Part shown: positions 1-43,816 of the stretch, piece after piece
Numbering within the stretch: position 1 is the stretch's first letter
Layout of the letters: each line of letters starts with the position of its first letter
From: a virus
Virus record (IMG/VR): IMGVR_UViG_3300042563_000822
Span: 1-43,816 of that record
Direction: 5' to 3' (one strand)
Length of the DNA: 43,816 bases
The notes under the pieces: generated by a model
Told to the model about the DNA's origin: nothing
Databases searched by the model: none
What the model saw: the letters and a program-made list of their open reading frames with translations, nothing else
Translations under genes and position numbers: made by a program

Positions 1-127
1 TTCAAGGCCATATTCCTGTATTATTCTATCTTGGAACTTATACTTCCAAGGTTGCCAAGGCTCTCTGAAGAAAATGATAGGAAACTTCCGACCAGTCTTT
101 AACATCAAATGAAGAAGAACCATAGAG
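1..127. repeat. Terminal duplication, left copy (contig circularises)
   Basis: These 127 bases are identical to 43690-43816 at the other end. The join restores an uninterrupted reading frame for the PP-loop gene. An exact 127-base overlap is what a de Bruijn assembler with k = 127 leaves on a circular contig, so this is probably an assembly overlap and not a biological terminal repeat. The unique circle is 43,689 bp. Confidence 0.93.
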
Positions 128-216
128 TCCTTCCCGCCAGACCAAGCAACGGCAGAGTTGTTGCACAAGGCCAGGCCTTGATTAATTAGTTCAAGACTTC
201 TTTCTTCTTTTGTCAT
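1..216 (-). CDS. PP-loop / PAPS reductase-like protein, N-terminal part (gene spans the contig join)
   Basis: The first part of a 266-aa protein that continues at 43689 and ends at 43105. The ATG at 216 overlaps the stop of the upstream Q-rich gene as TAATG, suggesting translational coupling. Residues 26-31 read SGGKDS, the PP-loop pyrophosphatase motif that binds ATP phosphates in CysH/PAPS reductases, DndC and tRNA thiolation enzymes. The family activates ATP or (A)PS for sulfur transfer or adenylation; the substrate here is unknown. The frame is continuous across the join (216 + 585 nt = 267 codons), which supports circularity. Confidence 0.88.
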   Translation of the reverse strand, partial: MTKEERSLELINQGLALCNNSAVAWSGGKDSMVLLHLMLKTGRKFPIIFFREPWQPWKYKFQDRIIQEYGLE

Positions 217-1043
217 TAAATAAAGTAAGCGGCAGCAACAGTCGCACCAGCACCGACAATGCCGGCTTGATTCTGAGCCTTGGCCGCTTTGTCAGCGTTT
301 TCTTGGGAGATGCGATTGCTTCTGATATTAGCAAGATATTGAGACTCTGGTTGCAGGAATTGAGGGCCAAGGCCTTCAAATGACGCTTGCGTAGAACCAT
401 ACAATTGACCAAGACCATAAACACCGCCAGCCTGTTGCATGGCAGGGTTAAGGTAAGCCTGTTGACCGAACTGTTGCTGTTGATTAGCCATCTGGTAGGC
501 TTGCATGCCCATTTGCTGTCTCTGTTGCTGTCTCTGGTTGCCAAGCATGTAGCCACCAAGAACCTCTTGGGCAACCGCTTGATTGCCTGTCAGACCACGT
601 GCAGCCATAGCAGCCCTAGCGTTCTGCTGGGCGTAGGTTTGGTCTTCATACGAAAGCCCGGAACCCATAGCAAGACCTTCGTTGGCCTGTTGCATGAACT
701 GGTTGTAAACATTCTGACCGCCGTAACCAAGGTTCTGAATCGAAGCATTGGTAGCCATATTACCACCCATGCCATACATGCCAAGCAGTTGTTGTTGGTA
801 TTGAGCCTGTGCTTGATTAGATGCACCTTGCATTCCTTGATACTGACCAAGCAAATTCTGAGATTGAGAACCCATCAGTTCGGACTGATAGGACTGCATG
901 CCGGGCATGATTGAACGTTCAAGTTCAATAGCCTGCGGGTAAATCTTTGCCTGTGCCTGAGATGCACCGAGCATCTCTTGGTAGTAAGTATCGGAATCGG
1001 AAGCCTTATTTAGACCACGAACATTTAATTTCATTCCTAACAT
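216..1043 (-). CDS. Gln/Ala/Met-rich virion protein, probable internal (ejection) protein
   Basis: 275 aa, extremely rich in Gln, Ala, Gly and Met, with stretches such as QQRQQQRQQ and an ARAAMAARGLTG segment. It ends in a short hydrophobic Gly/Ala tail (AGIVGAGATVAAAYFI) that could associate with membrane. In many podovirus genomes a Q-rich small protein of this kind precedes large internal virion proteins and is comparable to T7 gp14. Here a 900-aa and a 2668-aa protein follow after the PP-loop gene, which supports the assignment. The ATG at 1043 follows an A-rich leader without SD; a second ATG three codons in is possible. Confidence 0.6.
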   Translation of the reverse strand: MLGMKLNVRGLNKASDSDTYYQEMLGASQAQAKIYPQAIELERSIMPGMQSYQSELMGSQSQNLLGQYQGMQGASNQAQAQYQQQLLGMYGMGGNMATNASIQNLGYGGQNVYNQFMQQANEGLAMGSGLSYEDQTYAQQNARAAMAARGLTGNQAVAQEVLGGYMLGNQRQQQRQQMGMQAYQMANQQQQFGQQAYLNPAMQQAGGVYGLGQLYGSTQASFEGLGPQFLQPESQYLANIRSNRISQENADKAAKAQNQAGIVGAGATVAAAYFI

Positions 1044-1064
1044 AATAGTATTTAGTTTTAGTTA

Positions 1065-2138
1065 TTAGATGCAGGAAGAGGCATCAGAAAGTGTGGATGT
1101 CTTCACCTTGGTCAATTTAATCATATATTTAGGCTCTTCGTTGTAACCATAATTTGTTAGTGTTTTAACTATAAGCCTAGGAGAAACATCTGCGGAAGTG
1201 AACGACGTAGCGAAAGTGTGTGTAGCCACGTGACCGCCATAAGGAGCCGTCGAGCCATTAATTGTTTGAAGTAGTGTGGCGTTATTATAAACTGTCATTT
1301 TAACATCCCCATAAGCCGACCTTGTGTTTCCATTAACATGACCAGATGTGGTTTGAACATAGACTTCATATATCCAAGTCTCACCAGAGGGAACAGTAAA
1401 GACTGGAGTTTGATACACCATATTTTCAACACCACCACCAGCAGCACCAGTAGCAGTTCCAAATTTTACATAAACTTTGCTTAGGTTGTCTTCAACAGTA
1501 AGCGGAGTCTTGCCATTAATAAGCAAAGAACCTAATCTAGCAACGCCAGAAGAAATAAACGGACTGTAAAGAGAATTAGAAGAAACGTTTCCATTAAACG
1601 TAGCGGTGGCGTTTCTTGTGAAGTATGTAACAACACCACCTACCGCCGAGGAAACATTAGTGTTTAACCTGCAAACAAATGTATTTGATGTTGTTGTTTC
1701 AACCCAATATGTCCCATCAAGACCGCCTGATGTGTAAAGAGTGACAAAATCACCAACTTTAACTTCATGACTACTAAGTGTTACTGTTATAAAATATCCG
1801 TTTGCATAATAAGTTCCGCCCGGAGTGTAATTTTTAGAAGCACTATTTACTGTAATTCTTCCATCAGTAGGAACTGCACTTATTACTCCAGTTTCAACAT
1901 TAGAGGGCTTAATTGGAACATTAATAAGAAAAAGGTCTGCAACCTTAATTTTGTTAATAGTGTTTGCACTAACATCGGCAAAAGGAATAACATCAGTTCC
2001 TACAATTCCTGTATTTTCCGCCTGTTCAGTTATTGCACCAACTTTAAGAACAGCCTTGCCTACGTGGTCATTGAGTCTAGTTGCGTCAACCTGTTGTCCG
2101 TTGGCAAAGAAATCTCCGGGGTATATTTGGTCTGGCAT
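1065..2138 (-). CDS. Tail-associated structural protein, fibre or collar-like (hypothetical)
   Basis: 357 aa, rich in Thr, Ser, Asn, Val and Gly with an alternating beta-strand pattern and almost no charge clusters, as in phage fibre or appendage proteins. The N-terminus (MPDQIYPGDFFANGQQVDATRLNDHVGKAVL) resembles virion-attachment segments of minor tail proteins. The C-terminal third (about residues 235-345) looks like one beta-sandwich domain. It lies 1 bp after the stop of the nozzle-like gene, so the two are co-transcribed. No receptor-binding domain can be named. Confidence 0.5.
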   Translation of the reverse strand: MPDQIYPGDFFANGQQVDATRLNDHVGKAVLKVGAITEQAENTGIVGTDVIPFADVSANTINKIKVADLFLINVPIKPSNVETGVISAVPTDGRITVNSASKNYTPGGTYYANGYFITVTLSSHEVKVGDFVTLYTSGGLDGTYWVETTTSNTFVCRLNTNVSSAVGGVVTYFTRNATATFNGNVSSNSLYSPFISSGVARLGSLLINGKTPLTVEDNLSKVYVKFGTATGAAGGGVENMVYQTPVFTVPSGETWIYEVYVQTTSGHVNGNTRSAYGDVKMTVYNNATLLQTINGSTAPYGGHVATHTFATSFTSADVSPRLIVKTLTNYGYNEEPKYMIKLTKVKTSTLSDASSCI

Positions 2139-2139
2139 T

Positions 2140-3750
2140 TTATTTAGTAGAGCGTATGTTGTTGCCTGTTCTAACTGCCGTCACAAACAACGAGCGAACA
2201 GAAGACTGGTTGTTGTAAGATTTAATCTGGAATAGACAGGATGAACCAACTTTGCGAATAGGCAAGTCTCTTGTGCTATTTTCGGTGGTCCCAGAGCCAA
2301 ATATGTCTATAACGGTCTCAGAGTCCGGGTTTTTGATTAAAGCCTTAGTCTCCAACTGAGAGGATGCAGTAGTATAAACGTCAATTTCAACCTGAGAAAA
2401 CCTTTTATCCTCAGAAAAGTCAAAGTTATAGGAACGTGTAATTAACTTACTGTCTATGTGGAATCTGGTAAAAGCATCGTCGTCAAGAGGGTCTTCAAGC
2501 GTAAAAGGCAACTCTAGAGGAAGCGTGTTGTTTGCTGTCGAGTTATCGTAGTGGTCGCCATCAGCAATTTCTTCTGTCAAGAATAAGCCTTGCTCTCTGT
2601 CAACAAAGAAAAGTCTTCTTTTGTATTCCCAGATTGCCGTAAACATAAACGACACGTCCATGCCTGTGTTAAAGGTGTCAATAGACTCCCATTGTTTATT
2701 AATAAAGTTATAAACTACAACAACGTTATTGACAGACGAAGTATCAAGCGGAATTGCAAGGTAGTAACGATTGTTAAAATACGCACCAACAGCCTTATCA
2801 GCCTGTTGTTTGTTTATTCTTTGAATAATGTCGTCAATCGGGGCAGACAACGGCTCTCCCATAACTCCCATACGCATGCCTTCTGGGGTCGTAGCGGCTT
2901 GAGGTGTCATCATATAGACACCACCATCGGACAAGAATAACATGCCACCTGCGGCTTGAACAACACTACCCTTAGCAATACAGCCAATGTCCGTAGCCAT
3001 TACCTTAACGTAGGAGTCAGCCGCAACAGGCTGGTCTCCGGTAGCATAAGCACCAGCACCAACGGATGCATAGTATATGCGGTTCTTCATGAATATCACA
3101 AACTCATTAAGAACCCAAGGTGCTAAGGCTACTATCTCGTCATTAGAACCATCATTAATCTTAAATACGTCAAGTTGTGCCCAATGTGTAAGTTCGAGGT
3201 AATGGGATACCGAAATCTCATCCCTGTTCTTCTGCACAATGCCTCTATTGTTAATATACAGGCCCTGAATAGCATTAGGAAGTCGAGTAGAAGGAGTAGT
3301 TGGTGCAACAGTTACTGTTACATTTCCATCCCATATAATAGGTTGAAGTGATTCACCTCTTAGAAAATACACTTTGCCGCCAGCCTGAAAAGAGTCAATT
3401 TTGTCGGAAATATACCCTATGGCTCCGGAAGGAAGTGTAATGGGCCAAGTGGAATTAGTGTTTATATCGTAAACATTAAGTTTTGTTGTCGTAAGAGTAA
3501 GGATTACGTCATGTCCGTATTGGTTTTTTGCTGTTGTTGTGTGGAGAATATAGTTATTTACTTCACCTCCCGGAGTAAGCCTCTTTAGTCCCTTTCTGGT
3601 CTCGGCAATACCCCTGTTAAGTCTGAAGTTTTGGCACAAGGACAGCATGCCCTGCTCCAGAGTCTGCGGGTTATCTCTGGAGTTAAATCCAATAAAACCC
3701 CTGTCGCCATCGAACAGGAATTGACCGTTATTGGACGATTGCTGTGGCAT
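2140..3750 (-). CDS. Tail nozzle / stabilisation protein-like
   Basis: 536 aa. The N-terminus (GFIGFNSRDNPQTLEQ, then SLCQNFRLNRGIAETRKG) matches the pattern seen in podovirus nozzle or stabilisation proteins, in which a segment near FRDNP precedes a line listing features of a beta-propeller. Repeated beta-rich blocks with aromatic and Gly turns fill the rest, for example WPITLPSGAIGYIS and GDQPVAADSYVKV. The position between adaptor/fibre genes and the Q-rich internal protein fits a tail-tube tip component. The start overlaps the stop of the 42-aa membrane peptide (TAATG). Confidence is good for tail protein, lower for nozzle specifically. Confidence 0.62.
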   Translation of the reverse strand: MPQQSSNNGQFLFDGDRGFIGFNSRDNPQTLEQGMLSLCQNFRLNRGIAETRKGLKRLTPGGEVNNYILHTTTAKNQYGHDVILTLTTTKLNVYDINTNSTWPITLPSGAIGYISDKIDSFQAGGKVYFLRGESLQPIIWDGNVTVTVAPTTPSTRLPNAIQGLYINNRGIVQKNRDEISVSHYLELTHWAQLDVFKINDGSNDEIVALAPWVLNEFVIFMKNRIYYASVGAGAYATGDQPVAADSYVKVMATDIGCIAKGSVVQAAGGMLFLSDGGVYMMTPQAATTPEGMRMGVMGEPLSAPIDDIIQRINKQQADKAVGAYFNNRYYLAIPLDTSSVNNVVVVYNFINKQWESIDTFNTGMDVSFMFTAIWEYKRRLFFVDREQGLFLTEEIADGDHYDNSTANNTLPLELPFTLEDPLDDDAFTRFHIDSKLITRSYNFDFSEDKRFSQVEIDVYTTASSQLETKALIKNPDSETVIDIFGSGTTENSTRDLPIRKVGSSCLFQIKSYNNQSSVRSLFVTAVRTGNNIRSTK

Positions 3751-3878
3751 TACTTGCCGGAAATATCATCCAGCAGGGTCTTGACCTTCTTTTTGGTCGA
3801 GTCTGCATTCTTGGTGCCAGCCACAAAGCCAGCAACAGAACCAAGGATAATAAGTGTGATGTAAATAATATGAACCAT
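3750..3878 (-). CDS. Small single-span membrane protein (42 aa)
   Basis: A short gene between the fibre-like gene and the nozzle-like gene. It begins MVHIIYITLIILGSVAGFVA, a clear hydrophobic span of about 18 residues with a GxxxG-like small-residue pattern, followed by a charged tail containing KNADSTKKKVK. The stop TAA shares its last base with the downstream ATG (TAATG), the junction style used throughout this operon, and the start lies 3 bases after the upstream stop. That exact packing is the main evidence that it is real. Function is unknown; it could be a virion or infection-time membrane protein. Confidence 0.65.
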   Translation of the reverse strand: MVHIIYITLIILGSVAGFVAGTKNADSTKKKVKTLLDDISGK

Positions 3879-3881
3879 AAA

Positions 3882-5144
3882 TTAAGTTCTAAGAACGTTT
3901 TGATTTGTCATAGTTGTCGAGTCATAGACACTTGCAATCTGACATTGATGCCAAGCCCCGTCCTTACGAACGTAGTAGTTGCCATCGCTAGGAGCATCAA
4001 CAAAAGCGGAAGGAGAAGTTGTAAGAGTGGTAGAGTCAGGGAATGTAATCCCAGTAGCAGACACAGTAACCCCAGAGCCAGCACCATCTTGCATGCGCAG
4101 AGTGTTGGCAGAAGAGTCGTATTTAAACGAATAATAACCAGACCCCATCGAGTAACCATTGAAGTTACCTACGAGGTCAATGTTAGTTACAGATAGCGTA
4201 GGAACTGTGAACGCAGTCCAAGCCGCATTCTGTCTGGCATAAAGGCTTCCATTGTTAGGAGCATCGGCAATGCCGCCTCCACCAGAAGGGGCAATCCAGA
4301 CTAGGTCTGTTCCATTGTAAGAAAGAACGTAACCAGTAGCAATGCCTGTTGGTTGCAAATAAGACGCATTTTGTGTAAGCCAAAATGAAACATCAGCAGT
4401 AGTAATACCGCCGCCACCACCACCAGTAGCAATAGCCCAAGCCGCATTTTTTCGGACGTATTCATTCCCATTGCTAGGTGCATCTGTCAGATAGCCTTGC
4501 GACGTAACATAAGACTGGGTTGCGTAACCAACAATGTTTGCTCCAGAAGGAATATCAACAATGCCAGTAAAACTAGGACTTGCCTTGGGTGCGTAAGAAG
4601 ACATCCCGGCCTGTGTCTGATATGTAGAACTTGCCGTCGAAGTAGTAAGATAGGAAGACATACCAGCCTGTGTCTGGTATGTGCTAGAAGCCGTAGCCGT
4701 AGTCAGATAACCGCTGATAGAAGCACCAGAGGGAATTGTAACAGTCCCAGTAAAAGTGGGAGATGCCTTTGGTGCGTAGGTCGTGCTTGCGGCAGAAGTC
4801 GTCAGGTAAGAAGACATGCCAGAGATAGTCTGGTATGTCGAAGAGGCGGACGATGTTGTAAGATACGATTGAGCCTTGACAAATGCAGTAGTGGACAACT
4901 TTGTCGAGTTATCAGTCGAAGTCTGAGTAACACCTATCGTCCCAGTCGGAAGCGTCGGTGTCCCTGTGAAAGTAGGAGATGCAAGGAGTGCATAAGATGT
5001 CAAAAGGCTCTGAGTGATAAACACATTACTAACCGACGGAAGCGTAGCCGCTGTTATAGCATTGAGTTGGTCTTGGGTAATTTCATTACCCACTTCAACA
5101 ACGCTCACGGGGATAGTTACCCCGGTAGTGATGCTGATACTCAT
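3882..5144 (-). CDS. Tail fibre-like protein with internal repeats
   Basis: 420 aa built of repeats. Three SPTFTG/SPSFTG units each followed by PTG or PSG, several SSTYQT-x-xGMSSYL units (about residues 85-190), and three DAPxNGxxYxRxxAW-type units (near 215, 290 and 380). These are standard shaft and connector repeats of phage tail fibres, expected to trimerise. A Gly-rich run (GGGGGG) forms a hinge. The C-terminus lacks a recognisable receptor-binding or chaperone domain and ends soon after the last repeat. The start overlaps the upstream stop (TAATG). Repeat number is a likely source of variation between relatives. Confidence 0.75.
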   Translation of the reverse strand: MSISITTGVTIPVSVVEVGNEITQDQLNAITAATLPSVSNVFITQSLLTSYALLASPTFTGTPTLPTGTIGVTQTSTDNSTKLSTTAFVKAQSYLTTSSASSTYQTISGMSSYLTTSAASTTYAPKASPTFTGTVTIPSGASISGYLTTATASSTYQTQAGMSSYLTTSTASSTYQTQAGMSSYAPKASPSFTGIVDIPSGANIVGYATQSYVTSQGYLTDAPSNGNEYVRKNAAWAIATGGGGGGITTADVSFWLTQNASYLQPTGIATGYVLSYNGTDLVWIAPSGGGGIADAPNNGSLYARQNAAWTAFTVPTLSVTNIDLVGNFNGYSMGSGYYSFKYDSSANTLRMQDGAGSGVTVSATGITFPDSTTLTTSPSAFVDAPSDGNYYVRKDGAWHQCQIASVYDSTTMTNQNVLRT

Positions 5145-5446
5145 TAGATGCTGCCGATAGAGAGGTTGACAGTAACGCCAGCACCAGATGCGATAACTCT
5201 TACGGGACCATTGTAGTTATCAACAGAAATATTAGAACCTGCCGGAATAACAATGCCTTGGCTAGTAGATGTTGCGTTAAGAAACACCTCAACAGTCTTG
5301 TCGGAGGACTTGTTCTGGATGACCACAAGCACCCTCTTGGCTTCGGGCGGAGCAGCGGCAATCAATTGAACAATCGAAGTGCCAACCACAGTATCAGTAT
5401 GGGTGAATCCTCGGATAAACGGACTGGAAATCTTGATGTTAGACAT
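5144..5446 (-). CDS. Small beta-rich virion protein (decoration or appendage, hypothetical)
   Basis: 100 aa with alternating hydrophobic and polar residues, predicted all-beta. The core IQNKSSDKTVEVFLNAT with IPAGSNISVDNYNGPVRVI resembles small jelly-roll-like proteins found beside tail or head fibre genes in many phages. It lies 2 bp after the stop of the adaptor-like gene and overlaps the fibre-like gene, so it is part of the virion operon. No catalytic residues are visible. A role as capsid decoration or fibre base is inference from size, fold pattern and neighbours. Confidence 0.5.
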   Translation of the reverse strand: MSNIKISSPFIRGFTHTDTVVGTSIVQLIAAAPPEAKRVLVVIQNKSSDKTVEVFLNATSTSQGIVIPAGSNISVDNYNGPVRVIASGAGVTVNLSIGSI

Positions 5447-5448
5447 GG

Positions 5449-6300
5449 TTAGTATATTCTGTTAAATTTCATTCTAGGCTGAATGCCTTGCTGAACAATA
5501 GCCTTATGTATCTCGGAGTCAAGCAGGTTCTGGGCATCGGCATCAATAGCCTTTCCGAACTCAATTTGCATCTCAGACTTCAGCCAATCAGCATGAATGC
5601 CTTTGATAATGTATTGACCAAAAATCATAGGTATCTTTACCTTCTGCCATTTATCATTAGTGTTAGGAACCCCATTGCTGTATAAGTTGGGGGATTCGCT
5701 TGTTGTAGTAACGCACTTCCAGAAATTGCCCTTTTGACTGCCGTAAATACCATCGTGATGAGATGCAAAATATAAGGAGTTCTGGTAAGCCCAATAAGCA
5801 GTCTGGGTGGGGTAATAAGTAGTGCCCGTCTTCCAGAGTTTGCCAGTCAAGTTGGGACACTCAATTCTGTATGTAAGATACAATTCGGAACTGCCGGTAT
5901 CATCAACGATAACTCTTTTGACTGTATCGTAGATACCGTTTCCTAGCAGTTGTTCGTATTCGTCAAAGGAAAAACCGATTTCCTTAACCCTGCCCTTGGC
6001 TCTTGGGTCTTCAACAGTCACTTGAAGTATGTGACCGATATCAACCTTAAACGTTCCTTCGGTATTGACAACAATGTTATTGTTCGGAATGACAATGTAG
6101 TGCATTGTGTCTTGGTGAACCACAGGAAACTTGGTAATGCGAACCAAGTCAGGCCAAACGTCGTACTCCCAAGCAAACCTAAGTCGGTTGTTGGCGAAGT
6201 CGGTAATTTGTTCAAACGATTGCTCCGTAACGTTGTTCCTATCAAGACCTGTCAATTGCAAGGATTGTGCTAGGATGGTTTCGAAATCAATAGTTCTCAT
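5449..6300 (-). CDS. Head-to-tail adaptor / tail tubular A-like protein
   Basis: 283 aa. The N-terminal region carries DFANNRLRFAWEYDVWPDL (residues 29-47), the aromatic-rich helix seen near the start of podovirus adaptor or tail tubular A-like proteins encoded between capsid and nozzle genes. The rest is mixed alpha/beta with a helical C-terminus (DADAQNLLDSEIHKAIVQQ). Gene order capsid, 121-aa protein, this protein, fibre set, nozzle supports an adaptor role. ATGA overlap with the upstream gene. The assignment rests on pattern and position. Confidence 0.5.
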   Translation of the reverse strand: MRTIDFETILAQSLQLTGLDRNNVTEQSFEQITDFANNRLRFAWEYDVWPDLVRITKFPVVHQDTMHYIVIPNNNIVVNTEGTFKVDIGHILQVTVEDPRAKGRVKEIGFSFDEYEQLLGNGIYDTVKRVIVDDTGSSELYLTYRIECPNLTGKLWKTGTTYYPTQTAYWAYQNSLYFASHHDGIYGSQKGNFWKCVTTTSESPNLYSNGVPNTNDKWQKVKIPMIFGQYIIKGIHADWLKSEMQIEFGKAIDADAQNLLDSEIHKAIVQQGIQPRMKFNRIY

Positions 6301-6662
6301 TTAAGAAGAGTTCCGGAAGAGTCAAATATTGCCCCGTTGACGCAGGTTCGCTTAACGCGATTTCGCACGGCAACTTCCGGGTTGTCTCGTATGAATTCTC
6401 TAAGAAATTGTTTATCTTCCCAGCATTCATAGCCGAGTCGATGACCCCAATAGTGGAAAGCGGCGGAGGGGATTTTCGCCTTTAATTCGCCAATCCCTTC
6501 AAGGGAGCGAGCAGCATTGGAGTGTCCAAAGACGGCATCTTGCTTTGCTTCAGCCTTCATCTTGACCTGCTCCATATTCCAGCCGTAACGGAGTTCCTCC
6601 TCGACCCTCTTTAGAAGGTCGGGAGGAATAACGTTAGTCAGACTTTCAACAAAGTCCGACAC
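6297..6662 (-). CDS. Conserved-looking hypothetical virion-operon protein
   Basis: 121 aa, helical, with an N-terminal PPDLLKRVEEELRYGWNMEQVKM segment and a C-terminal LREFIRDNPEVAVRNRVKR helix. It starts with GTG five bases after the capsid stop, and its stop overlaps the adaptor start (ATGA). No family recognised. Its position directly after the capsid gene is where many podoviruses place a head completion protein, but nothing in the sequence confirms this. Confidence 0.6.
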   Translation of the reverse strand: MSDFVESLTNVIPPDLLKRVEEELRYGWNMEQVKMKAEAKQDAVFGHSNAARSLEGIGELKAKIPSAAFHYWGHRLGYECWEDKQFLREFIRDNPEVAVRNRVKRTCVNGAIFDSSGTLLK

Positions 6663-6667
6663 CTCAG

Positions 6668-7741
6668 TTACGAGAGGTCCAACTTACCAAAGGCAAGCGG
6701 ATTGTGAATAACGAGGCCAGCGACGGCTTCGATGAGACGAGCAGGGCCACCACCGTAGTCAGGGAGGTTGGTCACTTCGGCAACGTTGCCGCCGTAGCGA
6801 ACTTCCACCATGTCAAACGGGATGATGTAACCGACTGTGTGGTTCTTGAGGAACAGGGACGGGTGCAGACGCAGACCGCCAAAGTCGCCTTCAAACACGT
6901 CAACCGAGGATGTGTAGGTCGAAGCCGACGCATCTCTGTTGAAGTTTCTGACGGACTCCGTGGGGGAGAGGTCCTCACCGGCAATCTGCTTAGTCGTGTA
7001 GACGAGGTTCGTGAACGCTCTCTTCAGCAGGGGACCACCGAGGAGGTCGTAGGTCTTGAACTGACCAGTCTGCTTGTAGATAGAGGTCAGAACATTCTGC
7101 ACCTGGGTTTCGTTGAGGTCAGCGATAGCACCAGTCGAGATAGACGAGGAGGTAGCGTCACCAGAGTTATACGGGAGACAGAAGTCGTCCGGAACTAGGG
7201 TAGCAGCGTGGGTATCCTTGTCGGCAGCCTTAACAAGCCACTTGTCGAGACCACGGGTCTTATACGGAACGGAACCGTTGTCCGTCTGCGAGCCGTTAGC
7301 CGAGCAGAAGGTCTTTTCCATGTCACGCTTAAGAAGGGTGATAGCCTTAGCGACGTTGTTAGCGAGTTCGTCCTTGACACCAGCGATATTCGTCACCGAA
7401 GACTGGGTGAGTTTAGAAACTCGGGTCTGTCTGCGGAAGATTTGAATATGCGAAGCCAGTTCGTTACGATACTGCTTGGTCGAGCCACCAACGGTGTCTC
7501 TAACATAGTTTTCGTAGTCGCCAGAGGAGACATCCGTGCCGTCAATCGTGCCGTCTGTCTTCGGTTCAGGGAGGGAGTCCACCTGCCAGCGGAACAGCGT
7601 TTGCTGCGGCTGAGAACCCTTACGGGCCATAGAGGTGAACGGAGTGTCCTTGCGGTCAACAAGGGAGATGAGATTAGCAATCTCTTCACGGCGACCAAGT
7701 TTATTGGCCTGAGAAAGAGTGCGTTCGGTGAGCATAGCCAT
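6668..7741 (-). CDS. Major capsid protein, SU10/DUF5309-like
   Basis: 357 aa. The N-terminal pattern SLVDRKDTPFTSMARKG followed by FRWQVDSLP and RNELASHIQIFRRQTRVSK is characteristic of the SU10-type (DUF5309) major capsid family, an HK97-fold group common in podoviruses and environmental phages. The length is usual for the family. It follows the scaffold gene by 25 bp, as expected of a head gene. The codons look more GC-rich and regular than neighbours, consistent with strong expression. The ATG at 7741 lies behind a run of ACCTACCTACAT-like sequence with no SD; a second in-frame ATG two codons on is possible. Confidence 0.82.
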   Translation of the reverse strand: MAMLTERTLSQANKLGRREEIANLISLVDRKDTPFTSMARKGSQPQQTLFRWQVDSLPEPKTDGTIDGTDVSSGDYENYVRDTVGGSTKQYRNELASHIQIFRRQTRVSKLTQSSVTNIAGVKDELANNVAKAITLLKRDMEKTFCSANGSQTDNGSVPYKTRGLDKWLVKAADKDTHAATLVPDDFCLPYNSGDATSSSISTGAIADLNETQVQNVLTSIYKQTGQFKTYDLLGGPLLKRAFTNLVYTTKQIAGEDLSPTESVRNFNRDASASTYTSSVDVFEGDFGGLRLHPSLFLKNHTVGYIIPFDMVEVRYGGNVAEVTNLPDYGGGPARLIEAVAGLVIHNPLAFGKLDLS

Positions 7742-7766
7742 AGTAGGTATGTAGGTAGGGGGGGGG

Positions 7767-8771
7767 TTAGAGGTATTTTGACACCACGGACTTCAAGTCT
7801 TCACGGGTTCCAGTTCTTGCGAATCTGGACTCAGCACTTCTATTAGAGGTATCACTTCTGCTAGATTGTGTCTGCGTAGAGGTAGGCTTGACAGAAAGTT
7901 GCGGAGTCTGCTTTAAGGCAGTCCCCTTCTTCTGTATCTGACTGGTTCGGGCGGTAAAGCCCCTAACATAGTCACCGATAAACAATTCAAAATCCGGGAA
8001 ACGTCTAAACTGCGGGAATGTCTTCAGAACCTGCTGTGCAATCTTGAACTCGGGGGCTTCCTTGTTTTTAAGCCAAGGGTAGGCTTCCTGAGCGATAGGC
8101 TTCCATTGCTCTCTAGCCTTTACAAACTCCAATTGCTTGGGGAGGTGGACCTCCATTGCTTGCATAGCGTTGAGTTTCATGTTCCTAACCTGTTCGGAGT
8201 CAAAATAGGTTTCGCCCATTTGGAACCCTTCAGGGTTTGCTTCGCACTTATATCTGATTTGTCTCGCTTGTTCGTATTCGTTCTTAATTGCGTCCTGAGA
8301 GGAGAGGTCCGCAAAGGGGCTTTCAGCCGTAGGCTGCACCGCTTCGCTAGTCTTCTCAAATTCTTCAACCTTAGTCTTATACTGCTCGAGTTCCTGCTTC
8401 ATCGCTTCAACCTGCTCTTCAGCGGTCTTACGCAATGCCGTCAGTTTGTCGATACGTTTTTGAACACCGGTTTGTTCTTGTCCTTCGTCTTGCTTCTCTA
8501 CTTGTGAAAGAACATCATCGCCATCCTCTGCCGTGGGGGTAATTTCCGCTTCTTCAGTCAAACCGTCGCTTGACTCGTCTGCTTCTTCACCCTTGTCTTC
8601 CGTTTGGACTTCTCCCTCTTCTTGAACAGGTTCGGGATTACCTTCGTCTTGTTCGTCGGAGAACAGGATGCCTCGTAATTGGTTTACAAGTGTTTCTTCA
8701 GTTTGAACGCTTCCGATAGCGTTTTCCACGGGATTTTGTGCCTCTCCGTTATCGGCATTAGTTGTAGTCAT
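7767..8771 (-). CDS. Capsid scaffolding protein
   Basis: 334 aa with the usual scaffold profile. A very acidic low-complexity N-terminus (about residues 35-95, rich in EE, DE, QTED), a long coiled coil (about 105-145, KLTALRKTAEEQVEAMKQEL), and a basic Ser/Thr-rich C-terminus (about 275-334) that could dock on capsid protein. It lies between portal and major capsid genes, the canonical place. No protease domain is visible, so maturation may not involve a protease encoded here. The ATG at 8771 has no SD. Confidence 0.75.
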   Translation of the reverse strand: MTTTNADNGEAQNPVENAIGSVQTEETLVNQLRGILFSDEQDEGNPEPVQEEGEVQTEDKGEEADESSDGLTEEAEITPTAEDGDDVLSQVEKQDEGQEQTGVQKRIDKLTALRKTAEEQVEAMKQELEQYKTKVEEFEKTSEAVQPTAESPFADLSSQDAIKNEYEQARQIRYKCEANPEGFQMGETYFDSEQVRNMKLNAMQAMEVHLPKQLEFVKAREQWKPIAQEAYPWLKNKEAPEFKIAQQVLKTFPQFRRFPDFELFIGDYVRGFTARTSQIQKKGTALKQTPQLSVKPTSTQTQSSRSDTSNRSAESRFARTGTREDLKSVVSKYL

Positions 8772-8832
8772 CAGTCAGCGTTTAGAGTTCGCAGAAACTT
8801 AATTTCAAACATTAACACCAAAAGCATTCTTG

Positions 8833-9093
8833 TCAAGAAGCATTTCTATCTTTCAAACGAAGTGCTTCTTGTCTGGTGTCTTCGAGCAACTCCTTAATCC
8901 AAACAAGTGCATCTGCCCTGCCGGATTGGTGTGCTCTCTTTTCTTCGTCTATGGCTTGATTTATAGCCAAATCAACTTCTTGCTTGATTGCCTTGTCAAG
9001 AATAAGATTAACAACGTCCCATAGGTCGCTTTGCCCAAATACAAGCGAGTTCTGTATCTTTTGCTTTTCTTGTTGTTCTTTTTGTGTTCTCAT
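8833..9093 (-). CDS. Small helical hypothetical protein downstream of portal
   Basis: 86 aa, predicted almost entirely helical and charged (MRTQKEQQEKQKIQNSL, then AIDEEKRAHQSGRADALVW). It begins 3 bases after the portal stop and is followed by 61 bp before the scaffold gene. Such short helical genes between portal and scaffold occur in many podoviruses without a known role. Not recognised. Confidence 0.6.
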   Translation of the reverse strand: MRTQKEQQEKQKIQNSLVFGQSDLWDVVNLILDKAIKQEVDLAINQAIDEEKRAHQSGRADALVWIKELLEDTRQEALRLKDRNAS

Positions 9094-9096
9094 AAA

Positions 9097-11283
9097 TTAA
9101 AGTCCGACAGGGTTAATAGCCTGTTGCATCTGGATGGGTTCTGCAAGTTCTTGCTGCTCACCGGCTTGCGCCTGTTTAGCGAACTGATTACCCACAGGAG
9201 AAACGCCAGTTCTTCCAATTTGGGCGTTCTTTTGTTGGCTAATTGACATTTGCAGGTTTTTAGAGTAATTCTGCAAGAGGGCTTGGAATACAGGGTCGCC
9301 TTTAGACGCTTGCTGGGCCTTCGGGTTCTTGCCCATAATATCCTGCATGGCTTGGAGTTTAGACCCTGCTTGCGGGTCGTTTTCTGTATACTGGGCTTCC
9401 ATCCCGTTAAGCATCAACGCAAGGTCGCTCTGAACGTCCTTATACTGTCTCTGTGTTGCCGTCTGCTGGTCGATAAGGATATCCTTGGCTGTTTCGGGTG
9501 CAATGGCTACTGCCATCGCTCTGATAAGTTTACCTCTATCAATAAGACCACCGGTATCCATAGGAAGAACAAACTGCTGGAAAGTCTTGAGTTTTTCTAA
9601 GACATAATCCGTGTCGTGCTCTCTGATGTCAAACTTGATTGCAAAGTCGAACATCATATGGTTTTCCATCATTGTGGCACTAATAGGAACCCCTGTTACT
9701 CTTTCGATTTCCTCGGGAAGCATGTATTGCATCGCAAGAGAAAAAACCTGCTTGTAAACAGAAGACCAAGCAAGGAAGAAGTTGTTGACCAAGAACTGCT
9801 GGGTCAACTGTGTCTGGGTCGGAACAACGTTGGGGTGGTATAGACCAAACTGCTGGGCGACGTTCTGCTCAATTCTTTCCATCAAGGAGAACGCAGTAGC
9901 AGGAGTGCCACTCGGACCTTGAAGATACTGATACTCATCGGGTCTGTTGACGGGGAGAAGTTGACCCGGGCCAATTCTTGTTTGGCTGGCGAGTCGCTTC
10001 GTTACCATTAGCGGAGGCGATACCTCAATTGCGGTTCTATCACGGATAGCATCTTGTTGAGCCTTTAGTTCTTCTTGCTCGGTGTAGAGTATTTCGGGAA
10101 CACCTCTGGACTCAACAATAGAGCGTCTAAGTCTTTCACGTCTGAACTCGATAAACGGATACTCCCCGTGGGCGTAGTCAAGGATTTCATGTTTACCATA
10201 CAGGTGTTCCTCGACTGTAGGAACAAATACCGTATAGTAGATTGCTTGGTTTCCGTTGTCGTCCAATTGCTTGGCGTAGGAATACACGACTTCTATGAGG
10301 TTATTGGCCTTTTCTATAGCATTCGGAACTGTGTTGACCAGAGGAATAATTTGAGAATCCTGAAGATAGCCGGTCTTTCCAGCAGTCTGAACGGCTTGGT
10401 CCATAAACTCTTCGTTCCAGCCTTCGGACTTGCCGATGCTTCTGAACTGAACTTCGGACATGAATGTTCTTTTGAAAATAACTCTAGCGTCCTGTATATC
10501 AACAGTCTCGGGAGGGAAAGCAATTTCGTCAAACGGTTTTAGAGTGGCAACTACTGGAAGGTTTCTAGAGATGTAAGGTTGTTCATATTCAGACCAGCCT
10601 TGCTTGTTGAGGTTTTTGCATACCACTTTCGCTTCCTCTTTAGAAATAGATAGTGCTTGTCCCATGACCATTATTCCTAGGTCGGAGTTAGGGTCAGACT
10701 TAATCATGTCCGTAGCCTGAGCCATAAGACCACCACCAGATTGGGCTGCGGCAGCAAGGTCTTCCATCTTGATAATTTCCTTTCGCTTAGAAATCTTTCT
10801 ATCCCAGCCAACGTGAACGCAAGACCAACCAAATTGGTATGTGTATTGCACCCAGAGTTCAGCCTCCCTAGTAAGTTCGTTTCTAATCTTATTCTCGACA
10901 ATCCATTGCATTAATGTTTGGGCTGCAGCCGCAACCTCTCCATCATTAACCTCCATTCCACTAACTTTGATATTGGCACGACTCCAGGAAGTCATCAGAA
11001 GAACTACCAGTTGGTTGATGGTGTTATCAATCAGTCTGTTCCTAACATCCGAAGCACCTTCAAACGGAAACGGTTCAAAACCTAAAGAGTCTTCGTGTTT
11101 TCTGCCGTCATCAGACTGACCTTCCCAGCGACACATACGCTGGTCGTCCGATGTGGTAAGCCTAGACATATTGCCACCATAGAAAAGGCAACGGTGCAGT
11201 TCGTCGTTGAGATACTGCACGTCTGGTTCGTCGCTCGCTTTAGCGATTTTATCCATCCCGTTGAGCCAAAATTGTTCAGACAT
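9097..11283 (-). CDS. Portal protein (podovirus type)
   Basis: 728 aa, the size of podovirus head-tail connectors. It encodes a dodecameric ring through which DNA enters and leaves. Seen are FPFEGASDVRNRLIDNTINQL near residue 75, a wing/stem region with many aromatic residues, HGEYPFIEFRRERL near 380, an ILYTEQEELKAQQDAIRDR helix near 410 typical of portal stem regions, and a long Gln-rich C-terminal tail (about 610-728) that may form a barrel or contact internal proteins. It follows terminase large subunit directly, the standard order. The start has no SD. Confidence 0.85.
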   Translation of the reverse strand: MSEQFWLNGMDKIAKASDEPDVQYLNDELHRCLFYGGNMSRLTTSDDQRMCRWEGQSDDGRKHEDSLGFEPFPFEGASDVRNRLIDNTINQLVVLLMTSWSRANIKVSGMEVNDGEVAAAAQTLMQWIVENKIRNELTREAELWVQYTYQFGWSCVHVGWDRKISKRKEIIKMEDLAAAAQSGGGLMAQATDMIKSDPNSDLGIMVMGQALSISKEEAKVVCKNLNKQGWSEYEQPYISRNLPVVATLKPFDEIAFPPETVDIQDARVIFKRTFMSEVQFRSIGKSEGWNEEFMDQAVQTAGKTGYLQDSQIIPLVNTVPNAIEKANNLIEVVYSYAKQLDDNGNQAIYYTVFVPTVEEHLYGKHEILDYAHGEYPFIEFRRERLRRSIVESRGVPEILYTEQEELKAQQDAIRDRTAIEVSPPLMVTKRLASQTRIGPGQLLPVNRPDEYQYLQGPSGTPATAFSLMERIEQNVAQQFGLYHPNVVPTQTQLTQQFLVNNFFLAWSSVYKQVFSLAMQYMLPEEIERVTGVPISATMMENHMMFDFAIKFDIREHDTDYVLEKLKTFQQFVLPMDTGGLIDRGKLIRAMAVAIAPETAKDILIDQQTATQRQYKDVQSDLALMLNGMEAQYTENDPQAGSKLQAMQDIMGKNPKAQQASKGDPVFQALLQNYSKNLQMSISQQKNAQIGRTGVSPVGNQFAKQAQAGEQQELAEPIQMQQAINPVGL

Positions 11284-11313
11284 AGTAATTGTTTATCTTA
11301 AGTTGTGAAAAAA

Positions 11314-12948
11314 TCAATAAGAACCTCCGCCAATAGGCTTGTAACTGTCGGAGTCCTCGTAGACCGGGTTCATTACAACGATGTAACGCAAAGCGTCAAT
11401 CGGGTCTTTAGAAGCACCCTTATCCCCATCGCTACCAGTCCACTCTCTCATGGAGTAAATCAAGTTCTGGCACTTGTCAGAGATAAACAGTTTTGGCTTA
11501 TTGACATATGAAATAGGTTCGCTTTGGTCAAAGTAGAGCCAGTCGTTAATCATTGACACTCCTTGTTCAATTTTGATACCTGCGGCTGGCTTAAAGTAAA
11601 TACCATTGTCACCCTCGTTGAGTAATTCAATAAGACTAACGCCTCCATCCTTGCCTATGGTCTGGGTAGCACCGGCACGTGGGTCAATGTATCGTTCGGA
11701 AATTAATTCGGGTTCTTGTCCTTCGTCTCCTGCTTCAGCGTTGAGAATAAGGTTACGATACTCGTCAAGACCCCTACCAGCAGAAGAACGCTGTGCTGGA
11801 CCTTCTCTACCATCTTGCTTAGAGTCTGGAAGTGCCCATTCTCCGTAGGTTTCGTCCGGGAACTCCCTGTAAATGTAGAAGTCGCCTTCTTTCGTCGCCC
11901 TACACCAGAGCATGAACCAGTTTCTCGCACCCGCTGGGTCGCACGACATGTAGTTTGTCCCTTCTTTGGGGATTTTGTCCGCCGGGATGATGTGCGTTTC
12001 CCCGAACATCGGGAATTGCGAGCCAACGAGTGCTTGCGCCCACCCGTATGCACGGATTTTCTTTTCATAATCGGTTTTGTTATCGAGTTGCTTCACCATC
12101 TGGTCAAATGGCGAATATACGTTAAACTTCGAATGAAACCATACAATACCCGAGGTCTTGCTGCGACCTTCAGCAAGATAAGGCATGTGACCCTTCGGGC
12201 AACCAGCCACATGAATGAGATTTTGCGGAAGAATGTCCGCTTTCTTTGTTTGCGTGAACTTACAGCCGCTAACATACTCCTTTACAACTTGAGAAAAGCC
12301 TCCAATCGGAGTAAAAGTGACAATAAGCCTGCCACGGCGAGTAAGAATACGATATCTAAGGGTTTGAATCCAATCCAGAGGCACAAGTTCGTCACACCAG
12401 ATAAAATCTGGCTCGCCACCTTCAATAACAACCTTATCTTGTGCATAATTCATGAAGATACATTGGCTTCCGTTGGGAAAAACAAATGAATTGTGGGAAA
12501 AGCCGTTCTTCAGAGAATATTGGATGTTGGTGATGCGTCCCTTTTTCATCGTCTTGTATTCAGACGGGATATATTTCCAGATTACGTTCTGTTGCATCTG
12601 GACGGACGATTGAGAAGTGGTGTGAATGCACCAAACAATAGCATTCGGCTTGTTGCAGAGAGTGAAAATAGCCCTTTTAGCCGCATATTCTGTTTTGCCG
12701 GCACGATTGCCACCTAAAATAAGCAATTCTTCTTTGTTTTTTAGCATTTCATCGGCATCTTTCCAATGGAATGGTTCATAGCCGTGGCGGTAAGGGTCTT
12801 CTTTTTCAGCAGTAATCTTATCTTCTCGCAGTTGTATGAGTTCAGCAACCTTATCAGCACCATCTCGCTCAATCATTACCCTTAGTTGCTCCTCCGTTGG
12901 CTTAATCAACAGCGGATGCTCTGTCATTTTGTCTAATATTTTGCTCAT
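11314..12948 (-). CDS. terL: Terminase large subunit
   Basis: 544 aa packaging motor. The ATPase domain shows Walker A GGNRAGKT (residues 79-86), Walker B FIWCDE (182-187) and a coupling segment near VTFTPIGG (210-217). The nuclease domain has the RNase H-like acidic residues in MSCDPAG (D337), YIDPRAG (about 430) and KDPIDALRY (about 520). It cuts concatemers and drives DNA into the prohead. ATGA overlap with the upstream ART-like gene. No small subunit is recognised next to it; candidates are the small genes at 14529 and 14795. Confidence 0.93.
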   Translation of the reverse strand: MSKILDKMTEHPLLIKPTEEQLRVMIERDGADKVAELIQLREDKITAEKEDPYRHGYEPFHWKDADEMLKNKEELLILGGNRAGKTEYAAKRAIFTLCNKPNAIVWCIHTTSQSSVQMQQNVIWKYIPSEYKTMKKGRITNIQYSLKNGFSHNSFVFPNGSQCIFMNYAQDKVVIEGGEPDFIWCDELVPLDWIQTLRYRILTRRGRLIVTFTPIGGFSQVVKEYVSGCKFTQTKKADILPQNLIHVAGCPKGHMPYLAEGRSKTSGIVWFHSKFNVYSPFDQMVKQLDNKTDYEKKIRAYGWAQALVGSQFPMFGETHIIPADKIPKEGTNYMSCDPAGARNWFMLWCRATKEGDFYIYREFPDETYGEWALPDSKQDGREGPAQRSSAGRGLDEYRNLILNAEAGDEGQEPELISERYIDPRAGATQTIGKDGGVSLIELLNEGDNGIYFKPAAGIKIEQGVSMINDWLYFDQSEPISYVNKPKLFISDKCQNLIYSMREWTGSDGDKGASKDPIDALRYIVVMNPVYEDSDSYKPIGGGSY

Positions 12949-14273
12949 TTAATTGTTGTCCAAAAAGGGGAAGACCTGATATTATTTTCAACGGATACCG
13001 TTTTCATCATAACCTCTCTTGCTTTCTTGCGAAGTTCACGTTCTTCTTTGGCTTGCTTGTCACTCATTTCAAGTTGAGCCATGCGTTGTTTATTTTCTTC
13101 GTCGGTTTCGGGTGTCCACATTGCTTCTGCGGGAGTCCCCTCTCTTGGTGTCATATTTCTGGCGTTCATTTCTTGACTAGATGCAACATAGGGCATCCCG
13201 TCAGGTCCGATGGCAATATCTCCTCCACCAAAAGCAAGTCTTCCGATGTCGGGAATCATTCCTACCGCACCAAGTGCGTTTCCGGTAATTCTGGCAGCAT
13301 TATTTAACACTTGAACCTTGGGATTAACTCGAGGCGGACCCCATACTTCAATTGGAGATATGTCGCCATACACGGGATTATTTGTGCTGATATTAACGAC
13401 ATTGCCTACTCTTCTTGCTCTGTTAGCCATTGTCTTGGGAACAAATATCTCTTGCTCAGGATTAGAAGACACCGAGTTTCCTAGCCTAATGCCATACTTT
13501 CGTGCCAATTCCTGTGCGTTATCTCCAGATGTAACAGCCTCAAATGAGGCAGCATCCCATCCTGCGTTTCTTCTTGTGTTTACCATTGTATCTCCAGGGA
13601 CTCCACGCAACAAAAATTCCTCTTCCGTTAATGCTGGTTTTGCATCCCAAGGACCATTAGGCATTCTGTATCTGTATTGCTCAGGGTCAATCAGCATACT
13701 AATAGGTCTGTTGTAAAAACTCATACCTCTTCCCATGACTTCCGCATTCTGGGATGAGTTAAGGTAAAACCCAAAAGGGTCTTGCATGCTTCTGGTGGCA
13801 TGATAACCTGGAGGAGTTGCACTTCTTGGTATCTGATAACCACGTCTGGTGACGTTCTCAAAATGTGTATCATACACATTGTTGGCTTCCTTGATGTCAA
13901 CCAAAGGAGTGAAGAATCTGTTCTCTACTCTGGCAGCGTTGCTTCTAGCCAACGCACTATCAGCCCTTAACAAATCGGTAAGCGTAACAGGCTCCGGAGA
14001 TGTTGCCAAAGCCTGAGCATAATTTCTTCTAACCGACGGATTTTGCCCACCAAGCCAAGCACTATCACCAGTTTGAACTCGGTAGGAAAATGAACCTTCA
14101 CTATCAATAGGAACACCACCCCTAGACCAGAACTCCCTAAACTTGTCAGACGTAATGTATCTGGATGCTACATCGGCATCGGTAAATGTGTTCTTTGAAA
14201 ACGGACGCACAGTCTCATATTGGTCCTGAGAAGCAAAACTTCCCGGAAAATATAGTCGGTCTTCGTCGTTCAT
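12945..14273 (-). CDS. Unknown 442-aa protein with ADP-ribosyltransferase-like R-S-E motifs
   Basis: The ATG at 14273 overlaps the stop of a small upstream ORF (ATGA); a TTG 13 codons earlier is a weaker alternative. In order it shows EEFLLRGVPG (about residues 218-227), WDAASFEAVTSGDNAQELARKYG (split at about 239-261) and NPEQEIFVPK (about 271-280). This order, an Arg after a hydrophobic strand, a Ser/Thr strand followed by a helix, then QxE followed by a hydrophobic-Pro strand, resembles the R-S-E arrangement of mono-ADP-ribosyltransferases, which many phages carry near head genes. The N-terminal 200 residues and the Met/Lys-rich C-terminus are unassigned. It lies just upstream of terL. The ART assignment is inference and needs structure prediction. 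Confidence 0.4.
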   Translation of the reverse strand: MNDEDRLYFPGSFASQDQYETVRPFSKNTFTDADVASRYITSDKFREFWSRGGVPIDSEGSFSYRVQTGDSAWLGGQNPSVRRNYAQALATSPEPVTLTDLLRADSALARSNAARVENRFFTPLVDIKEANNVYDTHFENVTRRGYQIPRSATPPGYHATRSMQDPFGFYLNSSQNAEVMGRGMSFYNRPISMLIDPEQYRYRMPNGPWDAKPALTEEEFLLRGVPGDTMVNTRRNAGWDAASFEAVTSGDNAQELARKYGIRLGNSVSSNPEQEIFVPKTMANRARRVGNVVNISTNNPVYGDISPIEVWGPPRVNPKVQVLNNAARITGNALGAVGMIPDIGRLAFGGGDIAIGPDGMPYVASSQEMNARNMTPREGTPAEAMWTPETDEENKQRMAQLEMSDKQAKEERELRKKAREVMMKTVSVENNIRSSPFWTTIK

Positions 14274-14407
14274 AGCCACATTAGTATCTTCATCGGGATG
14301 TATTGGTCCCAATCTTCTTCCTCAAAGTCGAACTCGTCTTCTTCGGGGTCCACATTAGCAAGCCTTACCCTTGTAGTTCTTATTTCGAGCACCACGTTCA
14401 GAGCCAT
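14270..14407 (-). CDS. Small acidic ORF overlapping its neighbours (45 aa)
   Basis: ATG at 14407, stop TGA overlapping the ATG at 14273. The second half is strongly acidic (VDPEEDEFDFEEEDWDQYIP), a composition unlikely in a random frame. The first 18 codons overlap the end of the 49-aa gene in another frame, so the true start may instead be a GTG at the VDPEED codon run. Function unknown. Coding status is moderate at best. Confidence 0.35.
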   Translation of the reverse strand: MALNVVLEIRTTRVRLANVDPEEDEFDFEEEDWDQYIPMKILMWL

Positions 14408-14504
14408 GCATCATCTTTTCCAACTTTTCCATCTTCTCATGACCAGACTTCTTCTCAGCGGCTTCATGACGCTTGCTAGCGTCCATCTTCTTTTTAGACT
14501 TCAT
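14355..14504 (-). CDS. Small Lys-rich protein (49 aa)
   Basis: MKSKKKMDASKRHEAAEKKS and onward, a highly basic, helical peptide ending in a Gly-Lys tail. The ATG at 14504 follows the stop of the 89-aa gene by 24 bp. Short Lys-rich proteins of this kind are common in phage head operons and may bind DNA or capsid, but nothing specific can be said. Confidence 0.55.
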   Translation of the reverse strand: MKSKKKMDASKRHEAAEKKSGHEKMEKLEKMMHGSERGARNKNYKGKAC

Positions 14505-14528
14505 AGGTTTAGTAACTGTAAATAGTTA

Positions 14529-14798
14529 TTACGATTTGTCAACTATTGCCCTAGCACCATCAAGCGAAATCTTAGAACAGTCCTTAAGCAAGGTTATATA
14601 GTTCTCATCAGTTTGTAAGTCTGTAAAGACAAGAACTTGGTCTTTTGCTTCCGGAAACTTAAGATACAAGACTCCTTGTATGCCATAATGCTCCAAGTTA
14701 GCAAGAAAAGTTCTTGCATGGGCTTCCATCTGTTCTTCGGCGTGAGCCGACAGAACTGAGGCTTTGCCTCGGCGGTTTTTTTTGGGCTTATCGCTCAC
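14529..14798 (-). CDS. Hypothetical 89-aa protein
   Basis: Basic N-terminus (MSDKPKKNRRGKASVL) followed by a small mixed alpha/beta domain with AEEQMEAHARTFLANLEHYG and KDQVLVFTDLQTDENYITLL. The start is GTG within a 4-base GTGA overlap with the upstream gene, so translation is coupled. As one of the two genes closest upstream of the head genes it is a position-based candidate for terminase small subunit, but it lacks an obvious DNA-binding HTH. Confidence 0.6.
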   Translation of the reverse strand: MSDKPKKNRRGKASVLSAHAEEQMEAHARTFLANLEHYGIQGVLYLKFPEAKDQVLVFTDLQTDENYITLLKDCSKISLDGARAIVDKS

Positions 14799-15238
14799 AC
14801 TATACGGCCTCGTTCGTCGGTTTTTACATTAGAATACCACGAACCCTCCTTGTTGACAGCCTCTATAATGGTTCCAGTTCGCAAAAACTTTGAATTAATA
14901 ACCTTTACTCGCTCCATTCGGCCTCGTATCTCGCAATCAACGAACTTTGTATTCTGAAACTTTCGACGAACAACAGCAGGACACTTCTCGATAGCCTTCG
15001 CCTTGACAGTTTCCTCGATAACAGGCTCGTCAGGGTGCTCGTCGTTGTCAACCTTAGCCCCCTTGGTAGCCAGCAGACCCACCAAACCCTTCATTGTCCA
15101 CTTGATAGCACCGGAATGACCCTTCGTCGTCGAGTCCTGCACCCAATCCTCACCCTTCACGAACCGACTCTTTCTTAGTTCAACCAACTCAGGCTTAGTA
15201 AACGGATACTTTTCAATGATTTGCTTCTCTTTGAACAT
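14795..15238 (-). CDS. Hypothetical DNA-binding-like protein, first gene of the virion operon
   Basis: 147 aa from the ATG at 15238 (a TTG four codons upstream is rejected). The N-terminus YPFTKPELVELRKSRFVKGE with IKWTMKGLVGLL looks like a winged-helix or MerR-like reader, and the C-terminal half (FQNTKFVDCEIRGRMERVKV, then a KVINSKFLRTG strand) is beta-rich. As the promoter-proximal gene beside the iteron region it could be a regulator or a divergent terminase small subunit. Neither is proven. Confidence 0.55.
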   Translation of the reverse strand: MFKEKQIIEKYPFTKPELVELRKSRFVKGEDWVQDSTTKGHSGAIKWTMKGLVGLLATKGAKVDNDEHPDEPVIEETVKAKAIEKCPAVVRRKFQNTKFVDCEIRGRMERVKVINSKFLRTGTIIEAVNKEGSWYSNVKTDERGRIV

Positions 15239-15920
15239 AGGTTTACCCAATATACATACCCTACTTCATATGTCTAATTAAAAATACACCCCACCAGTTT
15301 TCTGGTGGCCCCCTGTATCTATATACTATGTCTTTATCTCTATTACTATATGTCGCCAGTTTTCTGGCGGGGGTCCGCCAGTTTTCTAGCACCCCCCCAC
15401 CAGTTTTCCGGCGGGGGGTATAGGCATAAGTCAAGTGTTTTTGTATAAAAAGTCTATAGGGGGTAACCAATCTGCATCTGGCTGGCACCTGGACTAGTGG
15501 AATCCCCCCGACCCCACCTTTTTCTCTACTAGTGAACATAATAGCACTAGTAGTAGCGGCCGATTCTAGACCATTTGACAGTTCGCAAGGGTGTTCCCAT
15601 TACCCGGAATTGAAACCCCTCTAGAATCGCCAGCCAGACCCCTAGGATTGCAAGTCTCGGAATTGGTGGGGTAGGGAAATTGGACTAGATGGGGGCGGAT
15701 TGAAAATAGTCAAAATAGGGCTTGAACCGAACCCCAGTAGGGCTAGTGTCATGGACGTAGGGTGTTCATTGACAGTCAAACGAAAGCAGGCAGGGCTAAC
15801 GCCCCTGCGGTTCTCAGTAGTCCAAGGCCAATCGGCCAGCGGATGAACAGCGAACAGGGTCGGGGCAGAAACCTCGAACCGCTTGCTCTAGTGCGACAAT
15901 TAGAACCCCTCGAAAACGCC
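15239..15920. promoter_or_regulatory. Control region between the leftward virion operon and rightward small genes
   Basis: 682 bp without a supported gene, between divergent starts at 15238 (-) and 15921 (+). It holds the 22-bp iteron set at 15291-15413, C/G-tract spacers, and nine CTAG tetranucleotides between 15493 and 15892. No confident -35/-10 pair was found. A 92-codon leftward frame across 15261-15539 has repetitive, Arg-rich sequence derived from the iterons and is not taken as a gene. The region should contain the main leftward late promoter. Confidence 0.6.
15291..15413. repeat. Iteron/palindrome set, intergenic copy
   Basis: Three imperfect palindromes start at 15354, 15376 and 15398, exactly 22 bp apart: CGCCAGTTTTCTGGCG, CGCCAGTTTTCTAGCA and CACCAGTTTTCCGGCG, with 6-bp G/C spacers (GGGGTC, CCCCCC). 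A fourth, CACCAGTTTTCTGGTG, sits apart at 15292-15307. On the minus strand the core reads CGCCAGAAAACTGGCG and is followed by ACATATAGTA, the same core, period and flank as inside the replication initiator gene at 26308-26398. Likely binding sites for the phage initiator or a regulator. Confidence 0.88.
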
Positions 15921-16265
15921 ATGTCGGAAACCCCCAAGAAGAAGGCTCAGACCCTTCAGGAGTGGATGAAGTCCCGCTCCAAACAGGTGAACCCGGAGGT
16001 TGCCAAGTTGGTCATGGCAATCGAAACCGAGCAGGATAAGGACGCTGGTAAGCAGTCCATCCGTGGTAGGTTGGTAGTCGGTGGCAAGGTGGTTTGCATC
16101 ACGCTGGTTGGTTTCGAACAGTTGGAAATGCGTGGTCAATGGGTTCCGACCATGACCTACATTCGTGGTTCCGAAACCACGGAGCAGTTGGTCGAGGAAG
16201 TCGAATCCAAGGGTGCGGAGTTGCCCCCGGAGCAGAAGTCCGTGGAGAAGGACGAAACCGCCTAA
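15921..16265 (+). CDS. Hypothetical 114-aa protein
   Basis: Starts MSETPKKKAQTLQEWMKSRS; an in-frame extension upstream to 15762 has atypical composition and is not used. The central part RGRLVVGGKVVCITLVGFEQLEM is a beta-hairpin-rich core, followed by a Glu-rich tail (VEEVESKGAELPPEQKSVEKDE). First of two short rightward genes that face the leftward accessory block. Followed by paired GC hairpins. Possibly an early gene from the control region. Not recognised. Confidence 0.6.
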   Translation: MSETPKKKAQTLQEWMKSRSKQVNPEVAKLVMAIETEQDKDAGKQSIRGRLVVGGKVVCITLVGFEQLEMRGQWVPTMTYIRGSETTEQLVEEVESKGAELPPEQKSVEKDETA

Positions 16266-16278
16266 AGGTTTGGACTAG

Positions 16279-16324
16279 CCCCCCTAAGGGGTTCGACTAA
16301 CCCCCGTAAGGGGTTCCCCTTTTC
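16279..16324 (+). terminator. Two tandem GC hairpins after the 114-aa gene
   Basis: Two near-copies of GACTAxCCCCCxTAAGGGG follow each other (stems at 16281-16291 and 16302-16313, CCCC/GGGG with short TAA loops), then TTCCCCTTTT. They could act as a weak intrinsic terminator or as an RNA structure upstream of the next ATG at 16328, whose start they almost touch. The duplication itself is clear; the function is inferred. Confidence 0.5.
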
Positions 16325-16327
16325 CCC

Positions 16328-16633
16328 ATGAAAATAATAAAAGTCCCTCAAATCCTAGGTTATACCAAAGTCGTAAAAAAGAAGATAAGCCTGAAGGTAA
16401 CGAAAGACGTGAAAATCCCGACCAATGGACTTACGTGGGAGCAGCGAATCCTAAGAGAGCAGGAAGACAGAGAAAGGCGTGAACAGAAGATAATTGCCTA
16501 TCTCATGGCCGACAGAGCAGCCTCAAAAGTCCGGGAAAAAGTAGCAAAAGCAAGAAAGGTAAAGCATGAGTTCCAAGTTGGATGCGTCCGGGATAAGTTC
16601 ACCTTCTATAAGACTTTGGTCTGGTATACCTAA
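16328..16633 (+). CDS. Hypothetical basic 101-aa protein
   Basis: Basic and mostly helical. MKIIKVPQILGYTKVVKKK, then a charged helix with EQRILREQEDRERREQKI and a VREKVAKARKVKHE segment. A short aromatic tail ends the protein. Followed 6 bp later by a strong intrinsic terminator, so it is the last gene of this rightward unit. It may bind nucleic acid, judging by charge only. Confidence 0.55.
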   Translation: MKIIKVPQILGYTKVVKKKISLKVTKDVKIPTNGLTWEQRILREQEDRERREQKIIAYLMADRAASKVREKVAKARKVKHEFQVGCVRDKFTFYKTLVWYT

Positions 16634-16639
16634 AGCACG

Positions 16640-16663
16640 GCCCCCAGAAATGGGGGCTTTTTT
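16640..16663 (+). terminator. Rho-independent terminator
   Basis: GCCCCCA stem, GAAA loop, TGGGGGC stem, then six T. Textbook intrinsic terminator just after the stop of the 101-aa gene. Confidence 0.92.
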
Positions 16664-16740
16664 GTGCCTGTTTTGATCGAGCGCCAGGTGCTTCCTGCTG
16701 CCCGGCGGTTCCCACCATCCCACCCTACTTGATTTCTACT

Positions 16741-16900
16741 AGTTATAGTGTTATAGCATTACGACTATTAATCGAGTTATAGTATTACGAGAGTTCGAGT
16801 AGTTATAGTGTTATAGTATTACGAGTAGTTATAGTGTTATAGTATTACGTTATTCCCACTAGTTATAGTGTTATAGCGTTACTACTGTTAGAGCATTACG
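16741..16900. repeat. AT-rich tandem repeat array
   Basis: Four near-identical 23-bp units start at 16741, 16801, 16827 and 16861, each beginning AGTTATAGTGTTATAG and ending (C/T)(A/G)TTAC plus G or T. Two shorter degenerate copies lie at 16775-16789 and 16886-16900. Each unit contains an internal TTATAG-TG-TTATAG doublet. The two middle units are 26 bp apart. No gene is present; the array looks like a multi-site protein-binding region or an AT-rich unwinding element. From 16664 to 16740 and 16901 to 17127 nothing else was recognised. Confidence 0.85.
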
Positions 16901-17127
16901 TCATTCCGGCGATTGTTCTTGACGTGTTATTACTTGTCCCCCCTAATAACCCCCAGTCCTTCAAATTACCCTGTTATAGCCTTATTAGTGTTAGTTGTTT
17001 GACTATTAGTGAGTCTAGTCTAGTCTTTCCACCTGTAATAGTAGGGGTTGGGATAACACCTGGCGGTGGGCTGTGGGAACTGCAGATTTTGATAGTTACT
17101 AGAAGTCAAGTGGTCAAATGAGGGCAC

Positions 17128-17154
17128 AAAAAAGGAGAGCCGGTTGGACTCTCC
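17128..17154 (-). terminator. Intrinsic terminator for the leftward accessory block
   Basis: On the minus strand GGAGAG and CTCTCC form a stem around a 9-nt loop, followed by six T. It would end transcripts coming from the gene at 17286-17687 and the structured RNA behind it. Confidence 0.82.
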
Positions 17155-17162
17155 TGTTACTA

Positions 17163-17291
17163 GAATTACTGGATTAATACCAGAAGTTGAAATTCTCGAT
17201 TTGCTTAGTCCACCAATAAACCTGTTTGTTGAACAGGTTGTATTCTAATACGTGATGGTCGAGTTGAACTCGATAGTCAATAGGACTATTG
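17163..17291 (-). ncRNA. Structured 3' region: series of four hairpins
   Basis: Between the 133-aa gene and the terminator the sequence folds as a chain of stems. AGAATT/AATTCT enclosing CTGG/CCAG (17163-17196), AACCTGTT/AACAGGTT (17219-17239), TCGAGT/ACTCGA with a TGA loop (17259-17273), and CAATAG/CTATTG with a GA turn (17278-17291, which includes the stop codon of the gene). Four stems in 130 nt is more than expected by chance. It could be a stability element or a small RNA released by processing. Confidence 0.45.
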
Positions 17292-17687
17292 TGCTGCATT
17301 GAATGGGTCAATTTTGGCTTTCTTGAGTTTCAAGTAACGCTGTTTTCCGTAGGCCAGCAAGCGTTCTTTGTTCCGGAAGTAATACTCCTTACTGTAGGCT
17401 TTGGTGGAACGCTTGAATTTATTGATTTTAGGTTCTTTGCCAATATACGCTTTTATAGTAGCGTCTGATTTAGGGCTTTCGTGAAATGCTTTGATTCGTG
17501 CTTCCTTGGCTTTCTTGGCTTCCTGCTGTTTTAACCATTCCTCGGTCGAAATCATTTTGTGCATCACGACCTTTTTGACATGCACCTGAATCTTGGGAGT
17601 ATTTCGTTTCTTTGAATTACTCAAAGCCAGGTTTGACATGGCTTTAATCAATTCTGTTGGCACTTGAATGTGCTTGGGAGTGGACAT
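17286..17687 (-). CDS. Hypothetical basic 133-aa protein
   Basis: Lys/Arg-rich. The N-terminal part contains KKRNTPKIQVHVKKVVMHK and the middle a helical EEWLKQQEAKKAKEARIKAF. The C-terminal YSKEYYFRNKERLLAYGKQR resembles the tyrosine/basic helix found next to HNH and other phage nucleic-acid binding domains, but no HNH residues follow. It is 60 bp downstream of the amidoligase with a strong hairpin between, so it may be read through from it. It could be a substrate or accessory factor of the amidoligase system, which is speculation from position. Confidence 0.55.
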   Translation of the reverse strand: MSTPKHIQVPTELIKAMSNLALSNSKKRNTPKIQVHVKKVVMHKMISTEEWLKQQEAKKAKEARIKAFHESPKSDATIKAYIGKEPKINKFKRSTKAYSKEYYFRNKERLLAYGKQRYLKLKKAKIDPFNAAQ

Positions 17688-17706
17688 GGTAGTGATAGTG
17701 GGGTTA

Positions 17707-17734
17707 GGGTAGCCACCGGAATTGATGGCTACCC
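17707..17734 (-). other. Hairpin between amidoligase and the 133-aa gene
   Basis: Perfect 9-bp stem GGGTAGCCA/TGGCTACCC with a 10-nt loop. There is no T tract, so it is more likely an RNA processing or stability element, or an attenuator, than a full terminator. Confidence 0.6.
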
Positions 17735-17747
17735 ATAGCCCGATTAA

Positions 17748-19247
17748 TTACTCGACTCCACCCTCCAGTTGATTCAGAGCAATCGCATAACTGTCGAAGT
17801 TAGGCAACGCTTGAATTCCATTGAGGGTATAAGTCGACTGGAACTTGAGAATACGCTTAAACACGTAATGCTTCAAGTCTACCGAAGCATCCGATTGCAT
17901 GAAATCCTCAAGGGTAGCAACGCTATTGTAAGGAGAAGCCAGGTATTGCATGAAGCGGCACCAATACTTCAACTTGTAGTAATTCAACGTAGGCATGCCC
18001 AAGCGGATTTCGATCGTTTGATGTTCGCTGTAGCATTGAGTATTTACAGCAGTATAACGATTACCTTGATGCTCTCGACCAATGCCACAGTAGTGATTAT
18101 GGGAACGGTTGTAAGACACGGCTCGATGTGCCCAAGCATTAATAGCATCACGCACTTTAGTAGCAGTTCGCATAGCCGACTGTTGCGAGCGATGACGCAT
18201 ATCTAGATGCACATGATTGCCACAAGTATTATTAATACCAGCACCATTGGCAACCATCTTTTTCAACACAGCCTCCATGTTCGTCCAATCACTCTTGGAC
18301 GAGCCGTTGATGAACCACGTCAACTCTTGGAAATGAGCCAATTGTTCATCGCTACCATTAGGACGAATCGAGCCGTCACCCTTAAAGTAGAGCCAAGGGT
18401 AAACAGGGAATTGACTTTCTTCCCAATTAGTAATGCTACTACCGGTATCAGCAATAAACTCCAACTCGATACCTAGGCATTCACCATTAGGTCGAAGTCG
18501 ATTAGCCATAGACAACTGAGTTGAGTTGAGACTGTTGACCCAGCGATGCGGACGAACACTTGCAATATTAGAAATAGTGCGAGAGAAGCGTTCCTGCAAA
18601 GTTGCGGGCTGTGCATTTTCACGAGCATTGGTTTTCACCATTTCACGGCGACGATGGCAACGATTAAACCATCGGCCAACAGTAACACAATCGTTATACT
18701 TATCCACGATACGCTTGTAAAAAACGGCATCGTTCTTATCTACCTTTACACCAATATCTACTTCACTACGACCCTCAGTATCGTTCCAATCAGGGACTTT
18801 GCCTTCAATTAGAACATTAATAATACTATGGCGGTCATAAGTAGCAGTATTCACTACCCACTTGTGAAACCGGCCGATGAAGGAAAGCAGGGAAGTGTCG
18901 GACTGGTCGCCCAACTTGATATCTGCTAACGATAGTGCGGTCTGAACACGCATATTAAGACCATTAATATCAATCTCCAACTTGTAGTGCGGGTCGTAAT
19001 TCTGGTGTCCACGGATAATAGTGGCTAGCAGTTTCGGATTGTTTCGAGCCTTCAGAGAAAGCGAGTTCCAAGCGAGAATGGGGTCTGACTTGTAAACACC
19101 GTTTTCATCTTCCAGTCGGATTGCTTTGGTTTTGTGAACTAGCAGACCATAAGCCTCCAACTGTTTCTGCCGGAGGATGGGCTGCTTGGAAAGGATGAGA
19201 ACATCCTTTTCCGGGGTTTGAGGGTTAACTGAACTATCGGGGGCCAT
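17748..19247 (-). CDS. Amidoligase-family (glutamine synthetase-like COOH-NH2 ligase) enzyme
   Basis: 499 aa. The C-terminal half carries the order of motifs expected of the Amidoligase_2 family: GIELEF (259-264, metal-binding acidic pair), KGDGSI (289-294), QELT (307-310), GNHVHLDMR (343-351) and TIEIRLG (411-417), followed by a helix with YYKLKYWCRFM. Such enzymes use ATP to join a carboxylate to an amine. The N-terminal 240 residues are unassigned and may choose the substrate. A class II amidotransferase lies immediately upstream and could supply ammonia or remodel the glutamine. The ATG at 19247 sits behind an A/C-rich leader whose hairpin is shared with that of the amidotransferase. Confidence 0.78.
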   Translation of the reverse strand: MAPDSSVNPQTPEKDVLILSKQPILRQKQLEAYGLLVHKTKAIRLEDENGVYKSDPILAWNSLSLKARNNPKLLATIIRGHQNYDPHYKLEIDINGLNMRVQTALSLADIKLGDQSDTSLLSFIGRFHKWVVNTATYDRHSIINVLIEGKVPDWNDTEGRSEVDIGVKVDKNDAVFYKRIVDKYNDCVTVGRWFNRCHRRREMVKTNARENAQPATLQERFSRTISNIASVRPHRWVNSLNSTQLSMANRLRPNGECLGIELEFIADTGSSITNWEESQFPVYPWLYFKGDGSIRPNGSDEQLAHFQELTWFINGSSKSDWTNMEAVLKKMVANGAGINNTCGNHVHLDMRHRSQQSAMRTATKVRDAINAWAHRAVSYNRSHNHYCGIGREHQGNRYTAVNTQCYSEHQTIEIRLGMPTLNYYKLKYWCRFMQYLASPYNSVATLEDFMQSDASVDLKHYVFKRILKFQSTYTLNGIQALPNFDSYAIALNQLEGGVE

Positions 19248-19310
19248 GTTTTTTTGGTTTTTGGGTTTTACTCCTTTTCGCTGGGTTCTACGAAGTGTAG
19301 AGTTATCAGG
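19248..19310 (-). promoter_or_regulatory. Amidoligase leader with conserved hairpin
   Basis: On the minus strand a 5-bp hairpin TCTAC-ACTTC-GTAGA (19287-19301) is followed by ACCC, a CGAAAAGGA segment, AAAACCCAAAAA and the start codon. The GATase leader at 20514-20575 has the same layout, TCAAC-ACTTT-GTTGA. The third pair is T-A here and A-T there, so pairing is kept while the base changes. CGAAAAGGAG lies 24 nt upstream of the ATG, too far to be a normal SD. Confidence 0.68.
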
Positions 19311-19329
19311 ATTAGGAGGAAAGTTTTAC

Positions 19330-19349
19330 ATCCATATTTCTATGGATGC
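19330..19349 (-). terminator. GAAA-tetraloop hairpin downstream of the GATase gene
   Basis: Minus strand: CATCCATA-GAAA-TATGGATG, followed by TAAAACTTTCC. Eight base pairs and a GNRA loop, 73 nt past the GATase stop; the T tract is weak, so termination is probable but not certain. Confidence 0.55.
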
Positions 19350-19421
19350 CACAAAACGTCTTTTAGTTCTGTTTTTGAACTAGTGGTAAGACTGAATTAG
19401 TGGATTTCCGTCGATCAACTA

Positions 19422-20513
19422 TTAGTAGCCTATGTCGGAATCCTTCCAGGGCTTGATTTGCTTGCGTCCGTTCTTTTTCGAGCGTTCAGAGGATTCCTTG
19501 CGATAGTTGTCTAACTCCTTTTGCTCGCCTTCGGTTAGAACATCTTCCACAGTAGAATCAGGAACGCTATTGCTAAAAGAACTTTTAGGAATACTAGGAT
19601 ATGGACTGGTATAAGTAGAACGATTATTCCGGGCATTCCAATCACCAGAACCAAAACCAGCAACACCAGCACTACCAAGACTCCGATAAATGCCAGCGGT
19701 GCTAGAATACGACATTTTATTGTCAAACTTGGGAAACTCGATTGACTGGACTTCCCCATTTAGTTGAAATACATGCTTAGTGTAATCAGCAAGCATCATA
19801 GGAGTCGACACTTTAGGTTCCTTGATGGAATTGAAGTCGCACAACATTTTAGTCAATTCGTTGCAATGCGAGGAGTCCGTGCAAATCACGTAACTATCGA
19901 GGTCAACGATATAGGACATATACAAGGGAGCCTTGTTATCACGCAACACGAACATTTGACCTAATTGATCGAATCCAATAACTGCTGCGTAACCGGAAAT
20001 ACCATCTTTAAACGATTGCTCTCCATTTAAGTGAAGGAAGCAATTCAAGAGATGCTCGGAGTCACAGGTCGTATGAAGCGGTAGTTTAACACCACTCCAT
20101 TCAACGATACCATTATGAGCAATCGTCCACTTGCCGTGCTCGTTGAAGCCGGTGAAAGGATGAGTATTCTCAATTGACTTGCCACAGGTAGCGGTGCGAC
20201 CATGAGCAATAAGGGAACCGACGATTTTGCCTTTTGCAGGCTTTTCACCATTCGAGTCGAAGTCGATTCCTTCGAGTAGTTTGGTTCGGATAGAACCTTT
20301 GATTAGGTCAAAAGACTCTTTTAGAGTCCCCATACCAGCAACCGAGTCCGCCGAAAGATAGCGTTCGGTGAACTGACCATTTTGGTGTTTGATAGAATAG
20401 CCGAAACCATCCTTTTGGGAGGCTCCTAGCAGTTCTGCTGACCGCTTGACTAGGGCAGAAGCCTGTTTGCTACTTTTAGTAGAAACACGACTAATGGCGA
20501 TTAACTTGCACAT
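19422..20513 (-). CDS. Class II glutamine amidotransferase (Ntn-type)
   Basis: 363 aa. The start was set at the ATG directly before Cys, because class II amidotransferases use an N-terminal Cys nucleophile exposed by Met removal (MCKLIAISR). Further family marks are AHGRTAT (103-109), NTHPF (116-120), AHNGIV (132-137), CDSEHLL (150-156) and GYAAVIGF (174-181). It hydrolyses glutamine and passes ammonia to a partner. No synthetase domain is fused, and the Ser-rich C-terminus (about 265-363) is unassigned. The amidoligase gene just downstream is the obvious partner. An in-frame upstream start at 20561 is rejected because it would bury the nucleophile. Confidence 0.87.
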   Translation of the reverse strand: MCKLIAISRVSTKSSKQASALVKRSAELLGASQKDGFGYSIKHQNGQFTERYLSADSVAGMGTLKESFDLIKGSIRTKLLEGIDFDSNGEKPAKGKIVGSLIAHGRTATCGKSIENTHPFTGFNEHGKWTIAHNGIVEWSGVKLPLHTTCDSEHLLNCFLHLNGEQSFKDGISGYAAVIGFDQLGQMFVLRDNKAPLYMSYIVDLDSYVICTDSSHCNELTKMLCDFNSIKEPKVSTPMMLADYTKHVFQLNGEVQSIEFPKFDNKMSYSSTAGIYRSLGSAGVAGFGSGDWNARNNRSTYTSPYPSIPKSSFSNSVPDSTVEDVLTEGEQKELDNYRKESSERSKKNGRKQIKPWKDSDIGY

Positions 20514-20575
20514 GTTGTTTTGTTGTTTTTTGGGTTTTCGTCCTTTCGTCGGGTTCAACAAAGTGTTGAGTTGCC
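20514..20575 (-). promoter_or_regulatory. GATase leader with conserved hairpin and CAA-rich start region
   Basis: Minus strand: TCAAC-ACTTT-GTTGA hairpin (20555-20569), then ACCC, CGAAAGGA and AAAACCCAAAAAAC, ending in ACAACAAAACAAC before the ATG. It aligns with the amidoligase leader nearly base for base from AACTC to AAAACCC. No SD. Confidence 0.68.
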
Positions 20576-20604
20576 GAGATTAGACAGAAAGAAGTAAAAG
20601 GGGG

Positions 20605-20628
20605 ACCACCACGATTTCTCGTGGTGGT
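20605..20628 (-). terminator. Strong GAAA-tetraloop hairpin after the 94-aa gene
   Basis: Minus strand: ACCACCACGA-GAAA-TCGTGGTGGT, then CCCCCTTTTAC. A perfect 10-bp stem just past the stop of the 94-aa gene, acting as terminator or attenuator before the GATase leader. Confidence 0.7.
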
Positions 20629-20634
20629 TGAACG

Positions 20635-20919
20635 TTAGCCGTTCGAGGACTTCTTGCTGTTGTAGGAGGTCAGGGACTTGGTGATTTGCTTGACGGACTT
20701 GAGGAGTTTGAAATACTTGGACTTCCAGGACTTCGCTTCCTTCTCCAATTCCTTCTTTTCCGAGCAGAACTTGTGGAACTGCTCCATCTGGGACTTCTTC
20801 AAGTCGTAGTTTTCGATGTTCTTGAAGAACAACCGGATTTCGGGGTTCGTGGAAACCAACGACTTGAGGTTTTCCTTGTGGAAGTCTTTTTCAGACTTTT
20901 GCTTGAACACTTGGCACAT
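20635..20919 (-). CDS. Small charged helical protein (94 aa)
   Basis: MCQVFKQKSEKDFHKENLKS and onward. Lys/Glu-rich, predicted long helices (KKELEKEAKSWKSKYFKLL), with a Ser/Lys/Asn tail. It begins with Met-Cys like the GATase but has none of the Ntn motifs. The start follows GAAACAACAAAAAAC, an SD-less leader like that of the GATase. It could be a partner or substrate of the amidoligase/GATase pair, an idea based only on adjacency and leader style. Confidence 0.6.
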   Translation of the reverse strand: MCQVFKQKSEKDFHKENLKSLVSTNPEIRLFFKNIENYDLKKSQMEQFHKFCSEKKELEKEAKSWKSKYFKLLKSVKQITKSLTSYNSKKSSNG

Positions 20920-20934
20920 GTTTTTTGTTGTTTC

Positions 20935-21530
20935 GGTATCAGCCCTAGTTATGCAACTACTTTAACAAAAGTAGAACTGCTAGCATTTCGATCACTTGTA
21001 GTGATTGATTTACTGCTTTGAATGATCGACATAGTTGGACTGATAGAAGAACTATAGCATATTAAATGCTTTAGGTAAAGACTATATTTGACATCTTTAA
21101 TAAAAATAGTAGTGATACATGAATTCTAGGATTACTAGTAATACTTTTGTCAAGCAGAAGTTTAATCAAATTGCTTGAATCCTAGTAATCCATATAACTC
21201 CAGGGTGTAAGGAATCAAGTATTGACCGGCAAATGTTAGTAATAGGTTCGATCAAAAATGGAAAATGTTAAGTTCGCCGGTTGACACAACTGTTGGTTAG
21301 TGGAAATGGTAGATTTGCTTGTGTATGCAAATGGTTGAAGCCGACAATTTTGGTAAACCTTCAATTCTACTATTTTGATAAACCTAGGTTTCAAGTATTT
21401 GATGTAACGCCGGCCTGCATCGTCGCTCGGACTTCAGTATTTGCATTTATGCCTGGCTGCCCAGGCCGGCATAGCCACAATTAGTTTAAGCGTTCCAACT
21501 TTAGTTTTTGAAATCAAAATCCAAAACTAC
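20935..21530 (-). ncRNA. Candidate large structured noncoding RNA next to the tRNA cluster
   Basis: About 600 bases with no supported ORF, transcribed with the tRNAs on the minus strand. Read leftward the stems include GCCGGCCTG/CAGGCCGGC (around 21462-21471 and 21410-21418), ATTTGC/GCAAAT, ACCGGC/GCCGGT, a 10-bp GGATTACTAG/CTAGTAATCC pair (about 21182-21191 and 21128-21137) that encloses TCAAGCA/TGCTTGA, AGCAT/ATGCT, ATCACT/AGTGAT with an ACA loop, and CTACTTT/AAAGTAG with a TGTT loop. Nested long-range stems on this scale beside phage tRNAs resemble the habit of GOLLD and ROOL RNAs. No family match was tested. Confidence 0.6.
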
Positions 21531-21537
21531 GACAATA

Positions 21538-21609
21538 TGGGAGCAATGGGATTCGAACCCATAGCCTACGACTTAAAAGGTCGCTACTCTACCATTGAGT
21601 TATACTCCC
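21538..21609 (-). tRNA. tRNA-Lys(TTT)
   Basis: Full cloverleaf. Acceptor GGGAGTA/TGCTCCC, D stem ACTC/GAGT, anticodon loop CTTTTAA, T arm ATGGG-TTCGAAT-CCCAT, discriminator A. CCA is not encoded. Confidence 0.93.
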
Positions 21610-21616
21610 TAAAGGG

Positions 21617-21687
21617 TGGAGCGTAGGAGAGTCGAACTCCTATTATCCCGATGCAAACGGGATTTCCTGCCATTGAAAGAACGCCCC
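21617..21687 (-). tRNA. tRNA-Ala(TGC)
   Basis: Acceptor GGGGCGT/ACGCTCC (one G-T pair), anticodon stem TCCCG/CGGGA with loop TTTGCAT, T arm AGGAG-TTCGACT-CTCCT, discriminator A. Two unusual points are C at position 9 and a weak D stem. It lacks the GGGGCTA-type start usual for tRNA-Ala, but has G3-T70, the alanine identity pair. Confidence 0.82.
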
Positions 21688-21694
21688 TAAATGG

Positions 21695-21766
21695 AGGCCC
21701 GAACAGGACTTGAACCTGCAACATCCTCATTACAAATGAGGTGTTCTACCATTGAACTATCGGGCC
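21695..21766 (-). tRNA. tRNA-Thr(TGT)
   Basis: Acceptor GGCCCGA/TCGGGCC perfect, D stem GTTC/GAAC, anticodon stem CCTCA/TGAGG with loop TTTGTAA, T arm GCAGG-TTCAAGT-CCTGT, discriminator T. Confidence 0.92.
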
Positions 21767-21768
21767 GG

Positions 21769-21841
21769 TAGGCGTGAGGGGATTCGAACCCCCGACTTAA
21801 GCCTTATAAAGACTCCACTCTAACCGCTGAGTTACACGCCT
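21769..21841 (-). tRNA. tRNA-Ile(TAT)
   Basis: Acceptor AGGCGTG/CACGCCT perfect, D stem ACTC/GAGT, anticodon loop TTTATAA (anticodon TAT, reads AUA), T arm GGGGG-TTCGAAT-CCCCT, discriminator A. A genuine UAU anticodon is uncommon in bacteria, which usually read AUA with a modified CAU tRNA. Confidence 0.88.
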
Positions 21842-21855
21842 GTTGAATGTAAAAG

Positions 21856-21926
21856 AACCCGCACTAGGAGTCGAACCTAGACTTGAAGGACCAAAACCTT
21901 TCGTGCTACCATTACACTATGCGGAT
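21856..21926 (-). tRNA. tRNA-Gln(TTG)
   Basis: Acceptor ATCCGCA/TGCGGGT (one T-G pair), D stem GTGT/GCAC, anticodon stem AAAGG/CCTTC (one A-C mismatch) with loop TTTTGGT, T arm CTAGG-TTCGACT-CCTAG, discriminator T. Its first ten bases are also the last codons and stop of the 74-aa gene upstream (stop TAG at 21917-21919). Confidence 0.9.
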
Positions 21927-22141
21927 AAAAGTTGCTTCAGCCGCTCGACCTCGGCCTTGAGGCGGGTCATATCCTTCTTGGCTAATTCAGCGGCGTATAG
22001 ATATGCAGTCAATGGGTCTGGCTGTGACTTGAGTTCATCAACCTCCGCCTTGAGTTTTGCATACTCTTCCGCCATCCTGTCTGCCTGTTGAGTGTAGACC
22101 AGATTAAGCACGTCCTTCTTATCCAAGTATTGTTTACTCAC
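21917..22141 (-). CDS. Small coiled-coil protein (74 aa)
   Basis: Helical throughout with heptad-like Leu/Ala spacing (YAKLKAEVDELK, then TRLKAEVERLKQLL). It starts with GTG in a 4-base GTGA overlap with the upstream gene. The stop codon lies inside the tRNA-Gln 5' end, so processing of the tRNA would cut the mRNA near its own stop. Function unknown. Confidence 0.65.
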   Translation of the reverse strand: MSKQYLDKKDVLNLVYTQQADRMAEEYAKLKAEVDELKSQPDPLTAYLYAAELAKKDMTRLKAEVERLKQLLSA

Positions 22142-22647
22142 TTGGCTTGCTTCTTCTTATATTCGAACACGACTTCCTGTCCGTTGATATAGACAACTTC
22201 GAATTCTTCCCACAACTCAAACTCGTTGTTGGTATGAAGTTCGAACATCATTTCCGGATACATTGCAGACATTTCTTTAAGCCAAGCGATAGGAGGCTTT
22301 GCTCGGGTCTTGAATTCATAATACAGGTTCTTATCATCGACCTGCAAGGAAGTCACGTCGGTAGCGTCATAGATGCAACCCCAAGTCGCTAGGGTATAGG
22401 CATAGATGTTTTCGAAACCGCAATACTTCATATTCTCGTCAATAGACATGTTGTCTAATTTATCGTGGTTATCAACCAAGATAGTAGGGACTGGGAGGTG
22501 ATTGGAGAATGTCAAAGGAGAGTTGTCTTCGTTGTCCTCTAGGTCAATGGACAGGTCAAATAAACTTTCCAAGGCCTCCTTGTCGTCCTTGATGATTGAG
22601 ATACTGAGTTCGTTGTAAGCCCACTCGATAGAATTTTTATTGCTCAT
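22138..22647 (-). CDS. Hypothetical acidic 169-aa protein
   Basis: Start set at the ATG of MSNKNSIEWAYNELSISI; the longer frame begins in the unrelated leader. The leader ends CCAACCAACCAAAAACAAC before ATG. The protein is acidic with LSIDLEDNEDNSPLTFSNH, a central aromatic region (YCGFENIYAYTLATWGCIYD) and a C-terminal strand pair with VVYINGQEVVFEYKKK. It resembles small single-domain early phage proteins, but no family was recognised. Confidence 0.6.
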   Translation of the reverse strand: MSNKNSIEWAYNELSISIIKDDKEALESLFDLSIDLEDNEDNSPLTFSNHLPVPTILVDNHDKLDNMSIDENMKYCGFENIYAYTLATWGCIYDATDVTSLQVDDKNLYYEFKTRAKPPIAWLKEMSAMYPEMMFELHTNNEFELWEEFEVVYINGQEVVFEYKKKQAK

Positions 22648-22675
22648 GTTGTTTTTGGTTGGTTGGTTAGTTGTT

Positions 22676-22906
22676 TTAGTAGGAGTTATACGAAATCCAT
22701 TCATCTCGCTCGGCTGGAGTCATTCCGGAAAGACGAGGGTCATTGGTAGGTTCGTTAAATAAAGCCGTGCTGACAATCATATTTAATGCACTTTTCTTAG
22801 ATGCTTCGTTAGGGATTTCTCCATTGAAATACTTGTTAAGTATCTCCTTATGGACTTCGCATTCGTAATCAAAGTTTTGATTTTCTGGCAGTTCTTCGTT
22901 GCTCAT
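22676..22906 (-). CDS. Hypothetical 76-aa protein
   Basis: MSNEELPENQNFDYECEVHK followed by NKYFNGEIPNEASKKSAL and a C-terminal GMTPAERDEWISYNSY. Small, acidic, with two predicted helices. Preceded by a structured 180-nt gap and followed 28 bp later by the next gene. Not recognised. Confidence 0.58.
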   Translation of the reverse strand: MSNEELPENQNFDYECEVHKEILNKYFNGEIPNEASKKSALNMIVSTALFNEPTNDPRLSGMTPAERDEWISYNSY

Positions 22907-23087
22907 AGTTGTTGTATGTTTGGTAGAAGTTTTACTGAATAGGGCTGGCTTTGTGCCACTTTCGTCCTTGACGCATATGCATCTAGGAACCCCTCATCAG
23001 TCAGCCGTGGTTTCAAAGCACGGCCCGTTATGAAATAGTAATAATGCCCGCCACCTCCGAAATAGCGAGCACTAAAACAAGTTATTT
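22907..23087 (-). promoter_or_regulatory. Structured leader / intergenic region
   Basis: 181 bp without a gene. On the minus strand GCCGTG/CACGGC forms a perfect 6-bp hairpin (around 23009-23029). It is followed by CTGATGAG, then a near-palindrome GATGCAT/ATGCGTC flanked by CCT/AGG, then GGACGAAAG and TGGC-ACAAA-GCCA. This ordered set looks like a folded RNA (leader, riboswitch or degraded ribozyme) in front of the 76-aa gene. No known family could be assigned. Confidence 0.4.
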
Positions 23088-23519
23088 TTAGGCTGTAATG
23101 TAGCGTAGGATATGCTGAAGGACGTGCAAGCGATAGGTAAGACCGCCCATGTTGACACCATCAAGCGGAGTCACGCCCTTCATGAGTTCGTTGACTTCAT
23201 CGGGCTTCTTGCTACGCAGTTCCTTAACCTTGAGATAAGCCTTACGTTCCTTTTCATACGCCATCACAAGTTTGCTTCGGTCGGTAATAAACAGGCCGGG
23301 CGAGGTTTCCTTGTAAAAGCGGTCCTTGTCAATCTTGGGTTCCTTGCAGAATACGATATAGGAATACATCGAGGCCGCACTATTGGTAGCCTTGACGAAT
23401 TCTACTTCGTCCTTGAACAGCGTGGCGAAGCGGAAGGCCTCACGATTATTAAGACCCTTCACTTTGCCAAAAAGGAAAGCGGGGGACGACTTGATTTCTT
23501 CGGTGATTTTGGTGCTCAT
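23088..23519 (-). CDS. Hypothetical 143-aa protein
   Basis: Start at the ATG of MSTKITEEIKSSPAFLFGK; the longer frame is rejected because it overlaps the upstream gene with poor composition. Mixed alpha/beta with Lys-rich patches, GLNNREAFRFATLFKDEVEFV and LVMAYEKERKAYLKVKELRSK. The leader carries AAAAACAAAAACAATAAC before the start. No family recognised. Confidence 0.58.
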   Translation of the reverse strand: MSTKITEEIKSSPAFLFGKVKGLNNREAFRFATLFKDEVEFVKATNSAASMYSYIVFCKEPKIDKDRFYKETSPGLFITDRSKLVMAYEKERKAYLKVKELRSKKPDEVNELMKGVTPLDGVNMGGLTYRLHVLQHILRYITA

Positions 23520-23520
23520 A

Positions 23521-23946
23521 TTAGTTATTGTTTTTGTTTTTGGGGGAATTCTTCTTCTTAGTTTTGCCCGACTTGGGCTTCTTGTCAAGCGGATTGAAGG
23601 CGGTGACGTTGCCCTTTCGCTTGTTGAGGAGTTTGTTCAGTTCGATGAAGGAAGCCTTTTCGAATTCGTCATCAATGATGCCTTCGTCTCGGAGCATCTC
23701 GCAACCTTGGTCGAACATTCGCTTGAATTCGTTGATGTCCTTGGACAGCGAGAAAACCGTGATGATGCCGTATTGAGGAAGATTGCAGTTCAACTCGCCA
23801 GCGTGAACAAGTTGAAGGATTTTCCAAGAGTTGTAGCGAGATACGCCACCGGAGTTAATCAACTGAAGGATACCAATAGGCTCCTTTTCGGTGAGAATGT
23901 TGGAAGTGAAAATCACTTCGGGCGGTTGATTGTGTTGGTTGTTCAT
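23521..23946 (-). CDS. Hypothetical 141-aa protein
   Basis: MNNQHNQPPEVIFTSNILT, then an HTH-like SGGVSRYNSWKILQLVHAGEL and a helical region with DEFEKASFIELNKLLNKRKGN, and a Lys/Asn-rich tail ending in NKNNN. One base separates it from the next start region. It may bind DNA (weak HTH impression only). Confidence 0.55.
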   Translation of the reverse strand: MNNQHNQPPEVIFTSNILTEKEPIGILQLINSGGVSRYNSWKILQLVHAGELNCNLPQYGIITVFSLSKDINEFKRMFDQGCEMLRDEGIIDDEFEKASFIELNKLLNKRKGNVTAFNPLDKKPKSGKTKKKNSPKNKNNN

Positions 23947-23953
23947 AAGAAAA

Positions 23954-24253
23954 TTATCGGTTTTCGTGCTTGAAGAAGTTGTCCATTATGACTTCGACAT
24001 GATGCTTCTGCTTGCCGATGAGTTCAAGAGCCGTCATGTGACCCTTGCTTGCATACTGATACTCAACCTTCCAATGGTCAAGTTCTAATTTGGTCTTTTC
24101 CGCTTCCTTGCTCATCTTGTCGAGGAGCGTCTGGGCTGAGTCCCAAGTCGTGTTCATGGCTTTGAGTTGCGTCTGCAAGTCCGAAATCTGGAGACGCAGT
24201 TCTGCGTTCTCCTTGGTCAAGTTCACTAGTGCGTTTAGGTGCTGTTGGCTCAT
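23954..24253 (-). CDS. Coiled-coil protein (99 aa)
   Basis: MSQQHLNALVNLTKENAELR with a heptad coiled coil through about residue 70 (LRLQISDLQTQLKAMN, AEKTKLELDHWKVEY), then KGHMTALELIGKQKHHVEVI. The first 176 bases overlap the 3' end of the upstream HTH gene in another frame. The coding signal here (heptads, typical ATG AGC start) is better than that of the neighbour's tail. Function unknown. Confidence 0.6.
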   Translation of the reverse strand: MSQQHLNALVNLTKENAELRLQISDLQTQLKAMNTTWDSAQTLLDKMSKEAEKTKLELDHWKVEYQYASKGHMTALELIGKQKHHVEVIMDNFFKHENR

Positions 24254-24713
24254 TTTGGTTATTGGGAATGTCTATTACCTTACCATGATTTTCTTTTCCG
24301 TCAACAGCAAATGCGGAATTGAGTTCGTCCTGCGTAATGCGTAGGCGAGTCTCGATACGGACTGTCGGAGCGTCGGCCAAGTCTCTGACCTTATCTATGG
24401 CGATAGCCAGAGCCATCGGCAATTGCCCCACAGGGATGTTTTCCACGTTGTCCAATAGTCGGGTGGCCCCCTTCTGGACAAACTCGCCCAGAAGCCCAGC
24501 CACTTCACGCTTCCAAGAGCCAAGTTCCAATTTGCCGTCAGACTCCATTTGTTGTCTAATGGAAACAACAGTTGACTTACGTAGAGATACTAGTTTTGCA
24601 GTTTCCTCGCAACTCTTTCCTTCTATGATTAGTTTTTCCGCAATCTTTTTAACAGGACTAGGAACATTCTTAACCAAGTCGTTGAGGTGTTCTTTATTTG
24701 CTTGATAATCCAT
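24078..24713 (-). CDS. HTH DNA-binding protein (211 aa), possible terminase-small-like or regulator
   Basis: Residues 20-60 read KKIAEKLIIEGKSCEETAKLVSLRKSTVVSIRQQ (shown in two parts: KKIAEKLIIEGKSCEETAK and LVSLRKSTVVSIRQQ), an HTH. The middle SWKREVAGLLGEFVQKG and LPMALAIAIDKVRDLADAPT are typical of a phage protein family seen near replication genes and also of some small terminases. The last 58 residues overlap the 99-aa gene and have out-of-frame-like composition. It starts 23 bp from the divergent RusA gene, so it may control that promoter. Role uncertain. Confidence 0.6.
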   Translation of the reverse strand: MDYQANKEHLNDLVKNVPSPVKKIAEKLIIEGKSCEETAKLVSLRKSTVVSIRQQMESDGKLELGSWKREVAGLLGEFVQKGATRLLDNVENIPVGQLPMALAIAIDKVRDLADAPTVRIETRLRITQDELNSAFAVDGKENHGKVIDIPNNQNEPTAPKRTSELDQGERRTASPDFGLADATQSHEHDLGLSPDAPRQDEQGSGKDQIRT

Positions 24714-24736
24714 TGGAATGTGTTTAGTTGTAAACC

Positions 24737-25168
24737 ATGGACGAAATAAGAATGGAAGTCAACATCATTCCGACGAAGGCAACGCACCAGTCCTCCCTCA
24801 GAATAATGAGAAAGGGAAACGGACAAATGTTCGTGGGCAAGTTCGCAAAGTCGGCAGTTAAGTCTTGGATACAAGAGTTCAACTGGAAGATTAAGGAACA
24901 TAAGCCGGCAAAGCCCCTGGATGGTCCACTTGAATTGCAACTTCATTTTAGATTTCCATTTAATAAAACAACCCCCAAGAAATACCTTAATAGGGACGAG
25001 TGGAAGACTACTAGACCTGACTTAGATAATATGGAAAAGATGATACTAGACTCGCTTACATCAGAAGGGTTCATAGTGGACGACTCTCTTATTTGCTTGA
25101 AAACGACCTCAAAGAAACACTCGAGCAATCACGGGATAAATATCGTTATACGCCAGATTGCCCCTTGA
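24737..25168 (+). CDS. rusA: RusA-family Holliday junction resolvase
   Basis: 143 aa. The family signature RPDLDNMEKMILDSL (residues 93-107) and FIVDDSLIC (112-120) supplies the catalytic aspartates D95, D97 and D115/D116. A Lys/Pro stretch before it (FPFNKTTPKKYL) is also typical. RusA dimers cut four-way junctions in recombination or before packaging. First gene of the rightward replication block. It starts only 23 bp from the divergent HTH gene. Confidence 0.9.
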   Translation: MDEIRMEVNIIPTKATHQSSLRIMRKGNGQMFVGKFAKSAVKSWIQEFNWKIKEHKPAKPLDGPLELQLHFRFPFNKTTPKKYLNRDEWKTTRPDLDNMEKMILDSLTSEGFIVDDSLICLKTTSKKHSSNHGINIVIRQIAP

Positions 25169-25200
25169 CTCGGGGGCTGGCTTGGTGATACTGCGGGTCT

Positions 25201-26031
25201 ATGCAACCCGAACCCATGAGCACACCTACATTCATTAACGACATTTCCACCGCTACCTATGACGGCTGGGACGCAATTAACTATTCTTCCCTCAAGAAGT
25301 TTATGGTCAGCCCCAAGCACTATCAATCTTGGTTTCTGAACAAGGACAACGAGGAAACAAAGGATGCGTTCCGCTTTGGTAGTGCCGTGCATATGCTTTG
25401 CCTTCAGCCCGAGCATTTTAATCATCGCTGGTCTATTGCTCCAGAAGTTGACCGCCGAACCAAGGCTGGCAAGGAAACTTGGGCTATGTTCCTCGAAGAA
25501 GTTAATGGTAGCGATAGTTACTTGTCTATGAAGGAATATGAAGTCTGCCTCAACATCGCCAATTCCTTAAAGCAAAACCAGTTCTGGAATCTCATGAACG
25601 ACAAAAACGATGAAATTTATCGTGAATTTGGTATTCTGTCGGAGCATGCTGGTTGCAAGGTCAAGGGTCGAGTTGACTTCTACAACAAGACCAAGAACGT
25701 CATCGTTGACGTAAAGACCATCTCGCAGACTCCTACTGTTAAGAACGTCCTAGACCAAATCTACTCGCTTAAGTATTATGTCCAGACCTACTTCTATACC
25801 AAGTTGGTTGAGAGCGTGTTTAAGCCAGAAAAGATTCCTACGTTCTATTTTGTGTTCGTCGAGAAGGCTCTTCCTTATTCCGTTGCTTGGTTTGAGATTT
25901 CTCCGGAGTTCGGTGACTACGAGAACACCAAGAAGAAGGTCGAGGAAGCCTTGTGCCGTTTTGAGAATGCGAAAAAGGTCAATATTTGGGCTGGACTCGA
26001 GAACGAAAATAAGCCATTGTTCCTTGAATGA
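25201..26031 (+). CDS. PD-(D/E)XK exonuclease (DUF3799/RecE-like)
   Basis: 276 aa. It has INYSSLKKFMVSPKHYQSWF near the N-terminus, FGSAVHML (59-66), GRVDFYNKTKNVIVDVKT (156-173; D159, D170, K172 as the PD-(D/E)XK core) and YYVQTYFYTKL (192-202; the QxxxY motif of RecB-like nucleases). This is the λ-exonuclease/RecE-like set that makes 3' overhangs for annealing. The ERF annealing protein three genes on is its expected partner. An ATG at 25216 (MSTPTFIND) is an alternative start. ATGA overlap with the initiator gene. Confidence 0.85.
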   Translation: MQPEPMSTPTFINDISTATYDGWDAINYSSLKKFMVSPKHYQSWFLNKDNEETKDAFRFGSAVHMLCLQPEHFNHRWSIAPEVDRRTKAGKETWAMFLEEVNGSDSYLSMKEYEVCLNIANSLKQNQFWNLMNDKNDEIYREFGILSEHAGCKVKGRVDFYNKTKNVIVDVKTISQTPTVKNVLDQIYSLKYYVQTYFYTKLVESVFKPEKIPTFYFVFVEKALPYSVAWFEISPEFGDYENTKKKVEEALCRFENAKKVNIWAGLENENKPLFLE

Positions 26032-26693
26032 GTGATAATTCACCAATGTTTGCAGGGGTTTTCATACCCCGTGAAGTTTTGCTGGACGCAGACATCTCTG
26101 CGTCTGGCAAGATTATCTTCGCCATCATCCAGTCTCTTGACAACGACAAGGGGTGCTTCGCCAGCAACGAATACATCGGCAAGATGCTCGGGCTGTCGGA
26201 CTCCTCGGTTCGTGCTTCAATCGGAGACTTGTTGAAGAAGAATTACATTACCCGAGTGGTCACAGAAACTGGTGTTCGCACCATTCGCACCTGCACTACT
26301 TCTTCTTTGGCGACCCCCCGCCAGATTTCTAGCGGACCCCCGCCAGAAAACAAGCGACCCCCCGCCGGAAAACTGGCGACATATAGTAGTAAAGATATTA
26401 GTAATGATTTAAAGACAGTCATGCTTCCTTGTTTGCCTCACTCTGAAAACTTCCACAAGGTCTGGGAGGACTGGGTGACATACCGCAAGGAACGCAAGAA
26501 GCCACTAACTCCAACGACCATCAAACTCCAACTAGAATTCCTAACCAACCTAAACGAACATGACGCAACCCAATCAATCATCTCCTCTATCAAGCACGGA
26601 TGGCTTGGTATCTTCGCTCCTAACGGAAATCAACGCACTTCCAGTTTCCAAGCAAAAAAGCAACTCACTTCCGATGACCACAGCCAGTTCTAA
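26028..26693 (+). CDS. Replication initiator (winged-helix, O/DnaD-like) containing iterons
   Basis: 221 aa. Residues 18-80 form a winged helix-turn-helix (SASGKIIFAIIQSLDNDKG, then MLGLSDSSVRASIGDLLKK). A low-complexity linker (about 97-120; PPPENKRPPAGKLATY) is encoded by three 22-bp iterons. The C-terminal domain has FHKVWEDWVTYRKERK and SIISSIKHGWLGIF, as in helicase-loader-contacting domains. The loader gene follows and overlaps. Origin DNA within the initiator gene is known from lambda O. The linker sequence is dictated by the DNA repeats. It overlaps the upstream exonuclease by ATGA. Confidence 0.78.
   Translation: MSDNSPMFAGVFIPREVLLDADISASGKIIFAIIQSLDNDKGCFASNEYIGKMLGLSDSSVRASIGDLLKKNYITRVVTETGVRTIRTCTTSSLATPRQISSGPPPENKRPPAGKLATYSSKDISNDLKTVMLPCLPHSENFHKVWEDWVTYRKERKKPLTPTTIKLQLEFLTNLNEHDATQSIISSIKHGWLGIFAPNGNQRTSSFQAKKQLTSDDHSQF
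26308..26378 (+). repeat. Iteron cluster inside the initiator gene, probable origin
   Basis: Three units start at 26319, 26341 and 26363, exactly 22 bp apart: CGCCAGATTTCTAGCG, CGCCAGAAAACAAGCG and CGCCGGAAAACTGGCG, each followed by an ACCCC-type spacer. A right half-unit (TGGCG) precedes them at 26308-26312. The last unit is followed by ACATATAGTAGTAAAGATA, AT-rich sequence suited to unwinding. The same core, period and flank occur inverted at 15291-15413. Confidence 0.88.
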
Positions 26694-27378
26694 GACGAAT
26701 ATGGCTAAGTGTGAATGCGGTAGCACCCGTATTCCTATGACCGATGGAACTAAAATCGTCTGGCCCGACTGGTTTTGTTTCTTCTGCAAGGACAAGTATG
26801 GCGAGATTAAAGACCCTCGTTATACCCGCCTTGAATGGGCACTAGAACCCATCGGAATGCCTCCGGTGTTCCAAGACACCATCATCGAGAAAGTCCCCTG
26901 CCCCAAGATGCGTGATGTGGCTACAAATTGGAATTCTTGGAATAATCGTTCCCTATTGCTCCACGGAACCAGCCGACTCGGAAAGTCGCGAGCCGCATGG
27001 GAAGTCTCACGAAACTACTGGAAGTCCCAGTATCGAAAGCAAATGTTTATTACTATGCGTAAGTTCGAGCAAAACATAGAGGAGGGTTTCAGTAAGTTTA
27101 ATCATAATCAATTGGTTAGTCATATGGTAAACGTCCCCTTCTTGTATATTGACGACTTGGGCAAAGAAAAGATGACCGCACGTATAGCCTGTGACCTTTT
27201 TGCCGTCATTGACGAGCGAACCATTAACTACCGCCCTACCATAATTACTACCAACTTCAACAGTTCTTCCCTGCTTCAACGCTTCGATGACCAAGAACTT
27301 GGAGCCGCCCTAATCGGTCGCTTCAAGGACTTCTTCGACATTGTTGGGGCGACGAAGAAAGATGAAAATAACTCTTGA
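26674..27378 (+). CDS. DnaC-type helicase loader (AAA+ ATPase)
   Basis: 234 aa from the ATG at 26674; an ATG at 26701 is equally possible, while the longest frame (26560) is a shadow of the upstream gene. An N-terminal zinc-ribbon-like part has CEC and CFFC (C13, C15, C35, C38). Walker A is GTSRLGKS (98-105), Walker B FLYIDD (156-161), sensor 1 TTN (192-194) and a late GRF (215-217). It loads host DnaB at the origin set by the initiator encoded just upstream. No phage helicase is present, so the host helicase is the probable client. Confidence 0.87.
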   Translation: MTTASSKTNMAKCECGSTRIPMTDGTKIVWPDWFCFFCKDKYGEIKDPRYTRLEWALEPIGMPPVFQDTIIEKVPCPKMRDVATNWNSWNNRSLLLHGTSRLGKSRAAWEVSRNYWKSQYRKQMFITMRKFEQNIEEGFSKFNHNQLVSHMVNVPFLYIDDLGKEKMTARIACDLFAVIDERTINYRPTIITTNFNSSSLLQRFDDQELGAALIGRFKDFFDIVGATKKDENNS

Positions 27379-27419
27379 CCCAGAACAAAACCCAGCCATA
27401 ACTACATTCTCTTCCACCA

Positions 27420-28154
27420 ATGAATAACTACGATATCACCAACGAAGCCTATAATAAGGCTAACACGGCACTCCAACAGGCACTCATTCTTGCCATCGCT
27501 GAAACTCCCGAGGTTCATGCCGATAGCACTAATCCGTTCCACAAGAGCAAATACGCCTCCCTCAACGCCCACCTGTCCTTGGTGAAGCCTATCTTCGCCA
27601 AGCACGGCCTTGCCATCCTTCAGATGCCCATTGGCAAGAGCGATGCCGTTGGCGTGTCCACGACCATTATCCATAAGGATGGCGGTAGCATCTCTACCGA
27701 TGCCTACATTCCTTGCGGTCAAGGTCTAAAGGCACAGGAAGCCGGCTCCATCTACTCATATCTTCGCCGTTACGCCATCGCTGCTGTCGCTGGCATTGCT
27801 ACCGATGATGATGATGCTAACGTTGTGAGCACAGCCCCTAAGTTCACCACTACCACCACCGCCACAGTTAAGAAGATGACTGTTAATCCTACCGCTTCCA
27901 GTTCTGCTTCTGGCGAGGTTGATTTCAGTCTCCAAGTTCCGTTTGGCAAGAGCAAGGGTTCCAGTCTTGACAGCCTTCCGCTTAACGACCTTGATTACTG
28001 GGCGAACAAGTGGGAACCTAAGCCGTGGGAAAAGACCGGCAAGGTTGGTTCTAAGGACTTGAACCTAAAGTCTTCCGCACAGGCTCTTTGGTCCATCAAG
28101 AACAGCGGTTCTGATGAAGCCGAAGAACCTACCGACGACCAAGTTCCGTTCTAA
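27420..28154 (+). CDS. erf: ERF-family single-strand annealing protein with SSB-like C-terminal tip
   Basis: 244 aa. ERF marks are NPFHKSKYASLNAHLSLV (39-56), AKHGLAILQMP (60-70) and YSYLRRYAIAAVAGIATDDDDAN (split at about 108-130). After a Thr/Ser linker comes PFGKSKGSSLDSLPLNDLDYW (from about 178), resembling the ExoX-like C-terminal domain found on such proteins. The protein ends DDQVPF, close to the DDDIPF tip of SSB proteins that recruits repair enzymes. It anneals homologous single strands made by the exonuclease. No phage SSB is visible. Confidence 0.87.
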   Translation: MNNYDITNEAYNKANTALQQALILAIAETPEVHADSTNPFHKSKYASLNAHLSLVKPIFAKHGLAILQMPIGKSDAVGVSTTIIHKDGGSISTDAYIPCGQGLKAQEAGSIYSYLRRYAIAAVAGIATDDDDANVVSTAPKFTTTTTATVKKMTVNPTASSSASGEVDFSLQVPFGKSKGSSLDSLPLNDLDYWANKWEPKPWEKTGKVGSKDLNLKSSAQALWSIKNSGSDEAEEPTDDQVPF

Positions 28155-28168
28155 CAATCAATGATTTT

Positions 28169-28240
28169 GGTCCCGTAGTTCAACGGATAGAACACCCGCC
28201 TTCTAAGCGGGTTATCTTGGTTCGATTCCAAGCGGGACTA
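28169..28240 (+). tRNA. tRNA-Arg(TCT)
   Basis: Acceptor GGTCCCG/CGGGACT (first pair G-T), D stem GTTC/GAAC, anticodon stem CCCGC/GCGGG with loop CTTCTAA, T arm CTTGG-TTCGATT-CCAAG, discriminator A. Lies alone in the rightward block between ERF and a zinc-ribbon gene. CCA is not encoded. Confidence 0.93.
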
Positions 28241-28259
28241 ATTTCTACCAACAAGTAAC

Positions 28260-28454
28260 ATGCCCAAAAAGTGCAAACACATTGAAAAGTTTAATCCTAA
28301 AGTCTTCGGCCCGTATATGTTCGTCACCTATGCTGATGGAGATACTAAAGAATTCATCGGTTATACCTGCGAATATTGTCCTAAATGCGGTCAGCGCATC
28401 CATCCTGACCTAACCAAAATATCCAAAAATACCGATGAAGAAGAAGCCGAATAA
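28260..28454 (+). CDS. Small zinc-ribbon protein (64 aa)
   Basis: MPKKCKHIEKFNPKVFGPYM and a C-terminal YTCEYCPKCGQRIHP. The C-x2-C-x2-C arrangement with an upstream CKH could bind one zinc, as in short phage zinc-ribbon proteins. The last 20 bases overlap the next gene. Role unknown; possibly nucleic-acid or protein binding. Confidence 0.65.
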   Translation: MPKKCKHIEKFNPKVFGPYMFVTYADGDTKEFIGYTCEYCPKCGQRIHPDLTKISKNTDEEEAE

Positions 28455-28641
28455 TTCAATGAACGCCGCCGCTTTGCTTCTTGGCATTAGCGTCGAGCGA
28501 CTTGAACTCCTTATTGATGCCGAAAAGCAACTGAGCGTTGTTGTTCATGAGAAACGTCAAATTGCTGACATGTATAGCAAACTGTTAATCCAATGCGAAA
28601 AACTTGAAGAAGAACTTAACCAATACAAACCACATGACTAA
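28435..28641 (+). CDS. Small helical protein (68 aa)
   Basis: Two helices (MNAAALLLGISVERLELLID, then YSKLLIQCEKLEEELNQY). The listed ATG overlaps the previous gene by 20 bp; an ATG at 28459 is possible. An HTH-like GISVERLELLI element is present but short. Overlaps the next gene by 8 bases. Function unknown. Confidence 0.6.
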   Translation: MKKKPNNSMNAAALLLGISVERLELLIDAEKQLSVVVHEKRQIADMYSKLLIQCEKLEEELNQYKPHD

Positions 28642-28891
28642 ATTACAAAAAATGACGTTTGACCTAGACGTAGCCAATGGAGAACTTGAGTCACTACGAA
28701 CAGACCTTTTGCTAATCCGTGCCGAGAATAAGAAGTTAAAGGAGTTCTGCCTAGCCTTCGCTTTTGTTCTTCCAGAACCACATAAAGACAAGGCAGACTG
28801 CGTTACAACCACCGAACTCTATCGTATCCAGCATAAGATGGCCCGAGCACAATGGCTTAACTGGATTAATAATCCTAAAACCAATGCCTAA
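28634..28891 (+). CDS. Small coiled-coil protein (85 aa)
   Basis: Start at ATG 28634, which overlaps the previous stop by 8 bases, the same geometry as the next junction. Heptad helix MTFDLDVANGELESLRTD, then CLAFAFVLPEPHKDKADC and a C-terminal ARAQWLNWINNPK. Unknown role. Confidence 0.6.
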   Translation: MTKLQKMTFDLDVANGELESLRTDLLLIRAENKKLKEFCLAFAFVLPEPHKDKADCVTTTELYRIQHKMARAQWLNWINNPKTNA

Positions 28892-29648
28892 ATACGAAAC
28901 ATTCCTGTGTGTGGGTGATAATCATGGCGACATGTGTGACCCTGTTGCCTTTTCCGGCTTAAAGGAGTTCATTAAGGACTTTAAGCCAAAGCATCGCATT
29001 CATCTTGGTGATTGTTTTGACTTCCGTTCAATACGTCGAGGTGTAAGCAACTCCGACAATGAGTCCCATGAGTCATTGATTGATGACGTTGAGTCTGGAA
29101 CGGAATTCATAGAGGCGATGAAGCCCACAGCATTCCTATATGGTAATCATGAGGACCGACTTCATCAGATGATGACCGGAAGTAATAGCGGTGTAGTTCG
29201 TGACTACGCCCATGACCTTGATTGTAAGATTAAAACAATACTTCGTAGCAACGGATGCAAAACCATTCTTCCTTATCATGCGGATAAAGGAGTCTACCGA
29301 GTTGGCCCTATCACAGCCGTGCATGGATATACCTGCGGTCAACGAGCCGTCCAAGAGCATGCCGTTCATTACGGAAAAGTTGGTGGTGCCGTTATAATGG
29401 GCCACATCCATAGCATCCAGCAAACCAATGCAAAGCGTCATGGCGGGGTGGTAGGCTTCTCTGGTGGCTGTATGTGCAAGAAAGGCGAAATGGACTACGC
29501 CAAGAACCGCCTTGCTACATCTATGTGGGGTCTAGGTTGGACATACGGACTGATAGAGGGCAATGAATGGAAGGTATGGCAGGCTCACCGCTTCAACAAA
29601 GGCTGGATTTGGACCAAAGAAATCCGAACCTGGACTCACAAAAACTAA
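28884..29648 (+). CDS. Calcineurin-like metallophosphoesterase
   Basis: 254 aa from the ATG at 28884 (8-base overlap with the previous stop). The classic metal-binding series is complete: GDNHGD (10-15), HLGDCFD (about 45-51), YGNHEDR (about 89-95), HGYTCG (about 148-153) and MGHIHS (about 172-177). It cleaves phosphomono- or phosphodiesters with a two-metal centre. Phage members may process nucleic acid ends or nucleotides, or act as an Mre11-like nuclease, but there is no SbcC partner. Substrate unknown. Confidence 0.85.
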   Translation: MPKYETFLCVGDNHGDMCDPVAFSGLKEFIKDFKPKHRIHLGDCFDFRSIRRGVSNSDNESHESLIDDVESGTEFIEAMKPTAFLYGNHEDRLHQMMTGSNSGVVRDYAHDLDCKIKTILRSNGCKTILPYHADKGVYRVGPITAVHGYTCGQRAVQEHAVHYGKVGGAVIMGHIHSIQQTNAKRHGGVVGFSGGCMCKKGEMDYAKNRLATSMWGLGWTYGLIEGNEWKVWQAHRFNKGWIWTKEIRTWTHKN

Positions 29649-30052
29649 TGAAAACAAACTACACATCAAAGGCTGTAAAGCGACCTACTCGAATGAAGAT
29701 GACTAAACACAACGGTCATCTTATATCGGAATTTACGTTAAATCGTATTCTTAAAATGGAGCCGGAAATACGTCGAATGAACGAAGTTTGCCGATACAAC
29801 ATACCAGACATGTCATGCCGACTTGGTATTTCCGTAGGAACCCTGCGAAACTATCTTGTTATCCTTGGCATAGAGTTACTCAACTACAAGTCCTGCGAAC
29901 GCAACAACATGAAGAACTGGGATAAAATCATCCCACGCATGATTGCCAACGGAAAGACTTACAAAGAGATAGCCAAGCGACTTGATACTAGCGATGGAAG
30001 CATCTGCCGCTGGGTCTGCAATAACGGCCTTTCCATCCGAAACATCCAATGA
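29648..30052 (+). CDS. Double HTH DNA-binding protein (134 aa)
   Basis: The ATG shares a base with the previous stop (TAATG). Two HTH elements are visible, IPDMSCRLGISVGTLRNYL (about 55-75) and YKEIAKRLDTSDGSICRWV (about 107-125), with a basic N-terminus (SKAVKRPTRMKMTKHNG). Probably a regulator or DNA-binding accessory in the early block. Overlaps the next gene by ATGA. Confidence 0.7.
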   Translation: MKTNYTSKAVKRPTRMKMTKHNGHLISEFTLNRILKMEPEIRRMNEVCRYNIPDMSCRLGISVGTLRNYLVILGIELLNYKSCERNNMKNWDKIIPRMIANGKTYKEIAKRLDTSDGSICRWVCNNGLSIRNIQ

Positions 30053-30279
30053 AAAAACTACTAGATAAGTTCATCGAAGCACTAGACGGAAAAGCCGATA
30101 ACATCCCGGAGGGGTGGTATTCGGTCGAGGATATCTCCAAGCACTTAAAACTTGGAAAGTATCAGGCTATGGTTAAACTGCATGATGGCGTAAACAAGGG
30201 GACTGTTTTAATGAAGAAGTTCCGCCTGAAGAACAGCATTAACCACTTCTATTGGGCTAACCTCTACAAGACTAAGTAA
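30049..30279 (+). CDS. Small winged-helix-like protein (76 aa)
   Basis: EGWYSVEDISKHLKLGKYQA followed by GVNKGTVLMKKFRLKNSINH and an aromatic FYWANLYK end. The order (helix pair, then a two-strand wing with basic residues) matches short winged-helix proteins common in phage early regions. ATGA overlap with the double HTH gene suggests joint function in regulation. Confidence 0.62.
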   Translation: MKKLLDKFIEALDGKADNIPEGWYSVEDISKHLKLGKYQAMVKLHDGVNKGTVLMKKFRLKNSINHFYWANLYKTK

Positions 30280-30280
30280 G

Positions 30281-30556
30281 ATGGATGTTAACGACAACAG
30301 TTGGACGGATAATATGACCTACAAGGAACTCAGAAACTTGGTTAATGAGTTGAAGTTTGAAACCGAAGCACTTCAGTCCAAGTTAAAGGATGTCACTAAT
30401 GAGATGGAAGTATCCCAAGCAATGTGCTCCTACATCGCCACAGGATACGCCACGTTCGTCATAGCCACGGAAGAAAAGAATGCCATAGGTATTGAGGACG
30501 TAATGGTTCTCCGTGATAATATCATCCATGAAGCCAGAGAGGTCATGGACAAATGA
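30281..30556 (+). CDS. Hypothetical 91-aa protein, last of the early operon
   Basis: N-terminal coiled coil (YKELRNLVNELKFETEALQS, then KLKDVTNEMEVSQAM), then a helical AIGIEDVMVLRDNIIHEARE. Follows the previous stop by 1 bp. A convergent hairpin terminator lies 4 bp downstream. Not recognised. Confidence 0.6.
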   Translation: MDVNDNSWTDNMTYKELRNLVNELKFETEALQSKLKDVTNEMEVSQAMCSYIATGYATFVIATEEKNAIGIEDVMVLRDNIIHEAREVMDK

Positions 30557-30560
30557 CGCT

Positions 30561-30591
30561 CCCATCTCTCCGTGCGGTAGTAAGAGATGGG
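30561..30591. terminator. Bidirectional hairpin between convergent operons
   Basis: CCCATCTCT/AGAGATGGG, a perfect 9-bp stem with a 13-nt loop, between the last early gene (+) and the lipoprotein gene (-). No long T tract, so efficiency is uncertain. Confidence 0.65.
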
Positions 30592-30656
30592 AACTTGGCC
30601 TTCCTGCACCCAACGGATTAACATGAGCAACGAATCCTTCCGCACACAGGCCGGGC

Positions 30657-31394
30657 CTACTTAACAGACTGTTCAGTAATTTCGGTTTGTCCAGTTCTTT
30701 TAGCCCGCAGGAAGTCGATTGTTTTCTTAACCACAATAAACAATATATCAATTACTATAAAGCCAACTCCAAATCCAGCAACATATTGAAACCAATGAGC
30801 ATCAACAACCCACGCAAGCGACGTAGAAACAATACCGCATACCATAAGTATGAACCCACTCAGTTTCTTACTTGTGAACGCTACTATCACTACACCTGCC
30901 GTAAATATCGCAATGCCTATGACGCTAGTAAGCCACAGTATCTTGTCTTTGACCGCCCTAGCCTTCTCCTCGATGGCAAGTTCTTTGGCGGCTTTTTCTA
31001 TGGCAAGTTCACCATCCAAGAGTTCAACACGTTCCCAAAGAAGCGAGGTTTCATAGTCAACTTTAAGAGCCTCAACCTTGTCGTTGGCGGCGGCTTTGGA
31101 GTCCTTCTCTGCAATAGTCGCTTTCTGTTCAGTAAGTTTAGCAACACCGGGGGCCTTTATACCCCCTAGCCTGACCGCCTGAGCCTCTAATACGGCATAT
31201 TGGATACTTCCCTTGTCCAACGAGTCCAAGACGGCTACAATGCCGGCCCCAGCGTCAGAAATGATGCCTTCAACCTTTGTTATGTAAGCGTCTTTCTCCT
31301 TATTGTCTAATATTACAATAGGAGGGCTGTCCTTGACTGTTTCACAGCCAACAAGAAATAATGCAAACGCAGCAATGCAGATTGCCTTAATCAT
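30657..31394 (-). CDS. Lipoprotein with coiled coil and three C-terminal membrane spans (spanin-like?)
   Basis: 245 aa. A lipobox signal (MIKAICIAAFALFLVGC, Cys17) predicts an outer-membrane lipid anchor. A helical Ala/Glu-rich middle (about 75-150) follows. The C-terminus has three hydrophobic spans (about 153-174, 181-200 and 208-229) and a short basic tail. Last gene of the lysis cassette. A lipid anchor at one end and membrane spans at the other is the plan of unimolecular spanins, which have one span. A Rz-like role is inference. ATGA overlap with the endolysin. Confidence 0.6.
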   Translation of the reverse strand: MIKAICIAAFALFLVGCETVKDSPPIVILDNKEKDAYITKVEGIISDAGAGIVAVLDSLDKGSIQYAVLEAQAVRLGGIKAPGVAKLTEQKATIAEKDSKAAANDKVEALKVDYETSLLWERVELLDGELAIEKAAKELAIEEKARAVKDKILWLTSVIGIAIFTAGVVIVAFTSKKLSGFILMVCGIVSTSLAWVVDAHWFQYVAGFGVGFIVIDILFIVVKKTIDFLRAKRTGQTEITEQSVK

Positions 31395-32032
31395 TCGTCC
31401 TTTAGTTCCTGTTCGGCACGTTTGCGTCTTGCTTCAAGGGCTGGGTTTACTTTTGATACCTTCTTTTTGGTCTTAGGGTCTATTGTAGTTGATTTTCTTA
31501 TAGTGAGCAATTCTGCCCCAAGTTTATCCAATTCTTTAGGGTCATTGGACGTTAGTATTGCCTTTATCTTGGGCCATCCCTCAATTTGACTAGGGTCGCC
31601 GTTCCATACGACATCCATAAGTCTAGCCTCAAGTCCAGGTTTTAAATTAGCAACATTAGGATATTTATCCAATTGCTTTCTTCTTCGGTCATATTCAACC
31701 TTGAATGCCCCTTGAGCCTGTTCTTTAGTAATTTTCATGCCACTAGTAACACGCTTTCCATCAATAAATTGCTGACCATAACCAATTGCTAGTTGTCCAT
31801 TGGTATCCAAATAAGGACTATCTCTGAAACCTTCTGCGTCTTGTATGAATACAGAACCCCTTTCATATGCGGTCTTAGGCTTAGGGGGAGTTGCCGGAGT
31901 AGCAAGGGGAGTCTTGATTGTCGGGGTAAGCGTAGCAACGGGGTCAGAAGCGTTTATGGGCTTCTTAATCTCAGGCGTTGGAGTTGCTGTTTGTGCAGGC
32001 TTACTGCCAAACAATTCATCGAAGAAAGACAT
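31391..32032 (-). CDS. Endolysin, GH24 (T4 lysozyme-like) muramidase
   Basis: 213 aa from MSFFDELFGSKP; the frame upstream of it is in the leader or the holin-like gene. After a 50-residue Pro/Thr linker comes EGFRDSPYLD (67-76), giving E67 and D76 at the spacing of the T4 lysozyme Glu11 and Asp20, then GQLAIGYG (79-86). The Thr of the usual TIGYG is Ala82. NPALEARRKRAEQEL near the C-terminus matches the family end. It cuts the glycan strand of peptidoglycan. No signal sequence, so release needs the holin. Confidence 0.85.
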   Translation of the reverse strand: MSFFDELFGSKPAQTATPTPEIKKPINASDPVATLTPTIKTPLATPATPPKPKTAYERGSVFIQDAEGFRDSPYLDTNGQLAIGYGQQFIDGKRVTSGMKITKEQAQGAFKVEYDRRRKQLDKYPNVANLKPGLEARLMDVVWNGDPSQIEGWPKIKAILTSNDPKELDKLGAELLTIRKSTTIDPKTKKKVSKVNPALEARRKRAEQELKDE

Positions 32033-32033
32033 A

Positions 32034-32336
32034 TTATTTAGTTTTTTTGATTTTAAGTCTGATGAAGTCAAATAGTTCGGGAGCAAAACTACCAGACACA
32101 GAGAAAATGATGCTCTTATACAGAGGCTCAATGTCGGCAAAGTATAAGGCAAAGTATACCATTACGCCAACAATAACACCAGCAATAATCTTTCTGAACC
32201 AAATCCAGAACTTATAATCTTCGTTAGTAAGTATAAGCCTAGCCAACGCACCCAGACCACCAAGGATGCCAACCACCCAGCCACCACGCTTAAACTCATC
32301 AATAATAACTGTAATTGACTGGTCATCTGTGTTCAT
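32034..32336 (-). CDS. Holin-like membrane protein (100 aa)
   Basis: Three hydrophobic stretches (about 19-36, 46-66, and a weaker one at 72-88), a short charged N-terminus and a basic C-terminus (IRLKIKKTK). Size, topology and position directly before the endolysin fit a holin. It overlaps the giant gene's stop by ATGA. No exact holin family can be named. Confidence 0.68.
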   Translation of the reverse strand: MNTDDQSITVIIDEFKRGGWVVGILGGLGALARLILTNEDYKFWIWFRKIIAGVIVGVMVYFALYFADIEPLYKSIIFSVSGSFAPELFDFIRLKIKKTK

Positions 32337-35300
32337 CGTGGTGCGGGTTTGGTGTATCTAGAATCCGGGCCAACCATGGTGGCTCTGGAGGGCGTTACAG
32401 GTCCTTTAGGTGTGCCTCTAAGTGCTTCGGGATTAGGCTCTGTTGCTTTACCCTGAAGGACGAACTGCTTAAGCCATCTTCCTTCTGTTCTCTTATGAAC
32501 CTCATCAGCCAGTTCTTCCATTGTCTTTGCTCGCATAAGGATTTGACCCCCCGGAGAATATAGAATGAAGTTTGCATCCTTTACGTCGGCTCTATCAGCA
32601 CCTTGAACGAGAACTTTCTTGCCTGTGATTTGAATGCCAACTCTTTTCCCAATGTCCTTATACATCAGTTGTTGCATTATGTAGCCACCATTGTTGATAT
32701 ACCAAATAGACTCACCGGCAACACCAGCCTCTCTCATTGAGTTATTGACAAATGCCATCTTGTCGGCAACCGCTTGACCTCTCTGGGCATCAAAGGCCGC
32801 AGAGGACATGCCAGTCGCTTGAGCAATCTTCGCAAACTCAGCCTCACGCTTCTTGAGTTCCTTGATATATTTCATTATGTTGGCAATCTTTGTATCATCA
32901 ACGGCAAAATCTGTTTTCAGTTCAGCCTGATTCTGGTCCCAAGCAATAGAATCACGGGTATAGTCGTCCATTTGCTTTTTAAACTTTTCAGCCGCAGTTT
33001 TATCTTTTTCTGAAATTCCAGTCGGTTTAGCAGCCGTGGGTTGCTTAGGCTTAGGGAGTTCCCATCCAATCATTTCTCCAGCACGAAGGTTATATAGTTC
33101 TTGTTCGGATTTATTGATGGCATCAACATCTTGCTTTGCGGACTCGTATCCTCTTTGGGCCATCTTTTTGACCTCCTCGGCAGACCAACCTTCTTGCCAC
33201 TTATCAAACCATTCAACGACGGCTTTATGGCTGGTTCCGACTACATCATCTCCTAGTTCTTGTCTCATGATGTTTGTAATCTCATTCACAGTCTTCCAAC
33301 CTAAGTCAAGAGCCAGCCTTCTTCTTATGTCATAGTAGACCGGATTTTTAGCAGCCAGCAGTTGCTGGGATGTTGCCCCAGTATCATCAATAACCTTAGT
33401 CCATGTAGCCAAATTGCCTCCGCTTTCCTTGCCTAATGATTTTTCGTAGGCTTCGGTAAGTTTGACTTGAACAATGTTATTGTCCTCAACCCACGTTATT
33501 GCTTCCGTGATATCCGTAATGTTTGGCGTTTTCTTATCTCTACCAATGCCAGCCTTGAGTTGCTCGGCAAGGATAAGCCCCGTATTTATGTCAATCAAGT
33601 CAAAGCCCATATAGCCTCTTTTGGGGCTTCTTTCGATGCGATAGCGTCCGGATTCGTGAACAAACGTATCTCTAATGTTGCCAGCAAAATTTACACCTAC
33701 TGGTCTAAATCCAGCCGCACCTAGTGCCTGTTCGACTGCATTGTTATTCTCGGGCGGCAGTTTGGAGTTTCTGGCGTGAGTTTCAGCGTCAATAATTGCC
33801 GACTGCTTGTCACGATAACCCCTGCCGACCAACTTGCCATTAGGGTCAATCATGAACAGTTCCCTAGTAGGAATGTCGTTAATGTCGAAGTTCTTTGGGT
33901 TTTCAAGCGTGAACATCGAGTAGCCAGAGCGATGCGTAAGACCTTCAACTAATTGAAGACCGGCCATATTGTATCCCTTTCTTTTTGCTTCTAACTCTGG
34001 AGCACCAAGCGGAACCCAGTTTGTCGAGGAATAGTTAGCGTTGCCCCAGCCCTCCGTAAACTGATTCCATTTGACGAATTTATTCTTTCCGTCCTCACCT
34101 TGATGCGGAATGATTTCCCCAAAGCGGTCAATACGATACATCGAAATAGGATGCTGTGCATCACGCATGGGGTTTCTTCCAATCGTATTGGGGTTTTGCC
34201 CGTAAAGAATAGCCAGTCTTTCCTCCCTAGCACTTACGCTTTCGACAGACCTTGCACCTTCGTCTTCATTTTCTGGGTCAAACTTTTCACGAAGTTCATC
34301 AAGTGCGGCTTGTTTCTGTGCCGACAGTTTGCCTTTCTTTGCAATAAACTCTTGCTCTAGTCCGTTAAGTTCTACATATTGTGTTTGTTCAAAGCCCATT
34401 ATTCTATTAACTATATTAGCCATTTTTTTAGCGTTGAACGGGTTTCCTTGAGCCATCTTTAGCAGAACTTCCCAGGAATGGTCGGGAGGTGCTTCAGAAA
34501 GTTCACCACCTTTAACTCTATCAACCGAACCGCCTGCTTGATAGTTCGAAAGAACCAAATCACAGGCTTCATTTAAGTTAGCACGTGTCTTAAAAAGGCC
34601 TTGAATTAATTTTGCAGAAATTGGCTGGCTTCCATCAACATCGAAAAAGTTGCCGTTCCAAGCATTTAACTTTGATTGGTTCGCTCTTGCAGGAGACCAC
34701 ATGTGAATATACATTTCAGGCAATCTAGGTTCTTCACCTTCCTCTGCTTCTGTCTTTTTTTTGCCCTTTACGTCAAGGCTTGAATCCCTAATTTCGACTC
34801 TAAGAGGAACAAGTATTCTAAGTCTAGGGTCCTCTCCGTATTGGTATTCTTTTTTGGTAGAGCCAATTTCAGTTCTGTAGGTAACAGGAGCGTATTCTGC
34901 AAGGAACACCTGAGTCCATCCCGGAGCACCACCCTTTGCCGTAGGGGTTGCTTTAGGGTCCTTCCAGTTACCATCCGCAATCGCATTAAGAAGTGTCACG
35001 ATGTTTTTCATTACAATCTCATTGGCACCAGAGTCCTTCCCGTAGTTTTCCTGAATATGTTGAATTATGCGTTTTGTTTGTTGAGCATTAGGAGCACCGA
35101 CAAGGACTGTCTTTCCGTCAAGGGTTTTCTTGACTTTAAGACCAGACCATTCGGCACCATCTCCGGGAAGGGGGGCAATGACTCTTTGAACAATACTTCC
35201 TATCGGTGCCCATTCAGCCTGCATCAATTTGTCAAGAGACTTTTTAAACATTAACGTATTCGGGTTAATGAAATTCTCTCTATTTGAGGCTAATGCCCAT

Positions 35301-38300
35301 TGCCATCTTCTTTTCTTTGAGGCTTCACTATCATCCTTTTGCTCTTTTACGATTGTATCTAAATCCCAAAGGGCATCAGTATCAGTTTTAGTCCCTCTAT
35401 TTCTTGTATGTGCAAGCATCTGGCTAGACCACTCCCATTCGTGTTTGCCAATAGGAATAATCTCATTGGTAATTGGGTGTCTAAATGTGCCGTATTTATA
35501 GAACTGATTAGGGTCTTTGCTTTGATTGCCAGAAAGCACAAAACCCATGTCCGTAAGTTTGTCCTGAGTCATCTCTTTCCAGAACTGTTCCATCATTCCA
35601 TTTCTACCAAATGTAGCCAAGAACATCGAGGCATCTACAATTCTTTCTTTAAGATTTGGCTTGGCATTGGGACTCTTTCCGTTCCAGTCAATGTCAGCGG
35701 TATTTATTGAATTGCCGTCATTAACCATGTCTTCGATTGTTAGAGAACCAAACACAAGTTTGTTCCAGAATTTAACGCGAGACCATCCGGCAGCAAAGCG
35801 ACCTTCAGGCGCTCCGCTTTCAAACCCTTGTTTTACTCTTTCAGTAACAGTTCCTCCTTCGAAAGAACCCTGAGGAGAGGAACCCATTGCGTCTGTTCTT
35901 CCAAAGTGCGGGTTGGCAGACTCAAGTCTTGCTTGGTAAAGTTTGCCGGCTAACTCCAAAAATACTTGTTGCATGAGTCTTGTGTCGTTCGGGTTTCTGG
36001 CTTGATTTTTCTTGCCCATTTCCCAAGTGGCTCGGAACATTACAGCCTCAGACTCGCTTAAGGTCTCGGCGTGTGCTTTGACGAACATATCCATCAACTG
36101 AAGAGAGCCTTCGACTGTTTTTGCAATCTTAGGAGCATGAGTCATGACTGCCTTTCCGTTAGCATCAACACCCCATTCGCCCAAAATCATGTTTTTAAGT
36201 GCAGCACGGGAGTCAGCCATGTTCTTGTGGAAAAACAATGCGTGTGCAACTTCTTCACGGCCCGTAGATGTGCTGAATTTAGACTCGTCAAGATATATGG
36301 TAGTTTCGCCATTTCTATCCCAAACAGTAATGCCATTCTTCATGGACGTAAAGACAGCATCATCAAGGACGGAAATATTCACCTGCCCGTCTCTGAATTC
36401 TGTAATAGGATTTCTAGAAGCAATACCTACCTTTTCAACTTCCAACTTAGACAACTGGCTATTGATATCCCTAATTTCATTATGAGACTCAAGTTGCATG
36501 TTCTTAATTCTAACGAACTCTTGCTGGAATGTTGCAATCTTCTTAACTACATCAGGCGACATTTTGCTTGTGTCGATGTTTCTTAGTTGAGGAGCCATCT
36601 CCCCAATCGGAGTAGTAGGTTGTGGGACTCCATACTCATTTTCAATGGTAGCCGTCTCCTTGATAGGAGGAGTGCTAAACCCATTGGGGAACATGTCTTC
36701 AATATTAAGACCAGCCTCTGCTGCAATAACCTTCGCACCAGCCTCTAGGTTTGCAAGTTCGGTAAGCGTCCCATCCTGTATTGTCTTTATTTTGGTGGTA
36801 AGGATGTCTGTTTCCTTGGCAATGGTTCCAAGTCTAACTCTGCCGGCATTGGAAAGCATTATTCCCTCAATCATACGCTGGGCATATCCTTCCGCTTCTT
36901 CACCCTTTAAGCCCATTTTGGTTGCTGTATCAAGATACTGCTTTTTAACTGCATCAGCAAACTCGGGGTCCTGATGCTGGACACTTTCCATCAATCCAAC
37001 AAGACCGTTTCTTACGCCACCAGAAGTAAGTTCAAGTTTGGCGTTTGTTCTGAAAACTTGTGCAAGCGTAAACATTTGCTTGGCAAAGTGCGTCTCGCCA
37101 GCGTTAGCACCACTCTTTTTTGCAATCAAATCAGCGTCATCCCTGGCCTGCATCATCACCTTAATAATTTTCATTCTCTGAACATTGCCTATTGCGTCAT
37201 GACCAAGGGCATCCATGTATCCTCTGATTTGGCCCATATCATGATTTGTTCTTTCACGCAAATTTACGTCACGACTGAAGTGTGAAGTCCATCCAGAAGT
37301 AATAGCATTTGTCGCAGAACCAAAACCTGCAAAAGCAGTTCCACTACCAACACCAGCAAAATTGTCAGTAAGTCCAAGTAGAAGTTCGTTAGAGGCAACA
37401 GACACCATGCCGTCTTTATACAGTCTAGCAGAGGCAGCAAGAACCCCATTTGCACCTATTGAATGAAGTCTTTTAACGTGGTCAGACTTTGCCTCCAGAT
37501 AATCCAGTCTCAAGTCAATCTTTTTGATTTCCTTTTCGACATTGACCGACTGAGATACCAAATCAGGTTCTTCTCTTACTACTGTTTCTCCAAGTTCCTT
37601 GAGTTGTTTGCTAATATACGGCCACTCTCCTCTGGTCAATGACGCTCTTTTGATAAGCAACTGTCTTCTTTCTGCTTGAATATTGCCTCTGACACCAAGC
37701 ATTGCGGAATCAAAGTCATTCCCTTTTACGGATGCTAGTTTTGCGTATTCTTGAATAATTTCAAGTTGTCTTCCAATGCCACCAATAGTTCTGGCAAGCG
37801 GGATAACAGAATTTAACATAGCCCATCTAAATATTCCGGGCGAAGTTGATTGCAATGCGGTTGCCGTTACTCCAGCAGAGCCAGCAACCTTAAAACCAGC
37901 GGTAATACCACTTCTGGGACTTCCGTATGTCTTTTCAAGTGCATCAAGCCACTCGGAACCAGTTCCTACACCTTTCAATAATTCATTAACACCTTTAGCC
38001 AGCGGATTGTCATAGATAAAATTAAACTGGACAGGGAGTTGCGAACCACCAACATATCCTGCAATATCCTTGGCATCTATTCTTCTCCAAGCACGACCAA
38101 CCTCACGTGTGAGGGAGTTCATCTCGTTGGGGGTAATTACCGGCTTTCCGTTGGCAAGAACGGGAACCTTTCCACGCATCAATCTGTCGTAAATAATAGA
38201 GTCGGGCAATTTGGAAAAGTCAGTTTCTGGATGGATTTCTTGAAGTCTCTGCCTGGCCTTGGCAATCATATCCATCGACTCTTTACTATATATGACCTTT

Positions 38301-40339
38301 TTGCCTTCATTGGCGGCTGTAGCAATCGCATCTCTTACAGATTGGACTTGAGATGCTTTTTGCTCTATTGCATTGGCAAGGGAGTTAAGCATGCCCTCCG
38401 ATGCTTTAACCATTCGTGCCGGGTTCTTAGGGTCAATCATTTTTCCTTTTCCTTCAAATGCTCTCTTGATTGCCTCGTAAATATCAATCTTTTCACCAGC
38501 AAGAACGGCTTCGTTTTGAATGCCATTCACCATGTATCTTACATCGGGAGGAAGCACGTCGGGAGTAAGAGCAACGCCTTGTCTAGCAAGTGTATTTACC
38601 TGATTAAGCGTAGCATCAAGGGAGTCTTGAAGGCCTATTCTTTGCAGGAAATTGCGACCTTGTGCGGCCTTGCCAACGCCAGCAGCACGAAATCCAGCCT
38701 TTGTAATTCCACCAAACAACGCATAGGCTTCAAACGGAGTAATAAACATTGAAGCAGACTCATGCCATCTAGAGTCAACAACCCCATTGCCAAAAATGCC
38801 ATCTTTTGCCAAGTGATGATGCCAATTTGCATAAGCAGCGCCAGTATTCATCCCTTCCATTTGGGCTTCTTCGTATAATTCTTCAATAGTTACCCTACGT
38901 CGCCCGGTATCATCGTCCAGCACGTAATCAGTAAGTGCCTTAACCGAGTTATTAATTCTCATCGTTGTAGAACGAGGGTCACTATTAACGCCCATCATAG
39001 CCATACCAATACCACCAGTAACTGCGGCGGAAAGGCCAGTAAGCAAAGATGTAAGTCCTCTTACGTCTTTCTTAAAAGCACCTCGTTCATCCAAAAACTT
39101 AACTTCTTTAGAAATATCAATGATTAACTGCGGAACAGCGGCTCTCTTGTCGTCATCAAGCATATCCATGTCAACGATTCCTTCTTTTCCATATTTTTTA
39201 ATAACTATATCCAACGCTGAATTTTCGGTAAAACCATTCAAGGATTCTCCATTTTCCCTAGCAGAAGCCAATTGCAAAAGTTTTTGCTCAAGTGCTTGTT
39301 TTGCTGGTTCGTCAGTAAATTCATCAGACCAAGAAATTTCTGGATAACCAACGGAAGATACGCTAGTATAAACTGCGTTGCCTACAGCATCAGCAAGATG
39401 TCCTGCTGTGGTGTTAAGGTTTCTTCCAAATCTGGTGTAAAGAGAGTCTTGCTCCGGGTGTGCGTCTTCCCAAGCAAGAAACTCCCTAAACATCTTTTTA
39501 TGCTCAGCATTTTTAGGATTAAGCCTAAAACCATACGAGTCAATGTTTGTTTTAAGTTGGCTGGGATGCATCGTCCCTTTAAACTTTGCTTTATACGCTC
39601 TTTGAAGTATCTGGAATGGGCTTGTTTCGTATTGACCAGAATATTTATTACTGACTCCGGCCTTGAAGAACTCTTCTTCGTCTTTAGTTTTAAACAAACC
39701 AGCACCCTTCATGTGTGAAAATAAGGCTTCGGGAGCACTAAGCAGCGAGTCGTCGCTATCAATCAACTTTTCAACGCCGTTTTTCATATACCTAGAGGCG
39801 TAATACTCGGCTCTAATTTGAGCCTTTGCAATACCAAGGACAATTTCCGCATCTGTCTTGCCAAACGAAGTCAGCCATGAAGTAAGTGGGTGAAGTTCTG
39901 GTTCTTTCCCGCCAGCCCCAATAGGCAAAATACCCATACGAGGAGGAGTTCCCGCTACCAAGCCCGACCTTTGTGTCGACCATTCTGTATGCTTTTTGTC
40001 GTATACCTCCTTGTCCCTCAAGGCCCATTGAGCCTTATTTGCTATTCTTCTTCCCTCGGGATTGCTTCCATCCGTAATATTTGCAAAAGCCTGAATGCCT
40101 TCATCGGTCCCAACTCTAACAAACGCAGGAGCAACAAAATCATCCTCTCCGGGTTGCGTGGGAATAAACGGAGGAAGCAGTCCGACTTTTCTAGACTCGT
40201 CAACCTTTTGCTTTGCTGTAATAAGAGGAGGAGCAATGTCCACCTGCCCGGGGCTGCTTACGCTCTGGTTTTCTTTGGGGATTTTAACAGGTTCTGGTTG
40301 ACCGCTAGTGGGTCTGCTACCAATAGTAAATTCTGCCAT
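32333..40339 (-). CDS. Giant 2668-aa virion-associated protein, probable internal/ejection protein
   Basis: Largest gene, 8 kb (18% of the genome). The order Q-rich protein, PP-loop enzyme, 900-aa protein, giant, parallels T7 gp14-gp15-gp16. Hydrophobic Gly/Ala stretches occur near residues 430-450 (LLTGLSAAVTGGIGMAMMG), 810-860 and 1000-1015, fitting membrane insertion during DNA entry. Near 1360 lies REEVAHALFFH, a zincin-like helix with Glu where HExxH has its first His, so probably inactive. Long charged helices fill much of the rest. No lytic transglycosylase was identified. It could also be a polyvalent multi-domain protein. No tail-tube genes support a tape measure. Confidence 0.65.
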   Translation of the reverse strand: MAEFTIGSRPTSGQPEPVKIPKENQSVSSPGQVDIAPPLITAKQKVDESRKVGLLPPFIPTQPGEDDFVAPAFVRVGTDEGIQAFANITDGSNPEGRRIANKAQWALRDKEVYDKKHTEWSTQRSGLVAGTPPRMGILPIGAGGKEPELHPLTSWLTSFGKTDAEIVLGIAKAQIRAEYYASRYMKNGVEKLIDSDDSLLSAPEALFSHMKGAGLFKTKDEEEFFKAGVSNKYSGQYETSPFQILQRAYKAKFKGTMHPSQLKTNIDSYGFRLNPKNAEHKKMFREFLAWEDAHPEQDSLYTRFGRNLNTTAGHLADAVGNAVYTSVSSVGYPEISWSDEFTDEPAKQALEQKLLQLASARENGESLNGFTENSALDIVIKKYGKEGIVDMDMLDDDKRAAVPQLIIDISKEVKFLDERGAFKKDVRGLTSLLTGLSAAVTGGIGMAMMGVNSDPRSTTMRINNSVKALTDYVLDDDTGRRRVTIEELYEEAQMEGMNTGAAYANWHHHLAKDGIFGNGVVDSRWHESASMFITPFEAYALFGGITKAGFRAAGVGKAAQGRNFLQRIGLQDSLDATLNQVNTLARQGVALTPDVLPPDVRYMVNGIQNEAVLAGEKIDIYEAIKRAFEGKGKMIDPKNPARMVKASEGMLNSLANAIEQKASQVQSVRDAIATAANEGKKVIYSKESMDMIAKARQRLQEIHPETDFSKLPDSIIYDRLMRGKVPVLANGKPVITPNEMNSLTREVGRAWRRIDAKDIAGYVGGSQLPVQFNFIYDNPLAKGVNELLKGVGTGSEWLDALEKTYGSPRSGITAGFKVAGSAGVTATALQSTSPGIFRWAMLNSVIPLARTIGGIGRQLEIIQEYAKLASVKGNDFDSAMLGVRGNIQAERRQLLIKRASLTRGEWPYISKQLKELGETVVREEPDLVSQSVNVEKEIKKIDLRLDYLEAKSDHVKRLHSIGANGVLAASARLYKDGMVSVASNELLLGLTDNFAGVGSGTAFAGFGSATNAITSGWTSHFSRDVNLRERTNHDMGQIRGYMDALGHDAIGNVQRMKIIKVMMQARDDADLIAKKSGANAGETHFAKQMFTLAQVFRTNAKLELTSGGVRNGLVGLMESVQHQDPEFADAVKKQYLDTATKMGLKGEEAEGYAQRMIEGIMLSNAGRVRLGTIAKETDILTTKIKTIQDGTLTELANLEAGAKVIAAEAGLNIEDMFPNGFSTPPIKETATIENEYGVPQPTTPIGEMAPQLRNIDTSKMSPDVVKKIATFQQEFVRIKNMQLESHNEIRDINSQLSKLEVEKVGIASRNPITEFRDGQVNISVLDDAVFTSMKNGITVWDRNGETTIYLDESKFSTSTGREEVAHALFFHKNMADSRAALKNMILGEWGVDANGKAVMTHAPKIAKTVEGSLQLMDMFVKAHAETLSESEAVMFRATWEMGKKNQARNPNDTRLMQQVFLELAGKLYQARLESANPHFGRTDAMGSSPQGSFEGGTVTERVKQGFESGAPEGRFAAGWSRVKFWNKLVFGSLTIEDMVNDGNSINTADIDWNGKSPNAKPNLKERIVDASMFLATFGRNGMMEQFWKEMTQDKLTDMGFVLSGNQSKDPNQFYKYGTFRHPITNEIIPIGKHEWEWSSQMLAHTRNRGTKTDTDALWDLDTIVKEQKDDSEASKKRRWQWALASNRENFINPNTLMFKKSLDKLMQAEWAPIGSIVQRVIAPLPGDGAEWSGLKVKKTLDGKTVLVGAPNAQQTKRIIQHIQENYGKDSGANEIVMKNIVTLLNAIADGNWKDPKATPTAKGGAPGWTQVFLAEYAPVTYRTEIGSTKKEYQYGEDPRLRILVPLRVEIRDSSLDVKGKKKTEAEEGEEPRLPEMYIHMWSPARANQSKLNAWNGNFFDVDGSQPISAKLIQGLFKTRANLNEACDLVLSNYQAGGSVDRVKGGELSEAPPDHSWEVLLKMAQGNPFNAKKMANIVNRIMGFEQTQYVELNGLEQEFIAKKGKLSAQKQAALDELREKFDPENEDEGARSVESVSAREERLAILYGQNPNTIGRNPMRDAQHPISMYRIDRFGEIIPHQGEDGKNKFVKWNQFTEGWGNANYSSTNWVPLGAPELEAKRKGYNMAGLQLVEGLTHRSGYSMFTLENPKNFDINDIPTRELFMIDPNGKLVGRGYRDKQSAIIDAETHARNSKLPPENNNAVEQALGAAGFRPVGVNFAGNIRDTFVHESGRYRIERSPKRGYMGFDLIDINTGLILAEQLKAGIGRDKKTPNITDITEAITWVEDNNIVQVKLTEAYEKSLGKESGGNLATWTKVIDDTGATSQQLLAAKNPVYYDIRRRLALDLGWKTVNEITNIMRQELGDDVVGTSHKAVVEWFDKWQEGWSAEEVKKMAQRGYESAKQDVDAINKSEQELYNLRAGEMIGWELPKPKQPTAAKPTGISEKDKTAAEKFKKQMDDYTRDSIAWDQNQAELKTDFAVDDTKIANIMKYIKELKKREAEFAKIAQATGMSSAAFDAQRGQAVADKMAFVNNSMREAGVAGESIWYINNGGYIMQQLMYKDIGKRVGIQITGKKVLVQGADRADVKDANFILYSPGGQILMRAKTMEELADEVHKRTEGRWLKQFVLQGKATEPNPEALRGTPKGPVTPSRATMVGPDSRYTKPAPR

Positions 40340-40385
40340 TTAATATATACTCACTATTTGTCAAGAAAAAGCAAGCGTTTTATGC

Positions 40386-43088
40386 TCACTTGCCGGTAGG
40401 TTTGACTCTGGCATCTAATATGTCAATAAGTCTTTCGGCATACTGTTTGGCTACGCTTACGTCCTCGGCACCCTGAGCCTGTTTATTGGAGTATATTCTT
40501 CTGGTTGAAGAATAGTCATTTACTAAACCATTAAAGAACGCAGGGGTAATTTTCTCACCAATAACAGAACCTAATTGAGCGTTATACAACTTATAGGCTT
40601 CATCGGTAGGCTCCATTTTGTTTGCTTGCATTTTTGTCATGTGGTCTAATATAGCCATCGTAGCAAGAGCCTTGATTCTTGCGTCTTGTCTTTCGGGTCT
40701 AGTTAGCAAGTCTGTGGCATTAGGAACTATTGAATTAATGACTTCCTGTTCATAATTAGATGGATTACCCGGGCCAACAACGGCTTCACGGATTTTACCA
40801 ACCAAGGACTTTTGCAGGGTAGTTCCCGTGGCAAAGGAAGCGTCAGGTAGCCAAAGTTTTTCAAAGGCAACTTGAATTTCTCCTACGATACCCTTTTTAC
40901 CAAGTTTCATGAAATAGTCATTTTGTTTCTTCATTGCTTGAAGAAGCGGAATAGTGTCTTTCAGTTTAGAATTGGTAATAAGAATGCCGGTTTTGGCATT
41001 GTTAATATGGTCTTCCGTTGGCATTCCAGAACTTAAGTCAATAAGGTCTTTGTATCTTGCAGCCTTTTTAAGTTCGACAATAGTCTCAGCCGCATCAAGC
41101 CTATCACGATAAAAACGACCAGTAGGCTTACCGCTAACGTCAAGAATCGGTATTTTCATCGTTCTTCCGCCAATATCACGCAAACCAACAGCAATAAATC
41201 CGCTATATTGTGCTCTGTCGGACTCCTTTGTTCCAATCCATCTGGCTGATGCTGCAGACCACTTTTCAGCCATACTAACCCTGCCGGCCTCAAGTTGCTG
41301 TGCTTTAAGGTCGATATCGAGTTCTTGAGCAATGGCAGTTTGTCTACCTTCGAATCTTTTCATTTCCACTTGCCAATTATTAAGAAGACCTTCATTCATC
41401 TTCATCTTACTGTCAAGCAGTCTTATCTTCTGATTGTTTGCTTCCTGTCTAGACTTAAGTTGCTTTTCGTAATCGCTACCGGGAGGTGCGGTAGCAAGTT
41501 CGCTTGCAACAAACTTAGAAGCCTTTACAAGTGAATCATAATCAGATTTTGTTGATTCAATTGAAGCGTCCAATCCCGGAGGTCTATCTGGTGCGGAACC
41601 AATTTCTTCAAATTTCTTAGATAGCCTTGCTTGCTCAGTTTTTTCAAGAATAGCAGAGGTAGAGGGTGTAATTTCCAGTTCATTGGCCTTTTCTCCGTTA
41701 GCCATAAACTGAGAAGGAAACATTTTATACGTTTGTTCAAATCTAATGCCAAAGTAATCGGCATTTGTATCATAAGTCCCAGGTCCAGCGTTGACATTTC
41801 TGTTAACAAGTGCATATGCCTGTGCGATGGCTGGCATGTCGTAAGCATTGTCCTTGGTTCCAAACAGGGTTCTAGCCGTGTCTATTTCTGTAGCGGTAGG
41901 CCTAACGTCCCTGTAGGACTCGTCATCAATCGCCTCACGCATGAGCGATAAGAGTCTAAAGTTTTGCTGGGAAGCCTCATTGGGCGTTCCATCAGCGTTC
42001 GTAAGGGACTTAGAATTAAATCTAAGCGACGGAGTTCTTGTCTTAGTTCCAGCACTATCAACAGTCTCCTCCCAAACAATAGTTCCACTTACCGGGGAAG
42101 TCGACATCTCGGAGATAGACTGCATCGGCTCGGATTGGACGTAACTCTTGCCGAAATGCCCCTTTAGTTCAACCCTTTCAGCCACAGGTTCGGCAACGGG
42201 AGCACCCTGTTCAGCCTCAGAAGACGAAGGAGAGGAACTGAAGTCACCAAACTTAGACGCAAACTCCACAGCAGAAGGCAATGCCGATTCCGGAATTTCA
42301 CCAGATACCGCAACCTTAGACCCGTCGGAATTGACTAAGGCGTTAACCCTGCCACCTACCAATTCGACTTTTTTTGCGGAACCACCATATGCTATTGTTT
42401 TTGTAGCATTCTGGGGTTCGCCAGTAACGGATGCGGGGTTAAAGGCAGGAGATTGGTAGAAAGAAGTGCTTCCCGCAGGAGGTCTAGCAACTCCGGGAGG
42501 GGCTTTAAGTGTTCTCTGTCTTTCAAGGTTTTCCTTCTTTACTTCAAGGCTATGTTGGTAATCCTCAAAGGTAAGCACAGGTTTTGTAGCCCATTGAGCC
42601 ATTCTCTCGTTAGCCGCCTTAAGTTGAGGGGTGAGTTCCTGTAGTTGCTTAGTGGCTTCAGCCCTCATTTCAGGGGTAGATTCAGGGTCTCTAAGAACGC
42701 CTTGTGCGGATGAATGCAAAGAACTAATAGCCTTAAGGCCGCTTTCGCTTCTTAAAAACCCTTCTTGCTCCGCTTTGTGTGCAGACTCGTATCCCTTGTA
42801 TACGCTTTCCTGCGTAAGCCCCTGCTCCTTGAGCCTATTGGCTGTATCTAAAGCGTCAGCCTTTCGCTCGTCTATGTTTGTTTTCTTGGAAGCAATTTCA
42901 TTTTCCTTAGACTTCATTTCTTCGGCTCTGTTTTGAGTCATCATACTAGCAATATTACTTCCAAGGTTTTGAGCCATTCTACCCCAAGAAGACATTCCTT
43001 CAACGTATCCAGCCGGTATCTGGTTAATTTGTTCTGATTGGTATCTGGAAAACATACCTCCAGGGGGTCTTTGATTGGGAGAGGGCAT
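40386..43088 (-). CDS. 900-aa virion protein, probable internal (ejection) protein
   Basis: Mostly helical with coiled coils (about 65-160 with KENEIASKKTNIDERKADAL, and 525-640 with KQLKSRQEANNQKIRLLDSK). The N-terminus is Pro/Gln-rich with PSPNQRPPGGM. The middle contains a Pro/Ser-rich acidic linker (about 280-310) and an AYALVNRNVNAGPGTYDTN region. Size and gene order suggest a gp15-like core protein working with the giant protein next to it. A 46-bp AT-rich gap separates it from the giant gene. An ATG 12 codons in (MFSRYQSEQ) is an alternative start. Confidence 0.6.
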   Translation of the reverse strand: MPSPNQRPPGGMFSRYQSEQINQIPAGYVEGMSSWGRMAQNLGSNIASMMTQNRAEEMKSKENEIASKKTNIDERKADALDTANRLKEQGLTQESVYKGYESAHKAEQEGFLRSESGLKAISSLHSSAQGVLRDPESTPEMRAEATKQLQELTPQLKAANERMAQWATKPVLTFEDYQHSLEVKKENLERQRTLKAPPGVARPPAGSTSFYQSPAFNPASVTGEPQNATKTIAYGGSAKKVELVGGRVNALVNSDGSKVAVSGEIPESALPSAVEFASKFGDFSSSPSSSEAEQGAPVAEPVAERVELKGHFGKSYVQSEPMQSISEMSTSPVSGTIVWEETVDSAGTKTRTPSLRFNSKSLTNADGTPNEASQQNFRLLSLMREAIDDESYRDVRPTATEIDTARTLFGTKDNAYDMPAIAQAYALVNRNVNAGPGTYDTNADYFGIRFEQTYKMFPSQFMANGEKANELEITPSTSAILEKTEQARLSKKFEEIGSAPDRPPGLDASIESTKSDYDSLVKASKFVASELATAPPGSDYEKQLKSRQEANNQKIRLLDSKMKMNEGLLNNWQVEMKRFEGRQTAIAQELDIDLKAQQLEAGRVSMAEKWSAASARWIGTKESDRAQYSGFIAVGLRDIGGRTMKIPILDVSGKPTGRFYRDRLDAAETIVELKKAARYKDLIDLSSGMPTEDHINNAKTGILITNSKLKDTIPLLQAMKKQNDYFMKLGKKGIVGEIQVAFEKLWLPDASFATGTTLQKSLVGKIREAVVGPGNPSNYEQEVINSIVPNATDLLTRPERQDARIKALATMAILDHMTKMQANKMEPTDEAYKLYNAQLGSVIGEKITPAFFNGLVNDYSSTRRIYSNKQAQGAEDVSVAKQYAERLIDILDARVKPTGK

Positions 43089-43104
43089 ATTAGTTTAGTA
43101 AAAA

Positions 43105-43816
43105 TTAGTCTTTCATGTAAGAAGGTATAGTTTGGTCAAACCAAGGAAGTTTGTCCGAGCAGTTTTCAACTACTCCGTGATACTTGGGGCAGTATACGAA
43201 CTTATTTGCTGTGGGTCTTTTGTCAATACAGGCCGTGCAAGCGTGAACATAATCAACGTTTGTAAGTTTGTCAACCTTTTCGCCCCACTTTCCGTCCGCT
43301 TCCTCGTATCTATCAAGGTCTATCGGGATGTTATTGGCAATGGTGTAATTCCAGATATCTTCATGCGTCCAATCTCTAAGCGGGAACATCATGGTAGCCT
43401 GACCCGGAACAACCCTAATCTCGGCTCTGGTGCCAGCGTCGCCACCGTAAATAGGGTCGCTATCGCATCCCTTATGCCCAACCCAAACCATATCCCAGCC
43501 AGACAGCAGATTGTTCTGCTTAGGTCTATTAAGCATGTCAATTGAGCATATCCAAGGCTTGCCTTCTACTGGCTTAGTAATGCCACTCGGACAGGTGACG
43601 TTAGTTGTGTCAAATGTGTAGAGATTCTGAACCTCAAACTCATCTCCAGTCTGCTGAAATGAGGAAGACTTCGGATGCCAAGTGTAGGATTCAAGGCCAT
43701 ATTCCTGTATTATTCTATCTTGGAACTTATACTTCCAAGGTTGCCAAGGCTCTCTGAAGAAAATGATAGGAAACTTCCGACCAGTCTTTAACATCAAATG
43801 AAGAAGAACCATAGAG
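43105..43816 (-). CDS. PP-loop / PAPS reductase-like protein, C-terminal part
   Basis: The remainder of the 266-aa protein begun at 1-216; the 127 terminal bases are shared with that entry. Visible features are a FREPW segment shortly after the PP-loop, an RDWTHEDIW stretch typical of the PAPS reductase family core, and a cysteine-rich tail with HACTACIDKR, VYCPK and ENCSDKLPW that may bind metal or an Fe-S cluster. Phages often carry such genes, variously proposed to act in sulfur metabolism or nucleic-acid modification. No other Dnd-type genes are visible, so phosphorothioation is not supported. The gene sits inside the virion block, 16 bp after the stop-to-start junction order places it upstream of the 900-aa gene. 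Confidence 0.85.
   Translation of the reverse strand, partial: SMVLLHLMLKTGRKFPIIFFREPWQPWKYKFQDRIIQEYGLESYTWHPKSSSFQQTGDEFEVQNLYTFDTTNVTCPSGITKPVEGKPWICSIDMLNRPKQNNLLSGWDMVWVGHKGCDSDPIYGGDAGTRAEIRVVPGQATMMFPLRDWTHEDIWNYTIANNIPIDLDRYEEADGKWGEKVDKLTNVDYVHACTACIDKRPTANKFVYCPKYHGVVENCSDKLPWFDQTIPSYMKD
43690..43816. repeat. Terminal duplication, right copy
   Basis: Exact copy of bases 1-127. It should be counted once. The molecule could be circularly permuted by headful packaging or truly circular; the sequence does not say which. Confidence 0.93.

Follow-up and report, generated by a model that had tools for sequence, protein, structure and literature searches.

Why does a phage genome carry, about 11 kb from the iterons inside its replication initiator gene, an inverted second copy of the same cluster in noncoding DNA at the head of its virion genes? 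The window, i.e., the whole stretch of 43,816 nucleotides analyzed here, is a circular phage contig with 127 identical bases at its start and end. The explanation we favor, with a probability of roughly 0.6, is that the gene copy acts as an origin of the lambda type, while the intergenic copy is a second, complete target of the initiator at the late promoter, comparable to oriR of phage SPP1, with one initiator serving both.

The palindromic cores that a preliminary description had listed at 22-bp steps were all recovered: 16-mers start at 26319, 26341 and 26363 as well as at 15354, 15376 and 15398, at steps of exactly 22 bp. They are part of an inverted pair revealed by a repeat search of the window (15335-15419 and 26313-26397; 85 nt, 76% complementary), and the initiator linker, compared by blastn against its own genome, matches the intergenic segment with an E-value of about 1e-13. 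This 85-nt homology bears out the shared descent that had been proposed for the two segments. The junction CGACATATAGTA(A/G)TA(G/A)AGATA, described as following both clusters, is indeed common to the gene and the intergenic copy, and CGACATATAGTARTARAGATA follows the iteron cluster in both. Only the core at 15354 is a perfect palindrome (CGCCAGAAAACTGGCG); the remaining five carry one or two departures. A fourth palindrome, absent from the earlier list, lies 62 bp from the intergenic cluster across an AT-rich stretch. Taken alone, the degenerate core is not enriched genome-wide (88 matches vs. 101 expected at two mismatches), so that it is the clustering of the cores and the length of the match that make the finding significant. 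A core-motif scan and blastn found no further copies of the unit elsewhere in the window. The two copies comprise:

26319 to 26334, plus strand: gene iteron 1, CGCCAGATTTCTAGCG
26341 to 26356, plus strand: gene iteron 2, CGCCAGAAAACAAGCG, with the coding sequence interrupting its right arm
26363 to 26378, plus strand: gene iteron 3, CGCCGGAAAACTGGCG
26380 to 26420, plus strand: AT-rich flank beside the gene iterons, putative DNA unwinding element (low stability, codon-level conservation)
15398 to 15413, minus strand: intergenic iteron 1 (in minus-strand order)
15376 to 15391, minus strand: intergenic iteron 2
15354 to 15369, minus strand: intergenic iteron 3, the perfect palindrome
15309 to 15353, minus strand: intergenic AT-rich flank, putative unwinding element (lowest stability in the genome)
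15292 to 15307, minus strand: lone fourth palindrome, CACCAGAAAACTGGTG, separated from the iterons by the AT-rich stretch

The gene that contains the first copy and the genes close to it are:

24737 to 25168, plus strand: RusA Holliday junction resolvase (Pfam RusA, E=1.5e-18)
25201 to 26031, plus strand: exonuclease VIII-like nuclease (PHROG 412, E=2e-43)
26028 to 26693, plus strand: O-like replication initiator, 221 aa (PHROG 678, E=1e-21; Pfam HTH_36)
26560 to 27378, plus strand: DnaC-like helicase loader, next gene after the initiator (PHROG 50, E=1e-21)
27420 to 28154, plus strand: Erf single-strand annealing protein (PHROG 2324, E=2e-30; Pfam ERF)

In an AlphaFold2 model of modest quality (pLDDT 63; below 50 in the linker), the initiator consists of a winged helix (residues about 15-90), a disordered linker (91-134) and a helical C-terminal domain (about 138-190). 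Foldseek, used with this weak model, delivered general winged-helix matches only, none with E<=0.001. The three iterons are encoded by residues 98-118, and iterons plus AT-rich flank by residues 98-128, within the disordered linker. Among eight relatives, synonymous-codon identity amounts to 0.909 over residues 98-128, compared to a mean of 0.487 elsewhere and 0.60 in the best other segment. Thus, with 91% vs. 49% codon identity at shared residues, the DNA of the iteron linker is itself constrained, and the earlier proposal that one copy serves as origin gains support for the copy in the gene. Of the substitution patterns suggested for comparison, synonymous constraint over the gene iterons was found, whereas the palindrome arms are not significantly better kept in the noncoding than in the gene copy (4.17 vs. 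3.93 of 6 arm pairs, p=0.27).

Among all 40-bp stretches of the genome, the AT-rich flank in the gene (26381) ranks fifth for low stability (14th with 50-bp windows), and its intergenic counterpart (15313) is the least stable of all (about 15th with 50-bp windows). Both flanks rank below 0.2% of windows in the relatives tested, with the intergenic flank of one relative (X2, 1.3%) as sole exception. A DnaA-trio or basal unwinding system within these flanks was rejected, given that runs of [T/A]A[G/A] triplets are no longer than in shuffled sequences in most copies.

By its anatomy, with an O-like initiator and loader, linker iterons and an AT-rich neighbor, the gene copy is a putative lambda-type origin. 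It resembles the ori within gene O of lambda and of Stx phages in its mid-gene iterons with a central A tract, G tracts and an AT-rich tract, and two iterons plus the AT-rich tract suffice for unwinding in lambda (PMC7466680). As in lambda, the initiator adjoins a helicase loader; unlike lambda, which has one such site, the window has a second copy about 11 kb away. In the mechanism we propose, the O-like protein would bind the three 22-bp palindromic iterons in its own gene, the AT-rich stretch beside them would melt, and the DnaC-like loader would bring in the helicase. The same initiator would bind the element at 15.29-15.42 kb at the promoter of the virion operon. This second site would most likely serve as another origin, either an alternative to the first or one used later, and when occupied it would affect the late promoter as well as forks arriving from the gene origin. 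Binding, melting and firing at these sites are what we infer from the sequence.

The intergenic element is a whole polar unit, with three iterons followed by the AT-rich stretch and then by the lone fourth palindrome. The KLATYS frame described for this inverted copy is literally present, but in each of the ten relatives it is closed within the next 4-9 codons; consequently, we reject it as a coding remnant under selection and regard it as a by-product of DNA identity. Another function of the palindromes could be at the level of RNA, as hairpins forming terminators or leader structures ahead of the late operon, and a terminator-like match does exist on the minus strand (15308-15291). However, its trailing T run is lost in relatives, the same units lie under synonymous constraint within the initiator coding sequence, and the unit flips in orientation, which makes this explanation scarcely credible. 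Seen instead as a second initiator target, the element is accompanied downstream by:

15249 to 15276, minus strand: candidate late promoter TAGACA-16-TATATT, between the element and the late gene
14795 to 15238, minus strand: first gene of the late operon, with the element directly upstream (orthologues in all element-bearing relatives checked)
11314 to 12948, minus strand: terminase large subunit

Orthologues of the first late gene also occur in most relatives without the element, and the gene gave zero matches as query against the viral collection. A genome scan for the host led to a single weak match to a Clostridia MAG, which is uninformative.

Both loci were searched for in relatives, as the preliminary description had recommended. 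The intergenic element was found on the late-gene side in all relatives of the window clade (clade I) with enough sequence, namely G015, G016, X1, X5, L025, X2, X3, X4, G001, L030, L032, G004 and L035, as well as in 11/11 loci of a second clade discussed below (X1-X5 denote contigs 3300037493_001662, 3300032247_000728, 3300009154_000109, 3300032282_002348 and 3300009161_000008, in that order). In clade I the element is located upstream of the terminase where the contig includes this gene, and directly before the first late gene wherever checked. A counterpart of the fourth palindrome occurs at 58-62 bp in X2, X3, X4, G001, L032 and G004. The order iterons, AT-rich stretch, late gene is shared by the window, G015, G016, X1, X5, X2 and X3, while in X4, G001, G004 and L032 the flipped unit begins with the lone palindrome and has the AT-rich stretch and then the iterons before the late gene. 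In all members, the AT-rich stretch stays on one side of the iterons and flips together with them.

These arrangements bear on the possibility that the intergenic copy is an operator only, where bound initiator would repress or activate the virion genes according to the progress of replication, with no replication start at this site. Such a role would fit the palindromes near a promoter, as is typical of operators, and an element that always immediately precedes the first late gene and has a T[TC]GAC[AT]-N16 candidate just downstream of it. A single -35/-10 match is not above chance, and the candidate late promoter is based on conservation: T[TC]GAC[AT]-N16 is kept at this position in G015, G016, X1, X2 and X3. 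An operator, however, has no need for the least stable AT-rich stretch, which nevertheless never changes sides relative to the iterons and flips with them. Moreover, orientation and distance to the promoter vary, and the flipped group (X4, G001, G004, L032) has no clear promoter at the corresponding spacing. A unit that inverts as a whole fits an origin better than a spacing-dependent operator, and we thus consider a role as operator only unlikely. The earlier suggestion of a second-origin or regulatory site remains plausible for an element placed in front of the virion operon, though what is found there is a whole polar unit rather than just operators, and its orientation is not fixed. The link of the element to late transcription is solely one of position, which allows firing, fork blocking and promoter control, each being compatible with it. 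Cumulative GC skew, which had been proposed as an origin mark, is confounded, since the inflection at the start of the late genes appears in most phages without the element as well.

The closest published parallel in layout to the second origin we favor is the Bacillus subtilis phage SPP1, compared here in its arrangement as published. In SPP1, oriL lies within gene 38 and oriR in noncoding DNA of the late region, about 12-13 kb apart; both consist of direct repeats and an AT-rich unwinding element and are bound by gp38 (G38P). According to a proposal for oriR, the bound gp38 brings forks to a halt there and thereby sets off the synthesis of concatemers (PMC6316719, PMC3485210). Like SPP1, the window has a putative origin in the initiator gene and a distant noncoding copy in the late region about 11 kb away. 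Unlike in SPP1, its second element sits at the head of the late operon, and has palindromic 22-bp iterons and, in many relatives, a fourth palindrome beyond the AT-rich stretch; its orientation differs between relatives, and its sequence changes in step with the gene copy. Since the SPP1 layout is shared and combined with a lambda-like initiator, this initiator would bind both copies and the second site would be oriR-like. What these phages appear to add to an SPP1-type dual-origin layout is the element at the putative late promoter, its flippable orientation and the paired change in two clades. In plasmid R6K (with the beta origin in pir) and phage/plasmid P4 (with ori and crr), one initiator likewise has at least two separated clusters of binding sites, but their initiators are different proteins from that of the window. 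We know of no case where the distant sites of R6K or P4 lie at a virion-gene promoter, and phages with two origins and one initiator are to our knowledge known mainly from SPP1.

Following SPP1 one step further, the intergenic copy might mainly be a replication barrier, where bound initiator would halt a fork from the gene origin and set off recombination-dependent concatemer synthesis in a theta-to-sigma switch. The layout, the distance of about 11 kb and the matching RusA-exonuclease-annealing genes resemble the SPP1 case. However, polar barriers usually have a fixed orientation whereas this element flips, phages lacking the site retain the recombination genes, and the stall is only a proposal even in SPP1; we therefore regard a mere barrier as distinctly improbable. 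The phages in question are G009, G010 and G012 (circular contigs) as well as G007, G008, G013 and G014, in which blastn and the core motif detected the gene iterons and no second copy. They keep the exonuclease and Erf genes, and RusA except in G012, and other sequence, often with tRNA genes, precedes the late gene where that gene was found. A second iteron copy was likewise absent from another fifteen phages, whose O-like initiators are more distant; matches in G037, G035 and G046 were rejected as AT-rich look-alikes. The preliminary description had named relatives without the second cluster as evidence against its idea; they exist, several of them circular, yet they speak only against an essential role across the whole group. 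As complete phages of the same initiator family do without it, the second site has been added in some clades, and the replication system does not require it.

The two copies resemble each other more within a phage than between phages. In clade I, copy similarity is 0.905 within a phage vs. 0.802 between phages (permutation p 3e-5; 0.003 with distinct representatives only), and in clade II 0.920 vs. 0.839 (p 6e-4; 0.0015 with distinct representatives), for junction segments that were selected and aligned manually once the sequences had been inspected, from sequences that are not phylogenetically independent. This test came after one on a longer machine alignment, where concerted change reached p=0.006, largely due to G011, and by subclade was seen in A (p=0.017) and not in B. 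Given the hand-picked segments and the weaker support from the machine alignment, the effect size is uncertain, but in our judgement the matching of copies within a phage is genuine. Single cases illustrate it. A change from CTGG to CTAG in the final iteron sets X5 apart from its near-twin X1, in the gene copy (where it is silent) and in the intergenic copy alike; CACCATATAAGACTA occurs only in X1, X5 and L025, and in both copies where both are known; CAGATAG replaces CATATAG in both copies of L278, and in the gene copy only of L273 and L275. Such matched change would result from gene conversion or, alternatively, from selection for a single binding specificity as it changes, and either way a working link between the two sites is implied. 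Because the copies change together in relatives, the data suggest that one initiator protein may use both.

A second clade (clade II, G011 type) has the same layout with iterons of its own. The initiator of G011 is 36% identical to that of the window and its iterons are of an unrelated type (GGAAATNNATTTCC); its intergenic element has the GGAAATNNATTTCC type too and matches its own gene with 77% identity over 93 bp. A scan with the G011 initiator led to 77 loci, and counts are restricted to those with the late gene covered. The unit of the own gene stands right before the late gene in 11/11 covered loci whose initiators share 52% identity or more with G011 (the weakest being L291, E 8e-4), and in 0/8 where this identity is 40-50%. 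The late gene is orthologous across the window clade, clade II and the 40-50% loci. This regularity also bears on whether the intergenic copy is a functionless, decaying by-product, either a part of the initiator gene that recombination duplicated or a palindromic repeat capable of moving. The copies are clearly homologous and short palindromic repeats can spread by copying, but an element in the same place without exception in two clades, with matched change and a preserved low-stability flank, and with no other copies in the window, renders such an origin without function highly improbable.

In trees of the terminase and of the initiator, the clades with the element do not form sister groups, and two changes are required. 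There would have been either two gains at one place, or one old element that was lost repeatedly and rewritten in both copies where retained. A further-reaching idea is that the initiator drives or licenses late transcription from the second element, in an arrangement that arose at least twice or was kept through replacement of the iterons, with the copies held in step by gene conversion or specificity selection; we offer it tentatively and with some doubt. Two clades of uncultured phages with one layout and their own iterons each represent a natural experiment on an initiator and two targets that change together, and bear on a possible role of origin binding in the timing of late gene expression. 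From the paired sites, initiator-iteron pairs of differing specificity can also be obtained that are directly testable. At the position matching the candidate promoter of the window, clade II carries TTGACA.

The gene-poor stretch of about 2 kb adjoining the second origin-like element, which is the intergenic copy of the initiator-gene iterons together with its AT-rich stretch, contains further repeats at 16726-16905. These are AT-rich, of the TATAGTGTTATAGTATTACGAG type and arranged with 26/8-bp spacing, and short blastn matches to this region were obtained in locus L001. In relatives without the element, tRNA-like sequences, called by eye and not by ARAGORN, often fill the region that precedes the first late gene. 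Such sequences were found upstream of the late gene in the relatives L295, L315, L316, L324, L327 and L329, as well as in G009, G012 and G013, phages that carry iterons in the initiator gene and gave no second copy by blastn or core motif. As for tRNA genes of the window itself, five (for Lys, Ala, Thr, Ile and Gln) are clustered at 21538-21926, and a tRNA-Arg gene is located apart from them at 28168-28241.

Other coding features were observed as well. An Amidoligase-like protein and an adjoining class II glutamine amidotransferase-like protein are encoded at 17748-19247 and 19422-20561, a pair that suggests peptide or cell-wall modification. The 161-aa protein encoded at 29567-30052, whose C-terminus carries a helix-turn-helix resembling sigma-70 region 4, is a candidate late transcription regulator. 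Furthermore, the minus strand of this 43.8-kb phage harbors an open frame of 2668 codons (32333-40339).

Follow-up and report, generated by a model that had tools for sequence, protein, structure and literature searches.

A phage gene pair for an amidoligase and a class II glutamine amidotransferase that may together form a glutamine-dependent amide-forming enzyme

Gene pairs for an amidoligase and a glutamine amidotransferase (GATase) are described for the LUZ24-like phages UFV-P2 (PMC3890496) and tf (PMC3517423), for OM43 phages (PMC10580990), for Pseudoalteromonas phages (PMC5498523) and for TC6 (PMC6209634). The literature considered also took in jumbo phages (PMC7824862) and phage Giles (PMC5705681), the latter with no bearing on the pair. 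Peptidoglycan modification or superinfection exclusion is proposed as their function in PMC10580990, PMC5498523 and a paper on a LUZ24-like therapy phage (PMC11945000), and several of the papers credit the proposal of cell-wall modification and exclusion to Iyer et al. 2009, among others. The accessible parts of the open literature searched contained no experiment on a homologous amidoligase-GATase pair. In Pseudomonas phage LUZ24, gp18 (PF12224) adjoins gp19 (PF13522), which is also the arrangement in the DNA studied here, and in phiEco32 both families are present about 1 kb apart. LUZ24 differs in carrying in addition a COOH-NH2 ligase (PF14395, gp16), a GGCT (gp22) and a RimK-annotated gene (gp21). 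Arthrobacter phage Wheelbite has an amidoligase-GATase pair with no other amide enzyme annotated in the 5.8 kb examined, and the OM43 phages (MEP401, MEP402 and metagenomic relatives) have, according to PMC10580990, PF12224 and PF13522 together with a metallophosphoesterase gene, as does our window. The novelty that the original prediction attached to the pair was overestimated, as it had already been described in LUZ24-like, phiEco32-like, PA11-like, RIO-1-like and OM43 phages.

The window, i.e. the whole stretch of DNA that was analysed, is a virus record of 43,816 bases. The two open reading frames on which the original prediction was built were both confirmed at their positions on the minus strand, and the features discussed below are the following.

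17286..17687, minus strand: 133-aa Lys-rich protein (p133), behind the pair; lineage-restricted and fast-evolving
17748..19247, minus strand: amidoligase gene, 499 aa; Amidoligase_2 (PF12224) ATP-dependent carboxylate-amine ligase by Pfam and fold
17817..18494, minus strand: ligase catalytic domain, residues 252-477; glutamine synthetase/GCS fold
18498..19247, minus strand: helical N-terminal extension of the ligase, residues 1-250; for the most part modelled as helices with high confidence
19310..19384, minus strand: RNA element of two hairpins, lying between the ligase and GATase genes; one copy, with two pairs that covary
19422..20513, minus strand: GATase gene, ATG at 20513 and stop at 19422; 363 aa, N-terminus MCKL
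19425..19538, minus strand: GATase C-terminal helix and basic tail motif of the (K/R)N..(K/N)PWK type, after a disordered linker
20635..20919, minus strand: 94-aa Lys-rich protein (p94), before the pair; no relatives detected

The profiles that we built matched LUZ24 gp18 (4.4e-10) and gp19 (5.8e-23) as well as Wheelbite genes 93 and 94 (3.5e-41 and 1.2e-28). Judged from these profile matches, the window pair belongs to the known phage amidoligase-GATase kind and is homologous to LUZ24 gp18-gp19 and to Wheelbite 93-94. The architectures differ, however: LUZ24 gp18 has 391 aa with the core near its N-terminus, whereas 258 aa precede the GxExE motif in the window ligase, and the Wheelbite pair (ligase of 337 aa, GATase of 295 aa) has the opposite gene order and lacks the PWK tail. 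The new details at the present locus are the N-terminal domain of the ligase, the tail of the GATase and the RNA element.

The accessory enzymes of LUZ24 form a further difference. Neither PF14395 nor GGCT/AIG2 had any match in the window, while the same models do detect LUZ24 gp16 and gp22, and the absence of both means that the full pathway proposed for LUZ24 and phiEco32 cannot run here. The R2K_3, R2K_2 and RimK models likewise gave no match in the window, but LUZ24 gp21 itself was missed by every Pfam model, so that the lack of an ATP-grasp enzyme is less certain than that of the other two. Among 32 records GGCT was found in one (L057) and PF14395 in one (L047), R2K_2 gave sub-cut-off matches in two (L047 and L055) and R2K_3 none, so that most records of this sample have neither GGCT nor PF14395.

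By family, fold and residues the GATase is a stand-alone class II (Ntn) glutamine amidotransferase, i.e. a glutaminase. It matched the Pfam families GATase_6 (38.3 bits, cut-off 27) and GATase_4 (24.7 bits, cut-off 23), and its sequence matched the glutaminase domain of GlmS at 1.7e-13. C2, R106, N134, G135 and D151 are invariant in an alignment of 27 sequences with identities down to 15%; Cys2 is the predicted nucleophile, which becomes N-terminal once Met is removed, and in a profile alignment the Arg, Asn-Gly and Asp coincide with those of the GlmS glutaminase domain. We take the Cys, Arg, Asn-Gly and Asp to have the corresponding catalytic roles around the glutamine pocket. The predicted model (pLDDT 81.8) superimposes over about 205-220 residues on PurF (Z 22.4) and GlmS (Z 20.5). 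Behind this domain the model has no synthetase or SIS domain, and past residue 277 it shows one helix only, with residues 270-325 predicted as disordered. The claim that the protein has the N-terminal Cys and the family motifs but no synthetase domain is thus borne out by Pfam, model and alignment alike. The PHROGs match (PHROG 4736, 4.4e-8) is named L-glutamine-D-fructose-6-phosphate aminotransferase, and we rejected this GlmS identity as misleading, since the SIS isomerase domain is absent and the NCBIfam glmS model gives 16.9 bits against a cut-off of 418.05. The PWK-type tail pattern, which was written after the alignment had been seen, is present in 12/12 GATases of the lineage and in none of the 15 others.

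The ligase was assigned to Amidoligase_2 (PF12224) by Pfam (30.9 bits, cut-off 22) and to the "amidoligase enzyme" family by PHROGs (4.6e-10), and PF12224 was matched by all 28 aligned ligase members. E261, E263, D291, E308, H345, H347, E413 and R415 are invariant among these 28 sequences, and presumably these acidic, His and Arg residues make up the active site. In the predicted model (pLDDT 88.2) residues ~252-477 resemble YbdK (Z 11.8, rmsd 4.0, 197 residues aligned), and many glutamine synthetases, GmaS and glutamate-cysteine ligase match the same stretch with Z of about 10. Among viral models the best named matches are other phage amidoligases. A Foldseek search against the PDB gave nothing at E <= 0.001, the best match being a glutamine synthetase at 1.6e-3, and the ligase profile matched no solved structure of such an enzyme by sequence. 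A pattern scan of genome contigs for bacterial relatives, which covers only sequences having both patterns, returned 36 pattern matches and no relative.

The N-terminal half of the ligase, about 240 aa, had been described as unassigned beside the recognisable ligase motifs, and both parts of that description stand: the family is found by PF12224, while the N-terminal ~250 aa gave no recurrent Pfam match in the 28 members. In the whole-model structure comparison only residues 252-477 were covered by at least a fifth of the matches. In the 12 lineage members 248-284 residues precede the catalytic motif, but five ligases outside the lineage (L064, L058, L047, L046 and L053) also have 218-322 residues there, so that the length of the extension alone is no lineage marker. 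The extended ligase N-terminus and the GATase tail may have been inherited together as a single state, and finding both in the same members is therefore no separate evidence of binding between the two.

A total of 31 distinct related viral contigs was collected, 28 through the ligase scan and 14 through the GATase scan, which added 3 new ones and had 11 in common with the former. A GATase is present in 26 of the 28 ligase-found contigs, the other two ending inside the ligase gene, and a ligase is present in 14/14 of the GATase-found contigs. Altogether the GATase adjoins the ligase in 29/31, the exceptions being the two cut contigs (L035 and L052). The neighbouring GATase was recognised by the lineage GATase profile in 25 contigs, as an MC-starting ORF directly behind the ligase in L049, L053 and L057, and by GATase_6 (43.3 bits) directly behind the ligase in L056. 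All 27 aligned GATases, among them those of L049, L053 and L057, match GATase_6. The alignments of 28 ligases and 27 GATases exclude the cut L035 and L052 as well as L063 and L045, which resemble L064 and L058, and L056 is absent from the GATase alignment. Gene order varies: in the window and the contigs closest to it the GATase precedes the ligase, whereas in L008, L009, L065 and distant members the ligase comes first. Adjacency that is kept despite changing gene order speaks for a shared function. Outside the lineage, Porphyromonas phage019b encodes an Amidoligase_2 protein within the block of structural genes, and GATase_6 has no match anywhere in its record.

Selection was estimated in three close pairs (L001/L002, L006/L010 and L061/L062, in this order below). 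The omega values are 0.119, 0.113 and 0.089 for the GATase, 0.115, 0.267 and 0.045 for the ligase core and 0.186, 0.414 and 0.419 for the ligase N-terminal part, and both enzyme genes are thus maintained under purifying selection. Identity to the window within the 12-member lineage is 56-83% for the GATase core, 40-74% for the ligase core and 17-35% for the ligase N-terminal part. Of the enzyme parts the N-terminal domain therefore appears to change fastest, as expected of a target-facing domain.

These results bear directly on the original prediction of a two-enzyme amide-bond cassette, which had named loss of one partner and substitution of catalytic residues in relatives as the outcomes speaking against it, and co-occurrence in related genomes and structure prediction of both enzymes as ways to examine it. 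One partner was lost in 0/29 lineage contigs readable on both sides, and the aligned ligases and GATases showed no catalytic substitution. The pair was found adjacent in the contigs counted above, and the models gave a PurF/GlmS-type GATase and a ligase core of the glutamine-synthetase/GCS type. The cassette has accordingly held up: its active-site-type residues are intact, and in relatives it is conserved, paired and under purifying selection. The suggestion that the flanking 94- and 133-aa proteins are substrates or partners fared less well. A relative of p133 occurs in the window and 4/7 close loci, and also beside the truncated ligase of L035, but p94 has no detected relative in the 7 close loci, its comparison with the ORF at the same place in L001 giving a pairwise E of 0.074. 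The omega values of p133 in the two pairs compared (0.693 and 1.283) come from too little data to be read. For this lack of conservation we rejected both proteins as general substrates or partners.

Our preferred reading, which we hold with about as much belief as doubt, is that the two proteins are the halves of one glutamine-dependent, ATP-driven amide-forming enzyme that is used in infection, most likely on a carboxylate of the host cell envelope. From the fold and residues observed, the N-terminal Cys of the GATase would hydrolyse glutamine and free ammonia, and the Amidoligase_2 protein would phosphorylate a carboxylate with ATP in a glutamine-synthetase-type site and then join that ammonia, or an amine, to the carboxylate as an amide. 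Following the proposal for LUZ24 and phiEco32, the substrate would most likely be a host cell-envelope carboxylate, e.g. in a peptidoglycan stem peptide, and the changed envelope would blunt the action of competing phages or lytic enzymes. In this lineage, target choice probably falls to the rapidly changing helical extension at the ligase N-terminus, and the conserved tail of the GATase is probably what holds the two subunits together. Within this reading, family, fold and residues give good support to the class of chemistry, and direct coupling of GATase and ligase is supported by their adjacency, while the cell-envelope target is a guess adopted from the literature proposal. The two-protein amidation of a carboxylate by MurT-GatD (peptidoglycan D-Glu) is a likeness by analogy only, since MurT belongs to the Mur ligases and GatD to the class I-type GATases, with folds unrelated to those of the window pair.

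Against the ammonia relay as the best explanation it counts that Amidoligase_2 can occur without a GATase, as in the Porphyromonas phage, that the COOH-NH2 ligase and GGCT of LUZ24 are missing from the window, and that this class II GATase could be a hydrolase of gamma-glutamyl compounds. The last point leads to a relay like that of EgtA and EgtC, in which the ligase would join the gamma-carboxyl of glutamate to an amine and the Ntn hydrolase would later remove the gamma-glutamyl group, so that a gamma-glutamyl metabolite or tag is made or edited with no amidation by ammonia. The GATase model does fit EgtC (Z 18.6-18.7 over 202 residues) and there is a weak sequence match to it, the ligase resembles glutamate-cysteine ligase and YbdK in fold, and a GGCT accompanies the pair in L057 and LUZ24. 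We nevertheless consider such a relay unlikely, because the GATase is closer to the glutamine-hydrolysing PurF and GlmS, its 16.9 bits are far under the EgtC equivalog cut-off of 218.65, and the window lacks a GGCT.

Low probability, of the same order, is given to a phage or host protein in place of the cell wall as the target. The pair would then form an amide or isopeptide at a side-chain carboxylate, and the N-terminal domain of the ligase would recognise the protein. The divergence of this domain relative to the core, both in identity and in omega (0.19-0.42 vs 0.05-0.27), is what a target-facing domain would show, but a conserved small substrate protein beside the pair is absent, and the scans of window proteins brought up no other tagging-pathway enzyme. 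Amide ligases have also been proposed in pathways of DNA base hypermodification, where the ligase would join an amine to a modified base or to a precursor of one. That proposal is the one point in favour of such a role here, and as the 30 window proteins compared with PHROGs include neither a base hydroxylase nor a thymidylate-synthase-like or base-precursor enzyme, we regard it as very improbable.

Amidoligase-GATase pairs recur in very different phages and are kept together in this sample, and so probably matter during infection. The compact two-gene version of this lineage offers residues, domains and one RNA element as a short list for testing, and the target, if shown, would explain a gene pair that is annotated in many phage genomes.

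The two-hairpin element is common to the window, L001, L002, L006 and L010, and lies in each between the two genes. Four copies fold better than their shuffles (z of -3.6, -6.2, -4.9 and -4.9; 0/200 shuffles as good). In the long hairpin two pairs are altered on both sides and still paired, with one pair broken in one sequence; the covariation consists of these two pairs in few distinct sequences. The first hairpin is invariant in sequence, an invariance equally compatible with an RNA site for protein binding and with a DNA operator. No Rfam match was obtained at E up to 1, and we rejected a wide family of such elements, as the 22 stretches from a pattern scan of viral contigs were the 4 known relatives and 18 that lacked the surrounding element. 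One may speculate about a self-contained, regulated and target-selective amidation machine, in which the ligase N-terminus would select a protein or envelope target specific to phage or host, the glutaminase would be clipped onto it by the GATase tail, and ligase output would be set by the two-hairpin RNA, perhaps in response to a nitrogen metabolite, but we think this quite unlikely.

PADLOC gave no match to a defence system at E up to 0.1. The surroundings are those of a tailed phage, with terminase, major head protein, head scaffolding, Erf, exonuclease VIII, a DnaC-like loader, endolysin and the metallophosphoesterase; in a terminase comparison "Phage C75C1" was the closest isolate (30% identity). 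Five tRNA genes lie directly upstream of the pair and one further tRNA gene is on the plus strand. The A-rich leaders ahead of the ATG of the GATase and ligase genes are near-identical (31 nt, 87%).

The GATase gene (a stand-alone class II glutamine amidotransferase) and the Amidoligase_2 ligase gene are separated by an RNA element, or else an operator, of two hairpins, which is present as a single copy and is kept, with covariation, in the window and in four of the seven closely related loci. An Rfam search with this element gave no match. The A-rich leaders of the two genes are 87% identical to each other.

Features of the window
17286-17687 (-), 133-aa Lys-rich protein
19247-19277 and 20516-20546, A-rich leaders of 31 nt, immediately 5' of the ligase ATG and the GATase ATG, respectively
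19310-19384 (-), two-hairpin element between the GATase and ligase genes
21538-21926 (-), cluster of tRNA genes, five in all (Lys, Ala, Thr, Ile, Gln), a short way upstream of the GATase and ligase genes
28168-28241 (+), tRNA-Arg, on the strand opposite to the five-tRNA cluster
32333-40339 (-), 2668-aa protein

In the related viral contig L054, the GATase gene is flanked on both sides by Amidoligase_2-like genes (7527-8732 and 10776-11513).

For the 133-aa protein, two pairs of relatives gave omega values of 0.69 and 1.28, which may reflect either relaxed constraint or fast evolution.

Pfam searches with an E-value limit of 0.01 matched neither the 2668-aa protein nor its 900-aa neighbour (40386-43088). 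At 16726-16905, in a region with few genes, lie imperfect repeats, each about 26 bases long.
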